This document shows positions 1-64,000 of a DNA stretch of 64,000 bases, piece after piece; the stretch's first letter is position 1, and every line of letters starts with the position of its first letter. A program made the position numbers and the translations under genes. The notes beneath the pieces are model-generated. The model was not told the DNA's origin, did no database searches, and worked only from the letters and a program-made list of their open reading frames with translations. The DNA is from Burkholderia sp. Nafp2/4-1b (GTDB lineage: Bacteria > Pseudomonadota > Gammaproteobacteria > Burkholderiales > Burkholderiaceae), in the NCBI RefSeq assembly GCF_003635165.1, contig NZ_ML058597.1, positions 1,164,916-1,228,915 of the forward strand, read 5' to 3'.

Positions 1-1
1 G

Positions 2-601
2 TGGGGGCTGCCGGCCGACGTCGGCAAGATCCGTGAGAACCCCGAACTGATGAAGCGCTGGACGCGCCAGAAGTCGCGCTACCTGATCGACCTGACGAAA
101 CAGCTGGAACAGATCGTGCTCGCTCACCAGAACGCGGGCGACGTGCTGACCGCGCGCAACATCTTCGCGCTGCCGGTGCTCAAGCCGGAATCGGAAGCGT
201 GGTACGCGCAGAACTACGACGACTTCCTTGCAACCTATGACTACGTGGCGCTGATGGCGATGCCGTACATGGAGCAGGCGAAGGATCCCGAAGGCTGGCT
301 GGATCAGCTCGTGAAGGCGGTTCGCGCGAAGCAGCGCGGGCTGCACCATACCGTGTTCGAGCTGCAGTCGTACGACTGGCATGCGCAAAAGCAAGTGCCG
401 GCGGCCACGCTCCTCTCTCAGATGCGGCGGCTGCGCAGCGAGGGCGCGGTGAATTTCGGCTACTACCCCGACAACTTCCTGAACGGCCAGCCCGAGCTCG
501 AGGCGATGCGCGACGTGATGTCGCTGAAGTCACGCCTCGATCCCACCTCCATCAACGCTCTGATGCAAATGCAGCGTCCGCAGGGAACCAAGACACCATG
601 A
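2..601 (+). CDS. pgaB: PgaB C-terminal part, PNAG N-deacetylase / glycosyl hydrolase-like (5' partial)
   Basis: The reading frame is open from the first bases of the window, so only the last ~199 residues are present and the true start lies upstream. PgaB (HmsF) is the outer-membrane lipoprotein that partially de-N-acetylates poly-beta-1,6-GlcNAc before export. What is seen is the end of its C-terminal glycoside-hydrolase-like domain, with aromatic-rich stretches such as YDDFLATYDYVALMAMPYM and GYYPDNFLNG; the deacetylase domain is outside the window. Its stop overlaps the pgaC start (ATGA at 598-601), which supports translation as one operon. The assignment rests on family resemblance and on pgaC and pgaD following directly. 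Confidence 0.88.
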   Translation, partial: WGLPADVGKIRENPELMKRWTRQKSRYLIDLTKQLEQIVLAHQNAGDVLTARNIFALPVLKPESEAWYAQNYDDFLATYDYVALMAMPYMEQAKDPEGWLDQLVKAVRAKQRGLHHTVFELQSYDWHAQKQVPAATLLSQMRRLRSEGAVNFGYYPDNFLNGQPELEAMRDVMSLKSRLDPTSINALMQMQRPQGTKTP

Positions 602-1869
602 ACTCCCACAGCATCATCCAGCGTCTGCAGGACTTCGTCTTCTACTATCCATTCTTCATGTCGTATCTATGGATGATCGGCGGGGTCGTGCACTACTTCC
701 TGCTCGAGGAGGGTCGCGTATTGTCGACGCGCACGATCGCGTCGAGTGGAATTCCGAAGGTCTCGATCGTCGTGCCGTGCTTCAACGAGGCCTCGAACGC
801 GCGCAGTGTGATCCGTCACCTGAACGCGATGGACTACCCGAACTACGACATCATCGCGGTCAACGACGGCAGCAAGGACCGCACCGGCGAGATCCTGAAC
901 GAGCTGGCGGTCGAGATCCCGCGCCTGCTCGTGATCCATCACGCACGCAACGAAGGCAAGGCGGTCGGGCTCACTACCGCGGCGGCCGTGTCGAACGCCG
1001 AATATCTACTGTGCATCGACGGCGACGCGCTGCTCGGGCACGACGCGATCGGCTGGATGCTCGAGCATTTCCTGACCGATCCGGGCGTCGGCGCGGTCAC
1101 GGGCAACCCGCGCATCCGCACGCGCACGTCGCTGCTCGGGCGCATGCAGGTCGGTGAATTCTCGTCGATCGTCGGGCTGATCAAGCGCACGCAGCAGGTG
1201 TACGGCCGCATCTTCACGGTGTCGGGCGTGATCACGATGTTTCGCAAGACCGCGCTCGCCGACGTCGGCTACTGGAGCTCGGACATGCTGACCGAGGACA
1301 TCGACATCAGCTGGAAGCTGCAGTGCCGCGACTGGCGTGTCGTCTACGAGCCGCACGCGCTCAGCTGGATCCTGATGCCCGAGACGGTGAAGGGGCTCTA
1401 CCGGCAGCGGCTGCGCTGGTCGAAGGGCGGCATCCAGGTACTGCTCAAGTACGCGGGCACGCTCATGCGGCCCACGCAGATGATGATGTGGCCGCTGTTC
1501 GTCGAGTACCTGATCGGCATCGCATGGGCGTACTCGATGTCGTTCATCCTGCTGCTCGCGGTGATCGACGTCTTCTATCCGCTTCCGCCGACCTGGCATG
1601 TGTCCGTGGTGCCGCACTGGCACGGGATGCTGCTGGTCGCAACCTGCATCCTGCAGCTGATCATCGGCAGCATGATCGATCGTCGTTACGACGAAAAACT
1701 CCTGATGTACTTCCTTGACACCATCTGGTACCCCGTGGCGTTCTGGTTGATCACCATGATCACCACCGTCGTGGCCCTGCCCGCCGTCGTATTGCGGGGC
1801 CGCGGCAAGCGCGCCGTGTGGGTCAGTCCCGACCGAGGCATTCAACATGAAGAACGCGCCGATTATTGA
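598..1869 (+). CDS. pgaC: Poly-beta-1,6-N-acetyl-D-glucosamine synthase PgaC
   Basis: This is an inner-membrane processive family 2 glycosyltransferase (423 aa) that polymerises UDP-GlcNAc into PNAG, the biofilm exopolysaccharide. Visible motifs in order are NDGSKD (residues 89-94), the DGD metal/UDP site (141-143), the catalytic-base region EDID (233-236) and the processivity motif QRLRW (270-274). There is a hydrophobic segment near residues 10-35 and several more between about 300 and 405, as expected for this family. The start overlaps the pgaB stop by 4 bp, and the C-terminus overlaps pgaD by 23 bp. PgaC works as a complex with PgaD; in other bacteria this pair is activated by c-di-GMP. 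Confidence 0.95.
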   Translation: MNSHSIIQRLQDFVFYYPFFMSYLWMIGGVVHYFLLEEGRVLSTRTIASSGIPKVSIVVPCFNEASNARSVIRHLNAMDYPNYDIIAVNDGSKDRTGEILNELAVEIPRLLVIHHARNEGKAVGLTTAAAVSNAEYLLCIDGDALLGHDAIGWMLEHFLTDPGVGAVTGNPRIRTRTSLLGRMQVGEFSSIVGLIKRTQQVYGRIFTVSGVITMFRKTALADVGYWSSDMLTEDIDISWKLQCRDWRVVYEPHALSWILMPETVKGLYRQRLRWSKGGIQVLLKYAGTLMRPTQMMMWPLFVEYLIGIAWAYSMSFILLLAVIDVFYPLPPTWHVSVVPHWHGMLLVATCILQLIIGSMIDRRYDEKLLMYFLDTIWYPVAFWLITMITTVVALPAVVLRGRGKRAVWVSPDRGIQHEERADY

Positions 1870-2335
1870 CCTTTCCCTGCGCGCGCCGCGCGAGATGATT
1901 GCCGAACGCGGCAATCTCGTCGGTCCCGTGCTCGTTGCGTGGTTCCGCCTCGTGCGGCCCGCGCTGGTCGGGGGCGTGTGGGCATCGATCTGCATCTATA
2001 CGTACCGCTACCTGCTGCCATTCAACGAGGCCGAGATGCCGATCGAGCAGATCGTGTTCTACGTGACCAGCATCGCGCTGATCGCCGGCACGATCGTCAC
2101 ATGGCTGATCGCGGGGCGCGTCGTGCATCCATTCGCGTACCGGCTGCGCGTGTCGAAGATACTGCGGCGCTCGGCCAGCGTGAAGGTGCGCTCGGTGCCG
2201 CCGACCGCGCTCGTCGGCGACCGCCGGCGCGGCACGCGGCGCACGTCGCGCATCCTCGTCGCGTCGCACGATGCGAACGGCTCGATCTCGGGCATCGAAT
2301 GGGTGGCGCATACGGGGCCGCAGCCCCGCGAGTGA
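1847..2335 (+). CDS. pgaD: PNAG biosynthesis protein PgaD
   Basis: A small (162 aa) inner-membrane protein with two hydrophobic helices, about residues 28-52 and 63-87, followed by a basic cytoplasmic tail rich in R, S and T. PgaD is the accessory subunit that stabilises and activates the PgaC synthase. It starts 23 bp inside pgaC in another frame, so translation is probably coupled. Sequence conservation of PgaD is low in general, so the call rests mainly on size, two-helix topology and position directly after pgaC. Confidence 0.85.
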   Translation: MKNAPIIDLSLRAPREMIAERGNLVGPVLVAWFRLVRPALVGGVWASICIYTYRYLLPFNEAEMPIEQIVFYVTSIALIAGTIVTWLIAGRVVHPFAYRLRVSKILRRSASVKVRSVPPTALVGDRRRGTRRTSRILVASHDANGSISGIEWVAHTGPQPRE

Positions 2336-2451
2336 TCACCGGAGACATGCAGCGCCGTGCGCGACGGATGCCGCGGCGCCGCAACGCTCCTCAAATCGTG
2401 CTGGCGCGCGCCGCGCGCCAGCCACAAAACTTCCTGTAGACGAGGTGAATC

Positions 2452-4275
2452 ATGTGCGGAATCGTCGGAGCAAGCGGCCGGAACAATCAAGTGCCGCAAC
2501 TGGTCAAGGCACTGAGCCGGCTCGAATATCGCGGTTACGATTCGTGCGGCATCGCCGTGCTGCGTGACGGGCACCTGCGCAGCGAACGCACGCTGCGGCG
2601 TGTGGCGGACCTGCAGGATCGCGTGCTGACGCTTGGCCTCGACGGGCAGACGTGCATCGCGCACACGCGCTGGGCGACGCACGGCGCGCCGTCGGAAATG
2701 AACGCGCACCCGATCATGTCGGGCGACACGATCGCGGTCGTGCACAACGGGATCATCGAGAACCATGACGAGCTGCGTACCGAACTGCGGCAGCGCGGCT
2801 ACACGTTTCGCGGCGAGACCGACACCGAGGTGATCGCACACCTGATCCACAGCGTGTATCGCGACGACCTGTTCGATGCGGTGACCCGCGCGGTCAAGCG
2901 GTTGCACGGCGCGTATGCGATCGCGGTGCTGAGTGCGGTCGAACCGCAGCGGCTCGTCGCCGCGCGCGCCGGCTCGCCGCTGGTGATCGGCATCGGCGCG
3001 GACCAGAACTATCTGGCGTCCGACTGCGCGGCACTCGGCGACCTGACCGACCGCTTCGTCTATCTGGAGGACGGCGACGTCGCGCTGATCACGCCGGAGC
3101 GCATCGACGTGGTCGATTCGGTCGGCTCTGAGGCCAAGCGTCCGCTGTGCGAGGTCAAGGCACGCGACGACGACGCGGCGCTCGGCCCTTACCAGCATTT
3201 CATGCAGAAAGAGATCTTCGAGCAGCCGAAGGCGATCGCCGCCACGATCGACGGCATCGACACGATCTCGCCCGCGCTGTTCGGCGGCAGCGACAGCGCA
3301 CGCGCGTTGCTGTCGAAGACGAAGAGCGTGCTGCTGCTCGGCTGCGGCACCAGCTACTACGCGGGGCTGACCGCGAAATACTGGCTCGAGAGCATCGCGG
3401 GGATCCCGGCGCAGGTCGAAATCGCGAGCGAATACCGCTACCGCGATACCGTGCCCGATCCGCGCACGCTGGTGGTCGGCATCTCGCAGTCCGGCGAGAC
3501 CGCCGACACGATCGGCGCGATCGAGCGCGCACGCGGGATGGGCCAGCACATGTCGCTGGCGATCTGCAACGTGGCGACCAGCTCCATCGCGCGCGCCGCG
3601 CCGCTCTGCTTCCTGACGCGCGCCGGCATCGAGCTCGGCGTCGCGTCGACCAAGGCCTTCACGACGCAGCTCGTCGCGCTGTTCCTGCTGACGCTGACGC
3701 TCGCGCAGCAGCGCGGTCGGCTCGACGCCGCGCAAGTCGCGATGCACCTGAAGAAGCTGCACGAACTGCCGGAGCGCATCGGCCACGCGCTCGCGCTGGA
3801 AACGCAGATCATGGGCTGGGCCGCGAAGTTCGCGCGGACCGAGAATGCGCTGTTCCTCGGCCGCGGCATTCACTACCCGATCGCGCTGGAAGGCGCGCTG
3901 AAGCTCAAGGAAGTGTCGTACATCCACGCGGAAGGCTATCCGGCCGGCGAGCTGAAGCATGGGCCGCTCGCGCTGGTCACGAGCGCGATGCCGGTCGTCA
4001 CGATCGCGCCGGACGACCGCCTGTTCCAGAAGCTGAAGTCCAACATGGCGGAGGTCCGCGCGCGCGGCGGAAGGCTCTACGTGCTCGCGGGCCATCAACT
4101 CGAGATCGATGCCGACCGCGACACGCACCTGATCCGCGTGCGCGAATCGGGCGACGATCTGTCGCCGATCGTCAACGTGATCGCGCTGCAGTTGCTGGCC
4201 TATCACGTCGGCCGTGCACGCGGTGCCGACGTCGACAAACCGCGCAATCTCGCGAAATCCGTCACGGTCGAATGA
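2452..4275 (+). CDS. glmS: Glutamine--fructose-6-phosphate aminotransferase (isomerizing), PNAG-linked copy
   Basis: GlmS converts fructose-6-P and glutamine into glucosamine-6-P, the entry step to UDP-GlcNAc. The protein is full length (607 aa). It starts MCGIVG, leaving the catalytic Cys after Met removal, and has a class II glutamine amidotransferase domain to about residue 215, two SIS sugar-isomerase domains, and the conserved C-tail NLAKSVTVE with the active-site Lys at 602. A GAGGTGA ribosome site precedes the ATG. It lies 116 bp after pgaD on the same strand. The housekeeping glmS is expected elsewhere in the genome, so this copy probably boosts precursor supply for PNAG (inference). 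Confidence 0.93.
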
Positions 4276-5579
4276 TGGCGCAACCAGTGCGGTTGCCGGG
4301 TGCGATACGATCGCGCCCGGCCCTGCGCGCGGCGACGCGGCTCGCCGCCGCCACGATCTTCGGCGCGGGCTACGGCACGGGCTGTATCGCGGCGCCCGCC
4401 GTCGCGCCGGTCGTGCACACGGTCACGATCGACGCCCCCGCCGAGTCGCCTGCCAGCGACAAGGACACGGGCGATCCGCGCCGCTTCATGCACGGCATCG
4501 GCGTGGCCGATGCCGGCGACGGCAAGCGCTGGGTATTCTTCAGCAGCTCGGGTCTGCCGCCGCGCGGCGCGATGCGCAGCGGCAGCTGGTCGCACGACGT
4601 GTACGTGGGCGAATGGCAGCCCGGCAAACCGGAACTGACGCACGTGCGCCCGTTCATCAGCCGGCCGGAGGCGCAGGAGCCCGTGTCGATCGCGCAGAAC
4701 GGGCGCGGCGACATTTTCGTCACGTTCGAGGACGGCTGGGACACGCCGCAGGAAGTCAGCCAGCGATACGGCGTCTACCGACGCAACCTGAAGCCGATCA
4801 AGCCGTATCCGCACGACGTCGAATCGGGCGGTCATTCCGGACACGTCGCCACGGTGGGTGAGCGCTTCGTCGTGTTCTACTCCGCCGACTGGGTCGACGG
4901 CGGCGGCGTCGACAATCTCGGCAGCGGCAACGGCGTGTACGTGAAAACCTACGATGCGGCCGGACGCGTGCTGAATCATGTGCCGGTCGCATCGCATCGC
5001 CGCGAATGGTGGCCCATCGTCGCGGGCTCGCCGCGCCGTGCGCTGCTGGTCTGGCAGAAATACATCGAAGGCAGCACCGACGCGACGCTCGAATATGCGA
5101 TGTTCGATCCGTTCACGGCGAAGCTCGACAAGCACGGGCCGCTGAACGACGCGATCCAGTACTACGTCTATTCGTCCGCGTACGTGCCCGCGGTCGACCG
5201 CTTCATCGTCGTCACGACCACCGCGGACAACCGCGGCGTCGCGATGCTGATCGGTCCCGACGGCCGCCGCATCGCCACGCTCGACTGCCTGCCGCCATCG
5301 GTGCGCGAGTCGGGGATCGGCGTCGACGGCGCGCATGCGTACGTGCCGACCCGCGACGGGCGGTTGCTGACGCTGACGCTGACGGCAACGGGCATGTCGG
5401 TCACCGGCGTGCAGCGTTCGCCGATTCCGTGGGGCGCGACCGGCATCGCCGCGTTTCCGGCACGCGGCGGCACGATGCATTTCGTGTCGCTGACGCCCAC
5501 CGGCGCGCGCGAAGCCGATTTCGACACGGCGCGGGAAGCGCCTTTACCGAAAGGCGACGCGCAGTGTCAGAGCCATTGA
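4272..5579 (+). CDS. Exported protein of unknown function, PNAG-operon associated
   Basis: This 435-aa protein starts at a double ATG (4272 or 4275) that overlaps the glmS stop, so it is translationally coupled to glmS and is the last gene of the pga operon. The N-terminus is basic, followed by a hydrophobic stretch ending near GTGCIAAPA, which suggests export; a lipoprotein site at that Cys is possible but does not fit the lipobox well. The body has recurring Trp/Tyr/Gly-rich blades (for example [46 protein letters not shown]) spaced 45-60 residues apart, which resembles a beta-propeller. No catalytic motif is recognised. A role in PNAG binding, modification or export is only suggested by position. 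Confidence 0.75.
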
Positions 5580-5843
5580 CGGCGACGCCAATCGTGCCTG
5601 ATCCACGCGAGCGCCGCGGCGCCGATCTGACGCTGCCCGATCGCGCAACGCGATCGTTCGTGCACGCATCCGTGCGACCGGCCTGCCGCGCAGGCCACCG
5701 CTCACAGAGCTGATCCCGGCCGTTACGCTGCTGCCGCGCCCGGGTCGCCAGCACCGCCCGTACCGTATAGACTGTCGCCCGATTCCTTCGGCCGGCCGCG
5801 GCGCGACCCTGCCTGCCGCCGCCCCCCCTTTCACGGAGAACGA

Positions 5844-6680
5844 ATGCTGAAGCGCCAGTGGTTTTCGCTGTTGCTGCTGACGGTGTGCCTGATCGCCACG
5901 CGCGCATTCGCGCAGGGCACGCTCGAGCTTCAGACCGACGGCACGCCGCGCTTGCTGACGCGGCAGGCGCTGCTCGGCCGCCCCGACGCGACGGACATCC
6001 ACGTGCCGCGCGACATCGCGTACGGCCGGCCGATGACGTTCCGCGCGGTGCCGTTCGCCGCGTTGCTCGGCGACACACCGCTGCCGGCGGACGGCGTGCT
6101 CGAAACCCGCGCGGCCGACGGTTTCGCCGCGCAACTGCCGCTGGCTCTTGCGCGCCGCCGCGCGCCGGCCGGCGCCGTCGCATGGCTCGCGATCGAGGAT
6201 CCCGCGCATCCGTGGCCGAAACTGCCTGGCAAGCCGGTCAGCGCGGGGCCGTTCTATCTCGTGTGGGTGGGGCCGGACGCGTCGTCGGTGCGCGGCGAGC
6301 AGTGGCCGTACCAGATCGTGCGCATCACGATCGAATCGTCACCGCTCGCGCGCTGGCCGTCGCTCGCCGTCGATGCGGCACTGCCGGCGACCGATCCGGC
6401 CCGCGCGGGCCAGCGGCTGTTCGTCACGCAATGCCTCGCGTGCCACCGCATCGACGGTGCGGGCAGCAGCCAGGCCGGGCCTGACCTGAACACGCCGATG
6501 AATCCGGTCGACTACTTCCAGCCTGCCGCGCTGCGCCGCTACATCCGCAATCCGGCATCGGTGCGCGACTGGCCGGGCCGCGTGATGCCCGCGTTCCCGC
6601 CCGATCAATTGAGCGACCGGGAGCTCGACCAGATCGTTGCCTACCTCGCGTACATGGCGCGACGCAAGGCCGGCAAGTAA
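5844..6680 (+). CDS. Periplasmic c-type cytochrome with N-terminal oxidoreductase-like domain
   Basis: The 278-aa protein begins with a clear Sec signal (hydrophobic core WFSLLLLTVCLIA, cleavage near AFAQG). Residues ~30-165 resemble the small accessory fold seen beside molybdopterin oxidoreductases, but no cofactor-binding motif can be named. Residues ~180-278 are a class I cytochrome c domain with the heme site CLACH at 197-201 and a candidate axial Met in RVMPAFPP. It is therefore an exported mono-heme electron carrier. It stands alone, 264 bp after the PNAG operon and convergent with the next operon, so the redox partner cannot be read from context. Confidence 0.8.
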   Translation: MLKRQWFSLLLLTVCLIATRAFAQGTLELQTDGTPRLLTRQALLGRPDATDIHVPRDIAYGRPMTFRAVPFAALLGDTPLPADGVLETRAADGFAAQLPLALARRRAPAGAVAWLAIEDPAHPWPKLPGKPVSAGPFYLVWVGPDASSVRGEQWPYQIVRITIESSPLARWPSLAVDAALPATDPARAGQRLFVTQCLACHRIDGAGSSQAGPDLNTPMNPVDYFQPAALRRYIRNPASVRDWPGRVMPAFPPDQLSDRELDQIVAYLAYMARRKAGK

Positions 6681-6739
6681 AGCCAGCAAGAAGGCCGGCG
6701 GGTCAGGCCGCCGGGTCAGGCCGATGAGTCAGGCGCGCA

Positions 6740-7996
6740 TCAGGCGCCCGGTTCCTGCGCGCTCTGCAGCACCGCGCGCAGCAGCACGTCGGCGCCCGCC
6801 GTCGACCATTCCTGCGTGATCGCCTCGGCCTCGTTGTGGCTCAATCCGTCGACGCACGGCACGAAGATCATGCCGGTCGGCGCGACGCGCGCGACATAGC
6901 ACGCGTCGTGACCCGCGCCGGACACGATGTCCATGTGCGACAGCCCGAGCGCCTGCGCGGCGTCGCGCACCGCGTCGATGCAACGCGGCGCGAACGGCAC
7001 CGGCGGATACGTGAAGATCTGCTCGATCCGCGCGCCAAGCCCGGTGTCGTCCGCCACGCGCGCCAGTTCCGCACGCAGCGCCGCATCGAGTTCGTCGAGC
7101 ACCGTATCGCTCGGATGGCGGAATTCGACCGTGAAGAAGCACGCACCCGGCACCGTGTTGCGCGAATTCGGCCGCGCTTCGATCATCCCGACCGTCGCGC
7201 GCGCATGCGGCGCATGGCGGCGGCCGAGCGCATCGACGAAGGCGATCATCCGCGCGGCGCCCACCAGCGTGTCGCGCCGGAATTCCATCGGTGTCGTGCC
7301 CGCGTGCGCGTCGACGCCCGTCAACGTCACTTCGTACCAGCGCTGCCCCTGCCCGGCCGTCACGACGCCGATCGTCTTGCCCGCGCGTTCGAGAATCGCA
7401 CCCTGTTCGATATGCAGTTCGTACGCGGCATGCACCGGATAGCCGCCGACGGGCTCCGTGCCCGCATAGCCGATGCGCGCGAGTTCTTCGCCGATCGTCT
7501 TGCCCGCGCCATCGGTGCGCGACAGCCCGTATTCGAGCGGATAGACGCCCGAGAACACGCCGGCCGAGATCATCGCCGGCGCGAAGCGCGAGCCTTCCTC
7601 GTTGGTCCAGATCACGACGTCGATCGGGCGCTCGGTCTCGACGCCCGCATCGTTCAGCGCGCGCACGACCTCGAGGCCGCCGAGCACGCCGTAGATGCCG
7701 TCGTAGCGGCCGCCGGTCGGTTGCGAATCGGCGTGCGAGCCCGTCATCACCGGCGCGGCGTCGGGATTGCGGCCCGCGCGGCGCGCGAACACGTTGCCCA
7801 TCCGGTCGACCCGCACCGTGCAACCGGCGTCGCGCGCCCACTGCACGAACAGGTCGCGCGATTCGCGGTCGAGGTCGGTCAGCGCGAGACGGCACACACC
7901 GCCCTTCGGCGTCGCGCCGATCTGCGCCATCCGTTCGAGCGACGCCCACAGGCGTGCACCATCGACGCGCGGCGCACCAGCGAGGTCGTCACGCAT
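6740..7996 (-). CDS. M20-family Zn hydrolase, N-carbamoyl-L-amino acid (cysteine) amidohydrolase-like
   Basis: A 418-aa metal-dependent amidohydrolase of the hydantoinase/carbamoylase subgroup of M20 (with beta-ureidopropionase and allantoate amidohydrolase). Motifs include the metal ligands of MTGSHADSQ, NEEGSRF, the HIEQG ligand and the dimerisation-domain signature HAGTTPM. The ATG at 7996 overlaps the upstream gene's stop by 8 bp (7989-7996), so it is preferred over a longer Arg-rich extension to 8041. The directly upstream partner is an L-ATC-hydrolase-family protein. That pairing matches the Pseudomonas route from 2-amino-thiazoline-4-carboxylate through N-carbamoyl-L-cysteine to L-cysteine, so the substrate may be N-carbamoyl-cysteine or a related ureido acid (inference). 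Confidence 0.85.
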   Translation of the reverse strand: MRDDLAGAPRVDGARLWASLERMAQIGATPKGGVCRLALTDLDRESRDLFVQWARDAGCTVRVDRMGNVFARRAGRNPDAAPVMTGSHADSQPTGGRYDGIYGVLGGLEVVRALNDAGVETERPIDVVIWTNEEGSRFAPAMISAGVFSGVYPLEYGLSRTDGAGKTIGEELARIGYAGTEPVGGYPVHAAYELHIEQGAILERAGKTIGVVTAGQGQRWYEVTLTGVDAHAGTTPMEFRRDTLVGAARMIAFVDALGRRHAPHARATVGMIEARPNSRNTVPGACFFTVEFRHPSDTVLDELDAALRAELARVADDTGLGARIEQIFTYPPVPFAPRCIDAVRDAAQALGLSHMDIVSGAGHDACYVARVAPTGMIFVPCVDGLSHNEAEAITQEWSTAGADVLLRAVLQSAQEPGA

Positions 7997-8528
7997 TGCC
8001 GGCCTCCGGCGTGTCGTCGTGCGGTTTCGCCTGCAGCGCATAGCGGAAATCGCAGCGCTTGCCGCCCTGCATGATCGTGCTCGTGCGCGTGAGCGCGATG
8101 CGCGGGTCGTAACCCTCGATGAAGTAGCTGTCGCGCGCGCAGCTCAGCAGGTGGCCGATCTCGCCGAGCCCCATCGCGTGATACATCTCCGCGTAGCTGC
8201 AGCGATGCACGTCGTAGTCGTAATGCGCGTCGTCCGCGCGGCGCACCTCGACGTCGAGCGCATCGTCCTTTTCCCACAGCACCTGCAGCGCGATGAACGA
8301 CCGCACGCTCGTGCCGTCGGGCTCCTGCGCGGCGAACGTGCGGCCCGCGTCGACGGCCGCGCCGCGCACGGCTTCCGCGATCACGGCCTGCGCGCGCTCG
8401 GTGCCGAATTCGCGCTTCATGATCTCGTAGATCGGCTTGATGATTTCCGCTTCGATGCGGCGCCGCGCGAGGATGCCGAGGCGCGTGTCCTCGGGCGCCG
8501 CGGCGGATTCGTGAGTCGTGTCGGTCAT
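7989..8528 (-). CDS. L-2-amino-thiazoline-4-carboxylate hydrolase family protein
   Basis: A 179-aa cytoplasmic protein whose N-terminal helix IIKPIYEIMKREFG and C-terminal block with CDFRYALQAKP match my memory of the ATC hydrolase family (ring-opening of L-ATC to N-carbamoyl-L-cysteine). Conserved-looking His and Cys residues sit in DVHRCSYAEMY and LLSCARDSYFIEGYDPRI. It lies 15 bp after the binding-protein gene and overlaps the downstream carbamoyl hydrolase, so the three form one operon. The actual substrate has not been shown; other thiazoline or cyclic ureido compounds are possible. Confidence 0.72.
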   Translation of the reverse strand: MTDTTHESAAAPEDTRLGILARRRIEAEIIKPIYEIMKREFGTERAQAVIAEAVRGAAVDAGRTFAAQEPDGTSVRSFIALQVLWEKDDALDVEVRRADDAHYDYDVHRCSYAEMYHAMGLGEIGHLLSCARDSYFIEGYDPRIALTRTSTIMQGGKRCDFRYALQAKPHDDTPEAGNA

Positions 8529-8543
8529 GGGGTGCCTCCGTCG

Positions 8544-9710
8544 TTATTGGGTTGCAGTGCGCGCGCCGCCGAGCACGTCGACGACGGTCCACTTGCCGCC
8601 GCGCACCTGGTAGATCGTGAACGCCGGGTCCTTCAGGTTGCCTTCGCCGTCGAACGCGACCCGGCCCGTGACGCCCCGCCGATCGGTGGCGCGCACCGCC
8701 GCGACCAGCTTCGCCGGCTGCGTCGTGCCGGCCTTCTGCGCGGCGGCGATCAGCGTGGCGGCGGCGTCGTATGCGAACGGCGCATGCAGTTCGATCGCCG
8801 CGTGAAAGCGTGCACGGTATTGCGTGTCGAACGCGTTGCCGCCCGGCATCCGGTCGAGCGGCAGGCCCGGTTCGAGCGCGGTCACGCCGTCGCCGTCCTT
8901 GCCGGCGAGCGACAGGAAGGTCTGGCTCACGAACCCGCCGGCGCCGAGCAGCGGCGCGTTCACGCCGAGCTGGCGCATCCGGCGCGCGATCGGTGCGGCC
9001 TGGGCGTCGAGTCCGCCGAAGAACACGAGATCCGCGCGCTTGCTCTTGATCGCGGTCAGCACGCCGCTGAAGTCGGTCGTCTTGTCGTTCACATACTGGC
9101 GATCGACGATCGCGCCGCCGTTCGCCTGCACGCCCTTGATGAACTGGTCCGCAAGCCCGGCCCCGAACGACGTGCGATCGTCGATCACCGCGATGCGCTT
9201 CGCCTTCAGCGTCTTCACCGCATAGGCGCCCGTGAAGTTGCCGCCCGCATCGTCGTGACCCATGATGCGGAACGCCGTCGCGTAGCCCTGCTGCGTGTAC
9301 TGGTGGCCGGTCGAGGCCGGCGCGATCTGCGGAATGCCCGCATCGCGGTAGACGCGCGACGCCGGCACGCTGCAGCCGGTGTTCCAGTGCCCGACGACAC
9401 CGATCACGTGCTGGTCGACCAGCTGCTGCGCGACCGCGACGGCCGTGCGCGGGTCGGATTGATCGTCGGCCGCGACGAGCTTGTAGACGACCGGCTTGCC
9501 GCCGATGCTCGGATGCTTCGCGTTCGCGTCGTCGATCGCGAGCTGCGCGCCGTTCTGCAGGTCCTTGCCGATCCGCGCGGACGGGCCGGTGAGCGGCGCG
9601 GCGAGACCGATCAGGATCGTCTGCGGCGCGGACTGCGCGTGGGCGGGAACGGCGGCGATCAGCGTGGCCGCGGAGAATGCGAGGCTGGCGGAAAGGAAAG
9701 CGATTTTCAT
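8544..9710 (-). CDS. LivK/BraC-type periplasmic substrate-binding protein
   Basis: The mature product is a type I periplasmic binding protein of the branched-chain amino-acid ABC family (388 aa). A typical signal peptide starts at the ATG 9710 and ends near AHAQS, followed by ILIGLAAPLTGPSARIG, the usual first strand of the fold, and by a VVGHWNTGCSVPA motif. It is the first gene of a three-gene operon with the ATC-hydrolase-like and carbamoyl-hydrolase genes. No permease or ATPase gene is nearby, so it must share a membrane unit encoded elsewhere or act as a sensor. A LysR gene is divergent on the other side of the promoter region. Confidence 0.88.
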   Translation of the reverse strand: MKIAFLSASLAFSAATLIAAVPAHAQSAPQTILIGLAAPLTGPSARIGKDLQNGAQLAIDDANAKHPSIGGKPVVYKLVAADDQSDPRTAVAVAQQLVDQHVIGVVGHWNTGCSVPASRVYRDAGIPQIAPASTGHQYTQQGYATAFRIMGHDDAGGNFTGAYAVKTLKAKRIAVIDDRTSFGAGLADQFIKGVQANGGAIVDRQYVNDKTTDFSGVLTAIKSKRADLVFFGGLDAQAAPIARRMRQLGVNAPLLGAGGFVSQTFLSLAGKDGDGVTALEPGLPLDRMPGGNAFDTQYRARFHAAIELHAPFAYDAAATLIAAAQKAGTTQPAKLVAAVRATDRRGVTGRVAFDGEGNLKDPAFTIYQVRGGKWTVVDVLGGARTATQ

Positions 9711-9897
9711 GTGGGGGTATCGGCGGGTATCGGCGAGGGGGATCAAAACATGAAAAATATTAAAGATTCGACATCCGCGCCCCAAATACTCAATTGTTGG
9801 ATGCTTATGCGATTCCCGACACATTAACGTAGTCGCCTGTAAATAATGGATATTTTGATGTTGTCGCTTACCCTGATTTTTCGATAAAATTCGACAC
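9711..9897. promoter_or_regulatory. Divergent control region between binding-protein operon and LysR gene
   Basis: This A+T-rich stretch of 187 bp separates the two divergent genes and must carry both promoters. A 13-bp direct repeat, acatgaaaaatat, occurs at 9748-9760 and again at 9896-9908, where it covers the LysR start codon. An attcgaca-type string lies beside each copy. These are candidate contact sites for the LysR protein, but no symmetric T-N11-A box stands out clearly. Confidence 0.4.
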
Positions 9898-10791
9898 ATG
9901 AAAAATATCGAACAATTGCCGCACGATCCGCCGCTGCGCGCCGTCCGCGCGTTCGAGGCATTCGCACGTCTCGGCTCGGTCACCGCGGCCGCCCAGGAAC
10001 TCGACATCACGCCGTCCGCGGTCAGCCATCAGCTGCAACTGCTCGAAGCGTTCATCCAGACCCCGCTGACCGTGCGCGAAGGCCGGCTGCTCGCGCTCAC
10101 CGACGAAGGGCGCGACTACTACCGCTCGATCAGCGCCGCGTTCTCGGTGCTGCGCAGCGCGACGCGCTTCGTGCGCGACCGGTCGTCGCTGCGGCAGATC
10201 ACGATCAGCCTGATTCCGCTGCTCGGCATCGGCTGGTTCATTCCGCGGCTGCACGCGTTTCTCGCCGACAACACCGACGTCGACGTGACCGTGCTGTATG
10301 CGCATCACCGCAACTATCGAAGCGACGCGTCGGACCTGTCGATCCGCTTCGGCACCGGCGACTGGCCGGGCTACCGCTGCGAGCGGCTGCTGCCGGGCGC
10401 GATGGTGCCGATGTGCAGCCCGTCGTTCCTGAAGCGCCACGGGCCGTTCCGCACGCCGGCCGAGCTCGCGCGGGCGCCGCTCGTGCACGACGAGGATCGC
10501 AGCACCTGGGTCAACTGGCTGCAGGGCGCCGGCGTGCGGCACGTGTCGCATGCGGTGGGGCCGATGTTCGAGGACGGGCAACTGACGCTGAGCGCCGCGC
10601 GCGCGGATCTCGGCGCGGCGCTGCTGCGCGCGCCGCTGGTCGAACGCGAACTGGCCAGCGGCGAACTCGTGAAGCTGTTCGACCACGCGCTCGACGATGG
10701 CCGCGACTACTACCTGTGCACGCGCGAGGATGCCGACATGCCGGATGGCGCGCGGCGGCTCGCGGAGTGGCTGCGGCGGATGGCGGCGTAA
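9898..10791 (+). CDS. LysR-family transcriptional regulator (GcvA-like)
   Basis: A 297-aa LysR regulator. The winged HTH spans about residues 12-70 (LGSVTAAAQELDITPSAVSH is the recognition region), followed by a two-lobed effector domain with VPMCSPSFL and LVHDEDRSTWVNW, the pattern of the GcvA subgroup. It is divergent from the ATC/carbamoyl hydrolase operon across 187 bp, so it most likely controls that operon, and the effector could be the imported compound. The ATG was chosen because the HTH begins within 15 residues of it. Confidence 0.88.
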   Translation: MKNIEQLPHDPPLRAVRAFEAFARLGSVTAAAQELDITPSAVSHQLQLLEAFIQTPLTVREGRLLALTDEGRDYYRSISAAFSVLRSATRFVRDRSSLRQITISLIPLLGIGWFIPRLHAFLADNTDVDVTVLYAHHRNYRSDASDLSIRFGTGDWPGYRCERLLPGAMVPMCSPSFLKRHGPFRTPAELARAPLVHDEDRSTWVNWLQGAGVRHVSHAVGPMFEDGQLTLSAARADLGAALLRAPLVERELASGELVKLFDHALDDGRDYYLCTREDADMPDGARRLAEWLRRMAA

Positions 10792-10874
10792 GCCCGGCCA
10801 CGGTGGGCACGAAGCGCCGTTCGCATCGCCCGGCCCGTGCGGCATCTCGGTGCCTTGCGGACGGGCGCGCATGT

Positions 10875-10898
10875 ATATATGATATGCATATCATATAT
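10875..10898. promoter_or_regulatory. 24-bp perfect palindrome, likely toxin-antitoxin operator
   Basis: Twelve base pairs on each side of the centre at 10886/10887 are perfectly self-complementary and almost entirely A and T, unlike the surrounding G+C-rich DNA. It ends 11 bp before the antitoxin ATG, with GGAG (10900-10903) in between as ribosome site. Ribbon-helix-helix antitoxins bind short palindromes at their own promoter, so this is the expected autoregulatory operator. It may also contain the -10 element. Confidence 0.75.
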
Positions 10899-10909
10899 CG
10901 GAGAGTGTC

Positions 10910-11128
10910 ATGAGCCGCATCCTGATCGATCTGTCGAACGGCCAGCTCGACGAGCTGGCCGCCATCGTCGAGACTGAGCAACGCCCTCGCGCTGCGATCA
11001 TTCGCGATGCGATCGGCGCGTATATCGCGCAGCACAAGCGATCGCATGCCGACACCGTGTTCGGCCTCTGGAAGGATCGTGCGGTCGACGGGCTCACCTA
11101 TCAGGAGGCTCTGCGTTCGGAATGGTAA
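10910..11128 (+). CDS. Ribbon-helix-helix antitoxin (VapB/CopG type)
   Basis: A 72-aa protein with an N-terminal MetJ/Arc/CopG-like ribbon (SRILIDLSNGQLDELAAIV) and helix RAAIIRDAIGAYI, followed by a C-terminal tail ending in FGLWKDRAVDGLTYQEALRSEW-type sequence that would wrap the toxin. It is preceded by a 24-bp palindrome and a good GGAG ribosome site. Its stop overlaps a downstream ATG by 7 bp, the same arrangement seen again in front of the toxin. Antitoxin function is inferred from fold and linkage to a PIN toxin. Confidence 0.85.
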   Translation: MSRILIDLSNGQLDELAAIVETEQRPRAAIIRDAIGAYIAQHKRSHADTVFGLWKDRAVDGLTYQEALRSEW

Positions 11129-11298
11129 AAGCACTCATCGACACCCCTCGCGCGGCCGAATATCCGGTCCGCCTGCTGCCGGCCGACGCTCGCGTCGTGC
11201 AGCGCCAGCCGTCTCGCACCGACGCCACGTTCGGGCTCTGGGAATCGCGTGCGCTCGACGGGCTCGCCTATCAGGAGGCGCTGCGCGCGGAATGGTAA
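11122..11298 (+). CDS. Chimeric small ORF: toxin N-terminus joined to a second antitoxin tail
   Basis: This 58-codon frame starts MVKALIDT, nearly the start of the PIN toxin (MVNALFDT), and ends TFGLWESRALDGLAYQEALRAEW-like, nearly the antitoxin tail. The middle (from about 11150) also aligns loosely with the antitoxin DNA (gcagc...ttcgg.ctctgg). It overlaps the antitoxin stop at its 5' end and the toxin start at its 3' end, each by 7 bp. It is best explained as the scar of a tandem duplication of the module followed by a deletion. It may be untranslated debris, a coupling relay, or an extra toxin-neutralising peptide. Confidence 0.6.
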   Translation: MVKALIDTPRAAEYPVRLLPADARVVQRQPSRTDATFGLWESRALDGLAYQEALRAEW

Positions 11299-11657
11299 AC
11301 GCTCTCTTCGACACCAACATCCTGATCGACTATCTCGGTGGCGTGGAAGCCGCGCGCACGGAGCTGGCCCGCTACGACTACCGGGCGATCAGCATCGTGA
11401 CCTGGATGGAAATCCTGGTCGGTGCAACGGACCGCGACGACGCGGCGATCCGCACGTGGCTGTCGTCGTTCGACATCATCCCGCTCGATGGCACGGTCGC
11501 GAATCGCGCTGTAACGATTCGCAAGGAACGCCGCATTCGGTTGCCCGATGCAATCGTCTGGGCGTCCGCGCAAGTGAACAGCCTGCTGCTCGTGTCGCGC
11601 AACACGAAGGATTTCCCCGTGACCGAACCGGGTGTGCGCGCGCCCTATCGGATCTAG
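11292..11657 (+). CDS. PIN-domain ribonuclease toxin (VapC-like)
   Basis: A 121-aa PIN-domain protein. The acidic residues that bind metal in VapC endoribonucleases are all present: D7 (ALFDTN), E40 (TWMEILVG), D86 (RLPDAIVWA) and D107 (RNTKDF), so it should be active. The ATG at 11292 lies inside the TAA-overlapping end of the preceding small ORF, implying translational coupling. VapC toxins cleave specific tRNAs or rRNA; the target here is unknown. It forms one operon with the antitoxin and the chimeric ORF. Confidence 0.85.
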   Translation: MVNALFDTNILIDYLGGVEAARTELARYDYRAISIVTWMEILVGATDRDDAAIRTWLSSFDIIPLDGTVANRAVTIRKERRIRLPDAIVWASAQVNSLLLVSRNTKDFPVTEPGVRAPYRI

Positions 11658-11714
11658 CGCGCGCGGAGTCCGTCATGCGTGACGGACTTCCGCCCGCCTC
11701 GTTGCCGCCGCAGG

Positions 11715-12416
11715 TCACACCGCTCGCCCCCAGCCGCGCTCGGCCGCATACGCGACCGTCGCGCGCGCGAGTTCCTGCGTGCTGTCGACCAGCGCGAACG
11801 GCGCATCGCGCAATGCACGCGCGGCGATCGGAATTTCCGTGCAGCCCATCACCGCGACGCCCACGTCGCGCCGCGCGAGCGTCGCGAGCGCACGTGACAG
11901 GCACCGCACCGACGCCTCGATCTTCCCCGCCTTGACGGCCACGATGCACGCGGCAATGTCGCGCTGCGCGGCCATGCCCGGCACCACCGGCTCGAAGCCG
12001 CGCGCCCGCAGCGCCGTCTGGTAGAAGCCCGACACCAGCGTGCCGCCGGTGGCCAGCACCGCGACGCGCCGCACACCGGTCGGCAGCGCGGCCACCGACG
12101 CATCGACGATATGCAGGATCGGCACCACGCTGTGCGCGCGTAGCGGTGCATACCAGTGATGCGCGGAATTGCACGGGATCGCGATCACGTCGACGCCGCA
12201 GCGGTTCAGCAACGCGACGCCGTCGAGCAGCGCCGGCAGCGGATCGGGGCCGCCGTCGACGATCGCGCACGAGCGATCGGGTGTGTGCGTCAGGTTCGCG
12301 ACGAGCATCGGCAGGTGTTCCTGATCGCAGCGCGCACGCGTGAGGCGAATCACGCGATGCATGAAGTCGACCGTGGCCAGCGGTCCCATTCCGCCCAATA
12401 CGCCGACGAGCGCCAT
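11715..12416 (-). CDS. Aspartate/glutamate racemase family protein
   Basis: A 233-aa cofactor-independent racemase. It has the signature GVLGGMGPLAT at the N-terminus and the two catalytic cysteines, C82 in PCNSAH and C192 in GCTEIP, which deprotonate either face of the amino acid. It should interconvert L- and D-aspartate or glutamate. It is the last gene of an operon 10 bp after a dicarboxylate/amino-acid symporter and a solute-binding protein, so the imported substrate is likely an acidic amino acid, perhaps the D form (inference). Confidence 0.88.
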   Translation of the reverse strand: MALVGVLGGMGPLATVDFMHRVIRLTRARCDQEHLPMLVANLTHTPDRSCAIVDGGPDPLPALLDGVALLNRCGVDVIAIPCNSAHHWYAPLRAHSVVPILHIVDASVAALPTGVRRVAVLATGGTLVSGFYQTALRARGFEPVVPGMAAQRDIAACIVAVKAGKIEASVRCLSRALATLARRDVGVAVMGCTEIPIAARALRDAPFALVDSTQELARATVAYAAERGWGRAV

Positions 12417-12426
12417 GATGCCTCCT

Positions 12427-13731
12427 TCACGCGCGCGGCGGCCGCGCGCAGATTGCGGATACGACGGCCGCGTTGCCGATCACCAGCAACAGCGTGCGCA
12501 ATATCTCGCAGAACGGATCGACCGCCGCGAACAGCACGAACGCGGCCTCGAACGGCAGGTGCAGCGCCGCGCACGCCATGCCGGCGAGCGACACCGTCAC
12601 GACGCCCGACGTGCCGGTCGACGCGAATCCGGCGAGCACCGACGCGACCAGCACGACGCACAGCTCGCCGGGGCCGAGCGAGCGCTCGTAGAGCTGCGCG
12701 ACGAACAGCGTCGCGCTCGCGTAATAGACCATCGGGCCGATGCGCAGCAGCGACACCGCGAGCGGCACGACCAGCTCGACGCGCGCGCGGGCAAAGCCGA
12801 ATCCGTCGGCCAGGCACTCGATCATGCTCGGCATGCAGGCCACGCTGCTGCGCGTGGCGAGCGCCATCGCGAAGGGTGTGCGCAAGCCGGCGAGCGTCCC
12901 GGCCAGCGTCGTGCCCGAGCGCTTCCAGATCACGACGATCGCCACCACGATCAGCACGAGCGCGACGATGGCGAACGCCGCGACGAAGCGGACCATCGCC
13001 TCGAGCGGCCCGAACCCCGACGTGCCGATCTGCGCGGCGCCGCCGCAGAACAGCACGATCGGCGTCGGATACGCGAGCCAGTGCATGATCTTCTGGCACG
13101 TGAAATACACGGTCTCGAGCGTCTGGCTCAGCGCCGACGAGATGCTCGCGGGCACGCGCCCCGACGCGAAGCCGAAGAACAGCGAGAACACCAGCGCCTT
13201 CAGCGTGTCGCCGCTTGCCAGCGCCGCGAAGAAGTTGCCCGGCACGAGCGCGATCAGCATGTCGGCGAGGCCCGACGACTTCTCCGCGGGATCGGTGCCG
13301 TACAGCGTCATCACGGTGTCGCTCGCCGCGCCGTCGCTGCCGACCAGCGCGCCGAACGCCTTCAGCGTCGCGTTCGACAGGTGCTCGCCCGGCCGCATCG
13401 CGACCAGCACGACCGCGCCGACCACCACGACGAACACCGACACGCAGCCGAAGATCGCGATCACGCGCATCACGAGATCCGACGCGCTGCCGTCGCGCAG
13501 CAGCCGCTGCAGGCTGAAGATCACGGCCGCCGTCATGAACGGCAGCGCCGTCATCTTCAGCAGGCCGACGTACACCTCGCCCACGTAGTCGAACTTCGGT
13601 GCGGCAGCGGGCCACAGCACGCCCGCCACGATGCCGAGCGCGAGGCTGCCGAATACGGTCAGCGGATGGATCGCGAACGCATGCAGCCGCTCGATGCGGG
13701 GCGCGATCCGGATGGTCTCGTTCATGTTCAT
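12427..13731 (-). CDS. Dicarboxylate/amino acid:cation symporter (DAACS family)
   Basis: A 434-aa inner-membrane secondary transporter with about eight hydrophobic segments and the re-entrant serine-rich signature ATRSSVACMPS of the GltP/DctA family. The start MNMNETIR at 13731 follows the upstream gene's stop (13734) by 2 bp, so they are co-transcribed. The neighbours are a solute-binding protein and an Asp/Glu racemase. The substrate is probably aspartate, glutamate or a C4-dicarboxylate, taken up with Na+ or H+. Confidence 0.88.
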   Translation of the reverse strand: MNMNETIRIAPRIERLHAFAIHPLTVFGSLALGIVAGVLWPAAAPKFDYVGEVYVGLLKMTALPFMTAAVIFSLQRLLRDGSASDLVMRVIAIFGCVSVFVVVVGAVVLVAMRPGEHLSNATLKAFGALVGSDGAASDTVMTLYGTDPAEKSSGLADMLIALVPGNFFAALASGDTLKALVFSLFFGFASGRVPASISSALSQTLETVYFTCQKIMHWLAYPTPIVLFCGGAAQIGTSGFGPLEAMVRFVAAFAIVALVLIVVAIVVIWKRSGTTLAGTLAGLRTPFAMALATRSSVACMPSMIECLADGFGFARARVELVVPLAVSLLRIGPMVYYASATLFVAQLYERSLGPGELCVVLVASVLAGFASTGTSGVVTVSLAGMACAALHLPFEAAFVLFAAVDPFCEILRTLLLVIGNAAVVSAICARPPRA

Positions 13732-13733
13732 GG

Positions 13734-14687
13734 TCAATGGCCCATCGCATCGAGCAGGGATTTCACGTCGAGCCGCTTGTTGCGCTCGGCCAGGAACTGG
13801 TTGACGAACGCGAGCAGCGTCGGCTCGGACACCGGCACGCCGATGGCGAGCGCATCGGTGAGGTCGTCGAAGGTCGCCACGCGCAGCCGGATCGGCGCGG
13901 TCGAGTCGTCGTGCATCACGAGCTTGATGGCGAGCTCGTCGCGATACACGGCCGTGACCGCGCCGCCGTTCAGCGCGTCGAGCGTCGCCGGCCAGCTCGG
14001 ATAGGCGCGCACCTGCGCGGCCGGGAAGTCGTTGCGCACGTATTCGGCGTACGCCGAGCCCGCGACGACGCCGATCGTGCCGCGGTAGTCGCGCACGACT
14101 TCCGGCAGCGACCGGCCTTTCGCGAGTTCCGCGAAGCCGACGCGGTTGATCAGCAGCGCGCGCCGCAGGCTGATGTACGGCGTGCTGAAGCGGATCGTCT
14201 GCGCCCGCGGCAACGTACGCGACAGCTTGCTGATCGCGACGTCGGCCTGCCCCGTCGCAAGAAGACGAACGACGTCGTCGAAGGTGCGCGCGTCTCGGTC
14301 GAACTGCACCGACACGCCGAGCTTCTTCGCGAGTGCGTCGGCGAGATCGATGTCGACGCCCGCCAGCGCGCCGTTGCGCGACATGAAGAACGGCGGCTGA
14401 TCGACCCCGAGCACCGCGACGACGAGCGTGCCGCGCGTGGCGATGCGCGCGAACTCCGGCGCGAGCAGCCTGCCGTCGGGCATCGGTACGAGGCCGGTCG
14501 ACGTGGTGGCGGGCGGCGTCGTCGGGATGTATGGGTCGACGGCCAGCGCCGGTACGGCACAGCACGCGGCAATGAGCGCGCAGCCCGCGCCGCGCATGGT
14601 TGGATGCACGGCGCATCGGCGCCGGGGAAGGATGCCGCGGAACCACGCAAGCAGCGCGCGCGCGGCGCGTCCGGAAGAGACGTTCAT
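13734..14687 (-). CDS. Polar amino-acid-type solute-binding protein (type II fold)
   Basis: A periplasmic binding protein of the extracellular solute-binding family 3 (LVVAVLGVDQPPFF, VDIDLADALAKKLGVSVQF, GQADVAISKLSRTL). Such proteins normally serve ABC importers, yet the next gene is a DAACS symporter and there is no ABC permease nearby. The start at 14687 gives a long basic N-region; an internal ATG at 14597 gives a compact signal peptide (MRGAGCALIAACCAVPALA) and may be the true start. Neither has a strong ribosome site. Confidence 0.78.
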   Translation of the reverse strand: MNVSSGRAARALLAWFRGILPRRRCAVHPTMRGAGCALIAACCAVPALAVDPYIPTTPPATTSTGLVPMPDGRLLAPEFARIATRGTLVVAVLGVDQPPFFMSRNGALAGVDIDLADALAKKLGVSVQFDRDARTFDDVVRLLATGQADVAISKLSRTLPRAQTIRFSTPYISLRRALLINRVGFAELAKGRSLPEVVRDYRGTIGVVAGSAYAEYVRNDFPAAQVRAYPSWPATLDALNGGAVTAVYRDELAIKLVMHDDSTAPIRLRVATFDDLTDALAIGVPVSEPTLLAFVNQFLAERNKRLDVKSLLDAMGH

Positions 14688-15026
14688 GGCGCAGTGAGCG
14701 AAGAGAGTCGAACGACCGCGCTGCCGTTCGTGCGAACGCGCGCCGGGCCCTTGCGCGGGGCGCCGCACCGTTGCCCGGCGCCGGCCCCCCGCACGCCCAA
14801 TGTGTCAGAAGCGCGCCGCGGCCGAAATCGGCCGGAAGACCCGGCCCGGATGGCACGGGCCCGCGGGAAGCCCCGCCCGAAGCCCGCCCGAAGCCCCGCC
14901 GGAACAGGGGCCGGAAGCAGATAGGAATTCCCGATGCCCTGGATTGAAACAAGCAATTTCACAACCCGAGGGTGAACCCGGATACTGGCAACACTTCATC
15001 AACACCCAAGCAAAGGAACCCGCAAG
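14688..15026. other. Intergenic region upstream of ahpC
   Basis: This 339-bp gap holds the divergent promoters of the binding-protein/symporter operon and of ahpC. Around 14868-14905 there is a short run of tandem G+C-rich repeats (units like cccgaagcccgc). From 14935 onward base composition drops and the ahpC promoter and leader follow. No coding frame in it looks real, and no OxyR box could be assigned with confidence. Confidence 0.4.
14958..14986 (+). promoter_or_regulatory. Candidate sigma-70 promoter of ahpC-ahpF
   Basis: TTCACA (14958-14963), a 17-bp spacer and GATACT (14981-14986) give a plausible vegetative promoter about 40 bp before the ahpC ATG. The region just upstream is locally A+T-rich. 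Peroxide control by OxyR is common for ahpC, but the site is not obvious here. Confidence 0.45.
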
Positions 15027-15590
15027 ATGCCGATCATCAACACCCAAATCAAGCCGTTCAAGGCAACCGCATACCACAACGGCGATTTCGTGACCGTGAC
15101 CGAAGAGAACTTCAAGGGCAAGTGGTCCGTCGTCGTGTTCTACCCGGCCGACTTCACGTTCGTCTGCCCGACCGAGCTGGGCGACCTCGCCGACCGCTAC
15201 GCGGAATTCCAGAAGCTGGGTGTCGAAATCTATGGTGTGTCGACCGATACGCACTTCACGCACAAGGCATGGCACGACACGTCGGACACGATCGGCAAGA
15301 TCAAGTACCCGATGATCGGCGACCCGACGCTCACGCTGTCGCGCAACTTCGACGTGCTGATCGAGGAAGAAGGGATGACGCTGCGCGGCACGTTCGTGAT
15401 CAACCCGGAAGGCGAGATCAAGCTGTGCGAAATCCACGACAACGGCATCGGCCGCGACGCGGGCGAGCTGCTGCGCAAGGTGCAGGCTGCGCAATACATC
15501 GCGGCGCACCCGGGTGAAGTGTGCCCGGCCAAGTGGACGCCGGGTGCCGAAACGCTGACCCCGTCGCTCGACCTGATCGGCAAGATCTAA
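15027..15590 (+). CDS. ahpC: Alkyl hydroperoxide reductase subunit C (peroxiredoxin)
   Basis: A typical 2-Cys peroxiredoxin (187 aa, the usual length). The peroxidatic Cys is C47 in [12 protein letters not shown] and the resolving Cys is C166 in GEVCPAKW, exactly as in enterobacterial AhpC. It reduces H2O2, organic peroxides and peroxynitrite in the cytoplasm and is recycled by AhpF, the next gene. It is preceded by an AAAGGA ribosome site. The gap to ahpF is 128 bp. Confidence 0.97.
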
Positions 15591-15718
15591 GGGTCGCCCG
15601 GCGCGCCTCGCACGAGGCGCGCCACCCGCACCCAGCCGGGCCGCCGCCTCCCGCGGCCCGCGCCCTCCTCCGGCACGACGTGCCCGAGCAGCCCAATCAA
15701 TACGGAATCCGAAACGCC

Positions 15719-17317
15719 ATGCTCGACGCCAATCTCAAGAACCAACTGAAAGCGTACCTCGAAAAGATCACGCGCCCGATCGAACTCGTCGCGTCGCTCG
15801 ACGACAGCGCGAAATCGCAGGAACTGCTTGCGCTGCTGAACGAGATTGCGTCGCTGACGTCGCGCGTGACCGTGACCGAACGCCGCGACGACGCCGAACG
15901 CAAGCCGTCGTTCTCGATCGGCGAGCCCGGCAAGCCGGCCGGCATCCGCTTCGCCGGTATTCCGATGGGCCATGAATTCACGTCGCTCGTGCTCGCGCTG
16001 CTGCAGACGGGCGGCCATCCGATCAAGCTCGACGACGACGTGATCGACCAGATCCGCGCGCTCGACGGCGACTACGCGTTCGAAACGTATTTCTCGCTGT
16101 CGTGCCAGAACTGCCCGGAAGTCGTGCAGGCGCTGAACGTCATGTCGCTGATCAACCCGCGCATCCGTCACGTTGCGATCGACGGCGCACTGTTCCAGAA
16201 CGAAGTCGAAGCGCGCCAGATCATGGCGGTGCCGACGATGTTCCTGAACGGCGCATCGTTCGGCCAGGGCCGCAGCAGCGTGAAGGAAATCCTCGCGAAG
16301 CTCGACACGGGCGCGAGCGAACGCGCCGCGAAGTCGCTCGAGAACAAGCCGGTGTTCGACACGCTGATCGTCGGCGGCGGGCCGGCAGGCGCGGCCGCGG
16401 CGATCTACTCCGCACGCAAGGGCATCGCGACGGGCGTCGTCGCCGAGCGTTTCGGCGGCCAGGTGCTCGACACGATGGCGATCGAGAACTTCGTGTCGGT
16501 GCAGGAAACCGAAGGGCCGAAGTTCGCGGCCGAGCTCGAGCAGCACGTGAAGCAGTACGACGTCGACATCATGGATGTCCAGCGCGCCGACGCGCTGATT
16601 CCGGGCGACGTGCACCAGATCCGTCTCGCGAACGGCGCGGTGCTGAAGGCGAAGACGATCGTTCTCGCGACCGGCGCGCGCTGGCGCGAAATCAACGTGC
16701 CGGGCGAGCGCGAATACCGCAACCGCGGTGTCGCGTACTGCCCGCACTGCGACGGCCCGCTGTTCAAGGGCAAGCGCGTTGCGGTGGTGGGCGGCGGCAA
16801 CTCGGGCGTCGAGGCCGCGATCGACCTGGCCGGCATCGTGAAGGAAGTCACGCTCGTCGAGTTCGGCGCGCAACTGCGCGCGGACGAGGTGCTGCAGCGC
16901 AAGCTGCGCAGCCTGCCGAACGTGACGATCGTCACGCAGGCGCAGACGACCGAGCTGACCGGCGACGGCAGCAAGCTGAACGGGCTCGTCTACAAGGATT
17001 TGCGCTCGGGCGAAACGCAGCGGGTCGAACTCGAAGGCGTGTTCGTGCAGATCGGCCTCGTGCCGAACACCGAATGGCTGAAGGGCACGGTCGAACTGTC
17101 GAAGCACGGCGAGATCGTCGTCGACGCACGCGGTGCGACGTCGGTACCGGGCGTGTTTGCCGCCGGCGATGTGACGACGGTGCCGTTCAAGCAGATCGTG
17201 ATCGCGGTGGGCGAAGGCGCGAAGGCGTCGCTCGGCGCGTTCGACTACCTGATCCGGCAGGACGCAACGCCGGCCGCGGCCGACGCGCCGCAGGCCGAAG
17301 AAGCGCTCGCCGCGTAA
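15719..17317 (+). CDS. ahpF: Alkyl hydroperoxide reductase subunit F
   Basis: A 532-aa FAD/NADH-dependent disulfide reductase that passes electrons to AhpC. The N-terminal tandem thioredoxin fold carries the redox pair C129-C132 (SCQNCP). The thioredoxin-reductase part has the FAD site [17 protein letters not shown], the second redox pair C341-C344 (YCPHCDG) and the NAD(H) site [12 protein letters not shown]. The ATG at 15719 gives the family's normal N-terminus ([17 protein letters not shown]); longer in-frame starts overlapping ahpC are unlikely. A strong terminator follows. Confidence 0.97.
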
Positions 17318-17354
17318 CGCGCGGCGACACACCGCACAGGTTCGTCTCTCTTGG

Positions 17355-17390
17355 CCCCGCACGCCCTGGTCGGCGTGCGGGGTCCTTTTT
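17355..17390 (+). terminator. Rho-independent terminator of ahpCF
   Basis: An 11-bp perfect G+C-rich stem (17355-17365 with 17372-17382), a 6-base loop and a tccttttt tail form a textbook intrinsic terminator 38 bp after the ahpF stop. Confidence 0.9.
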
Positions 17391-17434
17391 CATCCGACGT
17401 AAAGCGGCGCGGCGCGAGCGCGGCGCCCCGATTC

Positions 17435-18244
17435 TCACTGTGAGACGGCCGGACTAGCATTCGCCGGCGCGGATGCCTTGAAGCTGCTCGACTGCCTGAC
17501 CAGTTGCTCGGTCATCGCGGCGGCCACCGAGTTTCCACCGGCCGACGTGCGCGGTCGTTCGCCGCTCACCGGCGCGACGTATTGCGGCGGCGGCAACGAC
17601 GGATCGAGCTTCGCCGATTCGCGCACGAGTTCAGCGGTTTCGGGGGTTTCGGCTTTCATCGCGGGCGCCGCTGCGGCATGCCGGTCGAGCCCGTCGCGCT
17701 TGCGAGCCGCGTGCTGCGGCGACTGATACGGCTGCTGGCTCGGCCGGCTCGCCTGGGCCGCCTGAACCGGCGGTGCCGAGCGCACGGGCTGCGCCGCTTG
17801 CACGGGGGCTTGTACCGGCGCTTGCACGGGCTGCGGGGAATTCGTCTTCGCCGGGGTCGCATCCTCCGGCTCGACCGTCACGACGTGGACGGTGGGCGGA
17901 GGCGCGCTCGGTTTCGCCGGGCGCGCCTGCGCGGCGATCACCGGCACGACGGCAGCGGATGCCGGCGCGGCAGCCACGGCACGCGGCGGCACGGCCGCTT
18001 GTTGTGGCACGGCGTCGTCCACATGCGCGGACGGCACGGCAGCCGCCGCAGGCGGCGCGATCGAGCCTTGCGCGGTATGGCCGTCGTTCGGGGCCGCTAC
18101 GGCGGCGGGAGGGGTGGCGGAGTCGCCGATGCCGGCCTCCGCGATCGCGCGGTGGTCCGCACGCAGGAGCATCACGTAGCCGCTGCCTGCCGCGGCAACC
18201 AGCAGTCCGCCGGCGATCATCAAGGTTTTACGAGTACGGGTCAT
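17435..18244 (-). CDS. Membrane-anchored Ala/Pro/Gln-rich protein of unknown function
   Basis: A 269-aa protein with one N-terminal hydrophobic helix (residues ~8-27, MIAGGLLVAAAGSGYVMLL) after a basic start, so it is probably anchored in the inner membrane with the rest in the periplasm. The remainder is low-complexity, dominated by A, P, V and Q, with a short tandem repeat (PVQA three times around residues 138-150). No enzymatic domain is recognised. It stands alone, convergent with ahpF. Composition suggests a flexible spacer across the periplasm, like TonB-type or cell-wall-associated proteins, but there is no TonB C-domain. Confidence 0.7.
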   Translation of the reverse strand: MTRTRKTLMIAGGLLVAAAGSGYVMLLRADHRAIAEAGIGDSATPPAAVAAPNDGHTAQGSIAPPAAAAVPSAHVDDAVPQQAAVPPRAVAAAPASAAVVPVIAAQARPAKPSAPPPTVHVVTVEPEDATPAKTNSPQPVQAPVQAPVQAAQPVRSAPPVQAAQASRPSQQPYQSPQHAARKRDGLDRHAAAAPAMKAETPETAELVRESAKLDPSLPPPQYVAPVSGERPRTSAGGNSVAAAMTEQLVRQSSSFKASAPANASPAVSQ

Positions 18245-18454
18245 GCTTGCTCACCGATCGAATCGACGTGAACAAGCGATCATACGCGTGGGATCGCCGT
18301 CAATGCCATACGAATACATTTCGTTGCATTGATGTCGACCCAGTTCGCCGCAGGCCGTGCAGGGCCGCGCCGCCGACCCCGTTTTCGGGCGCTTCGACCC
18401 CGTCCGCTTTCCGCCCAGCGGGCGGACGATCTCACCGATACGCGCACGCGGCGC

Positions 18455-19009
18455 CTATTCCGGAAACGGCAAATCGGTTTGTCCGTCCGCGCGCATCCCG
18501 AACGTGTTCAGCGTCATCGCCACGAGCGCGTAATAGCCGAGCAGCGCGACGAGGTTCACGACGGTTTCGTGGCCGAAACGCGCCTGCGCGCGTGCGAACG
18601 TCGCGTCGCTCACCCGCCGTGTGTCGTACAGCTCGGTTGCGAACGCATGGATCAGCGCATCGTCGTCCGATTCGAACGTCGGCTCGACGCCGCGCCGGAT
18701 CGCGTCGGCCGTCGCCGCCGGCACGCCGGCGTCGAGCGCGATCGGATGATGGATGTGCCACTCGGCCTGCGAGCGCCAGCGCGCGGCCGTCACGAGAATC
18801 GCGAGCTCCGACAGCCGCAGCGACAAACCCGTGCGATAGCGGCAGAACGCGCCCAACCGCTGCGCATGCTGCGCGAGCTCGGGGCTCGCGATCCAGCCGA
18901 GGAACGGCCCGTTCAGGTTGCCGCGCGGGCCGCTGAGGATCTCGGCGAGCACGGCCTTCTGCTCGTCGGTGGCCGACGCGGGATCAAAGGGAGGCAGTCT
19001 GTCTGTCAT
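18455..19009 (-). CDS. Carboxymuconolactone decarboxylase (AhpD-like fold) family protein
   Basis: A 184-aa all-helical protein of the CMD/AhpD superfamily (LSLRLSELAILVTAARW, ALIHAFATELYD, LVALLGYYALVAMTLN). The redox CxxC of AhpD is absent; the equivalent position reads EWHIHH, the EWxxH variant, so it is unlikely to be a disulfide-based peroxidase. It starts 25 bp after the aminotransferase stop and is the last gene of the ABC/C45-hydrolase operon. Its reaction is unknown; CMD proteins of this type are often decarboxylases or lactone-acting enzymes in catabolic operons. Confidence 0.82.
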   Translation of the reverse strand: MTDRLPPFDPASATDEQKAVLAEILSGPRGNLNGPFLGWIASPELAQHAQRLGAFCRYRTGLSLRLSELAILVTAARWRSQAEWHIHHPIALDAGVPAATADAIRRGVEPTFESDDDALIHAFATELYDTRRVSDATFARAQARFGHETVVNLVALLGYYALVAMTLNTFGMRADGQTDLPFPE

Positions 19010-19034
19010 GGTGACAATTCGGTGAGGTCGGGGT

Positions 19035-20369
19035 TCACGCGCCGGCCGACGCGAGTGCCGCGTCGATCGCGCCGGACAGCCGTTCGACGATCGTGTCGAC
19101 CTGCTGCGCGGTGCACACGAACGGCGGCGCGACCAGGATGTGATCGCCGTGCACGCCGTCGATCGTGCCGCCCATCGGATACACCATCAGGCCGCGCTGC
19201 ATCGCCTCACGCTTGACCGCCGCATGCAGCTTCCGCGCGGGATCGAACGTCGCCTTGCTGTCGCGATCTCGCACGAGTTCGACGCCGACGAACAGCCCGC
19301 GGCCACGCACGTCGCCAACATGCGGATGCGCGGCGTAATGCTCGCGCAGCGACGCACGCAGTTGCTCGCCGCGCGCCTTCACGTTGTCGAGCAGCTTCTC
19401 TTCGGCGATCACGCGCTGCACTTCGAGCGCGGCCGCGCAGGCCGTTGCATGACCAAGATACGTGTGGCCGTGCTGGAAGAAACCCGAGCCGTCGACGATG
19501 GTGCGGTAGATGCGGTCGCTGACCAGCGTCGCGCCGATCGGCTGGTAGCCCGCGCCGAGCCCTTTCGCGATCGTCAGCAGGTCGGGCGCGACGCCGTCTT
19601 CGTCGCATGCGAACAGGTAACCGGTGCGCCCCATCCCCGACATGATTTCGTCGAGGATCAGCAGCACGCCGTACTTGTCGCACACCGCGCGAATCTTCTT
19701 CAGGTAAGTGCGCACCGGCGGCACCGCGCCGGCCGTCGCACCGACCACCGTTTCCGCGACGAATGCCGCGACGTTCTCCGCGCCAAGTTCGACGATCTTC
19801 TGGTCGAGCTCGTCGGCAAGGCGCTGTGCATACGCTTCGTCGGTCTCGCCTGCCGCCTGGTCGCGATACGCGTAGCACGGGCTTACGTGATGCGCTTCGA
19901 TCAGCAGCGGCAGAAACGGCTCGCGCCGCCATGCGTTGCCGCCGATCGCGAGCGCGCCAAGCGTGTTGCCGTGATAGCTCTGGCGGCGCGCGATGAAATG
20001 GCGGCGCTGCGGTTCGCCCTTCTCGACGAAATACTGGCGCGCGAGCTTGAGCGCGGCCTCGACCGCCTCGGAGCCGCCCGACACGAAGTACACGTGTTCG
20101 AGCCCGGCCGGCGCGGCCGCGACGAGCCGGTCGGCCAGTTCCTCGGCCACCTCGGTCGTGAAGAACGACGTATGCGCGTACGGCAGTTGCTGCGCCTGGC
20201 GCTTGATCGCGTCGATCACGCGCTGGTTGCTGTGGCCGAGACACGAAACGGCCGCGCCGCCGCATGCGTCGATATAGCGTTTGCCGGTCGAATCGATGAT
20301 TTCGATGCCGTCGCCTGCGACTGCGACGGGCAAGGTGGCGCGCGGTGCGCGATGAAAAACGGTCGTCAT
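19035..20369 (-). CDS. Class III PLP-dependent aminotransferase
   Basis: A 444-aa omega-aminotransferase-type enzyme. Conserved elements are FVSGGSEAVEAALKLAR (cofactor phosphate), the PLP Asp in LLILDEIMSGMGRTG, and the Schiff-base Lys in TIAKGLGAGYQPIGA. It transfers an amino group from a substrate with a terminal or beta amine. The ATG at 20369 (MTTVFHRA) is preferred to one four codons upstream. It lies directly after the C45 hydrolase gene, suggesting that it deaminates the product released by that enzyme. Confidence 0.9.
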   Translation of the reverse strand: MTTVFHRAPRATLPVAVAGDGIEIIDSTGKRYIDACGGAAVSCLGHSNQRVIDAIKRQAQQLPYAHTSFFTTEVAEELADRLVAAAPAGLEHVYFVSGGSEAVEAALKLARQYFVEKGEPQRRHFIARRQSYHGNTLGALAIGGNAWRREPFLPLLIEAHHVSPCYAYRDQAAGETDEAYAQRLADELDQKIVELGAENVAAFVAETVVGATAGAVPPVRTYLKKIRAVCDKYGVLLILDEIMSGMGRTGYLFACDEDGVAPDLLTIAKGLGAGYQPIGATLVSDRIYRTIVDGSGFFQHGHTYLGHATACAAALEVQRVIAEEKLLDNVKARGEQLRASLREHYAAHPHVGDVRGRGLFVGVELVRDRDSKATFDPARKLHAAVKREAMQRGLMVYPMGGTIDGVHGDHILVAPPFVCTAQQVDTIVERLSGAIDAALASAGA

Positions 20370-20384
20370 GCGTTGCCTCATGGA

Positions 20385-21434
20385 TCAGGACGCGCTCGGC
20401 GCGTACGCGGACGGCACGATGCGTGTCGCAAAGCGCTGCGTGCCGTGTTGATGAACGGTGAAGTCGATCGCGGCGTCGCTAATCGCGAACACCGCGGTCG
20501 CCAGCGTGTTTTCGTCGTCGGGGTCGGCCGGATCGTCGCGATAGATCGGCAGCCCTTCCGGTGCGCGATCGCCGAGCACGCGCAGCAGCGCGGCTTCGTC
20601 GATCGCGTCGATGTTCAGTGTCAGCGCATCGACGCGCCGCTGACGGTCGGCGGACGACTGCGTGACGATCTGCGCTTCCGCGTCGCAGCCCGGATGCACG
20701 AGATGATTCGCGTGGCCGCTGAGTTGCGAGACATCGACGACCGAACAGCGCGCGACGCTCGCCTCGATACTCAGCACGCGTGAATCGCCGGTCGCGCCGA
20801 GCGTGTGGTGAAAGCCGCTCGCGCGCGCATGCGTGCGCAGCACGTCGGCGGCTGCGTCGAGCGACGTCGCGTCGAGCACCGCGCGCGCGAGGATCATCCG
20901 CGGCACGCCAACCGCCGGCGTACGAATCCGCAGGTTGTTGATCGCCTGCGCGATGCCCGCGCGGTTCGCCGCGAACGTATGCCCGGGCAGCGAGCCCGGG
21001 TAATAGAAGCTGATGAAGCCGGGCTTTCCCTGCGGCTGCACGTCGACGAGCAGGCAGCGCTCGCGCAGGTACGGATCGCCGTCCTCGTTGTGCGCGATCC
21101 AGCGCGTGCCGTGCGCATCGCGCGCGGCGAGCGTCGTGCAGCCGTCCGGTGCGTTGTGGATCAGTTCGCCGCGGCAATTCCACAGGAAGATGTCCTCGGC
21201 CGGCCAGCCGACACCGGCCGCGATCCCGTCCAGTTCCGCGACGAGCTCGGGGTACGCGGCCAGCGCGGCCTGCCGCAGCGCGGCGACGAACGGATGGCCG
21301 CGCCAGCGGCGCACGGCCTGCCATGCGCCGCTCTGCTGCATGTACGTATCGAACACGGGGCGGGCAAGCTCGCCGAGGCGCACGCCGATGTCGAACGGCG
21401 CGCCGGCGATGACGGGAGTAAGGGAAAGCGGCAT
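20385..21434 (-). CDS. C45-family Ntn-hydrolase (acyl-CoA:6-APA acyltransferase-like)
   Basis: A 349-aa member of the peptidase C45 family, whose founder is the fungal isopenicillin N acyltransferase. The motif APDGCTT places the nucleophile at C99; in this family the chain cleaves itself between Gly and Cys to expose it. WIAHNEDGDP and the downstream GHANHLVHP block are also typical. It has no signal peptide. It lies 20 bp after an amino-acid ABC ATPase gene and before an aminotransferase, so it probably hydrolyses an imported N-acyl amino acid, beta-lactam-like or peptide-like amide (inference). Confidence 0.85.
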   Translation of the reverse strand: MPLSLTPVIAGAPFDIGVRLGELARPVFDTYMQQSGAWQAVRRWRGHPFVAALRQAALAAYPELVAELDGIAAGVGWPAEDIFLWNCRGELIHNAPDGCTTLAARDAHGTRWIAHNEDGDPYLRERCLLVDVQPQGKPGFISFYYPGSLPGHTFAANRAGIAQAINNLRIRTPAVGVPRMILARAVLDATSLDAAADVLRTHARASGFHHTLGATGDSRVLSIEASVARCSVVDVSQLSGHANHLVHPGCDAEAQIVTQSSADRQRRVDALTLNIDAIDEAALLRVLGDRAPEGLPIYRDDPADPDDENTLATAVFAISDAAIDFTVHQHGTQRFATRIVPSAYAPSAS

Positions 21435-21454
21435 GTCGGATGAGTCGATCTGGT

Positions 21455-22183
21455 TCAGGACACGTGTTTCAGGAAATCCTTCAGGCGCGGTGTCGGCGGC
21501 CGGTCGATCAGCTCGACCGGGTGGCCGTCCTCGGCGATACCGCCTTGATCCATGAACAACAGCCGCGTGCCGACCCGTTTCGCGAAGCCGATCTCATGCG
21601 TGACGACGATCATCGTCATCCCTTCGGTCGCGAGATCCTGCATCACTTTCAGCACTTCGTGACGCAATTCCGGATCGAGCGCCGACGTCGGCTCGTCGAA
21701 CAGCATCAGCCGCGGCCGGATCGCCAGCGCACGCGCGATCGCGACGCGCTGCTGCTGCCCGCCGGACAGCTCCGACGGGTAGTGATTCGCGCGCGATTCG
21801 AGACCGACCTTGTCCAGCAGCGCCATCGCCTGGTCGCGCGCATCGGCACGCGATGCGCCACGCACCTGCATCGGCCCGAACATCACGTTCTCGAGCGCGG
21901 TCATTTGCGGAAACAGGTTGAACTGCTGGAACACCATGCCGGCTTCGAGCCGGATGTTGCGAATCGTCGTCGCGTTGCCGCGCACGCTCTGGCCGTCGAC
22001 CAGCAGCTCGCCGCCGGAGATTTTCTCGAGCGCGTTGATACAGCGCAGCATCGTCGATTTACCCGAGCCCGACGGACCGACCACGACGACCACCTCGCCC
22101 GCGTCGATCTTCAGGTCGATATTCTTCAGCACCGGTACATGGCCGAAGCTCTTCGACACGTTCTGGAATTCGATCATGCTCAT
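21455..22183 (-). CDS. Polar amino acid ABC transporter ATP-binding protein (GlnQ/HisP type)
   Basis: A 242-aa ABC ATPase with Walker A GPSGSGKS (36-43), signature [15 protein letters not shown], Walker [15 protein letters not shown] and the switch His in VVTHEIGFA, very close to GlnQ. It energises uptake through the permease encoded just upstream, whose stop overlaps its start (ATGA at 22180-22183). Confidence 0.94.
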
Positions 22184-22836
22184 AAGATCCTCATCCGCTT
22201 TTCGACGAGCCGCAGCGTCAGCGTCATCGCGCCGGTCAGCAGCAGGTAGATGACGGCCACCGCGCTCCAGATTTCAACCGCCTGGAAATTGCCGGCAATG
22301 ATTTCCTGCCCCTTGCGCGTGAGCTCGCCGACGCCGATCACGATGAACAGCGACGTGTCCTTCAGGCTCACGATGCACTGGTTGCCGAGCGGCGGAATCA
22401 GCCGCCGGAACGCCAGCGGCCCGACGATCTTCAGCAGCACACGCGGCATCGACAACCCCATCGCGAGCCCCGCTTCCGTCAGCCCCTTCGGGATCGACAG
22501 CAGCGCGCCGCGCACCACTTCCGCGAGATACGCGCCGGAATTCACCGTGATCGCGATGATCGCGGCCGTCAGGCCGTCGATGCGGATATGCGCGAGCAGC
22601 GGCAGCGCGAAGTACAGGAACATCACCTGCACGACGATCGGCGTGCCGCGGATCAATTCAATATAAACCTGTGCGAGCACGTTCATCGCCTTCGGTCCGT
22701 ATGCGCGGAACATGCCCGCGATCATCCCGACGATGAAGCCGCCCACCAGCCCGAACAATGCGATGAACACCGTCAAGCGGACCCCGTCCATCAGGTCCGG
22801 CAACGCCGCCCAGATCGCCGACCAATCGAAATTCAC
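22180..22836 (-). CDS. Polar amino acid ABC transporter permease (GlnP type)
   Basis: A 218-aa integral membrane protein with about five helices and the EAA loop EAGLAMGLSMPRVLLKIVGP that docks the ATPase. A GTG start at 22836 follows a GGGAG ribosome site at good spacing and gives the family length; upstream in-frame codons would read through the leader. Only one permease gene is present, so it should form a homodimer. Confidence 0.9.
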   Translation of the reverse strand: MNFDWSAIWAALPDLMDGVRLTVFIALFGLVGGFIVGMIAGMFRAYGPKAMNVLAQVYIELIRGTPIVVQVMFLYFALPLLAHIRIDGLTAAIIAITVNSGAYLAEVVRGALLSIPKGLTEAGLAMGLSMPRVLLKIVGPLAFRRLIPPLGNQCIVSLKDTSLFIVIGVGELTRKGQEIIAGNFQAVEIWSAVAVIYLLLTGAMTLTLRLVEKRMRIL

Positions 22837-22902
22837 GTGTCGCTCCCCGTTCGATTCAAGACCGGCGCGGCCGCCGGGCCGCGCCATGTTGCGCCATCAC
22901 GC

Positions 22903-23655
22903 TCACATCTTCGGCGGCTCGGCGCCGAACCACTTCTTGTAGATCTGCGCGTAGCGGCCATCGGCCTTGATCTTCACGAGCGACGCGTTGACCTTCGGCA
23001 CGAGCGCGCTGCCCTTCGGGAAGCCGATCCCGTACTTGTCGCCGCTGACCGGCTGGCCCGCGACCTTCACCTTGCCCTTGCCTTCGTTGTTCACGAAGAA
23101 CAGCACGTTCGGCGTGTCGTGCATCGCCGCGTCGACACGGCCGGCCTCGAGCACGAGGTACGCCTGGTCGATGTTCGGGAACTGGCGAATCTCCTTCGGC
23201 TTCAGGTGCGCCTTGATCCAGTCGATCGTCGCGGTGCCGGTTTTCGCGGCGATCACCTTGCCGTTCAGGTCGTCGATCGACTTGATCGACGTGTTGTCGG
23301 CCTGCACCATCGCCGCGAGGCCGCTGTCGTAATACGGCGCGGAGAAGTCGATCGCCTTCTTCCGCTCTTCCTTGATCGTCATCCCCGACAGCGCGACGTC
23401 GATGTTCTGCGTCTGCAGCGCCGGAATCAGGCCCGCGAAATCCATCGGCTGGATCGTGTACTTCCAGCCCTGGTCCTTCGCGATCTCCGCCCACAGGTCG
23501 AGATCGAAGCCGACGTACTTGTCGCCCTGCTTGAACTCGAACGGCATGAACGACGTGTCGGTCCCGACGACGAGCGTCTTGGTGTCCGCGTGCGCGATGC
23601 TGGCGCCGAGCGCGGCAGCGACCGCGACGGCTTTCAGGAAGGAACGGCGACTCAT
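22903..23655 (-). CDS. Amino acid ABC transporter substrate-binding protein (GlnH type)
   Basis: A 250-aa family 3 solute-binding protein with a signal peptide (MSRRSFLKAVAVAAALGASIAHA; the SRRSFLK start is Tat-like). The core motifs TDTSFMPFEFK, GFDLDLWAEIAK and SGMTIKEERKKAIDFS are typical of glutamine/polar amino-acid binders. The ATG at 23655 has GGAG at the right distance. It is the first gene of a six-gene operon and has its own promoter at 23743-23772. Confidence 0.92.
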   Translation of the reverse strand: MSRRSFLKAVAVAAALGASIAHADTKTLVVGTDTSFMPFEFKQGDKYVGFDLDLWAEIAKDQGWKYTIQPMDFAGLIPALQTQNIDVALSGMTIKEERKKAIDFSAPYYDSGLAAMVQADNTSIKSIDDLNGKVIAAKTGTATIDWIKAHLKPKEIRQFPNIDQAYLVLEAGRVDAAMHDTPNVLFFVNNEGKGKVKVAGQPVSGDKYGIGFPKGSALVPKVNASLVKIKADGRYAQIYKKWFGAEPPKM

Positions 23656-24031
23656 GGCATTTCTCCGCATGATTGAGCGATGTACCCGGCCGGCTGGCCG
23701 GGGACCGACGACATCAAGCCGCACCGCAACATGCGATGTCGAATTAGACCTTAGTGCAACAAGTGTTGTCAACACGGATACTACGACAACAAAAAAATGC
23801 GCAACAGGAAAATGCATCGAGACAAACCCGAGCCGGAACGGGCGGGATTGATCGGAGGAAAGGGGATGGAGCGGGGACGCCGTGCAGAAAATGCGGGCAG
23901 GCGCGCGCGGTGGCGCCTGAAGTCGCGGATGGCGCGGATGGCGCCGTGTGCGCGACTGTTGTTGCGGCCGTCTGGTGCCGCTGGTGCCCGCACGCACGAG
24001 CCGGCGCGGGCGTCACGGGTTCACTCCGTCG
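23656..24031. other. Intergenic region between ABC operon and MAPEG gene
   Basis: The first ~120 bp form the leader and promoter of the ABC/C45 operon, with an A+T-rich core around 23740-23810. The remaining ~220 bp up to the MAPEG stop are G+C-rich with purine-rich imperfect repeats (gcggatggc twice near 23928-23945). No credible gene was found. Confidence 0.4.
23743..23775 (-). promoter_or_regulatory. Promoter with overlapping palindrome for the ABC/C45-hydrolase operon
   Basis: On the minus strand TTGACA (23772-23767), an 18-bp spacer and TCTAAT (23748-23743) form a strong vegetative promoter about 90 bp before the binding-protein ATG. A perfect inverted repeat, GTGTTG-T-CAACAC (23763-23775), covers the -35. 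A repressor bound there would block polymerase; the regulator is not encoded next door. Confidence 0.65.
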
Positions 24032-24403
24032 TCACGGCGTCGCGAAGAACAGCGCGACGACGCAGGCCATCCCGCCGGACCACACGAGCGAACGCAGCGT
24101 CGCCCAGTTCAGCAGATACATCAGCGCGTACACGACGCGAATCGCGACGAACGCCATCGCGAGCTGGTCGACGTGGTGCGCGTTCGCACCGTTGTGCCAT
24201 GCGACCACCAGCGCGGCGGTGAACAGCGCGAACGCTTCCCACGCGTTCTGGTGCGCGGCCTGCGCCCGCGCACGCCAGCCTTCGAGCTTCGCCAGGTACT
24301 CGCGCGGCGTGTGGTTGTCGTAGCCCTTGCGGGCCTTGGCCAGGAACGTCATCGGGAACGGCAGCAGCGCGACGATGAACAGGCACAGCTGGGACGTCGT
24401 CAT
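24032..24403 (-). CDS. MAPEG-family membrane protein
   Basis: A 123-aa protein with four hydrophobic helices and the MAPEG hallmark region RAQAAHQNAWEAFALFTAA after the first loop. Bacterial members are small membrane proteins related to microsomal glutathione transferases, but most have no proven activity. A GGAGGAG ribosome site precedes the ATG. It appears monocistronic. Confidence 0.82.
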   Translation of the reverse strand: MTTSQLCLFIVALLPFPMTFLAKARKGYDNHTPREYLAKLEGWRARAQAAHQNAWEAFALFTAALVVAWHNGANAHHVDQLAMAFVAIRVVYALMYLLNWATLRSLVWSGGMACVVALFFATP

Positions 24404-24705
24404 CCAGTCTCCTCCTTTATGATTACATTGCTCAATGACATGGTCGCGCAGAGCTTAGCATCGGCTGCCCGGTTCGCGCACCGGTTTTCTAGACGGGAGA
24501 CTCGGCATTCCACGCTGCCAAAGGCCGTGACGGCATGGATCCTCCGCAAAAAATTCCACCAAATCACGGACAAATACGTTAATTAAAACTGGTCGAACAC
24601 CAATAAGATAGCGTTCAACACTGGCTCGGTGCGTTACCGCGCCAGCCTTGCTGATCCGCGCCGCATCGCAGCGCGCACCGAACGACTTTCGACCCGAGCC
24701 CGCCC
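24404..24705. other. Intergenic region upstream of alanine racemase
   Basis: This gap of 302 bp separates the divergent MAPEG and racemase genes. It has a notably A+T-rich tract at 24540-24615 (runs such as acgttaattaaaactgg and caataagatagcg), which is the likely promoter zone for the racemase. No clear operator, RNA gene or small coding frame was found. Confidence 0.35.
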
Positions 24706-25827
24706 ATGCCCCGTCCTATCGTCGCCCATATCCGTCCCGACGCCATCCGCCACAACCTCGACTTCATCCGCCGCACGGCCGCGCAATCGCGTGTCTGGGC
24801 CGTGATCAAGGCCAACGCATACGGCCACGGCATCGAGCGCATTTATCCGGGCCTCGCGGCCGCCGACGGCATCGCGCTGCTCGATCTCGACGAAGCCGTG
24901 CGCGTGCGCGAGCTCGGCTGGGACAAGCCGGTGCTGCTGCTCGAAGGGATCTTCGAGCCGGCCGACGTCGAACTCGCCGATCGCCACCGGCTGACGGTGG
25001 CCGTGCACTGCGACGAGCAGCTCGACCTGCTGATCGCCGCGAAGCCGCGGCAGCCGATCGACATCCAGCTGAAGATGAACTCCGGGATGAACCGGCTCGG
25101 CTACCGGCCGCACGCGTTTCGCGCCGCGTGGGAACGCGCGGCGGCCGCGCCGTCGATCGGCAAGATCACACTGATGATGCATTTCGCGAACGCCGACGAA
25201 GGGGAAGTCGACTGGCAGCTCGAGCAGTTCGATGCGGCCACGGCGGGGATTCCTGGCGAGCGCTCGACGTCGAATTCGGCGGCCGTGCTGTGGCATCCGC
25301 GCGCGCACCGCGACTGGGTGCGCCCGGGCACGATCCTGTACGGCGCGTCGCCGACGGGCGCGGCGCGGCACATCGCCGACACGCCGCTTACGGCCGCGAT
25401 GACGCTGACCAGCAAGATCATCGGCGTACAGACGCTCGCGCCGGATGAAACGGTCGGATATGGCCGCCGCTTCACCGCCGACCGGCCGATGCGGATCGGC
25501 GTCGTCGCGTGCGGCTACGCGGACGGCTATCCGCGCCACGCGCCGACCGGCACGCCGATCGCGGTGGAGGGCGTGATCACGCGTGTGGTCGGCCGCGTGT
25601 CGATGGACATGCTGACCGTCGACCTGACGCCGTGCCCGAACGCGGGCATCGGCTCGAGCGTCGAGCTGTGGGGCGACCAGGTGAAGGTGGACGACGTCGC
25701 GGAAGCCAGCGGCACGATCGGCTACGAGCTGATGTGCGCGCTCGCGCGCCGCGTGCCGGTCGTGATCGTGCCGCCGGGCGCGTCGACGGTCGAGCCGGCG
25801 GTGCGCACGGGCAGCTACGGGCGATAA
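24706..25827 (+). CDS. alr: Alanine racemase
   Basis: A 373-aa fold-type III PLP racemase that makes D-alanine for peptidoglycan, or L-alanine from D-alanine in catabolism. The PLP Lys is K35 in [12 protein letters not shown], and the second catalytic base is the Tyr of [17 protein letters not shown] is also conserved. The gene is monocistronic and divergent from the MAPEG gene. Whether it is the biosynthetic or the catabolic (DadX-like) enzyme cannot be told from sequence alone, as no dadA is nearby. Confidence 0.95.
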
Positions 25828-26019
25828 CGACGGTCGTGGATGCAGTGGCGGCGGCACGCTTGTGCGTCGTGACGCATCCGGATCTTCAAGCGTCCGCCTG
25901 CGGGTCGCGTCGAGCGGCCCGTTCGTTTTCGTGGCGTTTGCCCGACGTGCCCGCGTGTGCGCCACGCAAGCCCTGCTCACGGAAACGCGCTACCGCCCTG
26001 CCGCTGCGTGCGCGACGCC

Positions 26020-26814
26020 TTACGAACGCCACGTCGGCTTGCGTTTCTCCAGGAACGCGTCGATCCCCTCGCCGGCATCCTCTTCCATCATGTTGCGCGC
26101 CATCACGTCGCTCGCGAACGCGTAGGCGTCGTCTAGCGGCAACTCGCGCTGCCGGTAGAACATCTGCTTGCCGTAGCGCACCGCCGCGGGGCTCTTCGCG
26201 ACGATCTCCGCGACCTTGCGCGCGACGGCCGCATCGAGCGCATCCTCGGGCACCGCTTCGTTGACGAGGCCCCACGCAGCCGCCGTCGCCGCATCGACGA
26301 AACGCCCGGTGACGAGCATGTCGAACGCGCGCTTCGCCGATACGTTGCGGCTCAAAGCAACAGCAGGTGTCGAGCAGAACAGCCCGACGTTGATACCGGA
26401 AACCGCGAAGCGCGCGGTGTCGGCCGCGATCGCCAGGTCGCACGCGGCGACGAGCTGGCAGCCGGCCGCGGTCGCGATTCCCTGCACCCGCGCGATCACC
26501 GGCACCGGCAACGCACGCATGGCGAGCATCACGCGACTGCAATGCGCGAACAGCGCGCGGTAGTAATCGAGTTCGGGCTTGCCGCGCATCTGCCGCAGGT
26601 CGTGGCCCGCGCAGAACGCCTTGCCTTGCGCGGCCAGCACGACGCAGCGCACGTGCGGATCGGCGGCCAGCGATTCGAATGCGTCCTGCAGGCTCGCCAG
26701 CATCGCCTCGGACAGTGCATTGAACTGTTGCGGCCGGTTCAGCCGCAGCGTGACGACGCCGTCGCGGTCTTCGCGCAACAGGATTGGTTCGGGTGTCTCG
26801 TGACTGGATTCCAT
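26020..26814 (-). CDS. Enoyl-CoA hydratase/isomerase family protein (ECHDC3-like)
   Basis: A 264-aa crotonase-fold protein. The oxyanion-hole segments KAFCAGHDLRQM and IATAAGCQLVAACDLAIA are present. The usual first catalytic Glu position reads Gln (GCQL), and the second is lost in the SGINVGLFCSTP block typical of the ECHDC3 subgroup, so simple hydratase activity is doubtful. The ATG at 26814 has a CGGAG ribosome site. It is about 190 bp downstream of cheY on the same strand, probably a separate transcript. Confidence 0.82.
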   Translation of the reverse strand: MESSHETPEPILLREDRDGVVTLRLNRPQQFNALSEAMLASLQDAFESLAADPHVRCVVLAAQGKAFCAGHDLRQMRGKPELDYYRALFAHCSRVMLAMRALPVPVIARVQGIATAAGCQLVAACDLAIAADTARFAVSGINVGLFCSTPAVALSRNVSAKRAFDMLVTGRFVDAATAAAWGLVNEAVPEDALDAAVARKVAEIVAKSPAAVRYGKQMFYRQRELPLDDAYAFASDVMARNMMEEDAGEGIDAFLEKRKPTWRS

Positions 26815-27006
26815 GATGCTCCGCTCGACGGGGTTCGATCGGGCGCGAACAGGCGGCACGGGCGACATGCGGCCGGATTCGCGATCGACATGATCACGAA
26901 TCGTCCTCCACATTGGGTGTGACGTCCAGCGGGGGCCGATCGGACGGCATGCGATGGAAGCCCGTGCACGGGGAAATCCCGGCGCGACGCCCGGCCGCGT
27001 CCGCCG

Positions 27007-27372
27007 TCAGCCCGCGAGCTTCTTCAGCGCGTCGAGCACCGCGTCGCCCTTGAACGGCTTCACGATCCAGCCCTTCACGCCGGCCGCCTTGCCGCGCTCC
27101 TTCATCGCCGGGCTGCTTTCGGTCGTCAGCATCACGACGTTGACCGACGTATTCGCGAGCTCGCCGCGGATCTTCTCGACCATCGTCAGGCCGTCCATGT
27201 TCGGCATGTTGACGTCGCTGATCACGAGGCGCACGCCGGGCGTTGCCTTGAGCTTCGCGAGCCCGTCCTTGCCATCCACCGCCGTCGCGACGTCGAGCCC
27301 GTGATTGCGCAGAAAACCCGCGACTTCGTCGCGCACCGTGCCCGAATCGTCGACCACCAGAATCTTTGCCAT
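27007..27372 (-). CDS. CheY-like single-domain response regulator
   Basis: A 121-aa stand-alone receiver. The acidic pocket D8-D9, phospho-acceptor D53 (ISDVNMPNMDG), switch T83 and K105 (VKPFKG) are all present, so it should be phosphorylated and signal like CheY. The start at 27372 follows a purine-rich GAGGAAG site. It is the last gene of the chemosensory-like operon, 48 bp after the receiver/CheX gene, and is the obvious output of the kinase at its head. The target could be the flagellar motor or another protein. Confidence 0.9.
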   Translation of the reverse strand: MAKILVVDDSGTVRDEVAGFLRNHGLDVATAVDGKDGLAKLKATPGVRLVISDVNMPNMDGLTMVEKIRGELANTSVNVVMLTTESSPAMKERGKAAGVKGWIVKPFKGDAVLDALKKLAG

Positions 27373-27420
27373 GCCTTCTTCCTCTTTCGTCATTGCCGAC
27401 TTCAACAGTCGATATTCCAT

Positions 27421-28389
27421 TCAAAACAGTTCGAGTTCGCCCGATTCGACCATCGGCCCGACGTCATGAACCAATTCGCGGAAATCCTCCGGCGACCAGC
27501 TCAGGCTGAACACGAAACGCTGATCGAGCTGCACCGACCGCCCCGACGCCGGGTCGGTCATCCGGTACTTGAAGCAGAGCTGCGGACAGTCGCCGCCGAA
27601 CGAAATGAACTTCTGCTTGTGGTTGACGACGAGCGGCACCTGCACCGGATGCCGCGCGAGCGCCTCCGCGTCGCCGAGATAGCGGTTCTTGAACGCGCCC
27701 CAGACCAGGTTGGTCAATTCGCCGAGCACGCTGTTCACGTCGCGGAAATCGGCCGCGCGGCCGTCGTCGCGCGTGCCGCCGATCATGTCGAGCAGCGGCT
27801 GCTCGCTCGTCTGCAGCAGCATGTAGCCGCGGCACCACGCGCTTTCCAGCGCGATCAGGCTGAACACCTCGCCGAAGATGATCTGGTCGCGCACGATGCA
27901 CGGCGTGTCGTGCTCGATCGTCATGCCGGGGAACAGGCTGTCGAGCCGTGCCTCGGTGATCTCGGCGATGCCGCGCACGAGCGCGTTCGGGTAGTCGCGG
28001 CCGAACAGGTATTCGTCGATCGCGCGCTTGAGCGGCGTCAGATCGTCGGCGACATAGGCCGCGCATGCGACCCGCGCGAGCGCATCGGGCAGTCCGTCGC
28101 GCGACGCGTGCCCTTCATTCGACACGCGGCGCAGGATGATCGGCAACTCGGGCCGCAGCGCATCGATCTGCGTCGCGATGATCGCGCTCTCGGCGGGCGA
28201 GCCGCCGTAGTCCTCGGCCAGCAGGATCGCACCGAGATCGATGTTCGAGCGCAGCACCTTCAGCAGCCGGTTGCGCCGCACGGTCAGGCCGACGAGATTG
28301 TGCTCGTCGCAGAAGCGCTTGATCGTCGCCGCATGCGCACGGCTGTCGTCGAGCACGAGCACCTTGCTGACGGGTTGGTCTACGGTCAT
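27421..28389 (-). CDS. Receiver-like domain fused to CheX-type phosphatase domain
   Basis: A 322-aa two-domain protein. Residues ~8-125 form a receiver-like domain with the acidic pair D14-D15 (VLVLDDSR), but the usual phospho-Asp strand reads AILLAEDYGG, so the acceptor Asp is shifted or lost. Residues ~140-322 resemble CheC/CheX/FliY phosphatases, with the E-x-x-N signature E224-N227 in GELTNLVWGAF. It ends GELELF, like the neighbouring protein. The role is likely dephosphorylation of the operon's CheY. The start MTVDQPVSK has AGGA nine bases upstream. Confidence 0.75.
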   Translation of the reverse strand: MTVDQPVSKVLVLDDSRAHAATIKRFCDEHNLVGLTVRRNRLLKVLRSNIDLGAILLAEDYGGSPAESAIIATQIDALRPELPIILRRVSNEGHASRDGLPDALARVACAAYVADDLTPLKRAIDEYLFGRDYPNALVRGIAEITEARLDSLFPGMTIEHDTPCIVRDQIIFGEVFSLIALESAWCRGYMLLQTSEQPLLDMIGGTRDDGRAADFRDVNSVLGELTNLVWGAFKNRYLGDAEALARHPVQVPLVVNHKQKFISFGGDCPQLCFKYRMTDPASGRSVQLDQRFVFSLSWSPEDFRELVHDVGPMVESGELELF

Positions 28390-28411
28390 CTCGGGCATTC
28401 CTCGCAATCGG

Positions 28412-28993
28412 TCAAAACAGTTCGAGCTCGCCGCCGGTGTCCACGCTCGCCGTTTCCGGCGCGTGGAAATCGACCGGCGCGTTCGCGCAGACGCACAGCG
28501 TCGCGCCGATCCGCACGTCGCCGTCGAGCGTCACCTCGTACGCTGCCACGTGAGCGGGGTTCAGCGCCGGCAGGTAGTCGATGCTCGCGCCGCTCAGCAG
28601 GTAAGGCGTCGACATCCCGAGATCGGGGAACGGTGCGATCAGCGCCTGGTTGATCGCGCCGCAGCACAGGTTCGCGACTTCCATGAACGCTTCGGGCAGC
28701 GGCCGCTGCGCGCTCGCGCCGGGTGCCGTGCCGAAATGGCGGCGCGTCGGTTCGTCGTCGCGAAAGCGCAGCGCGAGCAGCAGCCGGAAATGCAGCGCCG
28801 AGATCGTCAGGACCGCGACGTGCTCGGCGACCTTCGGCGTCGCGCGCGGCTTCGCACGGGACGGATCGTGCGCCGTGTCTTGCGCATCGCCCGCGGCCGG
28901 CCGGATCTCGCATGCGCCGCCGGAGGCGAGCCGCGTGCGCGCAGCGTCGAAGAAGATCCGCTCGAAACCGGCCCGAGCCTGCGCACTGATCAC
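28412..28993 (-). CDS. CheX-like protein, second copy
   Basis: A 193-aa protein starting at a GTG that overlaps the mini-MCP stop (GTGA, 28990-28993). The segment MEVANLCCGAINQAL contains the E-x-x-N phosphatase signature (E105-N108) at the position expected for CheX/CheC, and the chain ends GELELF as does the downstream receiver/CheX protein, suggesting that the two arose by duplication. It is 22 bp from the next gene. Function as CheY-P phosphatase or as an adaptor is inferred. Confidence 0.65.
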   Translation of the reverse strand: MISAQARAGFERIFFDAARTRLASGGACEIRPAAGDAQDTAHDPSRAKPRATPKVAEHVAVLTISALHFRLLLALRFRDDEPTRRHFGTAPGASAQRPLPEAFMEVANLCCGAINQALIAPFPDLGMSTPYLLSGASIDYLPALNPAHVAAYEVTLDGDVRIGATLCVCANAPVDFHAPETASVDTGGELELF

Positions 28994-29736
28994 GCCGCCG
29001 CTCCTTCGAGCCGCGCGTGCAGTTGCCCGGCCAGCGTCTCGAGCGTCGCGAGCGCGGCCGTGATCATCTTGCCGCCGGCCTGGATGTCCTGGAACGTCGC
29101 GGCCGTCACGAGATCGTTGCGGTTCAGGCTGTCGCGATAGCTGTTCGACAGTTGCTGCGAGCGCGCGGCGAGCCCGCGCACCTCGCTCGCGACGATCGAG
29201 AAGCCGCGCCCCGCGTTGCCGGCGCGCGCGGCCTCGATCGACGCATTCAGCGACACGATCGACACGTGCGCGACGATTGCCGACAGCTCCTGGTTCTTCG
29301 TGCGCATGTCCTGGTTCTGCGTGGTCAGCGAGATCATCTGCTCGTGCCAGCGCTCGAACGTGCCGGCGAGCCCGCGCAGCCGCGCGGCTTCGTCGGCGAG
29401 TTTCGTCGCATGCTGCGACAGCGCCGCGCGCTCGGCCGCGAGCGCCTGCAGCGCGTCGCGCTGCTCGCCGGTGCCGGCCGCCTCGCGCGCCAGTGTTTCC
29501 TCGAGCTCGGCTTCGCGGTGCGCCCATGCCTGCGCGGCTTCCGCGTGCGCGGCGACGGCTTCGTCGGCACGCGCTTCAGCCACGCCGAGCGCCGCGCGCA
29601 ACGCATCCGCCTCGCGCGTCATCGCGGCGGCGAGCCGCGCGCGCGCGATGCGGCACACGATCGCGGCGATCGCCGCGACCACCAGGCCGCCTGCCAGCGC
29701 GGCACCGATCGGGATCATCCACGCTTGCACGATCAC
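28990..29736 (-). CDS. Minimal membrane-anchored chemoreceptor (mini-MCP)
   Basis: A 248-aa protein starting at GTG 29736, overlapping the kinase stop by 4 bp. One N-terminal transmembrane helix (~8-30) is followed by a long Ala/Glu-rich coiled coil (~35-150) and a chemoreceptor hairpin-tip motif at residues 164-193 (LNASIEAARAGNAGRGFSI and so on). It has no periplasmic sensor domain, no HAMP domain and a shortened signalling bundle, and no methylation sites could be picked out. It presumably couples to the CheA-like kinase encoded just upstream. Confidence 0.8.
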   Translation of the reverse strand: MIVQAWMIPIGAALAGGLVVAAIAAIVCRIARARLAAAMTREADALRAALGVAEARADEAVAAHAEAAQAWAHREAELEETLAREAAGTGEQRDALQALAAERAALSQHATKLADEAARLRGLAGTFERWHEQMISLTTQNQDMRTKNQELSAIVAHVSIVSLNASIEAARAGNAGRGFSIVASEVRGLAARSQQLSNSYRDSLNRNDLVTAATFQDIQAGGKMITAALATLETLAGQLHARLEGAAA

Positions 29737-32126
29737 TCCGTTGCGTCCGCGTTCTCGGTGCCGGCGCGTGCCGCCTGCCCGACTCCGTGCACCGCGCCGC
29801 CGTCCGCCGCGAAATGCGCCGGCAGCGACACGATCGTCTCGAAGGCGCGATACGGCGAGCCGATACGATCGTCGGTGAAGCGCAGCGCGATGTCGCCGCC
29901 GTCGCGCTTCAGGAAATTGCGCACCGCGTCCATCCCGACGCCACGGCCCGATACTTCGGTCACCGCGCGTGCGGTCGAGAAGCCCGGGCGGAAGATCAGT
30001 TCGGCCACCGCTTCGTCCGTCAGCGCGGCTTCGTTGCCGGCGTCGATCCAGCCGCGCTCGCGCGCGATCCTGCGGATCCGGTCGAGCGCGAGGCCGCGGC
30101 CGTCGTCGCCGAGCACGAAGCGCAGCGTGTCGTCCTCGACGTCGACCGCGATGTCGATCTTCCCGGCCGGCGCCTTGCCGGCCGCGCGACGCTCTTCCGA
30201 CGTTTCGATCCCGTGGTCGACCGCGTTGCGCAGCAGATGCATGAACACGTTCTTGAGCGTCGCGCCGATCTCGCTGCGCACGCGATGGCCGTGGCTGTCG
30301 ATATGCACGACGGGCGCCGGCTTGCCGAGTTCGGCCGCGAGCGACGGCAGCGACTCGATCACGGCGCCCAGCGCATCGCCGATGCCCTGCGTGCCGAACT
30401 GGCTCAGCAGGCGGCGCACCGAATCGCGCGCCGCGTGCCAGTCGCCTGCGTTCGCCGGATCGGCGCCGTCGAGCATCCGCAGGCTCTCGCTGATATGCGC
30501 GCGCTCGACCATCAGGTAGTCGGTGCCGCCCTGCCGCACCGCTTCACCGTTGCGGCCCAGCGTGACCGCGTTGATCGTCGCGTAGTGGTCGACCGCCTCG
30601 CGCACGCGGGCCAGGTCGTCCATCAGCGCGTCGCGGTTCCACTCGGGACCGCCGTCGGCGCGACGCAGCGATTCGTACGCCTGCTCCGCTTCGTGCACGA
30701 TGTTGGTCAGGTGCTGCAAGCTGTACGTGCGCGCATTGCCCTTGATCGTGTGCATGTTGCGGAACAGCGCGGCGACGATCGAATGATCCGCGCGCTCGTG
30801 CTGGCGGATCATCCGCTCGTTCTCGCTGAGGAAGCCCTTCGCGCTGTGCACGAAGTCGTGGAACTTGTCCTGGCTGATCGACAGGATCTCGCCGATCATC
30901 TCGAGGCGGCGCTGCTGCTCGCCGGCTTGCGCGGTCAGCTCGCGAATCTCGGTCACGTCGCGCACGCACAGCATCAGCCGCACGACCGTGTCGGCTTCGT
31001 CGGTGATCGCCGACCAGCTCAGATCGAGCCATTTCTCGCGGCCGTCCGGCATCCGCTTCGCGACTTCGTTGACGAGCAGGTGCTCGTTGAATGCGAAGTT
31101 CATGCTGTCCTCGCCGAGGCACGCATGCACGGCCGCGTCGACCTGCGAGCGCGCGTCCGAGCCGATGCTCGAATCGTCGAACACGAGCGCCATCAGGTCG
31201 CGCCCGGCGATGTCGCCCGTCTCGAAGATGGTCTCGAGGTAAGCCGAATATTCCGCATGCACGACGCCACCTTCGACGACGGTCAGAATGCCCTGCTGCA
31301 TGTTCTGCAGCATCGCCTGGATGTCGGCCGTCTTCTGCTTCAGCTGCGCGGCGTTCTCCTGGATCTTCTCGATCATCCCGTTGAACGCGACGATCGAATG
31401 ACCGATCTCGTCCATCCGGCCCACCGGCACGCGGCGCGTGAAGTCCTGGCTCGTCGCGATCTCGCTCATCATCGTCTGCATCCGGCTCAGCGGACGCGTG
31501 ATCTGGCGGTACAGCACGAAGCCGAGCGCGGTCAGCAACACGACGACCGTGCCGGCGACGCCCGCGATCGCGGTGGCCGTCGTCGACAGCATCCCGTTCA
31601 GCGCGCGGATCGCGTCGTCCTTCTGGCGGTTCTTCTCGACCCGCAGCGTGTCGACGATGCTCTCGAGCTCGTCGCGATACTGCGCGACGTTCGCGAACAG
31701 GTACGCCTGCGCCATCTCGGGCTTGCCGTCGGCCTTCATCTTCACGGTGTCGTCGATCGCCGCGAAGTAATTCGCGGCGCTGTCCTTCGCTTGAGCGACG
31801 AGGCCTTGCTGCGCGTGCCCGACCGCCGATTTCGCCTGCGCGTCGAGCGCCGTGCGCAGCGCGGCCTGCTTCGTCTTCAGCTCGTCGCGCGCCTGCGCGG
31901 CGGTGTTCGCGTCGGGCGCGTACACCAGCGTCATCGTCGCGATCTGGATGTTCTTCACGTCGGCGACGAGATCCGCCGACGCGAGCGCGCTCGGCACGAT
32001 TCCCTGGGTAACCTGACGCACCTCGGCCGCGCTCTTGCGCGTCTGGTACACGGCGTACACGCCGATCGCGGACAGCGCGAAAAACGTCAGGACGACTAGC
32101 AGCGTAATGCGATGACGGATGGTCAT
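29733..32126 (-). CDS. Transmembrane CheA-like sensor kinase (4HB-HAMP-PAS-HPt-ATPase)
   Basis: A 797-aa hybrid. Transmembrane helices at ~8-27 and ~186-207 flank a periplasmic four-helix-bundle sensor like that of MCPs. HAMP (~208-260), a PAS-like domain (~265-395), an HPt domain with phospho-acceptor H459 (NMHTIKGNA), then a CheA-type ATPase follow: N box 630-641 (HLLRNAVDHGIE), G1 674-679 (DDGRGL) and G2 727-732 (GRGVGM). It ends soon after the ATPase, so the CheW-binding P5 domain of CheA is missing, and no classical dimerisation/P2 region is evident. It heads the operon; GGGGAGC is its ribosome site. Confidence 0.87.
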   Translation of the reverse strand: MTIRHRITLLVVLTFFALSAIGVYAVYQTRKSAAEVRQVTQGIVPSALASADLVADVKNIQIATMTLVYAPDANTAAQARDELKTKQAALRTALDAQAKSAVGHAQQGLVAQAKDSAANYFAAIDDTVKMKADGKPEMAQAYLFANVAQYRDELESIVDTLRVEKNRQKDDAIRALNGMLSTTATAIAGVAGTVVVLLTALGFVLYRQITRPLSRMQTMMSEIATSQDFTRRVPVGRMDEIGHSIVAFNGMIEKIQENAAQLKQKTADIQAMLQNMQQGILTVVEGGVVHAEYSAYLETIFETGDIAGRDLMALVFDDSSIGSDARSQVDAAVHACLGEDSMNFAFNEHLLVNEVAKRMPDGREKWLDLSWSAITDEADTVVRLMLCVRDVTEIRELTAQAGEQQRRLEMIGEILSISQDKFHDFVHSAKGFLSENERMIRQHERADHSIVAALFRNMHTIKGNARTYSLQHLTNIVHEAEQAYESLRRADGGPEWNRDALMDDLARVREAVDHYATINAVTLGRNGEAVRQGGTDYLMVERAHISESLRMLDGADPANAGDWHAARDSVRRLLSQFGTQGIGDALGAVIESLPSLAAELGKPAPVVHIDSHGHRVRSEIGATLKNVFMHLLRNAVDHGIETSEERRAAGKAPAGKIDIAVDVEDDTLRFVLGDDGRGLALDRIRRIARERGWIDAGNEAALTDEAVAELIFRPGFSTARAVTEVSGRGVGMDAVRNFLKRDGGDIALRFTDDRIGSPYRAFETIVSLPAHFAADGGAVHGVGQAARAGTENADATE

Positions 32127-32289
32127 GAGTACAGCTCCCCGCAGCGATCCGGCTTCGATCGCCTTTTGGCCTATTGATATTGAAAGAATATGAGCGCCGA
32201 ATTATCGGGGATGGTGTATGACGGTCCGATGACTGAAAATCAATCAGTCATTGAGGAAATCGCAATGATCAATTGCGATGATGAAACGC

Positions 32290-32316
32290 TAAAGTTTCGT
32301 TTGAATTGGCCGTTAA
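32290..32316 (+). promoter_or_regulatory. Sigma-28 (FliA)-type promoter
   Basis: TAAAGTTT (32290-32297), exactly 11 bp, then GCCGTTAA (32309-32316) match the classic flagellar sigma consensus TAAAGTTT-N11-GCCGATAA at 15 of 16 positions. It points away from the chemosensory operon, toward a gap with no coding gene on that strand. It could drive a small RNA or an antisense transcript into the M14 hydrolase gene. Confidence 0.6.
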
Positions 32317-32510
32317 CCGTCGGCCCGCAAGGCTCGGCACGGGCGCCGGACGGCCTCCTGGAAACGAATCCGGATATGCATTCTTTTCATTTCTTATCCG
32401 GCAGCTCAATCCGGTCTAATACCGGTAAAACGTTTGCACATTATCCGCGATTCGAATCGTGATGAATTGAATCGTTTACACAGCCATTCAAGCGTGAAAG
32501 CGAACACCAT

Positions 32511-32536
32511 GCGCGGGCCATGTCTCCGGCCCGCGC
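32511..32536. terminator. Hairpin downstream of the M14 hydrolase gene
   Basis: A perfect 9-bp G+C stem (32511-32519 with 32528-32536) and an 8-base loop lie 9 bp after the hydrolase stop. It has no U-run on either strand, so it may act with Rho or only stabilise 3' ends. Confidence 0.4.
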
Positions 32537-32545
32537 CATCATCGC

Positions 32546-33556
32546 TCACGGATCGAGCGCGCCGCCCGACCATCCGGCCGACGGCCGCGCCCCGGTCAGC
32601 TTCAACGCGACGTCGCCTTGCGCGACCAGCCGCTCGCGGTTGCGCGTCACGATGCGCCCGGCCTGCGGCGCGACCAGCACGTGCTCGCTGCCCGGCACGC
32701 CCGGATGCGCGACGATCCGCGCGATGCGCTCGCCGGCGTCGACGGTCGCGCCGAGTTCGCGTTCGTACACGAGCACGCCCGATACCGGCGCGAGCACCGT
32801 CTCCATGTGCGCGATCGGCACGGCGTCGCCATGCCAGTCGTGCGCACCGGCCGGCTCCGCGATCACGCCGCGGCCGCGCAGGAACGCGAGCATGCCGTCG
32901 GCATCGCGCTCGGCCAGCGCGTCGGACACATCGGACTGCCCGCGCAGCTCGACGGTCGCGACGAGCCGCTCGCGCAGGCTGCCGTTGCGTGCCCAGTGCG
33001 CGGCGATCGCGCCTTCGAACGCGCCGTCGTCGTCCTCGTCCCACAAGATGGCAACGTCCGCGCCGAGCGCCGCCGCGAGATCGCGGCCGGCCGGCCACAG
33101 ATCGCGATGCAGGTACACGTATGGCAGCGCGTCGGAATCGGTGTGCAGGTCGAGCACGATATCGGCATCGCGCGCGGCGTCGAACAGCGTGCGCTGCCAC
33201 GCGGCGAACGTCGTCGCGGGCCGGCGTGCGGCGGCCGATTCGTGGAAGTGCCGGTTGAAGTTGCGATGCGTCGCATCGTGGAAGCGGCCGAGCAGCCGCC
33301 CTTGCCGGAACTGCGCGAGCCCGAGCGGGTTCGCCTGCGGCACGACCGTCACCGTGCCGCGCAGCACGCCGCGATCATGGGCCGCGCAGAGCTGCGGCAG
33401 CAGCCGGTGCAGCACGAGCATGCCGGCGATTTCGTCCGCATGCACTCCGGCCTGCAGGTGCACGCGCGGGCCGTCGCCGCCCGACAGCCGCCACGCGCGA
33501 ATCGCGAGCGGCTGTCCGCCGTCGCCCGGCACCTGCCATGTCAGCGTTTCGATCAT
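32546..33556 (-). CDS. M14-type succinylglutamate desuccinylase/aspartoacylase family hydrolase
   Basis: A 336-aa zinc carboxypeptidase-fold deacylase. The metal site is in AGVHADEIAG (His and Glu) plus the later His of DLHTDSD. The C-terminal region (~260-336) is a biotinyl-like beta barrel, as in AstE/DoeB relatives. Members remove succinyl, acetyl or acyl groups from amino acids such as N-acetyl-diaminobutyrate. It is the last gene of the ABC-aminotransferase operon, 31 bp after the aminotransferase, with an AAGGAGC ribosome site. The actual acyl-amino acid is unknown. Confidence 0.82.
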   Translation of the reverse strand: MIETLTWQVPGDGGQPLAIRAWRLSGGDGPRVHLQAGVHADEIAGMLVLHRLLPQLCAAHDRGVLRGTVTVVPQANPLGLAQFRQGRLLGRFHDATHRNFNRHFHESAAARRPATTFAAWQRTLFDAARDADIVLDLHTDSDALPYVYLHRDLWPAGRDLAAALGADVAILWDEDDDGAFEGAIAAHWARNGSLRERLVATVELRGQSDVSDALAERDADGMLAFLRGRGVIAEPAGAHDWHGDAVPIAHMETVLAPVSGVLVYERELGATVDAGERIARIVAHPGVPGSEHVLVAPQAGRIVTRNRERLVAQGDVALKLTGARPSAGWSGGALDP

Positions 33557-33587
33557 CTTTCGTGCTCCTTTCCGTTCGGCGCGCGCA

Positions 33588-34790
33588 TCACGATGCCGAC
33601 GACACGGTGCGCGCATCCGCGCCCAGGCTTGCGACGAAGGCCGCGATGCGCTCGCACGCGTCGGCCAGCTTCGCATCGTCGACCACGAACCCGAAGCGCA
33701 CGAAACCCGCCGCCGTATCGCCGAACGCGCTCGCATCGAGCAGCGCGACCTGCTTTGCGCGGAACAGCCCCCACGTGAACGCGTGCGCGTCGAGCCCCGT
33801 GCCGCGCACGTCGACCATCATGAACATCCCGGCTTCCGGCAGCAGGCAGCGCAGCCCCGGCACGTCGCGCAGCCGCGCGTAGGCCAGGTCGCGGCGGCGC
33901 CGGTACAGCTCGCGCATGTCGGCGACGATCGCGGCCTTGTTGTCGAGCGCGGTGACGGCCGCCTGCTGGATGAAGCCCGGCAGCCCGTACAGCATGCACA
34001 GCGCGAGCCGTTCCGCATGCTCGATCAGTTCGGCCGGGCCGATCGCCCAGCCGACCCGCCAGCCGGGCATCGCATGCGATTTCGACAGGCTGCCGATCGT
34101 CACGGTGCGCGCGGCCATCCCCGGCAGCGACGCGATGCTGACCATGTCGCGCTCGAACGTCAGTTCCGCATAGACCTCGTCGGACACGACCCACAGGTCG
34201 CGCTCGCACGCGAGCCGCGCCATCCGTTCGAGATCGGCACGCGGCATCACGACGCCGGTCGGGTTGCACGGCGTCGCGAAGAAAATCGCCTTCGTGCGCG
34301 GCGTCACGGCCGCTTCGAGCGCGTCGACGTCGAGATGAAAGCCGCGCGCCGCATCGACCGGCACCGGCACGAGCGTCGCGCCCGACGCGCGCACGCTCGC
34401 TTCGTACGTGAGGTACATCGGCTCCGGCACGAGCACCTCGTCGCCCGCCTCGCACAGACACATTGCCATCGCGAACAGCGCGTTCTGCGCGCCTGCGGTG
34501 ACGATCACGTGCTCCGCGCCGACCGCCTGCCCGGACGCCTTCGCATGCTCGCGCGCGATCGCCGCACGCAGTTCGGCTCGGCCGCGCACTTCGCTGTAGT
34601 GCGTGTCGCCGCCGCGCAGCGCCGACACCGCGCGTTCGACGATCACGTCGGGGGTCGAAAAGTCCGGATCGCCGACGCTCAGGACGATCGCCGGCTCGCC
34701 CGCCGCGACGGCGGCCTGCGCGGCGTAATGAATGTCCCACGCGGTCGTGCGCTTGCCCTGCAGGCGATCGACCAGCTTCGAATAGTTCAT
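33588..34790 (-). CDS. Class I aminotransferase, arginine:pyruvate transaminase (AruH)-like
   Basis: A 400-aa fold-type I PLP aminotransferase. AWDIHYAAQ, LSVGDPDFSTP, THYSEVRGRAELR, the PLP lysine in SLSKSHAMPGWRVGW and LCMLYGLPGF closely resemble what I recall of P. aeruginosa AruH, which transaminates L-arginine to 2-ketoarginine. It sits in an operon with a basic/polar amino-acid ABC importer, and an AruI-like 2-ketoarginine decarboxylase is encoded 4 kb away, which supports the arginine transaminase pathway. A different guanidino or quaternary amino acid is possible. Start chosen at ATG 34790. Confidence 0.75.
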   Translation of the reverse strand: MNYSKLVDRLQGKRTTAWDIHYAAQAAVAAGEPAIVLSVGDPDFSTPDVIVERAVSALRGGDTHYSEVRGRAELRAAIAREHAKASGQAVGAEHVIVTAGAQNALFAMAMCLCEAGDEVLVPEPMYLTYEASVRASGATLVPVPVDAARGFHLDVDALEAAVTPRTKAIFFATPCNPTGVVMPRADLERMARLACERDLWVVSDEVYAELTFERDMVSIASLPGMAARTVTIGSLSKSHAMPGWRVGWAIGPAELIEHAERLALCMLYGLPGFIQQAAVTALDNKAAIVADMRELYRRRRDLAYARLRDVPGLRCLLPEAGMFMMVDVRGTGLDAHAFTWGLFRAKQVALLDASAFGDTAAGFVRFGFVVDDAKLADACERIAAFVASLGADARTVSSAS

Positions 34791-34842
34791 GCGTTCTCCG
34801 TCGCGCGGCGCCCGCCCGGCCGCCGCGCCGTCAAGGGTTCGT

Positions 34843-35538
34843 TCAACGCGGCATGCGCACCGGCACACGCCGCTCGAGCCGGCCGAACGCGCGTTCGATC
34901 ACGAACGCGAGCGCGACGTAGATCGCCGCGATCGCCAGCAACGGCTCGTAGGTTCGCAGTGTCTGCGCGCGGATGTAGTTCGCGGCGCCGAGCACGTCCA
35001 TCACCGCGACCGTCGACGCGAGCGCGGTCGATTTCAGCAGCATCACCGTCTCGCCCGCGAGCGTCGGCAGCAGGATCTGGATCGCGCGCGGCAGCCACAC
35101 GCGCCGCGCGATCATCGACGGACGCATCCCCATCGCGCGTGCCGCCTCGATCTCGCCTTTCGGCACGCCGCGCAGGCCCGCACGCAGCACCTCGCCGACA
35201 TACGCGCCGACGCTGATCACGAGCGCGAACGCGACGTACCAGAAGCCGTCGCGCAGGAACGGCCACAGCACGCTGTCGCGCAGCGCCGGCCAGCTGGCGA
35301 ACAGCGATCCGACGCCATAGTAGATCAGGTAGATCTGCACGAGCAGCGGCGTGCCGCGGATCACTTCGGTGAACGCCTTGCTCGCGCGCGCGACGAGCGG
35401 ATTGGCCGACAGCCGCGCGAACGCGACGGCGATCGCGAGCCCGAAGCCGAACACGGCCGAGATGACGAGCAGCTTGACGGTGGTCAGCACGCCGAGCAGC
35501 AGCAGCGACCCATAGGAGGACAGTACGCTCAGGTCCAT
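34843..35538 (-). CDS. Basic/polar amino acid ABC transporter permease (HisM/ArtM type)
   Basis: A 231-aa membrane protein of the His/Glu/Gln/Arg permease family, with about five helices and the EAA loop EAARAMGMRPSMIARRVWLP. It pairs with the HisQ-type permease encoded 49 bp upstream to form the heterodimeric channel, between the binding protein and the aminotransferase in the operon. Confidence 0.9.
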   Translation of the reverse strand: MDLSVLSSYGSLLLLGVLTTVKLLVISAVFGFGLAIAVAFARLSANPLVARASKAFTEVIRGTPLLVQIYLIYYGVGSLFASWPALRDSVLWPFLRDGFWYVAFALVISVGAYVGEVLRAGLRGVPKGEIEAARAMGMRPSMIARRVWLPRAIQILLPTLAGETVMLLKSTALASTVAVMDVLGAANYIRAQTLRTYEPLLAIAAIYVALAFVIERAFGRLERRVPVRMPR

Positions 35539-35587
35539 GACGTTGATCCGGTTCGATCGGAAAAGGCGGGGAAAGGCACGAGGCGGC

Positions 35588-36304
35588 TCACGATGCCGGC
35601 ATCCAGCGGCCGAAGCGTCGCTCGATCTCGCGGAACAGCATGCCGGACAGCGACGTGATCGCGAAATACACGGCTGCCACCATCAGGTAGTAGTGCATGT
35701 ATTCGCGCGTCGAGCCGGCCGCCTGCTTCGCGGTATAGAGCAGCTCGCTGTAGCCGACCACGCTGATCAGCGCGCTGTCCTTCACGAGGATCAGCCACAG
35801 GTTCGTGAAGCCGGCCAGCGCATACGGCGCCATCGCCGGCAGCGTCACGCGCCGGAATACGAGCGCCGGCGGCGCACCGAACGCGCGTGCGGCCTCGATC
35901 TGCCCGAACGGGATCGCGAGGATCGCGCCGCGGATGATCTCGGCCGCATACGCGCCCTGCACGATGCCGAGCACGATCACCGCGGCCGCGAAGCCGTTGA
36001 CCGCGACCGGCCCGACGCCGATCGCCGTCATCAGCAGGTTGAGCGCGTCGGTGCCCGCGTAGTAGAGCAGCAGGATCAGCAGCAGTTCGGGCACCGCGCG
36101 GCACAGCGTCGTGTAGCCCTGCGCGAGCCGTTCGAACGCGCGCACGCCTGACAGCTTCGCGGCCGCGCCGAGCAGCCCGAGCACGATGCCGACGACGAAC
36201 GCGCCGAGCGAAATCTCGAGCGTCACGCCCGCGCCCTGCAACAGCGCGACACCCCAGCCGTCCGGGTCCATGCCCAGGTACCTCACCCATCCCCAACCGT
36301 CCAT
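35588..36304 (-). CDS. Basic/polar amino acid ABC transporter permease (HisQ type)
   Basis: A 238-aa membrane protein of the same family, with EAARAFGAPPALVFRRVTLP as its EAA loop and several hydrophobic helices. The N-terminus MDGWGWVRYLG precedes the first helix; the ATG at 36304 has GGAGG upstream. It is the first of two permease genes after the binding protein. Confidence 0.9.
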   Translation of the reverse strand: MDGWGWVRYLGMDPDGWGVALLQGAGVTLEISLGAFVVGIVLGLLGAAAKLSGVRAFERLAQGYTTLCRAVPELLLILLLYYAGTDALNLLMTAIGVGPVAVNGFAAAVIVLGIVQGAYAAEIIRGAILAIPFGQIEAARAFGAPPALVFRRVTLPAMAPYALAGFTNLWLILVKDSALISVVGYSELLYTAKQAAGSTREYMHYYLMVAAVYFAITSLSGMLFREIERRFGRWMPAS

Positions 36305-36352
36305 GCCGCCTCCTCGTCCGTGCGTGTCGCTCGTGTGCGCTTTGCCGTGCGA

Positions 36353-37150
36353 TCAGTGCGGCCAGAGGTCGATCGGGAAATACTTCTTCGCGATCTGCGC
36401 GTACTTGCCCGATGCGTGCAGCTGCTCGAGCGCCTGGTCCATCTGCTGCTTGAGCGGTGCATCGGCCTTGCGCATGCCCGCGCCCACGCCGTAGCCGAAG
36501 ATCGCCGGATCCATCTTCACGCTGCCGGGGCCCTTCAGTTCGAATGCCGCCCCGTCCTTCGACTTCAGGAAATCGAGAATGCCGAGCTGGTCGAGATACA
36601 TCGTGTCGATGCGGCCCGCGACGAGGTCCGAGTTGCAGTCGTCCTGCGTGTTGTACAGGCGCACCGTCGCCGTCTTGCCGTAGGCCATCTTGATGAACTC
36701 CGCGTTCGCGGTCGAACCCTGCACGCCGATCACCTTGCCCTTGAGGCCGTCCGGCGTCAGCGCGAGCTTCTGGTTCTTCGCGCCGACGAAGGTGCCCGGC
36801 GTCTCGTAGTACGGCCGCGAGAACGCGATCACCTTTTGGCGCTCCGGCGTAATCGACATCGAGTTGAAGATCACGTCGATCTTGCCGCTCTGGAGCGCGG
36901 GGATGATGCCGTCCCACGCGACTTCCTTGATCTCGCACTTCGCCTTCATCTGCTCGCACACCGCGCGGATCAGGTCGGCCTCGAAGCCGCTCCACTGTCC
37001 GCTCGGGCTCTTCATCAGGAACGGCGGATACGGCTCGGCGGCCACGCCGAAGCGCAGCACGCCCGACGACGCATGCGCGGAATCGAGCGGCGCAAGCGCC
37101 GCGAGAACGAGACTCAACAGGCACAGCAGACTGCGAACGACGCGCTTCAT
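36353..37150 (-). CDS. Amino acid ABC transporter substrate-binding protein (LAO/Arg type)
   Basis: A 265-aa family 3 binding protein with a Sec signal (cleavage near SAHASSG). VAAEPYPPFL, GFEADLIRAVCEQM, DVIFNSMSITPERQKVIAFS and two Cys in EQMKAKCEI and NTQDDCNSD resemble the Lys/Arg/Orn-binding group. A basic amino acid would fit the downstream AruH-like transaminase. It follows the ATPase gene by 86 bp. Confidence 0.9.
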   Translation of the reverse strand: MKRVVRSLLCLLSLVLAALAPLDSAHASSGVLRFGVAAEPYPPFLMKSPSGQWSGFEADLIRAVCEQMKAKCEIKEVAWDGIIPALQSGKIDVIFNSMSITPERQKVIAFSRPYYETPGTFVGAKNQKLALTPDGLKGKVIGVQGSTANAEFIKMAYGKTATVRLYNTQDDCNSDLVAGRIDTMYLDQLGILDFLKSKDGAAFELKGPGSVKMDPAIFGYGVGAGMRKADAPLKQQMDQALEQLHASGKYAQIAKKYFPIDLWPH

Positions 37151-37236
37151 GGTCGGACTCCTTGCTGGAAAGAAACGGGATCGATACGGGATCGGCGCGG
37201 CCTGTCACGCAGGCTCATGCGGGCCGCGCGTGCGGT

Positions 37237-38043
37237 TCAGTGGCGTTGCCGGTGCGCGTTGACGAACTGGCGGCAGCGATCGCTCTGCGGCGCATCGAAG
37301 ATCTCGCCCGGCGTGCCGCTCTCCTCGACGCGTCCCTCGTGCAGGAACAGCACCTTGCTCGACACGTCGCGCGCGAACGCCATCTCGTGCGTGACGAGGA
37401 TCATCGTGCGGCCTTCGCATGCGAGATCGCGGATCACCTTCAGCACTTCGCCGACGCGCTCGGGATCGAGCGCGGAAGTCGGCTCGTCGAACAGCATCAC
37501 CTTCGGCCGCATCGCGAGTGCGCGTGCAATCGCGACGCGCTGCTGCTGGCCGCCGGACAGGAATGCGGGATAGACGTTGCGCTTGTCGGCGAGGCCGACG
37601 CGTTCGAGCAGCTGCTCGGCGCGCGCGATCGCTTCGGCGCGCGGCTCGCGCAGCACGTGCACGGGCATCTCGATCACGTTTTCGAGCACCGTGCGGTGCG
37701 CCCACAGGTTGAAGCTCTGGAACACCATGCCGAGCCGCGTGCGCACGCGTTCGACCTGGCGCGGATCGGTCGGCACGGTGCGGCCCTTGCGGTCGAGCTT
37801 CAGCCCGATCTCCTCGCCATCGACGACGATGCGCCCGCGGGTCGGCGTCTCCAGCAGGTTGATGCAGCGAAGCAGCGTGCTCTTGCCCGAGCCGCTCGCG
37901 CCGATCAGCGAGATCACTTCGCCTTCGCGCGCGCTCAGCGACACGCCCTTCAACACCTCCAGCTCGCCGAACCGCTTGTGCAGGTCCGTCACCTGCACGC
38001 GTTCCTCGACCGCCGTCTTCACGCTCTCCACCCGCGCCAGCAT
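37237..38043 (-). CDS. Basic/polar amino acid ABC transporter ATP-binding protein (HisP type)
   Basis: A 268-aa ABC ATPase: Walker A GASGSGKST (48-56), signature [15 protein letters not shown], Walker [16 protein letters not shown]-loop VTHEMAF. The insert GLKLDRKGRTVPTDPRQVERV is typical of the HisP/histidine-arginine branch. AGGAGACGG precedes the ATG. It is the first gene of the six-gene operon 38043-32546 and is controlled by the promoter/operator at 38130-38160. Confidence 0.92.
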   Translation of the reverse strand: MLARVESVKTAVEERVQVTDLHKRFGELEVLKGVSLSAREGEVISLIGASGSGKSTLLRCINLLETPTRGRIVVDGEEIGLKLDRKGRTVPTDPRQVERVRTRLGMVFQSFNLWAHRTVLENVIEMPVHVLREPRAEAIARAEQLLERVGLADKRNVYPAFLSGGQQQRVAIARALAMRPKVMLFDEPTSALDPERVGEVLKVIRDLACEGRTMILVTHEMAFARDVSSKVLFLHEGRVEESGTPGEIFDAPQSDRCRQFVNAHRQRH

Positions 38044-38129
38044 GCCGTCTCCTGTGTCGAATTCTCACGCCCGTCCCGCGTGGGATCGCGGCGTCTTGTT
38101 GAATGGCCGACCAACCTAATGTGGAGTCG

Positions 38130-38160
38130 AGTATAGGCTCTGTTGAACAGTGGTTCAACA
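38130..38160 (-). promoter_or_regulatory. Regulon promoter 1 with inverted-repeat operator (ABC-aruH operon)
   Basis: On the minus strand TTGAAC (38158-38153), a 17-bp spacer and TATACT (38135-38130) form the promoter of the ABC/aminotransferase operon. A 20-bp palindrome, TGTTGAAC-N4-GTTCAACA (38141-38160), overlaps the -35 and part of the spacer. The core TTGAA-N6-TTCAA recurs at 46296, 51876 and 51945, each at the same place relative to a -35. Confidence 0.75.
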
Positions 38161-38220
38161 GATTTCAATATTCCGGAAGCAAGGGTTTTCGCGGGTTCCG
38201 CGCGGCTTTCGGCGCTGTAA

Positions 38221-38250
38221 TTGAACAAGCGTCCGACACTCCCCTATAAT
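38221..38250 (+). promoter_or_regulatory. Promoter of the TetR-family regulator
   Basis: TTGAAC (38221-38226), an 18-bp spacer and a perfect TATAAT (38245-38250) lie just before the regulator's GTG. Transcription would start near 38257, giving a leader of about 25 bases that contains a four-codon ATG...TAA frame (38258-38272). The palindromic operator is ~60 bp further upstream. Confidence 0.6.
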
Positions 38251-38281
38251 CGGTGCCATGACGATTCCGTAAGGCCACTCC

Positions 38282-38938
38282 GTGAAAAAAACTCCTGGCA
38301 GCGCACCGGTCCAGACCCGCAGCCGCGGCATCCGAGAAACGCCCGCGGTGCGGCAGCAATCGATCATCGACGCAACGATGCGCTGCATCGCGCGCTACAG
38401 CTATTCGGAAACCACGATCGATCGCATCTGCGCGGAAGCGAAGGTGTCGCGCGGGCTGATCAACCATCACTTCCAGTCGAAAGACGAGCTGATGGCGCAG
38501 ACCTACAAGCGGCTCGCGGCCGACCTGCTCGACGTGTCGCGCGCGGCCGCCGCGAACGCGACCGGCCCCGAGGACAAGCTCGACGCGATCATCAAGGTGT
38601 GTTTCGCCGCGCCGGTGTTCGCGCCGAAGAACGTGAAGGTGTGGCTCGGCTTCTGGAGCGTCGCGCACAGCGACCCGGTGATCCGCAAGGCGCACAAGGA
38701 GCTGTATGCCGGCTACCGGCAGGCGCTGAAGAAACTGTTCGACCAGATCGCGGAGGTGCGCGGGGGCACCGTCGACAGCGATCTCGCGGCGCTGACGCTC
38801 ACGGCCGTGATCGACGGCTTCTGGCTCGAACTCGCGCGCGACCCGACGTCGTTCACCGCGGAAGACGCGCTGACGAGCTGCCTGCGCGTCGTCGATTCGT
38901 TCCTGCCACCGACGAAGACCACGCGCAAGCGCGCCTGA
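38282..38938 (+). CDS. TetR-family transcriptional regulator (BetI-like)
   Basis: A 218-aa repressor starting at GTG. The N-terminal HTH (ATMRCIARYSYSETTIDRIC ... VSRGLINHHFQSKDELM) and C-terminal domain (KVWLGFWSVAHSDPVIRKAH) match the BetI branch, whose known member senses choline. It is divergent from the ABC-aruH operon across a perfect 20-bp palindrome and is the only regulator inside the 32546-54164 island, so it is the leading candidate to bind the four shared operators. A terminator follows at 38988. Confidence 0.87.
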   Translation: MKKTPGSAPVQTRSRGIRETPAVRQQSIIDATMRCIARYSYSETTIDRICAEAKVSRGLINHHFQSKDELMAQTYKRLAADLLDVSRAAAANATGPEDKLDAIIKVCFAAPVFAPKNVKVWLGFWSVAHSDPVIRKAHKELYAGYRQALKKLFDQIAEVRGGTVDSDLAALTLTAVIDGFWLELARDPTSFTAEDALTSCLRVVDSFLPPTKTTRKRA

Positions 38939-38987
38939 CGGGCATCATGTACCTGGCCGCCGGCGCACGTCCGGCGGCAGATGCCAT

Positions 38988-39016
38988 GGCCTCGCACCGC
39001 GAGGCCGTTCTCGTTT
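38988..39016 (+). terminator. Terminator after the TetR gene
   Basis: A 7-bp perfect stem (38988-38994 with 39000-39006), 5-base loop and a T-rich tail (gttctcgttttc) end the regulator transcript just before the convergent decarboxylase gene. Confidence 0.65.
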
Positions 39017-40624
39017 TCAGGCCGCCCGAATCTCGATCAGGTACGGCGCATCGTGCGCGGCCGCTTCGCCGAGTGCACCGGCCAGCGATGCGCCCTCTTC
39101 GACCCGCTGCGCGCCCCATCCATACGCACGCGCGATCGCGACGAAATCGGGCGTATGCAGGTCCACGCCGACCGGCTCGACGCCGCCGTCGACCATCGCG
39201 CGCTTGATTTCCCCGTAACCGCCGTTGTTCAGCAGCACGACGATCACGCGCGCGCGGTGCTGCACCGCGGTGCCGAGCTCGGCGAGCGTGTACTGGAAGC
39301 CGCCGTCGCCGGCGATGCAGACCACCGGCCGCGACGCATCGCCGAGGCTCGCGCCGACCGCGGCCGGCAACCCGTAGCCAAGCGAGCCGAAGCCGACCGA
39401 CGCGTTGAACCAGCTGCGCGGGCGCGCTGCCGCGAAGCCGACGTTGCCCGCGTAGACGATGCGCGTCGAGTCGCCGACGATCGCCGCGTCGGGCAGCGCG
39501 TCGCGCACGCTGTCGAGCAGCGCGAGATCGCGCAGCATCTCGTCGTTCAGTTCCTGCCGCGCCGCCGCACGGCACATCGCCGCGCGCTCGGCGCCGTCGC
39601 CGCCGCCGTCGCTGCGCACCGGTGCATCGGCCGGCCATACGCGCCGCAGCGCACGCAGGGTTTCGCCGACGTCGCCGAGCAGCGGCAGCGCGGGCACCGC
39701 GTTGCGGCACAGCTGCTGCGGATCGATGTCGATCCGCACGAGCGACGCGGGCATCGAGAAGCTGCGCGTCGCATACAGGTCGTAATCCGTCGGCCCGAGT
39801 TCGGTGCCGAGCGCGACGATCGGATCGCTGTCGCGCATCAGCGCACGCACCGCGTCGGACGACGCCGACCACGACACGCCGAGCGCGTGCGCGGGCGGCA
39901 GCACGCCGCGCCCGTTGATCGTCATCACGACCGGCGCGTCGAGCGTTTCCGCGAGCCAGCGCACGTCGTCGGCCGCATGAAGCGCACCGCCGCCGGCGAG
40001 GATCAGCGGCGCGCGCGCGGCCGCCGCCTTCGCACGCAGCGCAGCGATGCCGTCGGCCGCTGCGGGCCCAGGCGCGATGCGCGGCGGTGCGGCCGTCACG
40101 GGCGGCAACGTGTCGGCCGGCGCGGCGAGCACGTCGAGCGGGATCTGGAGGTGCACCGGACGCGGCCGGCCGCCCGAGAACACCGCGAACGCGCGCGCGA
40201 TCGCCTGCGGCAGCGCGTCCGCACGCGGCACCGTGTAGCTCAACGCCGCGATGTTCTCCGCGAACGCGTGCTGGTCCGGCAATTCGTGCAGATGGCCGTT
40301 GCCCGAGCCGATGTCGCCGGACGCGTTGACGCTGGAAATCACCAGCATCGGAATCGAATCCGCATAGGCCTGCGCCATCGACGTCGCGATGTTCGTCATC
40401 CCCGGGCCGGTGATCACGAAACATACGCCCGGCTTGCCGGTTGCGCGCGCATAGCCGTCCGCCATGAAGCCGAGGCCCTGCTCGTGGCGCGCGCTCACGT
40501 GGCGCAGCGTGCTGCCGGCGAGGCCACGGTACAGCTCGATCGTGTGCACGCCGGGAATGCCGAACACCGTGTCGACGCCGTAGGCCGCGAGCAGGTCGAC
40601 CAGGTACATGCCTACTGTTTTCAT
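39017..40624 (-). CDS. ThDP-dependent decarboxylase, 2-ketoarginine decarboxylase (AruI)-like
   Basis: A 535-aa member of the acetolactate synthase/pyruvate decarboxylase superfamily. VFGIPGVHTIELYRGL, the activating Glu in SARHEQGLGFMADGYAR, and the ThDP/Mg site GDGGFQYTLAELGTA...LNNGGYG are present. It resembles AruI (5-guanidino-2-oxopentanoate decarboxylase), which makes 4-guanidinobutyraldehyde in the arginine transaminase pathway. It is the last gene of the minus-strand run that starts with the Pot-type ATPase at 46265. An acetolactate synthase role is less likely, as no small subunit gene is present. Confidence 0.75.
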   Translation of the reverse strand: MKTVGMYLVDLLAAYGVDTVFGIPGVHTIELYRGLAGSTLRHVSARHEQGLGFMADGYARATGKPGVCFVITGPGMTNIATSMAQAYADSIPMLVISSVNASGDIGSGNGHLHELPDQHAFAENIAALSYTVPRADALPQAIARAFAVFSGGRPRPVHLQIPLDVLAAPADTLPPVTAAPPRIAPGPAAADGIAALRAKAAAARAPLILAGGGALHAADDVRWLAETLDAPVVMTINGRGVLPPAHALGVSWSASSDAVRALMRDSDPIVALGTELGPTDYDLYATRSFSMPASLVRIDIDPQQLCRNAVPALPLLGDVGETLRALRRVWPADAPVRSDGGGDGAERAAMCRAAARQELNDEMLRDLALLDSVRDALPDAAIVGDSTRIVYAGNVGFAAARPRSWFNASVGFGSLGYGLPAAVGASLGDASRPVVCIAGDGGFQYTLAELGTAVQHRARVIVVLLNNGGYGEIKRAMVDGGVEPVGVDLHTPDFVAIARAYGWGAQRVEEGASLAGALGEAAAHDAPYLIEIRAA

Positions 40625-40677
40625 GTCGCTTCCATTCTTAGGTAATTGGGTGGATCACGGGCCGGACAGCGAGGCCG

Positions 40678-41316
40678 TCAATGCGCAAGCCCCGGCAGCA
40701 ATTCGCGCACGCCCTGCGCGAGCATCTGGAACGCGATCGCGGTAAGCACGATGCCCGACAGCCGCTCGACCAGCGTCCTGCCGATCTCGCCGAGCCGGCG
40801 GCACCACGACGCCGAGCACGCATACGTGAACCCGATCACGCCCGCATGCAGCACGCAGACCGCGCTCAGCGCGAGCAGGTCGGCCGGCGTGTGAAAGCGC
40901 GTCGCGGTCGTGATCACGAGCGACATCACCGCGCTGCCGATCGACAGCGGGAAGATGAGCGGCACCGCGATGTAGTTGCGCCATCGCGCATACTCGAGCC
41001 GCGTGTCGCCGCCGCTGCGTTCGTCGTTCGCCGTGCCGCGCATCATCGGGATCGACCACAGGCACAGCACGAGGCCGCCCGTCAGCGTCAGCGCGCCGAG
41101 CGTGAGGCCGAGCATGCGCAACAGGAACTGGCCGCCCCATACCGCGCCGACCATCAGCGCGGCGATCCACGCGAACAGCCTGAACGCGATCTGCCGCTGT
41201 GTCACGTCGGGAAAATGCCCGGTGACGGCCGCATACATCGGGATCGCGACCGGCGGACAGAACAGCGTCAGCAGGCCGGTCAGGAACAGCAGCACGTCGC
41301 TCGACGTCAGGGTCAT
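40678..41316 (-). CDS. MarC-family integral membrane protein
   Basis: A 212-aa protein with about six hydrophobic helices. The N-terminal half (LLTLFCPPVAIPMYAAVTG, then GLTLGALTLTGGLVLCLW) follows the MarC/UPF0056 pattern. These proteins are putative transporters; some are annotated as neutral amino-acid transporters, but function is not firm. It lies 53 bp upstream of the aruI-like gene in the same operon, so it may move a pathway intermediate. Confidence 0.75.
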   Translation of the reverse strand: MTLTSSDVLLFLTGLLTLFCPPVAIPMYAAVTGHFPDVTQRQIAFRLFAWIAALMVGAVWGGQFLLRMLGLTLGALTLTGGLVLCLWSIPMMRGTANDERSGGDTRLEYARWRNYIAVPLIFPLSIGSAVMSLVITTATRFHTPADLLALSAVCVLHAGVIGFTYACSASWCRRLGEIGRTLVERLSGIVLTAIAFQMLAQGVRELLPGLAH

Positions 41317-41379
41317 GGCTCGAACTCACATGCGGTCCGGGGTTGGAAAAGCGCGGCGGCAGCGCGGGCCGTGTCGCGC

Positions 41380-42108
41380 TCAGTCCTGCGCGGCTTCCTG
41401 CGGCGCACGCTCGCGCGGCCGCATGTCGCCGTCGAAATCGTCGAGCGACGGAAACGCCATCGGTTCGAGCCGGTCGAGGTGCGTCAGATAGTCGTCGTAG
41501 CGCTCGAGCACGGCCGCGCGCTCCGCGTCGCCGATGTACGGCACGTGATAGCCGACGAACGACGGCAGCACGTCGAAGCCCGCGTAACCGAGCGTCCCGC
41601 GCAGCACGTGGCGCAGCATCAGGTCCATCTCGCCGTGCACGCCGTCCGCACCGAACATGTAGTCGCGGCCGCCGCACGTGTAGGCGAGCAACGCGCGCTT
41701 GCCGCGCATCCCGCCACGATCGTAGAAACGCACGCCGCCGTACACCTTGCCCGACACGAGCACGCGGTCGATCCAGCCTTTCATGATCGCCGGCACCGAA
41801 CACCAGAACAGCGGGAAGCTGAGGATTAGCAAGTCGCACGCGGCGAGCTTGTCGAGCTCCGCGGCGATGTCCGGCGCGATCGCGTGCGCGGCGACGTTCT
41901 CGCGTTGCTCGAGCGCGTAGACGAGATAGTCCGGGTTCTTGCGCACGCCGAAATCGGCCGCGCTCGCGACCGGATTCCACTGCATCGCGTACAGGTCGGA
42001 CACCGTCACGGTGTGGCCCTGCGCTTCGAGCGTGCTCACCGCGCGGTGCAGCATCGACGTCGTGAACGACTGCGGTTCGGGATGGGCGTGAACGATCAGG
42101 ACTTTCAT
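41380..42108 (-). CDS. NAD(P)H dehydrogenase (quinone)/flavodoxin-fold oxidoreductase
   Basis: A 242-aa flavoprotein of the NQO1/MdaB/KefF family: FMN/FAD phosphate motif VLIVHAHPEPQSFTTS, LILSFPLFWCSVPAIMKGWIDRVL and GGRDYMFG. It reduces quinones or other acceptors with NAD(P)H. It starts 41 bp after the second Pot-type permease gene. Its role in the operon is unclear; redox recycling or detoxification of an aldehyde/quinone is possible. Confidence 0.86.
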   Translation of the reverse strand: MKVLIVHAHPEPQSFTTSMLHRAVSTLEAQGHTVTVSDLYAMQWNPVASAADFGVRKNPDYLVYALEQRENVAAHAIAPDIAAELDKLAACDLLILSFPLFWCSVPAIMKGWIDRVLVSGKVYGGVRFYDRGGMRGKRALLAYTCGGRDYMFGADGVHGEMDLMLRHVLRGTLGYAGFDVLPSFVGYHVPYIGDAERAAVLERYDDYLTHLDRLEPMAFPSLDDFDGDMRPRERAPQEAAQD

Positions 42109-42149
42109 GGTGCGCGTTTTCTCCGCAACGTAACGTTGAAGGGTTGAAT

Positions 42150-42944
42150 TCAGACGGCGCCGGCCGCGCGCTTGCGCAGCAGCGACAGGCCGATCGCGAC
42201 GCAGGTCGCGACGAGCAGCAGCGTGGACACCGACGCGATCGCAGGATCGACGTTCTCGCGCATCCCGTCCCACATGCGGCGCGGCAGCGTGTATACGTTG
42301 CGGCTCGAGATGAACAGCGTGACGACGAGTTCGTCCCACGACAGGATGAACGCGAACACCGCGGCCGACAGCACGCCCGGCTTGATCGAAGGCAGGATCA
42401 CGTAGCGCAGCGTTTGCGCGACGTTCGCGCCGAGGCTGCGCGATGCCTGCTCGATGCGCAGCCCGACGGTCGCGAGCGATGCGGAAACCGCGACCACCAC
42501 GTAAGGCACCGACAGCACGACGTGCGACAGGATCGCGGCCGGGTAGCTGTCGAGCATCCCGAGTTCACCCCACAGCCGGTAGAACGCGAGCGCCGACACG
42601 ATCGGCGGCACGATCAGCGGGAACAGGATCACGCCGCGCACGAACTCGCCGCGCCGCGACGCGACCTTCCACAGCCCGATCGCGCACAGCGTGCCGAGCG
42701 TGACCGAGATCGCCGACGACACCAGCGCGATCAGCGCGCTCTGCAGGAAGCTCGCCACCCAGCCGTCGTCGTCGAACAGCACGCGGTAGTGCCGCAGCGA
42801 CAGCGCGCCGTCCGGCATCGACAGGTAGTCGCTCGGCGTCAACGACACCGGCACCGACACGAGCAGCGGCAGCATCAGGAACAGGATCGCGGCCCACGCG
42901 ATGCCCACCACCAGCGCACGCCCTGCGGTCATTCGGGTTGTCAT
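42150..42944 (-). CDS. Pot-type ABC transporter permease (PotC-like)
   Basis: A 264-aa permease with six predicted helices and the EAA loop EQASRSLGANVAQTLRYVILP. Its ATG at 42944 has GGAGGA seven bases upstream; a longer frame continues into the neighbouring permease and is not used. It forms the channel with the PotB-like protein. The family carries polyamines, opines, thiamine and other cationic or polar compounds. Confidence 0.88.
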   Translation of the reverse strand: MTTRMTAGRALVVGIAWAAILFLMLPLLVSVPVSLTPSDYLSMPDGALSLRHYRVLFDDDGWVASFLQSALIALVSSAISVTLGTLCAIGLWKVASRRGEFVRGVILFPLIVPPIVSALAFYRLWGELGMLDSYPAAILSHVVLSVPYVVVAVSASLATVGLRIEQASRSLGANVAQTLRYVILPSIKPGVLSAAVFAFILSWDELVVTLFISSRNVYTLPRRMWDGMRENVDPAIASVSTLLLVATCVAIGLSLLRKRAAGAV

Positions 42945-42964
42945 CGGAACGTCCTCCGGTCGGG

Positions 42965-43840
42965 TCAGCGCGCGCCGAACAGCTCGCGCAGGTCGATGAA
43001 ACGCGCGAGCAGCGCGAGCGCGGCCAGGATCGACGCCAGCAGCAGCGACGCGAGCGCCGCGCCGCTGCCCCAGTTCACGAGCTGCAGGATCTGCGTGCTG
43101 ATGTATTCGGCGATCATCACCGTGCGGCCGCCGCCGAGGATCACCGGCGTCACGTAGAAGCCGAGCGAGAAGATGAACACGAGGATCGCCGCGCCGACGA
43201 TGCCCGGCCGTGTCTGCGGGAAATACACCTTGCGGAACGTGACGAACGCACCGGCGCCGAGCCCCTGCGACGCGCGCGCGAGCTGCGGGTCGATGCCCTT
43301 CATGTTCGCGTACAGCGGCAACACCGCGTACGGAATCATGAAGTGGATCATCCCGATCACGACGCCGACCTCGTTGCGCATCAGCGGCAGCGGCGCGTCG
43401 ATCAGCCCGATGCGCAGCAGCAGCGTGTTGACGAGCCCCTGTTCGCCGAGCAGGAACAGCCACGAGAACGCACGCACCAGCACCGACGCCCAGAACGGCA
43501 CGAGCAAGCCGAACAGCAGCGCCATCCGCTGACGCGCGCCGACGTGCGCCATCGCATACGCAATCGCATAGCCGAGCGCGACCGAGCACACGGTCGTGAC
43601 CGCGCACACGCGCAGCGTGGTCCACAGCACGCGGTGCACGCCGTGGTTGTCGAGCAGCCGCGCGTAGTTCTGCAGGCCCGGCTCGGGCACGGTGAAGCCG
43701 AGCCACAGCACGCGCACGAGCGGATACACGTACAGCACGATCAGCACCGCGAGCAGCGGCACGACGAGCAGCCAATAGCGATCGGCTTTCGCGCGGCCGA
43801 GCGGGACGGCGCGCGCGACGGGAGTAGACAAGGTATTCAT
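42965..43840 (-). CDS. Pot-type ABC transporter permease (PotB-like)
   Basis: A 291-aa permease with a basic N-terminus, about six helices and the EAA loop ARASQGLGAGAFVTFRKVYFP. It starts 25 bp after the binding-protein gene and is followed 20 bp later by the PotC-like gene. Confidence 0.88.
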   Translation of the reverse strand: MNTLSTPVARAVPLGRAKADRYWLLVVPLLAVLIVLYVYPLVRVLWLGFTVPEPGLQNYARLLDNHGVHRVLWTTLRVCAVTTVCSVALGYAIAYAMAHVGARQRMALLFGLLVPFWASVLVRAFSWLFLLGEQGLVNTLLLRIGLIDAPLPLMRNEVGVVIGMIHFMIPYAVLPLYANMKGIDPQLARASQGLGAGAFVTFRKVYFPQTRPGIVGAAILVFIFSLGFYVTPVILGGGRTVMIAEYISTQILQLVNWGSGAALASLLLASILAALALLARFIDLRELFGAR

Positions 43841-43865
43841 GGCGTCACGCTCACGAAGCGGCGGC

Positions 43866-44975
43866 TCAGGACGACATCAGGTCGGTGTACTGCGCGAGCG
43901 TCGCTTCGTAGTGCTGCGCCCACCACTCGGGATTCACCTTGCACTGCTTCGCCCAGTTCTCGGGCGTGCCCGGATTGTCGGCGCGCAGCGCCTGCGGCAC
44001 CGCGGCGGTCGCGGCCGGCGTCACCGGCCCGTTACCGAGCAGCGACAACAGGCGCACCTGCGGCTCGACACCCTGCACGAACTTGATGAACTGCCACACA
44101 GCATCGCCCGACGGGTTGTTCTTCGGCACGCCCCACACGTCGCACGACGCGAGCCCTTGCTCCCACGTATAGCGGAACCGGCCGTTGCTCTCGCGCTGGA
44201 TCACGTTCGCGCGCGTGTGCCAGATGCATGCCATGCTGACTTCGCCGTTGCGCAGCAGTTGCAGGCTGTCCGCGCCCGAATCCCACAACAGCACGTTCGA
44301 GCGCAGTTCCTTCAGTTTCTTCAGCGCGCGCGGCACGTCGATCGGATAGACCTTGTCCTTGTCGACTCCGTCGGCCATCAGCGCGGCTTCGAGCGCGCCG
44401 CCCATCCACTTCCACAGCCCGCGCTTGCCCGGAAACTTGCCGACGTTCCAGAAATCGGCCCAGTTCTTCGGCGGATTCGCGCCGAACTTGCGCGCGTCGT
44501 AGACGAGCACGTAGCTCAGCAGATACGACGGCACGCCGAAGTCCGATGCGAGCCCCGGCAGCGTATTGCGGCCCACGACCGAATAATCGATCGGCCGCAG
44601 GAAGCCCTGCTTGCCGAGCTTGATCGCCGCGAAGCCGTCGAGGTCCATCACGTCCCAGATCACGTTCCGGTTCTCGACCATCGCCTTGATCTTGCCGTCC
44701 TCCGGCGACGAGTCGTAGCCCATCCGGATCCCGCTCGCCTTCGTGAACGGGTCCATGTAGGCCGAGCGGAACGCCGAGCGCGCTTCGCCGCCCCACGCGC
44801 TGAGCACGATTTCCTTCGGGTTCGACGCCCGCGCGTCCGTCGCGCCGAGCGACAGCAGCGTCGGCGCGATGCCGGCGGCCGCGCACAGCCGCAGAAAATC
44901 GCGGCGGCGCCGCGACGTCGCGGGCTGAAGATCGCGTGCTTGGTCGAGCAGGTCCTGCAGATAGCGGTTCGTCAT
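43866..44975 (-). CDS. Pot-type ABC transporter substrate-binding protein (PotD-like), probable Tat substrate
   Basis: A 369-aa periplasmic binding protein. The N-terminus contains SRRRRDFLRLCAAAGIAP, a twin-arginine-type signal, with cleavage near DARASN. The mature part (VLSAWGGEARSAF, GYDSSPEDGKIKAMVENR, WDVMDLDGFAAIK) belongs to the PotD/PotF-like family 1 binding proteins. The ligand is probably cationic; polyamines, guanidino compounds or quaternary amines are all compatible. GGAGGAGAC precedes the ATG. Confidence 0.88.
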   Translation of the reverse strand: MTNRYLQDLLDQARDLQPATSRRRRDFLRLCAAAGIAPTLLSLGATDARASNPKEIVLSAWGGEARSAFRSAYMDPFTKASGIRMGYDSSPEDGKIKAMVENRNVIWDVMDLDGFAAIKLGKQGFLRPIDYSVVGRNTLPGLASDFGVPSYLLSYVLVYDARKFGANPPKNWADFWNVGKFPGKRGLWKWMGGALEAALMADGVDKDKVYPIDVPRALKKLKELRSNVLLWDSGADSLQLLRNGEVSMACIWHTRANVIQRESNGRFRYTWEQGLASCDVWGVPKNNPSGDAVWQFIKFVQGVEPQVRLLSLLGNGPVTPAATAAVPQALRADNPGTPENWAKQCKVNPEWWAQHYEATLAQYTDLMSS

Positions 44976-45098
44976 GGTGTCTCCTCCAGGCTGGTCAGCG
45001 CCCGCACGCGTCTCGTCGTTTTCGGGCGTCGGGGAATCGGCGACGACGACGGCGGGCGCCGCGCCGCGCGCAATGCATGCAATGCAACGCTCGCCGCG

Positions 45099-46265
45099 TC
45101 AGTCGGCCGCGATCCGGCAGGTCGCGTCGCGCTCCCACTGCACGAACACGTCCATGCCGGTGCGCGGCGACGCCAGCCCGCGCCACGCGGGCACGTCGGC
45201 CGTCATGCAGCCGAGCGCCGCCGTGTCGATCTCGAAGCGGTACGACGAGCCGAAATAGCTCCAGTGACGAATGCGTCCCGCCACTTCGTTGTGCGCACCA
45301 TCGCACGACGTCGCCGACACGGCGACCTTCTCCGGGCGCAGCGCGAACAGCAACGGTTCGTCGGGACGCACACCGCATGCGGGTGCAACGAAGCGCGCAT
45401 CGCCGACGCGATAGTGCGTGGCCGCCGCATCGCCGCCGAGCGCGACGCCTTCGATGAAATTGCTCTTGCCGAGGAAGTCCGCGACGAAGCGGTTGGCCGG
45501 CTGTTCGTACAGCCCGTCCGGCGTGCCGATCTGCTCGAGCCGGCCGTCGCGCATGATCGCGATCCGGTCCGACATCGACAGCGCTTCCTCCTGGTCGTGC
45601 GTGACGAACAGGAAGGTCGCGCCGAGCCGTTCGTGCAGCGCCTTCAACTCGACCTGCACCTCGCCGCGCAGCTTGCGGTCGAGCGCGCCGAGCGGTTCGT
45701 CGAGCAGCACGAGATCGGGATCGAACACCAGCGCGCGAGCAATCGCGACGCGCTGCTGCTGGCCGCCCGACAACTGGCGCGGCAGGCGATCGGCGAGATG
45801 ACCGAGCCGCACGAGATCGAGCGCGGCCTTCACGCGCTTCACCGCGTCGGGGCCCTTCTGCTTGCGCACCATCAGCGGATACGCGACGTTCTGCTCGACC
45901 GTCATGTGCGGAAACAGCGCATAGCCCTGGAACACCATCCCGAAGTTGCGCTTCTCCGGCGGCAACGCGACGATGCTGCGGCCGCCGACGCGCAGGTCGC
46001 CGCTGCTCGGATGCTCGAAGCCCGCGACGATCGTCAGCAGCGTCGTCTTGCCCGAACCCGACGGCCCGAGGATCGTCAGGAATTCGCCGCGCGGAACGTC
46101 GAGCGTCGTTTCCCGCAGCGCGTGCACGCTGCCGTAGCGCTTCGACACGCGATCGATCTGCAGGCCGGCGCCGCTCGCGACGCGCCCCTCCGATGCCGCG
46201 CGTGCCGCATGCGCTGCGGTCCTGCCGTCCTCCACACCTGCCGACGTCTCCATCACCGCGCTCAT
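45099..46265 (-). CDS. Pot-type ABC transporter ATP-binding protein (PotA-like)
   Basis: A 388-aa ATPase: Walker A GPSGSGKTT, signature [15 protein letters not shown], Walker B LVLLDEPLGALDRKL, H-loop VTHDQEEAL, then a C-terminal TOBE region. The ATG at 46265 (MSAVMETS) has AGGAGA eight bases away and is preferred to an extension to 46307, which would run over the operator. It heads the seven-gene run 46265-39017 and is divergent from the crotonase operon. A gap of 123 bp separates it from the binding-protein gene. Confidence 0.9.
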   Translation of the reverse strand: MSAVMETSAGVEDGRTAAHAARAASEGRVASGAGLQIDRVSKRYGSVHALRETTLDVPRGEFLTILGPSGSGKTTLLTIVAGFEHPSSGDLRVGGRSIVALPPEKRNFGMVFQGYALFPHMTVEQNVAYPLMVRKQKGPDAVKRVKAALDLVRLGHLADRLPRQLSGGQQQRVAIARALVFDPDLVLLDEPLGALDRKLRGEVQVELKALHERLGATFLFVTHDQEEALSMSDRIAIMRDGRLEQIGTPDGLYEQPANRFVADFLGKSNFIEGVALGGDAAATHYRVGDARFVAPACGVRPDEPLLFALRPEKVAVSATSCDGAHNEVAGRIRHWSYFGSSYRFEIDTAALGCMTADVPAWRGLASPRTGMDVFVQWERDATCRIAAD

Positions 46266-46295
46266 CGTGTGTCTCCTGGTCGACTCACAATTGGG

Positions 46296-46324
46296 TTGAA
46301 CGTTCATTTAACATAACTTATACT
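46296..46324 (+). promoter_or_regulatory. Regulon promoter 2 with operator (crotonase-ACAD-synthetase operon)
   Basis: TTGAAC (46296-46301), a 17-bp spacer and TATACT (46319-46324) drive the rightward CoA operon. The operator core TTGAA-N6-TTTAA (46296-46311) differs from the others by one base, and a perfect TGAACGTTCA lies at 46297-46306. Register with the -35 is the same as at the other three sites. It may also affect the divergent Pot-type operon. Confidence 0.72.
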
Positions 46325-46410
46325 ATGCCGAAATGCGGTCCGCAAGTAGCGGCGACCCTTGCCGGCTCTGACACACACCGACACACAACAACCAGGAGAC
46401 AGTGATCAGC

Positions 46411-47199
46411 ATGAGCATCGACGACATCCGAATCGAACGGCACGACGGCGTCGTGACCCTTCGCCTGAACCGCCCGGCGAAACGCAATTCGCTCGCGCGG
46501 CCGCATCTCGACTTTCTTCGCGAGACGCTCGAAGCACTCGCGAACGATTCGGCCGTGCGCTGCGTCGTGCTGACCGGCAGCGGCAGCGCGTTCTGTGCCG
46601 GCGCGGACGTCGACGAATGGGCCGAGGCCGAGCGCAACGGCGAACTCGACACCTACGGCTGGACCGAGCGTGCGCACCGCTTCGTGCAGGTGCTGGCCGC
46701 GTTTCCGCGCCCGACGATTGCCGCGCTGAACGGCTCGACGGTCGGCGCGGGCACCGACATCGGTTTCGCGTGCGACTTCCGCATCGCGAGCACGGTGGCG
46801 ACGCTGCGCTGCGGGTATACGGGCATGGGCTACAGCCCCGACATGGGCGGAAGCTGGTTCCTGCCGCGCATCGCGCGCCCCGACGTCGCACGCCGCTTCA
46901 TCTTCCTCAACGAACGCTGGAACGCGCAGGACGCGCTCGCGGCCGGGCTCGTGTCCGAAGTCGTCGACGCCGATGCATTCGCCGAGCACGTCGCGGCGTT
47001 CGCCGCACGGCTCGCGCAGGGGCCGAGCGTCGCGTTCGGCCATACCAAGGCACTGCTCGCGCAATCGCTCACGCAGACGCTCGCGGAGCAACTGCGCGGC
47101 GAGCTGGCGGCCGGCGTCGCGTGCGGTCACAGCGAGGACGGCCAGGAAGCGCTTCGCGCGTCGGTCGAAGGCCGCGCACCTCATTTTGTCGGGAGATGA
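46411..47199 (+). CDS. Enoyl-CoA hydratase/isomerase family protein
   Basis: A 262-aa crotonase. Oxyanion-hole segments SAFCAGADVDEW and STVGAGTDIGFACDF are present. The first hydratase Glu is replaced by Asp (GTDIG) and the second by Tyr; instead YSPDMGGSW has the Asp found in PaaG/isomerase-type crotonases, so the reaction may be double-bond isomerisation or another crotonase reaction. The ATG at 46411 is used; an in-frame GTG at 46402 lies too close to the AGGAGA site. It is the first gene of a three-gene CoA operon, 3 bp before the dehydrogenase. Confidence 0.85.
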   Translation: MSIDDIRIERHDGVVTLRLNRPAKRNSLARPHLDFLRETLEALANDSAVRCVVLTGSGSAFCAGADVDEWAEAERNGELDTYGWTERAHRFVQVLAAFPRPTIAALNGSTVGAGTDIGFACDFRIASTVATLRCGYTGMGYSPDMGGSWFLPRIARPDVARRFIFLNERWNAQDALAAGLVSEVVDADAFAEHVAAFAARLAQGPSVAFGHTKALLAQSLTQTLAEQLRGELAAGVACGHSEDGQEALRASVEGRAPHFVGR

Positions 47200-47202
47200 T
47201 CG

Positions 47203-48360
47203 ATGGATTTTTCGCTGACCCAAGAGCAGGAAATGCTGGTTTCGTCGCTGCGCCAGTTCGTCGAGAAGGAACTGCAGCCTCATGAATTCGCGGTCGATCG
47301 CGCGGACGACGTGCCGCCCGAACTCGCCGACTCGATTCGCCGCAAGTCGCTTGAACTCGGCTTCTACGCGTTCAACATGCCGGAAAGCGCGGGCGGCCCC
47401 GGCCTCGACTACGTGACGCAGGCGCTCGTCGAGCGCGAGCTCGGCCGCACGAGCTGGGCGCTGCACGTGTTCGTCGCGCGGCCGAGCAAGATCCTGATGG
47501 CGTGCAAGGGCGACCAGATCGAGCGCTACCTGAAACCGGCCGTGCGCGGCGAGCGCGTCGACTGCTTCGCGCTGACCGAACCGGGCGCCGGCTCCGATGC
47601 GATGGGCATCCGCACGCGCGCGGTGCGCGACGGCGACGACTACGTGATCAACGGCAGCAAGCACTTCATCAGTCACGCGGATACGGCCGACTTCGTGATC
47701 CTGTTCGCCGTCACCGGCGAGGAGGAAGTGCGCGGCCAGAAGCGCAAGCGCGTGACCTGCTTCCTGATCGACAAGGACACGCCGGGCATGACCGTGCGGC
47801 GCGGCCCGCACTGCACGAGCCTGCGCGGCTACCACCAGTCGGAAATCTTCCTGAGCGACTGCCGCGTGAGCGCCGCGCAGATCCTCGGCGAAGAACATCG
47901 CGGCTTCGAACTCGCGAACGACTGGCTCACCGCCGGCCGCGTGATGGTCGCCGCGAACAACATCGGCCGCGCGCAGCGCGCGTTCGAGATGGCCGCCGAA
48001 TGGGCCGCGACGCGTCATCAGTTCGGCAAGCGCATCGGCGATTTCCAGGGCACGTCGTTCAAGCTCGCGGACATGCAGACCGAGATCCGCGCGGCGGAAC
48101 TCGTCACGCTCTACACCGCGCAGAAGCTCGACCAGGGCACGATGACCGACGGCGACGCCGCGCTCGCGAAGCTGCTGGCCACCGAGACGCTCGGCCGCGT
48201 GACCGATCACGCGGTGCAGATCTACGGCGGCATGGGGTTGATGGACGAGCTGCCGATCGAGCGCTTCTGGCGCGATGCGCGCATCGAGCGCATCTGGGAA
48301 GGCACGTCCGAGATTCAGCGCCACATCCTGTCCAAGGAAATCCTCCGACGCTACAGCTGA
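47203..48360 (+). CDS. Acyl-CoA dehydrogenase family protein
   Basis: A 385-aa FAD-dependent acyl-CoA dehydrogenase. CFALTEPGAGSDAMG is the FAD/substrate loop, RHQFGKRIGDFQ and QIYGGMGLMDELPIERFWRDA are conserved, and the catalytic Glu is E366 in WEGTSEIQ. It would introduce the 2,3-double bond into an acyl-CoA, here probably one made by the synthetase encoded next. Spacing to its neighbours is 3 bp upstream and 50 bp downstream. Confidence 0.92.
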   Translation: MDFSLTQEQEMLVSSLRQFVEKELQPHEFAVDRADDVPPELADSIRRKSLELGFYAFNMPESAGGPGLDYVTQALVERELGRTSWALHVFVARPSKILMACKGDQIERYLKPAVRGERVDCFALTEPGAGSDAMGIRTRAVRDGDDYVINGSKHFISHADTADFVILFAVTGEEEVRGQKRKRVTCFLIDKDTPGMTVRRGPHCTSLRGYHQSEIFLSDCRVSAAQILGEEHRGFELANDWLTAGRVMVAANNIGRAQRAFEMAAEWAATRHQFGKRIGDFQGTSFKLADMQTEIRAAELVTLYTAQKLDQGTMTDGDAALAKLLATETLGRVTDHAVQIYGGMGLMDELPIERFWRDARIERIWEGTSEIQRHILSKEILRRYS

Positions 48361-48410
48361 CGCGAACCGTCGCGCCGGTGCGTCCGGCGCGCGTTCAAAA
48401 AGGACACTTC

Positions 48411-50552
48411 ATGACCTCCTCTCCCGAAGTCAGGGACCGCCGCGCGACGGCCGCGGCCAATCTGCGCCGGCTGCTCGATCCGGCCAGCATCGCGTTCGTC
48501 GGCGGACGCGGCATCGCGGGCGCCGTGCAGCGCTGTCGCGATTACGGCTATGCCGGCGACGTCTGGCTCGTCAACCCGAACCATGCGGAGCTCGACGGCG
48601 TGCGCTGCCACGCGAGCATCGCCGACCTGCCCGCCGCACCGGACGCCGTGTTCGTCGCGGTGCCCGCGCGCCAGGCGATCGATGTCGTGCGCGCGCTCGC
48701 CGAACGCGGCGCGGGCGGCGCGATCGTCTACGCATCGGGCTTCTCCGAAACGGGCGCCGACGGCGCCGCGCTACAGCAGGCGCTGATCGACGCGGCCGGC
48801 GACATGGCCATGCTCGGCCCGAACTGCTACGGGCTGATCAACGGGCTGAACGGCAGCGCGCTGTGGCCGGTCGCGCACGGTGCGCCGCGCGTCGAGTCGG
48901 GTGTCGCGGTGATCACGCAGAGCGGCAACCTCGCCTACAACCTGTCGATGAGCGCGCGCTCCGTGCCGTTCGCGTATCTCGCGAGCGTCGGCAACCAGGC
49001 GTCGGTCGACATCGCGCGCCTCGTCGATGCGTTCGTCGACGATCCGCGCATCCGCGCGATCGGCGTGCATCTCGAAGGGTTGAAGGACGTGCGCGCGTTC
49101 AGCGAGGCCGCGGCGCGCGCGCTCGCACGCGGCGTGCCGATCGTCGCGCTGAAGAGCGGCACGTCGACGCTCGGCGCGCAGCTCGCGATGAGCCACACGA
49201 GCTCGCTCGCGGGTTCGGACGCACTGTACGACGCATTATTCAGGCGACTCGGCGTGATCCGCGTGAAGGATCCGGTCGGCCTCGTCGAGACGCTGAAGCT
49301 GCTCGCGATCGCCGGTGTGCCCGAGTGCCGCACGCTCGCCGCGCTGGCGACGTCCGGCGGCGACGCGGGGCTCGTCGCGGATCTCGGCGAAGCGCGCGGC
49401 ATTGCATTCCCGCCGGTGGGCGACGCCGGCCGCACTGCGCTCGGCAACGTGCTGCCCGCTTACGCGACGATCGCGAACCCGCTCGATTTCACGACGACGC
49501 CGTGGGGCGATCCCGACAAGATGCGCGCGTGCTGCGACGCGCTGCTCGCCGATCGTCCGGGCGCCGCCGCGATGATCCTCGACTATCCGCAGGAAGCGAC
49601 CGGCGAGCGGCCGCTGTGCGATATCGCGGCGAACGCGTTCGCCGCGTCCGCGCGCCAGCACGGCGTGGTCGGCGCGGTGATCTCGGTGTTTCCGGACCTG
49701 ACGCCGCCCGACCACGCGGCCCGCATGGCCGCCGCCGGCATTGCGCCGCTGCAGGGGCTCGCCGACGGGATCGACGCGATCGGCGCGGCGATGACCTATG
49801 GCGACACGCGCCGCCGCGTGCTCGATGCCGATGCGCTGAACGCGCTGCCGGTGCTGCGCGCGGGCCGCAGCGGCAGCGGCAACGGCAACGGCAGCGCGAC
49901 GCTGCACGACGAATGGGCGAGCAAGCGGATGCTGGCCGCGCACGGGCTCGACGTGCCGGCGGCCGAATGCGTCGCGCCCGCCGACGCGCCGGCTGCCGCG
50001 CAGCGGCTCGGCTTCCCGGTCTGCGTGAAGGTGGTCAGCGATCGCCTGCCGCACAAGACCGAGGCCGGCGCGGTCGCGTTGAAGCTGGGCTCGCCCGACG
50101 CTGTGGCCGCCGCCGTCGAGCGGATGACCGAACAGGTCGCGCGGTACGCGCCGGACGTGCGTGTCGAGCGGATCCTCGTCGAGAAGATGGCCGACGCGCC
50201 GCTGCTCGAACTGATCGTCGGCGTGAAGCGCGAGCCGAATTTCGGTCTGGCGCTGGTGCTCGGCACCGGCGGCGTGCTGGTCGAGCTGATCCGCGACACC
50301 GCGACGCTGCTGCTTCCGGTGCGCGAAAGCGACGTGCGCGACGCGCTGCTCGGGCTGAAGCTCGGCCCGCTGCTGACCGGCTATCGCGGGCGGCCGAAGG
50401 CCGATCTCGATGCGGTCGTCGCGAACGTGATGGCGATCGCGCGCTTCGCGCAGACGCACGCCGATACGCTCGTCGAGCTCGACGTCAATCCGCTGCTGGT
50501 GATGGAACGCGGCGCGGTGGCCGTCGATGCGCTGGTGAGGCTCGACGCGTGA
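48411..50552 (+). CDS. NDP-forming acyl-CoA synthetase (fused alpha-beta ATP-grasp type)
   Basis: A 713-aa enzyme with a CoA-binding Rossmann domain (LLDPASIAFVGGRG), succinyl-CoA-ligase-like domains with the phospho-His in AMSHTSSLAGSD, and a C-terminal ATP-grasp domain (KRMLAAHGLDVPAAE ... FPVCVKVVSDRLPHKTEAG). It activates a carboxylic acid to its CoA thioester with ATP. The two halves are joined by a Gly/Ser/Asn linker coded by a short ggcaac/ggcagc repeat (~49866-49890). It completes an activation-dehydrogenation-crotonase set. Ferulate-type Fcs enzymes have a different fold, so phenylpropanoid use is not implied. Confidence 0.88.
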   Translation: MTSSPEVRDRRATAAANLRRLLDPASIAFVGGRGIAGAVQRCRDYGYAGDVWLVNPNHAELDGVRCHASIADLPAAPDAVFVAVPARQAIDVVRALAERGAGGAIVYASGFSETGADGAALQQALIDAAGDMAMLGPNCYGLINGLNGSALWPVAHGAPRVESGVAVITQSGNLAYNLSMSARSVPFAYLASVGNQASVDIARLVDAFVDDPRIRAIGVHLEGLKDVRAFSEAAARALARGVPIVALKSGTSTLGAQLAMSHTSSLAGSDALYDALFRRLGVIRVKDPVGLVETLKLLAIAGVPECRTLAALATSGGDAGLVADLGEARGIAFPPVGDAGRTALGNVLPAYATIANPLDFTTTPWGDPDKMRACCDALLADRPGAAAMILDYPQEATGERPLCDIAANAFAASARQHGVVGAVISVFPDLTPPDHAARMAAAGIAPLQGLADGIDAIGAAMTYGDTRRRVLDADALNALPVLRAGRSGSGNGNGSATLHDEWASKRMLAAHGLDVPAAECVAPADAPAAAQRLGFPVCVKVVSDRLPHKTEAGAVALKLGSPDAVAAAVERMTEQVARYAPDVRVERILVEKMADAPLLELIVGVKREPNFGLALVLGTGGVLVELIRDTATLLLPVRESDVRDALLGLKLGPLLTGYRGRPKADLDAVVANVMAIARFAQTHADTLVELDVNPLLVMERGAVAVDALVRLDA

Positions 50553-50567
50553 TGCTCGTCTGAAACG

Positions 50568-50604
50568 CAACGGCCCGCTCACGCGATACGCGAGCGGGCC
50601 GTTG
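50568..50604. terminator. Bidirectional hairpin between synthetase and porin genes
   Basis: A 13-bp perfect stem (50568-50580 with 50592-50604) separates two convergent genes. There is no T-run, so it is a likely but not classical terminator for both. Confidence 0.55.
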
Positions 50605-50638
50605 CCGGATTGACTGTCGGCCCGGGAACGAGAAAGGA

Positions 50639-51769
50639 TCAGAAGTTATGCCGCATGCCGATGCGAGCGGCAGCCTGCGTGCGGCTCGTCGACGGCGTGA
50701 AGCTGTAGCCGATCACCGCATCGACGCCGTTCGACGCGCGCATCCAGTCGACCGCCGCATAGACGTCGGTGCGCTTCGACAGCGCGTAATGCGCGCCGAG
50801 CGCGACTTCGTGCCAGTGATGGCCTTCGAACGTCGTGTACTGGTAGCCCGCGACCAGCGACAGCGGCACGGTCGCCTGGTACAGGCCGCCCGCCTCGTAC
50901 ACGCGCATCGTCGACGATTGCCCGTAGCCCTTGAACGTGGTGTTGCTGAAGTCCGCGTTCAGCGTCAGCTTGCCGAGCGTGTACGACGCACCGATGCCGA
51001 AGATCGACTGCGAGTCGACCGCGAACGGCGTCGAATCGTGCAGATCGGTGACGGCACCCGTCGCCGGATCGACTGTCGCGACCGTCTGGCCAAGCATCGT
51101 GCGCACGCCCATCTGCGCATACGGGTCGAGCGCCGCGAGCCGGCGAGGCTTGTTGAGCCGCGTATAGTTGCCGCCCGCCGAGAAATCGCCGTGCGTATAG
51201 GTCGCGCCGGCGCTCCACGCGCTGCCGTCGTGGAAGCTGCCGGCATCGTTGCTGAACGAATACATGCCGCCGACCACGAGCCCGTGGAAGCTGTTGCTGA
51301 CGAATTTCACCGCGTTCTGCAGCCGGTCGCCGCTCTGCCGGTCGAAGTCGCCGAGGTGCACGCCGTAGCCGCTGCCGAACGCGCTCACGTTGTACGCGGC
51401 CGTGAAGTCGAATGCGAAGTCGTACTGATTGCCGAACGTCAGCGTGCCCCAGTCGTTGCCGAGCCCGACATACGCCTGCCGCCCGAACATGGCGCCGCCC
51501 TGGTTCAGCTTGCCGGTGCCGAGCCGGAAGCCGCTCTCGAGCTTGAGCACCGCCTTGTTGCCGCCGCCGAGATCCTCGGTGCCCATCAGGCCGAAGCGAT
51601 TGCCGTACGACACGCCGTCGTCGAACAGGTACGCATGCGCGCCGCCCGTGTTGTTCACGTAGGTGATGCCGCCGTCGATGATCCCGTACAGCGACACGCT
51701 GCTCTGGGCATGGGCGTAGCCGTGGACCATCACCGACATCATGCCGGCCAGCAGGAAGCGCTTCTTCAT
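50639..51769 (-). CDS. Gram-negative general porin (OmpC/Omp38 type)
   Basis: A 376-aa outer-membrane trimeric porin. A signal peptide ends near YAHAQS, the mature chain starts SSVSLYGIIDGGITYVNN as in Burkholderia porins, amphipathic strands alternate through the chain, and it ends with the obligatory aromatic F (GMRHNF). It should let small hydrophilic solutes into the periplasm. Its promoter carries the shared operator, so it is probably a substrate-specific porin of the island's pathway rather than a constitutive one. Confidence 0.93.
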   Translation of the reverse strand: MKKRFLLAGMMSVMVHGYAHAQSSVSLYGIIDGGITYVNNTGGAHAYLFDDGVSYGNRFGLMGTEDLGGGNKAVLKLESGFRLGTGKLNQGGAMFGRQAYVGLGNDWGTLTFGNQYDFAFDFTAAYNVSAFGSGYGVHLGDFDRQSGDRLQNAVKFVSNSFHGLVVGGMYSFSNDAGSFHDGSAWSAGATYTHGDFSAGGNYTRLNKPRRLAALDPYAQMGVRTMLGQTVATVDPATGAVTDLHDSTPFAVDSQSIFGIGASYTLGKLTLNADFSNTTFKGYGQSSTMRVYEAGGLYQATVPLSLVAGYQYTTFEGHHWHEVALGAHYALSKRTDVYAAVDWMRASNGVDAVIGYSFTPSTSRTQAAARIGMRHNF

Positions 51770-51862
51770 TTCGGTGTCTCCGGTTGCCGCGCGCGGCGGC
51801 TCGATTTTTCGTTGTGCGTGAACGCCGCCGGCCTGCTTCGTTTCGGCACCGCGGCGCTGGCG

Positions 51863-51891
51863 AGTATAGGTTTCGTTGAATGAATGTTCAA
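51863..51891 (-). promoter_or_regulatory. Regulon promoter 3 with operator (porin)
   Basis: On the minus strand TTGAAC (51891-51886), a 17-bp spacer and TATACT (51868-51863) lie about 95 bp before the porin ATG. TTGAA-N6-TTCAA (51876-51891) overlaps the -35. The string cgagtatagg at the -10 is identical to that of promoter 1. Confidence 0.75.
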
Positions 51892-51944
51892 TCGATTGAA
51901 GAGCCGGAACGCACCGGTGTTTACACCCATCGGCGATTTCATTA

Positions 51945-51973
51945 TTGAAAAAACGTTCAACCCGTCATAACAT
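51945..51973 (+). promoter_or_regulatory. Regulon promoter 4 with operator (thioesterase-aldehyde dehydrogenase)
   Basis: TTGAAA (51945-51950), a 17-bp spacer and TAACAT (51968-51973) lie ~58 bp before the thioesterase ATG. TTGAA-N6-TTCAA (51945-51960) covers the -35, in the same register as the other three sites. Together with promoter 3 it makes a divergent double-operator region. Confidence 0.7.
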
Positions 51974-52030
51974 CGGTCGGCAGCCCGCGGACGACGTGCG
52001 GGCCCGTTCCGAAACCTCGGAGTGCACTGG

Positions 52031-52645
52031 ATGACGACCACCCTCAGCCCCGCCGCCGAGCCGCGCCTGCGCTCGGCCTACGAAGGACAGAAGTCGCGCC
52101 CGTACGACCCGGCCGCGCCGATCGCGACGCCGCTCGAACTGCATCGCTGCACCGTCCGGCCCGAGTGGGTCGACTACAACGGCCACATGAGCGAATCGTG
52201 CTACCTGCTCGTGTTCGGCGACAGCAGCGATGCGTTGTTCCGCTACTTCGGCATCGACGACGACTATCGCGAGGCCGGCTGCTCGATCTATTCGGCGGAA
52301 ACGCATATCCGCCACCTGCGTGAAGCAATGCTCGGCGAGCCGCTGCGGCTCACGGTGCGGCTGCTCGACATGGACGACCGCCGGCTGCACGTGTTCCATT
52401 CGATGCATCACGCGACGACCGGCGCGCAGCTCGCGACCGGCGAACAGTTGCTGACGCACGTGGACATGCACGCGAAGCGCTCGGCACCGTTCCCGGCCGC
52501 GATCCGCCGGCATCTCGACGCGATTCACGCGGAACATGCGCGTGCGCCGCGCGAGCCGCACGCGGGTCGTGCGATCGCGATCCGCCGCCCGTCCGCTGCT
52601 GCTTCCGCACCTTCCGCATCTTCCGCATCTTCCACTGCCCGCTGA
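52031..52645 (+). CDS. Hotdog-fold acyl-CoA thioesterase (betainyl-CoA thioesterase-like)
   Basis: A 204-aa 4HBT-type thioesterase. The helix start VRPEWVDYNGHMSESCYLLV carries the catalytic Asp/His-Met pattern, and YSAETHIRHLREAMLGEPL strongly resembles the thioesterase domain fused to, or encoded beside, carnitine 3-dehydrogenases (CdhB, betainyl-CoA). The last ~17 residues are Ser/Ala-rich low complexity coded by a cttccgcat-type repeat and are probably dispensable. The ATG at 52031 follows CGGAG at good spacing. An acyl-CoA with a quaternary or guanidino end is a likely substrate (inference). Confidence 0.8.
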   Translation: MTTTLSPAAEPRLRSAYEGQKSRPYDPAAPIATPLELHRCTVRPEWVDYNGHMSESCYLLVFGDSSDALFRYFGIDDDYREAGCSIYSAETHIRHLREAMLGEPLRLTVRLLDMDDRRLHVFHSMHHATTGAQLATGEQLLTHVDMHAKRSAPFPAAIRRHLDAIHAEHARAPREPHAGRAIAIRRPSAAASAPSASSASSTAR

Positions 52646-52676
52646 CCACGCCGAACCACGACGAAGGAGCTTTCCC

Positions 52677-54164
52677 ATGCAGACGCACGACGCCTGGCGC
52701 AGCCGCGCCGGCCAGCTCGACATCGATTCCCGCGCGTTCGTCGACGGCGCGTTCCGCGACGCGCACGACGGCACCACCTTCACGTGCACGAGCCCGATCG
52801 ACGGCCGCGTGCTCGCACAGGTCGCCCATTGCCGTCAGGCCGACGCCGACCTCGCGGTCGCGGCCGCGCGCCGTGCGTTCGAAAGCGGCGCGTGGCGCGA
52901 CGCATCGCCGCGCGAACGCAAGCGCGTGCTGCTGCGCTGGGCCGCGCTGATCCGCGAACACGCTGACGATCTCGCGCTGCTCGAAACGCTCGACACCGGC
53001 AAGCCGATCGGCGACACGACCACGATCGACATTCCGTCCACCGCGTATTGCGCCGAGTGGTTCGCCGAGGCGATCGACAAGACCGGCGGCGAAGTGGCGC
53101 CGGCCGATGCGCATCTCGTCGGGCTCGTCACGCGCGAGCCGATCGGCGTGGTCGCCGCGGTCGTGCCGTGGAATTTCCCCGCGATGATCGCGATGTGGAA
53201 ATGCGCGCCCGCGCTCGCGGCCGGCAACAGCGTCGTGCTGAAGCCGTCCGAGAAATCGCCGCTCAGTGCGCTGCGGCTCGCCGCGCTGGCCGCGCAGGCC
53301 GGGCTGCCGGCCGGCGTGCTGAACGTGCTGCCCGGCTTCGGCGACGCGGGCGAAGCGCTCGCGCGGCATCCGGACGTCGACTGCATCGCGTTCACCGGCT
53401 CGACCGCAGTCGGCCACAAGGTCGCGCGCTGCGCGGCCGATTCGAACCTGAAGCGCGTGTGGCTCGAACTCGGCGGCAAGTCGCCGCAGATCGTGCTGCC
53501 CGACTGCCCCGATCTCGATCGCGCGGCGCGCACCGTCGCGCATGCGGTGTTCTACAACACCGGGCAGATGTGCACCGCCGGTTCGCGGCTGCTCGTGCAT
53601 CGTGCGATCCGCGACGAACTGGTCGCGCGCGTGCTCGCGATCGCGCCCGAGTACGCGCCCGGCGATCCGTTGTCGCCCGACACGCGAATGGGCAGCCTGA
53701 TCGATGCCGCGCAGGTCGAGCGCGTGCTCGGCTACGTCGACGCCGGCCGCGACGAGGCGACGCTGCTCGCGGGCGGCCAGCGCGCGCGTACGGCGAGCGG
53801 CGGCCAGTACGTCGAGCCGACCGTGTTCGACTGTCCGCGGGCCGATGCACGGATCGTGCGCGAGGAGATTTTCGGGCCGGTGCTGGCGGTGACCGCGTTC
53901 GACGAGCTGGATACGGCCGTCGCGCTCGCGAACGACACGCGCTACGGGCTCGCGGCGTCGGTGTGGACGAGCAACCTGACGACCGCGCATGAAACCGCGC
54001 GGCGGTTGCGCGCGGGGACGGTGTGGGTGAACGGCTACGAGGAAACCGACGACATGAACTTCCCGTTCGGCGGCTTCAAGGAGTCGGGCAACGGGCGCGA
54101 CAACTCGCTGCACGCGCTCGAGAAGTACACGGAGTTGAAGTCGACGGTGATTCGGTTGCGGTAA
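52677..54164 (+). CDS. NAD(P)+-dependent aldehyde dehydrogenase (PuuC/KauB-like)
   Basis: A 495-aa ALDH. The catalytic Cys is C299 (GQMCTAGS) and the general base Glu is E264 (ELGGKSPQ); PWNFPAMIAMWKCAPALAAG and FTGSTAVGHK form the NAD site. It is closest in pattern to gamma-glutamyl-aminobutyraldehyde and 4-guanidinobutyraldehyde dehydrogenases. It follows the thioesterase by 31 bp with an AAGGAGC site. In the arginine transaminase route it would oxidise 4-guanidinobutyraldehyde, the AruI product. The substrate is inferred from context. Confidence 0.9.
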   Translation: MQTHDAWRSRAGQLDIDSRAFVDGAFRDAHDGTTFTCTSPIDGRVLAQVAHCRQADADLAVAAARRAFESGAWRDASPRERKRVLLRWAALIREHADDLALLETLDTGKPIGDTTTIDIPSTAYCAEWFAEAIDKTGGEVAPADAHLVGLVTREPIGVVAAVVPWNFPAMIAMWKCAPALAAGNSVVLKPSEKSPLSALRLAALAAQAGLPAGVLNVLPGFGDAGEALARHPDVDCIAFTGSTAVGHKVARCAADSNLKRVWLELGGKSPQIVLPDCPDLDRAARTVAHAVFYNTGQMCTAGSRLLVHRAIRDELVARVLAIAPEYAPGDPLSPDTRMGSLIDAAQVERVLGYVDAGRDEATLLAGGQRARTASGGQYVEPTVFDCPRADARIVREEIFGPVLAVTAFDELDTAVALANDTRYGLAASVWTSNLTTAHETARRLRAGTVWVNGYEETDDMNFPFGGFKESGNGRDNSLHALEKYTELKSTVIRLR

Positions 54165-54333
54165 AGGGCACGGGCGGCGTCCGGCCACCCGTTTCGCGCC
54201 GCGCGCACCGCCTTTCAACGGCGCGGCGACCCTGATTCATTCCTGCCACGAAACAATCAATAGCGATCCGGCGATTCACGTCGCCGTCCGCACGTTTTAG
54301 ACTGTCGGATCACTCCCCCACCGGACCCTCGCA

Positions 54334-55023
54334 ATGACCGACGTCCTGCCGCTGACCACCGACTCCGAATCGGGCCTCCAGTACCGCCTGCGCCCGGCCG
54401 CCGGCCGCCCTGCCGGCCGCCTGTTGCTGCTGCATGGCGTCGGCGGCAACGAAACCAACCTGCTGAACCTGGCCGGCACGATCGACCCGCGTATCGAAAT
54501 CGCGTTCGTGCGCGGCCCGCTGACGTTCGGCCCGAACCAGCACGCGTGGTTTCCGGTGCGCTTCGGTGCGAACGGCCCCGAAATCGATGCGGCCCGCGCG
54601 GATGCGAGCCGCGTACAGCTGATCACGCTGCTGCATGCGCTGAGCGCGCAAGACACCGCAAACAACACCCCCGCGTTGCCCACCGTGATCGCCGGGTTCA
54701 GCCAGGGCGGCATCATGAGCGCGAGCGTCGGCCTCACGTCGCCGGCCGACGTCACCGCATTCGCGGTGCTGTGCGGCCGCATCCTGCCGGAGATCGATCC
54801 GCTGATCGCGTCGCACGATGCATTGAGCGCGTTGCACGCACTGGTGATACACGGCCGCTTCGACGACAAGCTGCCGGTCGCATGGGCCGACACGGCCGAT
54901 GCAAAGCTGACGTCGCTCGGCGTCGCGCACGATACGCGGCTGTATGACGCCGGTCACGAACTCACTGCGGAGATGGCCCGCGACTTCAGCCGCTGGGTCG
55001 CCGCACGCACCGGGCTGAACTAG
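54334..55023 (+). CDS. Alpha/beta-hydrolase, phospholipase/carboxylesterase family
   Basis: A 229-aa serine hydrolase with oxyanion loop LLLLHGVGGNE, nucleophile elbow GFSQGG, then the acid in HGRFDDKLP and the His in DAGHELT, as in bacterial carboxylesterases of the YpfH/EstB type. It has no signal peptide. It stands alone between the aldehyde dehydrogenase and the convergent permease gene. The substrate is unknown. Confidence 0.88.
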   Translation: MTDVLPLTTDSESGLQYRLRPAAGRPAGRLLLLHGVGGNETNLLNLAGTIDPRIEIAFVRGPLTFGPNQHAWFPVRFGANGPEIDAARADASRVQLITLLHALSAQDTANNTPALPTVIAGFSQGGIMSASVGLTSPADVTAFAVLCGRILPEIDPLIASHDALSALHALVIHGRFDDKLPVAWADTADAKLTSLGVAHDTRLYDAGHELTAEMARDFSRWVAARTGLN

Positions 55024-55057
55024 GCGCAGCGGGCGGCCGAGCCGCCCGTGCGTATCG

Positions 55058-56578
55058 TCAGACGTTACTCGCCGGATCGGCGCCGAGCGGCGCGCCGGAA
55101 GCGTTGGCCGCGCCGGCAGCATTAACAGCCGCCTCCCGCGCCGCACCGCGCTTCGCAAGCTTCCAGCCGATCACCAGCGCGAGCACGACGAACGGAATCA
55201 TCCCGACGGTCCACGTGCCGCCCGGATAATCGAATGCCATCATCACCAGCACGCTGACGAGAAAGCCGAGCGTGAGCCACGACGTGAACGGCGCGCCGGG
55301 CATCCGGAACGACACCGGGCTCAGTTCGCCGCGATTGACGGCACGGCGGAACAGGATCTGGCACATCACGATGAAGCCCCAGGTCGTGATGATCCCGAGC
55401 GACGCCATGTTCAGCACGATCTCGAACGCCTGCGCCGGCACGATGTAGTTCAGCGGCACGCCGATCGCGTTGACCGCGACCGTGACGAGGATCCCGCCGT
55501 ACGGCACGCCGCGCGCATTCATCCGCGACACGAAGCGCGGCGCCGAGCCGCCCATCGCGAGCGAGCGCAGCACGCGCCCCGTCGAATAGAGGCCGGAGTT
55601 CAGGCTCGACAGCGCGGCGGTCAGCACCACGACGTTCATCACCGTGCCGACGTACGGCACGCCGAGCTTGCTGAAGAACGTCACGAACGGGCTTTCGTGC
55701 GCGCTGTATGCGGTCCACGGCAGCAGCATCGTCAGCAGCACGACGGAGCCGACGTAGAACAGCGCGATACGCCACATCACGCTGTTGATCGCCTTCGGCA
55801 GCACCTTGCGCGCGTCGGCGGTCTCGCCCGCCGCGACGCCGACGAGCTCGATGCTCGCATACGCGAACACGACGCCCTGCACGATCAGCACCGCCGGCAG
55901 GATGCCGTGCGGAAAGATCCCGCCGTGGTCCGCGATCAGATGCAGCCCCGTCATCTGCCCGTCGACCGGATGGCCGCTCGCGAGGAACACGGCGCCGACC
56001 GCGAGGAACAACGCCAGCGTGCCGACCTTGACGATCGAGAACCAGAACTCCATCTCGCCGAACACCTTCACGCCGATCATGTTCATCACCGACACGATGC
56101 CGAGCGCGCCGAGCGCGAACACCCATTGCGGCACGTCGGTGAACACGGCCCAGTACTTCATGTAGATCGCGACCGCGGTGATGTCGACGATGCCGGTGGT
56201 CGCCCAGTTCAGGTAGTACATCCAGCCCGCGACGAACGACGCGCGCTCGCCCATGAACTCCCGCGCATACGACACGAAGCTGCCGCTGGTCGGCCGGTGC
56301 ATCACGAGCTCGCCGAGCGCGCGCATGATCAGGAACGCGAACGCGCCGCACACGAGATACACGACCGCGAGCGCGGGCCCCGCGCTCTGCAGCCGGCCGC
56401 CCGCGCCGAGAAAGAGGCCCGTGCCGATTGCCCCGCCCATCGCGATCATCTGCACGTGGCGCGGCTTCAGGTGCTTCTCATAGCCGGACTCGTGCGACGC
56501 GAACATCGCGTCGCGATCGGCATGACGAGTGTCGGCGCCGCCGGCCGTGTCGACCGGGCGCTCGCTGGCGTGCTTCAT
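55058..56578 (-). CDS. ansP: Amino acid permease, L-asparagine permease-like
   Basis: A 506-aa APC-family transporter with about twelve helices; [20 protein letters not shown] is the hallmark N-terminus of the AnsP/CycA/GabP branch. It lies ~120 bp downstream of aspartase on the same strand, and an asparaginase gene is close by, so asparagine or aspartate is the likely substrate. The ATG at 56578 (MKHASERP) has GGAGA at good spacing. A related neutral amino-acid specificity cannot be excluded. Confidence 0.82.
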
Positions 56579-56701
56579 GGTATGTCTCCGTTTCTTGATG
56601 TGTGTCGATGTGTGTTGACGTGTCGCGCCCATCGACGGGGCGCTGCGGGAACGGCCGCGCGCGGGCCGCCGGCGGCATGCGCCGGCGCCGCACGGCCGGA
56701 A

Positions 56702-58108
56702 TCAGTACGCGCGCGGACGGATCAGCGCTTCGGGCTGCAACGCTTCGTCGAGTTGCGCGGCGGTCATCAGCTGGTGATCCAGCACGACCTCGCGGATCGA
56801 CTTGCCGCTCTCGTGCGCCTCGGCGGCCACGGCGGTCGCGCGCTTGTAGCCGATGTACGGGTTCAGCGCGGTCGCGAGCGCGACCGAACGCTCCATCGTT
56901 TCGCGCAGCCGCTCGGGGTTCGCGGTGATGCCGGTCACGCAGCGGCCGGTGAGCGTCGTGCACGCGGCCGTCAGGTGGCTGAAGCTGCGGAACAGCGCGC
57001 TCGCGATCACCGGCTCGAATGCGTTGAGCTGCAACTGCCCGGCTTCGGCGGCGAACGTCACCGTCAGGTCGTTGCCGAACACTTCGAACGCGACCTGGTT
57101 CACGACTTCCGGAATCACCGGGTTCACCTTGCCCGGCATGATCGACGAGCCGGCCTGCACCGGCGGCAGGTTGATCTCGCCGAAGCCGGCGCGCGGGCCG
57201 CTCGACAGCAGCCGCAGGTCGTTGCAGATTTTCGACAGCTTGACCGCGATCCGCTTCAGCACGCCGGAGATCTGCACGAACGCGCCGCAGTCCTGCGTCG
57301 CTTCGATCAGGTTCGGTGCGGTGCTCAGGTCGAGGCCCGTGATGCGTCGCAGCGCGGCCAGCGCCTTCTCCGCATACTGCGGATGCGCGGTGATGCCGGT
57401 GCCGATCGCGGTCGCACCGAGATTGATCTCGCGCATCAGCCAGCCGGCTTCCTGCAGGCGCGCGATGTCTTCCGTCACCATCACCGCGTAAGTCGAGAAC
57501 TCCTGGCCGAGCGTCATCGGCACCGCGTCCTGCAATTGCGTGCGGCCGAGCTTCAGCAGGCCGGAGAACGCGTCGGCCTTCTCCGCGAACGCATCGCGCA
57601 GCCGCCCCATCGCCTCGAGCAGATGCTCGACCGCGAAGCAGGTCGCGATCCGGATGGCGGTCGGATAGACGTCGTTCGTGCTCTGCGCGAGATTGACGTG
57701 CTCGTTCGGATGCAGGTATTCGTACTGGCCGCGCGCGTGCCCCATGATTTCGAGCGCGCGGTTGCAGATCACCTCGTTCGCGTTCATGTTGGTCGACGTG
57801 CCGGCGCCGCCCTGGATGATGTCGACCACGAACTGGTCGTGCAGGCGGCCCTCGCGGATCTCGACGCAGGCGGCGGCGATCGCATCGCGATACGCGGCCG
57901 GCAGCAGCCCGAGCTCGCAGTTCGCATCGGCCGCCGCTTCCTTCACGGCCGCGAGCGCCATCACGAGATACGGCAGCGACGCGATCGTGCGCCCCGAAAT
58001 GTCGAAGTTCTCTTTCGCGCGCAGCGTATGGACGCCGTAGTACGCCGAGTCCGGAATGCTTCGCTTCCCTAAAAGATCCGCTTCGACGCGGAAGCCGTCT
58101 GCCGTCAT
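56702..58108 (-). CDS. aspA: Aspartate ammonia-lyase (aspartase)
   Basis: A 468-aa member of the fumarase/aspartase superfamily: FRVEADLLGKRSIPDSAYYG, GGAGTSTNMNANEV, HPNEHVNLAQSTNDVYPTA and the active-site loop GSSIMPGKVNP (320-330) with the catalytic Ser. It deaminates L-aspartate to fumarate and ammonia, feeding asparagine carbon into the TCA cycle. It is divergent from a LysR gene and upstream of the permease gene. Confidence 0.94.
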   Translation of the reverse strand: MTADGFRVEADLLGKRSIPDSAYYGVHTLRAKENFDISGRTIASLPYLVMALAAVKEAAADANCELGLLPAAYRDAIAAACVEIREGRLHDQFVVDIIQGGAGTSTNMNANEVICNRALEIMGHARGQYEYLHPNEHVNLAQSTNDVYPTAIRIATCFAVEHLLEAMGRLRDAFAEKADAFSGLLKLGRTQLQDAVPMTLGQEFSTYAVMVTEDIARLQEAGWLMREINLGATAIGTGITAHPQYAEKALAALRRITGLDLSTAPNLIEATQDCGAFVQISGVLKRIAVKLSKICNDLRLLSSGPRAGFGEINLPPVQAGSSIMPGKVNPVIPEVVNQVAFEVFGNDLTVTFAAEAGQLQLNAFEPVIASALFRSFSHLTAACTTLTGRCVTGITANPERLRETMERSVALATALNPYIGYKRATAVAAEAHESGKSIREVVLDHQLMTAAQLDEALQPEALIRPRAY

Positions 58109-58194
58109 GGTGTCCCTCCTGAATTGTCTCGTGCCGCCGCGGAAAACCGGCCGCGTGCGCCGCTTCGCGGTACGACGGGTCGCATTCTATGCCT

Positions 58195-58223
58195 TTGCAT
58201 AACGAAGCTCGCTTCTGTATTAT
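58195..58223 (+). promoter_or_regulatory. Promoter of the LysR gene
   Basis: TTGCAT (58195-58200), a 17-bp spacer and TATTAT (58218-58223) lie 39 bp before the LysR ATG, within the divergent region shared with aspartase (58109-58262). A LysR site should overlap, but no clear T-N11-A palindrome was picked out. Confidence 0.5.
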
Positions 58224-58262
58224 CGAAAGCGGTTTTGCGTGGGACGCAATAGCGAGAGACGA

Positions 58263-59237
58263 ATGAAAACAACGACGAGAGACACCGGCGTCGATCACCT
58301 GGGCGCGATGCGCGCCTTTGTGCGGGTCGTCGAAATGGGGAGTTTTTCCGCGGTCGCGAAGGAGATGCACGTGTCGACGTCGACCGTCGCGCGCAAGATC
58401 ACGGCGATCGAGGACGCGCTCGGCGTCGCGCTGCTGCATCGGTCGACGCACAGCGTGACGCTCACCGAAGCCGGCCACATCTACCTGGAACGCGCGGTCA
58501 CGCTGATCGCGGATCTCGACGACACGCTGCGCGTCGTCGCCGAGCTCAATGCGCGGCCGAGCGGCCCGCTGAAGCTCACCGCGCCGGTCGCGTTCGGTCG
58601 CCGTCATCTCGCGCCGCTGATCGCGCCGTTTCTCGCGCGCTACCCGACGATCCAGCTCGACGTGCGGCTCACCGACAACCACAACGACCTCGTCGCCGGC
58701 GGTTTCGATCTCGACATCCACGAGGGCGAGAACTATCTGGACAACCTGGTCGTCCACCGGCTGTCGCGCAACGACAGCATCCTGTGCGCGACGCCCGGCT
58801 ATCTCGACCGCTGCGGGCGCCCCGCGACACCCGACGATCTGCAACAGCACAACTGCCTGCGCTACGTGCACCCCGACGGCGATCCGCGCTGGGAACTCGT
58901 GCGCGGCGACGCGCGGCACAGCGTGCTGCCGGCCGGCAATCTCGTCACCGACCATTCGGAGCTGCTGCTCGACGCAACCTGCGCGGGCCTCGGCATCGCC
59001 GAGTTCGAGATCTGGCTGGTGCGCGACCTGCTCGCGAGCGGCCGGCTGGAACCCGTGCTGCCGCGCTACCGGCTGCAGAACAAGCTGACGGGCGAGTACA
59101 TCTACATCGCGTATCTGGCGAACCGGCGCAGCTCGGCGAAGCTGCGCGTGCTGAAGGACTTTCTCGCGGAACATCTCGCGCACATCGGCGAGCTGTCGGA
59201 AGTCGAGCTGGGGAAGATTCGCGACGCGGGCGCTTAG
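58263..59237 (+). CDS. LysR-family transcriptional regulator
   Basis: A 324-aa LysR protein. The HTH is near the N-terminus (VEMGSFSAVAKEMHVSTSTV), followed by the linker helix and a CrgA/DmlR-like effector domain (RPSGPLKLTAPVAFGRRHLAP). The ATG at 58263 has GAGAGAC upstream; a GTG at 58239 is less likely. It is divergent from aspartase, so it probably controls the aspartase-permease operon and perhaps the asparaginase gene. Confidence 0.88.
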   Translation: MKTTTRDTGVDHLGAMRAFVRVVEMGSFSAVAKEMHVSTSTVARKITAIEDALGVALLHRSTHSVTLTEAGHIYLERAVTLIADLDDTLRVVAELNARPSGPLKLTAPVAFGRRHLAPLIAPFLARYPTIQLDVRLTDNHNDLVAGGFDLDIHEGENYLDNLVVHRLSRNDSILCATPGYLDRCGRPATPDDLQQHNCLRYVHPDGDPRWELVRGDARHSVLPAGNLVTDHSELLLDATCAGLGIAEFEIWLVRDLLASGRLEPVLPRYRLQNKLTGEYIYIAYLANRRSSAKLRVLKDFLAEHLAHIGELSEVELGKIRDAGA

Positions 59238-59430
59238 TGGTCGCACGGGCGCGAGCGGCCGCGGTCGCGCCGGTCAGCCGCCGCGCACCGCAGGCCGTCG
59301 AGCTCGACGTCGCGGCAGTCGTGCCGCTGTCGCCGGCGCGCGGCGTCGTGAAACTGTCCGGCGAGCGCGCCGGGCAAGCGCGATGCCGCACGCGACGAAG
59401 CGCGCGTCATCGGCGCGATCCCGACGCCGC

Positions 59431-60495
59431 TCAGGCCGCCTGCAATTCGAACGGGAACGTCGCGTGCCCGATCTCGACGCCCTGCGTGTTCAGCATCCGC
59501 GGCCGGTGGAACGCGGCGAGCCGCGCGCGCTGCGCGTCCGTGCCGATCTGCAGACGTTCGAGCAGTTCGCTGACCATCATGTACAGCACGTCGATATTGC
59601 CGTCCTCGATCTTCACCGAGATACCGAGCGCGCCGTCGGCGCCGAGTGAGCGTGTGTGCGCCGACGCACGCACGCCGATCCCGTAACACGCATCCGCGCC
59701 GAGCTTGCCGACGACCTGCCCTTCGAAGGCGTCCATCAGCACCGTGCAGTAGCGGCCCTCTCCGGCGACCAGCTCCGGATGAGCCGTCATCGCATGATGG
59801 ATACGCGCCAGCGCGCGCACGCGGTCGGACGGCGCGCTGCCGCCGGCTTCGACCTTGTCCGCACCGTCGGCCAGCGACGCGTAAAGACGCGCCAGGCGAT
59901 CGAGCGGGAACGCCGGCGTCGGCAGGTTGCAGCCGTCAATCGCCCAGTCGACCTCGTCGTCGCGCAGTCCGCACGCGTCGGCGACCACGTGCTTCACGCG
60001 CGCCTGCATCGGATGCTCCGGCAGATGGTAGTCGGCGATCGCGGCGCCGATCGCCCGCGCGCCGGCCAGCATGCCGACATGCTTGCCCGAACAGTTGCTG
60101 CAGACGCCGGTCGGCGTGTAGTCGCGCTTGATCCACGACCGGTACACCGCGTCCGACAGCGGCGCATGGCCGCCGCACCGCAGATCCGACTCCTGCGCGT
60201 CGACTTTTGCGAGCATCGCCCGCGTGCGTGCGATGTGCCGCTCCTCGCTGCTGTGCGACGCGCACATCAGCGCGATGTCGGCCTCGTCGAAACCGAACCG
60301 GTCGGGCGCGCCCGTCTCGATCACGGACAGCGCCTGCGCCGGCTTCGCCGCCGAGCGTGCGAGCGTCATCCGGAACGGATCGCCGAGCCGGAACAGCAGC
60401 TTGCCGCCGGCATCCACCACCGCCACATCGGCGACGTGCGTGTTCTCGATCGCATAACCGCGGTACGTGACGACCGCTGCGCGTTGGGTGTCCAT
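59431..60495 (-). CDS. ansA: L-asparaginase, rhizobial AnsA type
   Basis: A 354-aa asparaginase of the R. etli AnsA family (PF06089-like), distinct from E. coli-type enzymes. Family segments are LARSAAKPAQALSVIE, ALMCASHSSEERHI, YTPTGVCSNCSGKHVGM and DGCNLPTPAFPL. It hydrolyses asparagine to aspartate and ammonia; aspartase encoded nearby continues the pathway. AAGGAGAC precedes the ATG at 60495. It points toward the LysR gene and is divergent from the TonB receptor gene. Confidence 0.9.
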   Translation of the reverse strand: MDTQRAAVVTYRGYAIENTHVADVAVVDAGGKLLFRLGDPFRMTLARSAAKPAQALSVIETGAPDRFGFDEADIALMCASHSSEERHIARTRAMLAKVDAQESDLRCGGHAPLSDAVYRSWIKRDYTPTGVCSNCSGKHVGMLAGARAIGAAIADYHLPEHPMQARVKHVVADACGLRDDEVDWAIDGCNLPTPAFPLDRLARLYASLADGADKVEAGGSAPSDRVRALARIHHAMTAHPELVAGEGRYCTVLMDAFEGQVVGKLGADACYGIGVRASAHTRSLGADGALGISVKIEDGNIDVLYMMVSELLERLQIGTDAQRARLAAFHRPRMLNTQGVEIGHATFPFELQAA

Positions 60496-60819
60496 CTGTG
60501 CTGTCTCCTTCGTCGGGCCTGATTGTGCCGGGGCCCGTGCAACCGGTACGGCAGTGTATCGATTCGTCGCGCGGTCCGCGCCGCCAGGACGATGGAAAGC
60601 GGTATTGCGCCAGATGCAAAGCCGCCGCCGGAATCGCGAAAGCCTGGCCGGTTCAGTACCAAAACCCTTCGATCGTTTACATATCTCGTAATAATTCGTA
60701 GAATTGCGACCGCTAACGCGAATCATACGCATTTGCATTAATGTCGCCCGATGTCACGGGGCCGCCCGCCGGCATCGCGACGACGCATCCAATCACCGAT
60801 ACTTCCGCTGCCTGTCGCC
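60496..60819. other. Divergent intergenic region, asparaginase / TonB receptor
   Basis: The left part is the asparaginase leader (G+C-rich). From 60655 to 60745 the sequence is A+T-rich and must contain both promoters, with a Fur-like element at 60718-60742. From 60746 to 60819 it is the receptor leader; an in-frame ATG at 60751 would add 23 basic residues before the signal peptide and is not used. Confidence 0.45.
60718..60742 (+). promoter_or_regulatory. Fur-box-like element upstream of the siderophore receptor
   Basis: The stretch reads gcgaatcat-acg-catttgcattaat, an A+T-rich imperfect inverted repeat that resembles Fur sites seen before TonB receptors (alternating NAT triplets around a central base). 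It lies about 80 bp before the receptor ATG. Iron control is expected for such genes. Confidence 0.5.
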
Positions 60820-63060
60820 ATGCCCGCCCAGTTCAAGACGAGGCCTCGTGCCCTCGTGTCGGCGCTGACCTGCTCAGTGTTCCTGACGCCGCTGCTCGCC
60901 TCCGCCCAAACCGCTCCTGCCGCCGCGTCCACGCCCGCCGCGGGGCAGCCGGCCGCCGAACCGTCGGCGACGCTGCCGACGATCACGGTCCAGTCGTCCG
61001 CGCCGGCGGACCTGCAGGTGAAACGCTCGCCGTCGTTCAAGTTCACCGCGCCGCTGCTCGACACGCCGCGCTCGGTCACGGTGATTCCCGAGCAACTGAT
61101 CAAGGAAAAGAACGTCACGTCGTTCGCGGATGCGCTGCGCTCGGTGCCGGGCATCACATTCCTCGGCGGCGATGCGGCCGCGAACCCGTCGGCCGACCGT
61201 CCGGTGATCCGCGGCTTCGAATCGCGCAACTCGATCTTCGTCGACGGGATGCGCGACTCGGGCGTGCAGAACCGCGAGACGTTCGCGGTCGAGCAGATCA
61301 GCGTGATCAAGGGCCCGGACTCCGTGTACGCGGGCCGCGGCTCGGTGGGCGGCAGCATCGACATCGTCACGAAGACGCCGCAGAACGACAACTTCATCAA
61401 CAGCAGCATCGGCTTCGGCACCGACGGCTACAAGCGTGCGACGGTCGACGCGAACCGCAAGATCAACGACACGACGGCCGTGCGGCTGAACGTGATGGGC
61501 CACGACGCGAACCAGGCCGGCCGCAACGACGTGTACAACAAGCGCTGGGGCGTCGCGCCGTCGGTCGTGTTCGGGCTGAACACGCCGACCACGGTCACGG
61601 TCAGCTACTACCACATGAACTCGTACGACATGCCGGACTTCAGCGTGCCGTTCCGCGCGTCGGGCGGCACGCCGGTGCCGACCGATCGCGGGCAGTTCTT
61701 CGGGCTGAACACGCGCGACTACCGCTACGGGCAGACCGACACCGGCGAAGTGCGCGTCGAGCACAAGCTCGGCGACGGCTGGAAGCTGCGGAACACGACG
61801 ATGTTCGGGCGCTCGACGCTCGACTTCGTGGCGACGAATCCGCAGATCCTCGCGTCGAATCCGAACATGCTCGGCTTGCAGGCGAAGAGCGGCAAGTACG
61901 CGCTCAACAGCTTCTCGAACCAGACCGAAGTGACCGGCAGCGCGAGCCTGTTCGGGATGAAGCACACGATGACGGCCGGCGTCGAGTTCAGCCACGAGCA
62001 ATCGCGCTACGAGGGCTACCTCGTGTCGGATTCGGCTGGCAACAACATCCGCACAGGCGGCCCGTGCTCGGTGGCCGGCAACTGCACGCCGCTCGCCGGC
62101 GGCTGGAACCCGAACATGCCGTGGACCGGCAACATCGTACTGAACGGCGACAAGACCTTCCCCGGCCCGACGACGAACACGCGCACCGATACGGTGTCCG
62201 CGTACATCTTCGACACGGTCAGGCTGTCCGAGCGCTGGCAGTTCAACACCGGGCTGCGCTTCGACCGCTACGACACGACCGGCAAGCAGGCCGGCGTCGC
62301 CGACCTGTCGAACACGTCGAACCTGTTCAGCTACCAGTTCGGCCTCGTGTTCAAGCCGGTGACGAACGTGAGCCTGTACGCGTCGTACGGCACGTCGTCG
62401 AACCCGCCGGGCTCGAACGCCGGCCTCGGCGGCGGCACCGACCAGATCACCGCGACGAACCAGGACCTCGCGCCCGAGCGCTCGCGCAACATCGAGATCG
62501 GCGCTAAATGGGACGTGCTGCAGGATCAGCTGTCGCTGACGTCCGCACTGTTCCAGACCGAAAAGACCAATGCGCGCGTCAGCGACGGCCTCGGTCACAC
62601 CGTCAACGCGGGCAAGCAACGCGTGCGAGGCGTCGAACTGGGTTTTGCGGGCAACCTGACGCCGAAGTGGCACGTATTCGGCGGCTACTCGTACCTGAAT
62701 GCGATCACGGTCGACGCGGGCCCCGGCAGCCCCGGCGCATCGGGCCTGCCGATGGTGATGGTGCCGAAGCACAACTTCACGCTGTGGACGAGCTACGACG
62801 TGATGCCGAAGCTCACGCTCGGCGCGGGCGCGACGGTGATGAGCCAGACTTACGCATCGGTGTCGGCGACGACGAAGAAATGGACGCCCGGCTACGCGCG
62901 CTTCGACGCCGCCGCGACGTGGCGAGTGAACAAGACGATGGACGTTCAGCTGAACGTGCAGAACCTGTTCGACAAGAAGTACTACGCGAGCGCGTACCCG
63001 ATCTACGCGACGTGGGCGCCGGGCCGTTCGGCGATGGTCACGCTGAATTTCTATCAGTAA
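60820..63060 (+). CDS. TonB-dependent siderophore receptor (catecholate/Fiu-like)
   Basis: A 746-aa outer-membrane receptor. A signal peptide ends near ASAQT; a TonB-box-like segment (LPTITVQS) precedes the plug domain (SVTVIPEQLIKEKNVTSFAD, GGDAAANPSADRPVIRG, GMRDSGVQNRETFAVEQI), then a 22-strand barrel to the C-terminus (NVQNLFDKKYYASAYP). The pattern fits ferric-catecholate receptors of the Fiu/CirA group. The last residue is Gln after LNFY, not the usual terminal Phe. It is probably iron-regulated through the Fur-like box. Confidence 0.92.
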   Translation: MPAQFKTRPRALVSALTCSVFLTPLLASAQTAPAAASTPAAGQPAAEPSATLPTITVQSSAPADLQVKRSPSFKFTAPLLDTPRSVTVIPEQLIKEKNVTSFADALRSVPGITFLGGDAAANPSADRPVIRGFESRNSIFVDGMRDSGVQNRETFAVEQISVIKGPDSVYAGRGSVGGSIDIVTKTPQNDNFINSSIGFGTDGYKRATVDANRKINDTTAVRLNVMGHDANQAGRNDVYNKRWGVAPSVVFGLNTPTTVTVSYYHMNSYDMPDFSVPFRASGGTPVPTDRGQFFGLNTRDYRYGQTDTGEVRVEHKLGDGWKLRNTTMFGRSTLDFVATNPQILASNPNMLGLQAKSGKYALNSFSNQTEVTGSASLFGMKHTMTAGVEFSHEQSRYEGYLVSDSAGNNIRTGGPCSVAGNCTPLAGGWNPNMPWTGNIVLNGDKTFPGPTTNTRTDTVSAYIFDTVRLSERWQFNTGLRFDRYDTTGKQAGVADLSNTSNLFSYQFGLVFKPVTNVSLYASYGTSSNPPGSNAGLGGGTDQITATNQDLAPERSRNIEIGAKWDVLQDQLSLTSALFQTEKTNARVSDGLGHTVNAGKQRVRGVELGFAGNLTPKWHVFGGYSYLNAITVDAGPGSPGASGLPMVMVPKHNFTLWTSYDVMPKLTLGAGATVMSQTYASVSATTKKWTPGYARFDAAATWRVNKTMDVQLNVQNLFDKKYYASAYPIYATWAPGRSAMVTLNFYQ

Positions 63061-63078
63061 GTAAGCCACACCAACCGC

Positions 63079-63112
63079 GGCGGGCACGCGCGACACATCG
63101 CGCATGCCCGCC
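63079..63112. terminator. Long hairpin between receptor and DUF2891 genes
   Basis: Arms 63079-63093 and 63098-63112 pair over 15 positions with one mismatch around a 4-base loop. There is no T-run, but the place between two convergent stops suggests termination for both. Confidence 0.5.
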
Positions 63113-63132
63113 TCACTTCCGCGACGACGCGC

Positions 63133-64000
63133 CTACGCTTCGATCGCCAGCAGCGCGAAGGTCGCGAGCCAGTGCTCCCCCATGTAATCGCCGGCCACGT
63201 GCGCGAGCGCACTGGCCAGATGCCGGTCGGCCGCATCGAGCAGCTTCGTGCGCCGCGCATCGCCTTCCGGCAGCGCGCCGGCGAGCGCGCGCTGGCACCA
63301 CGCGCGGCTCAGGTTCAACCCGTCCAGATGCGCGATCTTGCCGTCGCTGCGATCGCTGACCGTTGCCGGCACGAACAGCGTCGCAGGCTCGCCGCGCGCC
63401 AGATCGGGCAAGAAGCGCGCGAACCAGCCGTCGAATTCGCCGGCCGGCAGCACGCGCCGCATCAGCTCGGCTTCCATCAGCGCCGGCGACAGGAACTCGT
63501 CGCCCGACGGCTCCCACGCCTGGCACGCGACATCGTTCAGGTGCCAGCGCTTCGCCGTATCGACGATCAGCGTCGCGAGCCCGTCGCGCTGCGTCGCGCG
63601 CGCGAAGTCGAGCGTCAGCGCGAGCGCGAACGCGGTGTTGAAATGCGTGCCGACGCGCAGCGGATAGGTTGCCTTCGGCAGAAACGTCTCGAAGCGCGCC
63701 ACGAACAGCTCGGTGAGCAGTGCCATCGTCTTCGCCCAGCGCGCGGCCTGCGGCACCACGCCCTTCAGCGCGAGCCGCTCCAGCTGCGCGGACAGCGCCA
63801 GCAGCCACGCCCATCCGTACGGCCGCTCGAAGCCGCTGTTGTGCGGCAGCGCGAGATACGCGCGTTCGCCGGCGACGTTCGCGTCGGTGAAATGCGCGTC
63901 GACGACGGCAATGATCCGCTCGGCCTCCGGCAGCGCCGGATAACGTTCCAGCACGCGCAGCACGAGCCAGTAGCCGTGCACGCACGAATGCCAGTCGTAA
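63133..64000 (-). CDS. DUF2891 family protein (5' end beyond window)
   Basis: The frame is open to the last base of the window (YDWHSCVHGYW at the edge), so the N-terminal part is missing; about 289 codons are seen. The visible part is rich in Trp, His and helices (HNSGFERPYGWAWLLALSAQ, GTHFNTAFALALTLDFAR, WHLNDVACQAWEPSGDEFL, NLSRAWCQRAL), the pattern of DUF2891, an alpha/alpha-toroid-like family of unknown function. No signal peptide can be judged. It is convergent with the TonB receptor gene. Confidence 0.8.
   Translation of the reverse strand, partial: YDWHSCVHGYWLVLRVLERYPALPEAERIIAVVDAHFTDANVAGERAYLALPHNSGFERPYGWAWLLALSAQLERLALKGVVPQAARWAKTMALLTELFVARFETFLPKATYPLRVGTHFNTAFALALTLDFARATQRDGLATLIVDTAKRWHLNDVACQAWEPSGDEFLSPALMEAELMRRVLPAGEFDGWFARFLPDLARGEPATLFVPATVSDRSDGKIAHLDGLNLSRAWCQRALAGALPEGDARRTKLLDAADRHLASALAHVAGDYMGEHWLATFALLAIEA

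Follow-up and report, generated by a model that had tools for sequence, protein, structure and literature searches.

Do the four promoters of a transport and catabolic gene set in Burkholderia sp. Nafp2/4-1b answer to one regulator, and which protein would that be? We examined a 64,000-nt stretch of contig NZ_ML058597.1 (the window; all coordinates are positions within it). The original prediction had placed TTGAA-N6-TTCAA, or TTTAA in the second half, at 38143, 46296, 51876 and 51945, each copy overlapping a TTGAAC or TTGAAA −35 hexamer that stands 17 bp before TATACT or TAACAT. All four copies lie at these coordinates in this register, and a consensus promoter scan recovers all four promoters:

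38143..38158, minus strand: putative operator 1, TTGAACAGTGGTTCAA, matching TTGAAC-N4-GTTCAA with 0 mismatches; overlaps the −35 of the ABC promoter
38158 to 38130, minus strand: ABC operon promoter, TTGAAC-17-TATACT (consensus scan)
46296..46311, plus strand: putative operator 2, TTGAACGTTCATTTAA; overlaps the −35 of the crotonase promoter
46296-46324, plus strand: crotonase operon promoter, TTGAAC-17-TATACT (consensus scan)
51876..51891, minus strand: putative operator 3, TTGAATGAATGTTCAA; overlaps the −35 of the porin promoter
51891 to 51863, minus strand: porin promoter, TTGAAC-17-TATACT (consensus scan)
51945..51960, plus strand: putative operator 4, TTGAAAAAACGTTCAA; overlaps the −35 of the thioesterase-ALDH promoter
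51945-51973, plus strand: thioesterase-ALDH promoter, TTGAAA-17-TAACAT (consensus scan)

Site 1 had been described as a 20-bp palindrome; its 8-bp arms stand, and its 4-bp centre is not palindromic. The promoters serve the gene sets named for them, except that the aminotransferase is not confirmed as AruH. The genes of the putative regulon and pathway are:

37237..38043, minus strand: ABC transporter ATPase, first gene of the operator 1 operon
36353..37150, minus strand: Lys/Arg/Orn-type periplasmic binding protein (TIGR01096, 223 bits, below the cut-off of 256)
35588-36304 and 34843-35538, minus strand: two ABC permeases
33588..34796, minus strand: class I/II aminotransferase, candidate AruH
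32546..33556, minus strand: AstE/AspA-type deacylase, last gene of the operator 1 operon (longer ORF 32546-33736; start chosen by eye, ATG 33556)
38282..38938, plus strand: tetR, BetI-like TetR regulator (TetR_N and TetR_C_6), recognition helix region VSRGLINHHFQSKDEL
39017..40624, minus strand: 5-guanidino-2-oxopentanoate decarboxylase, an AruI-like TPP enzyme (NF005712, 727.8 bits, passing the cut-off of 500)
42150..46265, minus strand: PotABCD-like ABC transporter, divergent from operator 2
46402..47199, plus strand: crotonase family enoyl-CoA hydratase
47203..48360, plus strand: acyl-CoA dehydrogenase (ACAD)
48411..50552, plus strand: ADP-forming type acyl-CoA ligase
50639..51769, minus strand: Gram-negative porin
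52022..52645, plus strand: 4HBT thioesterase, with similarity to the C-terminal portion of the carnitine 3-dehydrogenase model
52653..54164, plus strand: aldehyde dehydrogenase (ALDH), PuuC/KauB-like, start approximate

For the aminotransferase, 25 NCBIfam families (of 66) were listed, and it scores below the cut-off of each. No promoter was identified for the AruI-like gene. At operator 2 the scan finds the plus-strand promoter only; for the PotABCD-like operon on the minus strand there is no clear −10, the 17-bp position being taken by GTGAGT or a similar hexamer.

From its similarities, the gene set looks fit for the uptake and degradation of an arginine-like compound. There is a substantial chance, somewhat short of even, that the substrate is not arginine and is instead another cationic compound, such as an N-methylated lysine or arginine, an N-acyl arginine or a betaine, with the AruI- and KauB-like enzymes acting on analogues. 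The genome holds a second AruI/ABC/ALDH/Pot cluster, the thioesterase is similar to the corresponding part of the carnitine 3-dehydrogenase model, an AstE/AspA-type deacylase lies within the operon, and a homologous TetR adjoins a trimethylamine-methyltransferase family gene. By contrast, the AruI-like enzyme scores above the curated cut-off for 5-guanidino-2-oxopentanoate decarboxylase and the ALDH is close to KauB, two similarities that do not fix the substrate. TetR binding would be retained with such a substrate, which is compatible with the main regulatory reading.

That reading concerns the TetR encoded at 38282. Its domain scores (TetR_C_6, 87.1 bits against a cut-off of 27; TetR_N, 53.9 bits against 24) bear out its earlier description as BetI-like. 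The protein falls below the BetI equivalog cut-offs (TIGR03384, 124.4 versus 201.3; NF001978, 114.5 versus 118); judged by these models it is BetI-like, and naming it BetI would be wrong. We consider it very probable that this TetR is the local repressor of a catabolic regulon, acting through the four operators. A TetR dimer would bind TTGAAC-N4-GTTCAA, covering −35 to about −20 of the four sigma-70 promoters, and would repress by keeping RNA polymerase off the −35. The units under control would be the Arg-type ABC transporter-aminotransferase-deacylase operon, the crotonase-ACAD-CoA ligase operon, the porin and the thioesterase-ALDH pair. A cationic amino-acid-derived intermediate, perhaps 2-ketoarginine, 4-guanidinobutyrate or its CoA ester, would act as inducer and release the repressor, leading to joint expression of uptake, transamination, KauB-like aldehyde oxidation and CoA-dependent oxidation; the nearby AruI-like enzyme would supply the decarboxylation step.

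Several lines of evidence, namely the sites and their register, their conservation, their linkage, their recurrence in distant lineages and a correlation with the recognition helix, support the proposal of the original prediction that one regulator, the local TetR, serves all four putative operators. The placement of the palindromes over promoters, with one copy beside tetR, fits a local repressor of the TetR family.

First, the sites are conserved. Counting one row per genome, operator 1 is present at the orthologous promoter in 27 of 27 genomes, operator 2 in 22 of 22, and operators 3 and 4 in 20 of 22 each, with patterns loosened to known variants after inspection. Loci on the same contigs, judged by length, as other counted loci (L004, L005, L007-L016, and likewise L018, which shares a contig with L069) were left out. 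Operators are kept at the same promoters in Burkholderia and Paraburkholderia, and sites 1 and 2 also in Caballeronia, while the genes lying between them vary. No site 3 or 4 is recognisable in Caballeronia L023; site 3 is absent in one Paraburkholderia (L019) and site 4 in another (L021). At orthologous promoters, the half-sites have a mean major-allele frequency of 0.96-1.00, compared with 0.82-0.90 for the other positions of the 17-bp spacer and 0.64-0.78 for the 25 bp upstream. The 4-bp centre is variable at operator 1 (0.73) and also conserved at operators 2-4 (0.94-1.00); the motif there therefore exceeds two half-sites. Part of this conservation reflects common descent, because the Burkholderia relatives are close.

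Second, regulator, motif and genes travel together. A TetR orthologue (at least 87% identical) occurs in 21 of 65 genus genomes, 20 of which carry the CoA-ligase gene, the exception being an 82%-complete assembly. The number of TTGAA-N6-TTCAA copies across the 65 genomes (0-9 each) does not by itself separate those with the TetR from those without. The second AruI/ABC/ALDH/Pot cluster of the same genome has no site better than 3 mismatches and no match to the window TetR used as query; that this cluster lacks the motif lends support to the TetR assignment.

Third, TTGAAC-N4-GTTCAA sites with 0-1 mismatch precede the same operons in distant lineages, where the TetRs nearby are only 32-36% identical. 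In L153-L155, TTGAACAGTCGTTCAT or TTGAACACTCGTTCAT precedes an aminotransferase-ABC-TetR-deacylase cluster, at 73-84 bp from its first candidate start; L151 has TTGAACAATTGTTCAG ahead of crotonase-ACAD-CoA ligase; L117 has sites ahead of the ABC genes and ahead of aminotransferase-AruI, and L116 has one ahead of aminotransferase-ABC. Pseudomonas sp. 2FG, with a TetR 44% identical, retains the helix VSRGLINHHFQSKDEL and has TTGAACGATTGTTCAG nearby.

This spread bears on an alternative that we regard as very unlikely: that the genome's true BetI (the choline repressor) or another BetI paralogue is the main protein binding these sites, the local TetR having other targets. The genome's own betI promoter does look similar, with the palindrome TTGATTGAACGATCAATAA over a TTGAAC hexamer and TAAGCT (3/6 to TATAAT) after 17 bp, and TTGAAC[AG]TT, near one BetI half, occurs in operators 2 and 3 and on the other strand of 4. 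However, 63 of the 65 genus genomes have a BetI-like match (29-34% identical, E up to 1e-15) as against 21 with the TetR, the BetI helix differs (ISTGIVSHYFGDKDGL), and no site with at most one mismatch occurs in the 20-kb loci of three betI-like genes (L182-L184) or in nine shorter ones (L046-L054), whereas the motif accompanies the TetR subfamily into other lineages.

Fourth, the arrangement is rare. Exact TTGAA-N6-TTCAA occurs at 4 places in the 7,786,184-base genome, three of them sites 1, 3 and 4; site 2 falls outside this count because its second half is TTTAA. The composite of TTGAA-N6-TTYAA and a hexamer at least 4/6 identical to TATAAT after 17 bp is observed four times. Neither 300 copies of the window drawn from an order-1 Markov model nor 20,000 Markov copies made of the three intergenic stretches contained it, so that the shared register is, as predicted, more than chance. 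In the genome scan, a step that had been proposed as a check, the fourth exact place and the off-cluster places with at most one mismatch among the matches listed make up 18 near-matches, of which 15 fall inside a mechanical ORF of at least 100 aa and 17 have no hexamer of at least 4/6 at 17 bp on either strand; therefore none was counted as a target. The one exception to the latter pattern, and the sole remaining candidate, is TTGAATAAATGTCTAA on contig C58, which has GATAAG (4/6) behind TTAGAC on the minus strand. Places with two mismatches, 177 in all on each strand of the genome, were followed within the window only. A near-match at 32476 in the window, with 3 mismatches to TTGAACNNNNGTTCAA and 1 to the degenerate pattern, was not taken as a site.

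Also very unlikely is that the sites are merely strong sigma-70 promoters with a TTGAAC −35, their second half-sites arising by chance with no shared operator. Half of each palindrome is the −35 itself, and the tetR promoter has the same −35 with no intact second half. But conservation of the second half-site roughly equals that of the first and exceeds that of the remaining spacer, the arrangement is absent from the Markov controls, and in distant lineages similar sites precede orthologous operons, including places where no −10 follows at 17 bp.

Two further elements lie near operator 1:

38096..38117, no strand assigned: conserved near-palindrome TTGTTGAATGGCCGACCAACCT, its core at a distance of 44-46 bp from operator 1, a little downstream of where ABC transcription should begin
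38221..38250, plus strand: tetR promoter TTGAAC-18-TATAAT, with an intact first half-site and a degenerate second one

The 16-bp core of the former is found in 27 of 27 genomes (25 exact, 2 with one mismatch), with no other exact copy in the genome, and the element is a candidate second operator. The tetR promoter may be a weak operator or none; in the rows taken from relatives the first half is intact by construction, because the selection pattern demands TTGAAC together with TATA[AC]T.

Fifth, the motif tends to accompany one residue of the recognition helix. Across 37 BetI-like TetR loci of 20 kb, sites lie near 6 of the 12 with Asn at one position of the helix, 0 of 23 with another residue and 0 of 2 whose residue is not assignable (p 0.0006, with relatives that are not independent). 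These loci were chosen among the matches listed (27 of 29 new 3.6-kb loci, 7 further same-genome matches and 3 betI-like), excluding L117, L113, L116, L025 and L024, the source of the idea. The 20-kb comparison was picked after a stricter prediction set beforehand, that Asn in the helix would always go with a site no more than 2 kb away, had failed in the 29 new 3.6-kb loci (2 of 6 with Asn versus 0 of 21 others). Even at 20 kb, half of the Asn loci (6 of 12) are without a site; four of the six positives (L151, L153-L155) come from a single genus, and in another, L167, the site lies inside ORFs and is probably a chance match. The L024 paralogue (P. solitsugae) has a helix without Asn, yet sites lie nearby. 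Tentatively, and with distinctly less than even confidence, we suggest that across several proteobacterial lineages a BetI-like TetR subfamily marked by Asn in the helix GL[IV]NHH reads the distinct operator TTGAAC-N4-GTTCAA and governs a conserved module. The substrate of the module, arginine or else a guanidino or methylated amino acid akin to it, would be transaminated, decarboxylated and oxidised to the omega-cationic acid, whose CoA ester would then be broken down with the help of the ADP-forming ligase, ACAD, crotonase and thioesterase, in place of cleavage by a guanidinobutyrase. If true, the link between helix residue and operator would make operators predictable for many BetI-like TetRs of unknown function.

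Among known systems, BetI shares with this TetR the TetR_N and TetR_C_6 domains, a palindrome over the −35 of target promoters and a local catabolic regulon for a cationic compound, the last putative here. Passages of one report describe, for Ruegeria pomeroyi, a 29-bp region protected by BetI1 that covers the predicted −35, and two overlapping palindromes for BetI2 that share AAACTTGAAC and do not match the BetI consensus (PMC12442346). The TetR at 38282 differs in missing the NCBIfam BetI cut-offs, in its operator (TTGAAC-N4-GTTCAA, where the box beside the genome's own betI is TTGATTGAACGATCAATAA) and in its helix Asn, where BetI has Ser. No betA or betB is seen among its annotated neighbours, and the ALDH, at a distance of 13.7 kb, scores below the betaine-aldehyde dehydrogenase cut-offs. 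An ALDH adjoins the other BetI (L092).

RolR, a TetR family protein of Corynebacterium glutamicum, recognises a 29-bp site with two palindromic repeats, of which TGAAC-N4-GTTCA is one, according to the part of PMC9210681 that describes it. That repeat is the core of the motif here, a likeness drawn from operator sequence; organism and gene set are different. The closest solved structure to a profile of the TetR and its homologues is PDB 3e7q (6.6e-60), a TetR-type 'transcriptional regulator' from Pseudomonas aeruginosa, whose helix region VSVGLINHHYDGKDAL has GLINHH in common with the TetR. We know of no operator or ligand for it, and a literature search for the code 3e7q with TetR found no paper.

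The genes of the cluster point to a CoA-dependent route acting on a guanidino acid or a related cationic one. No such route is described in the titles and abstract openings searched, a scope outside which most subscription journals lie; four papers that contain guanidinobutyryl-CoA concern, judged by title, polyketides, antibiotic-production vectors and microbial interactions. What was an unannotated cluster becomes a defined putative regulon with a candidate regulator, four mapped putative operators and a short list of possible inducers. The nearest known pathway is the arginine transaminase pathway of P. aeruginosa, AruH-AruI-KauB, which is under the AruRS two-component system. The cluster here resembles it in its AruI-like decarboxylase, KauB-like dehydrogenase and class I/II aminotransferase, and differs in its acyl-CoA branch, porin and thioesterase and in having a TetR-type operator instead of AruRS.

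The coordinates of four operator-like sites given in the original prediction, and their shared register, were borne out on re-reading the window: at each site the TTGAA half is common to the −35 element, and TATACT or TAACAT follows after exactly 17 bp. The features discussed are as follows.

38143–38158: site 1, promoter of the ABC operon
46296–46311: site 2 (second half TTTAA), promoter of the crotonase-ACAD-CoA ligase operon
51876–51891: site 3, promoter of the porin
51945–51960: site 4, promoter of the thioesterase-ALDH pair
38282–38938, plus strand: BetI-like TetR gene
38096–38117: near-palindrome TTGTTGAATGGCCGACCAACCT, downstream of the point where ABC transcription should begin
29733–32126: CheA-like sensor kinase, immediately past the end of the ABC operon; its domains are 4HB_MCP, HAMP, Hpt and HATPase

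A genome scan for exact TTGAA-N6-TTCAA, run over 7,786,184 bases in 92 contigs, found four places, three of them sites 1, 3 and 4. The original prediction took chance to be a poor explanation, and the controls agree: the motif combined with a −10 after 17 bp, observed four times, never occurred when order-1 Markov copies were made of the window (300) and of its three intergenic stretches (20,000). Among the 18 off-cluster near-matches read in the genome, 15 lie inside mechanically called ORFs of 100 aa or more; TTGAATAAATGTCTAA (contig C58, 3103–3118), outside such ORFs, has TTAGAC and then GATAAG (a 4/6 hexamer) at 17 bp on the minus strand, one such case among the 18. Once oriented, sites 2, 3 and 4 share an asymmetric centre, TTGAAC[AG]TT, mostly kept across species and absent from site 1; a second, overlapping box like that described for BetI2 (ref. 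PMC12442346) may lie there.

Of the 65 genomes of the genus that were searched, 21 have a TetR orthologue (at least 87% identical). The nearest named orthologue is from Burkholderia anthina (98%). The CoA ligase occurs in 20 genus genomes, every one among these 21, and the single TetR genome without it is an 82% complete assembly. Loci of 19 relatives were compared with the window’s own, 16 of the 20 spanning all four sites; sites were counted with one row per genome in 27 genomes (21 Burkholderia, 5 Paraburkholderia and 1 Caballeronia), sites 2–4 being counted in the 22 whose loci extended far enough. With search patterns widened to variants seen beforehand, site 1 was present at the same promoter in 27/27, site 2 in 22/22 and sites 3 and 4 in 20/22 each; sites 3 and 4 were not found in Caballeronia (L023), nor site 3 in one Paraburkholderia locus (L019) and site 4 in another (L021). 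Mean major-allele frequency was 0.98–1.00 in the first half-sites, 0.96–1.00 in the second, 0.92–1.00 in the −10, 0.82–0.90 in the rest of the spacer and 0.64–0.78 in the 25 bp upstream. The 4-bp centre of site 1 is variable (0.73) with both halves kept, and that of sites 2–4 is kept as well (0.94–1.00). This is the pattern that an operator, and not a promoter alone, should leave. Genes between the sites vary, Pot genes or MarC being absent from the locus in some relatives, with site 2 still at the crotonase promoter. In the window, PotABCD-like genes, a flavodoxin-fold oxidoreductase, a MarC-family gene and aruI lie behind site 2 on the minus strand (39017–46265); no clear promoter for them was seen at site 2, and they may be transcribed from this operator region too.

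Around site 1, a 16-bp core of the near-palindromic element, TTGAATGGNCNACCAA at 38099, lies 44–46 bp from the site in 27/27 genomes, unchanged in 25 and with one mismatch in 2. The genome has no second exact copy of this core, which differs from the operator by three mismatches; it may be a second operator or a site for another factor. TTGAAC-18-TATA[AC]T precedes tetR in 27/27 genomes, and its second half is degenerate (mean 0.83), making TetR self-control uncertain.

The operator also accompanies some distant TetR relatives. The Pseudomonas sp. 2FG TetR (44% identical) has the same recognition-helix region, VSRGLINHHFQSKDEL. Its neighbours include a Pot-like transporter, an ACAD-like gene, a CoA ligase (47%) and an ALDH (62%), and the locus carries TTGAACGATTGTTCAG (one mismatch) and TTGAACGTTTATTTAG (three mismatches, resembling site 2). 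Three sites, two of them perfect and the third with one mismatch, lie in the locus of a 35% identical TetR from a different family of the same class. Sites precede aminotransferase-ABC-TetR-deacylase in L153–L155, crotonase-ACAD-CoA ligase in L151, ABC genes and aminotransferase-AruI in L117, and aminotransferase-ABC on an Agrobacterium rubi plasmid (L116); four settings therefore keep a strongly diverged TetR together with the operator and with one or two operons of the regulon. Two further TetR genes (L024 and L097, P. solitsugae contig; 68% and 42% related to the window TetR) adjoin a second cluster of transporter and aminotransferase genes, which has operator-like sites.

A prediction set beforehand, that a site would lie within 2 kb wherever recognition-helix position 61 is Asn, held in just 2/6 Asn loci among 29 new 3.6-kb loci; there, no site occurred in 21/21 loci with another residue (two helices gave no clear call), nor in 9/9 betI-like loci in the same comparison. 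Among 37 loci, each about 20 kb long and picked after that failure, sites occurred in 6/12 Asn loci (8 sites, 0.3 expected), 0/23 with another residue (0.7 expected) and neither without a clear call (Asn versus other residue, Fisher p 0.0006; the relatives are not independent, and 4/6 positives come from one genus). In one positive, L167, the site lies within ORFs. Homologous TetRs of Aminobacter, a Rhodospirillaceae bin (about 20 kb each) and Fuscovulum (8.3 kb) had no site with at most one mismatch nearby; all three lack the Asn.

Because the operators span the −35 to about −20, bound TetR should exclude RNA polymerase. The gene set suggests a route in which uptake by the porin and ABC transporter would be followed by transamination, AruI-type decarboxylation, KauB-like aldehyde oxidation, and CoA activation, dehydrogenation and hydration, with the thioesterase alongside. 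The window AruI reaches the model cut-off for an AruI-type decarboxylase, and the ALDH is KauB-like (6b4r, 4.7e-181; 4lih, 2.8e-237); the aminotransferase is a candidate AruH, and arginine or a related cationic compound is the candidate substrate of the route. We infer that the inducer is an acid, keto acid or CoA ester of the route.

Local regulons under a TetR are of a known type, and no description of the present one was found in the titles and abstract openings of the papers listed, most subscription papers being out of reach. Within the genome, a second AruI/Arg-type ABC/ALDH/Pot cluster (C19, 107500–127400; AruI 54–56% identical to that of the window) has no site closer than three mismatches. 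The genome’s own BetI differs from the window TetR in its helix, and its box, TTGATTGAACGATCAATAA, differs from the window operators, although it too lies over a TTGAAC hexamer. TGAAC-N4-GTTCA, also the core of the window operators, is reported for RolR (ref. PMC9210681). Finally, the proposed exclusion of RNA polymerase by bound TetR resembles that put forward for BetI1 in ref. PMC12442346.
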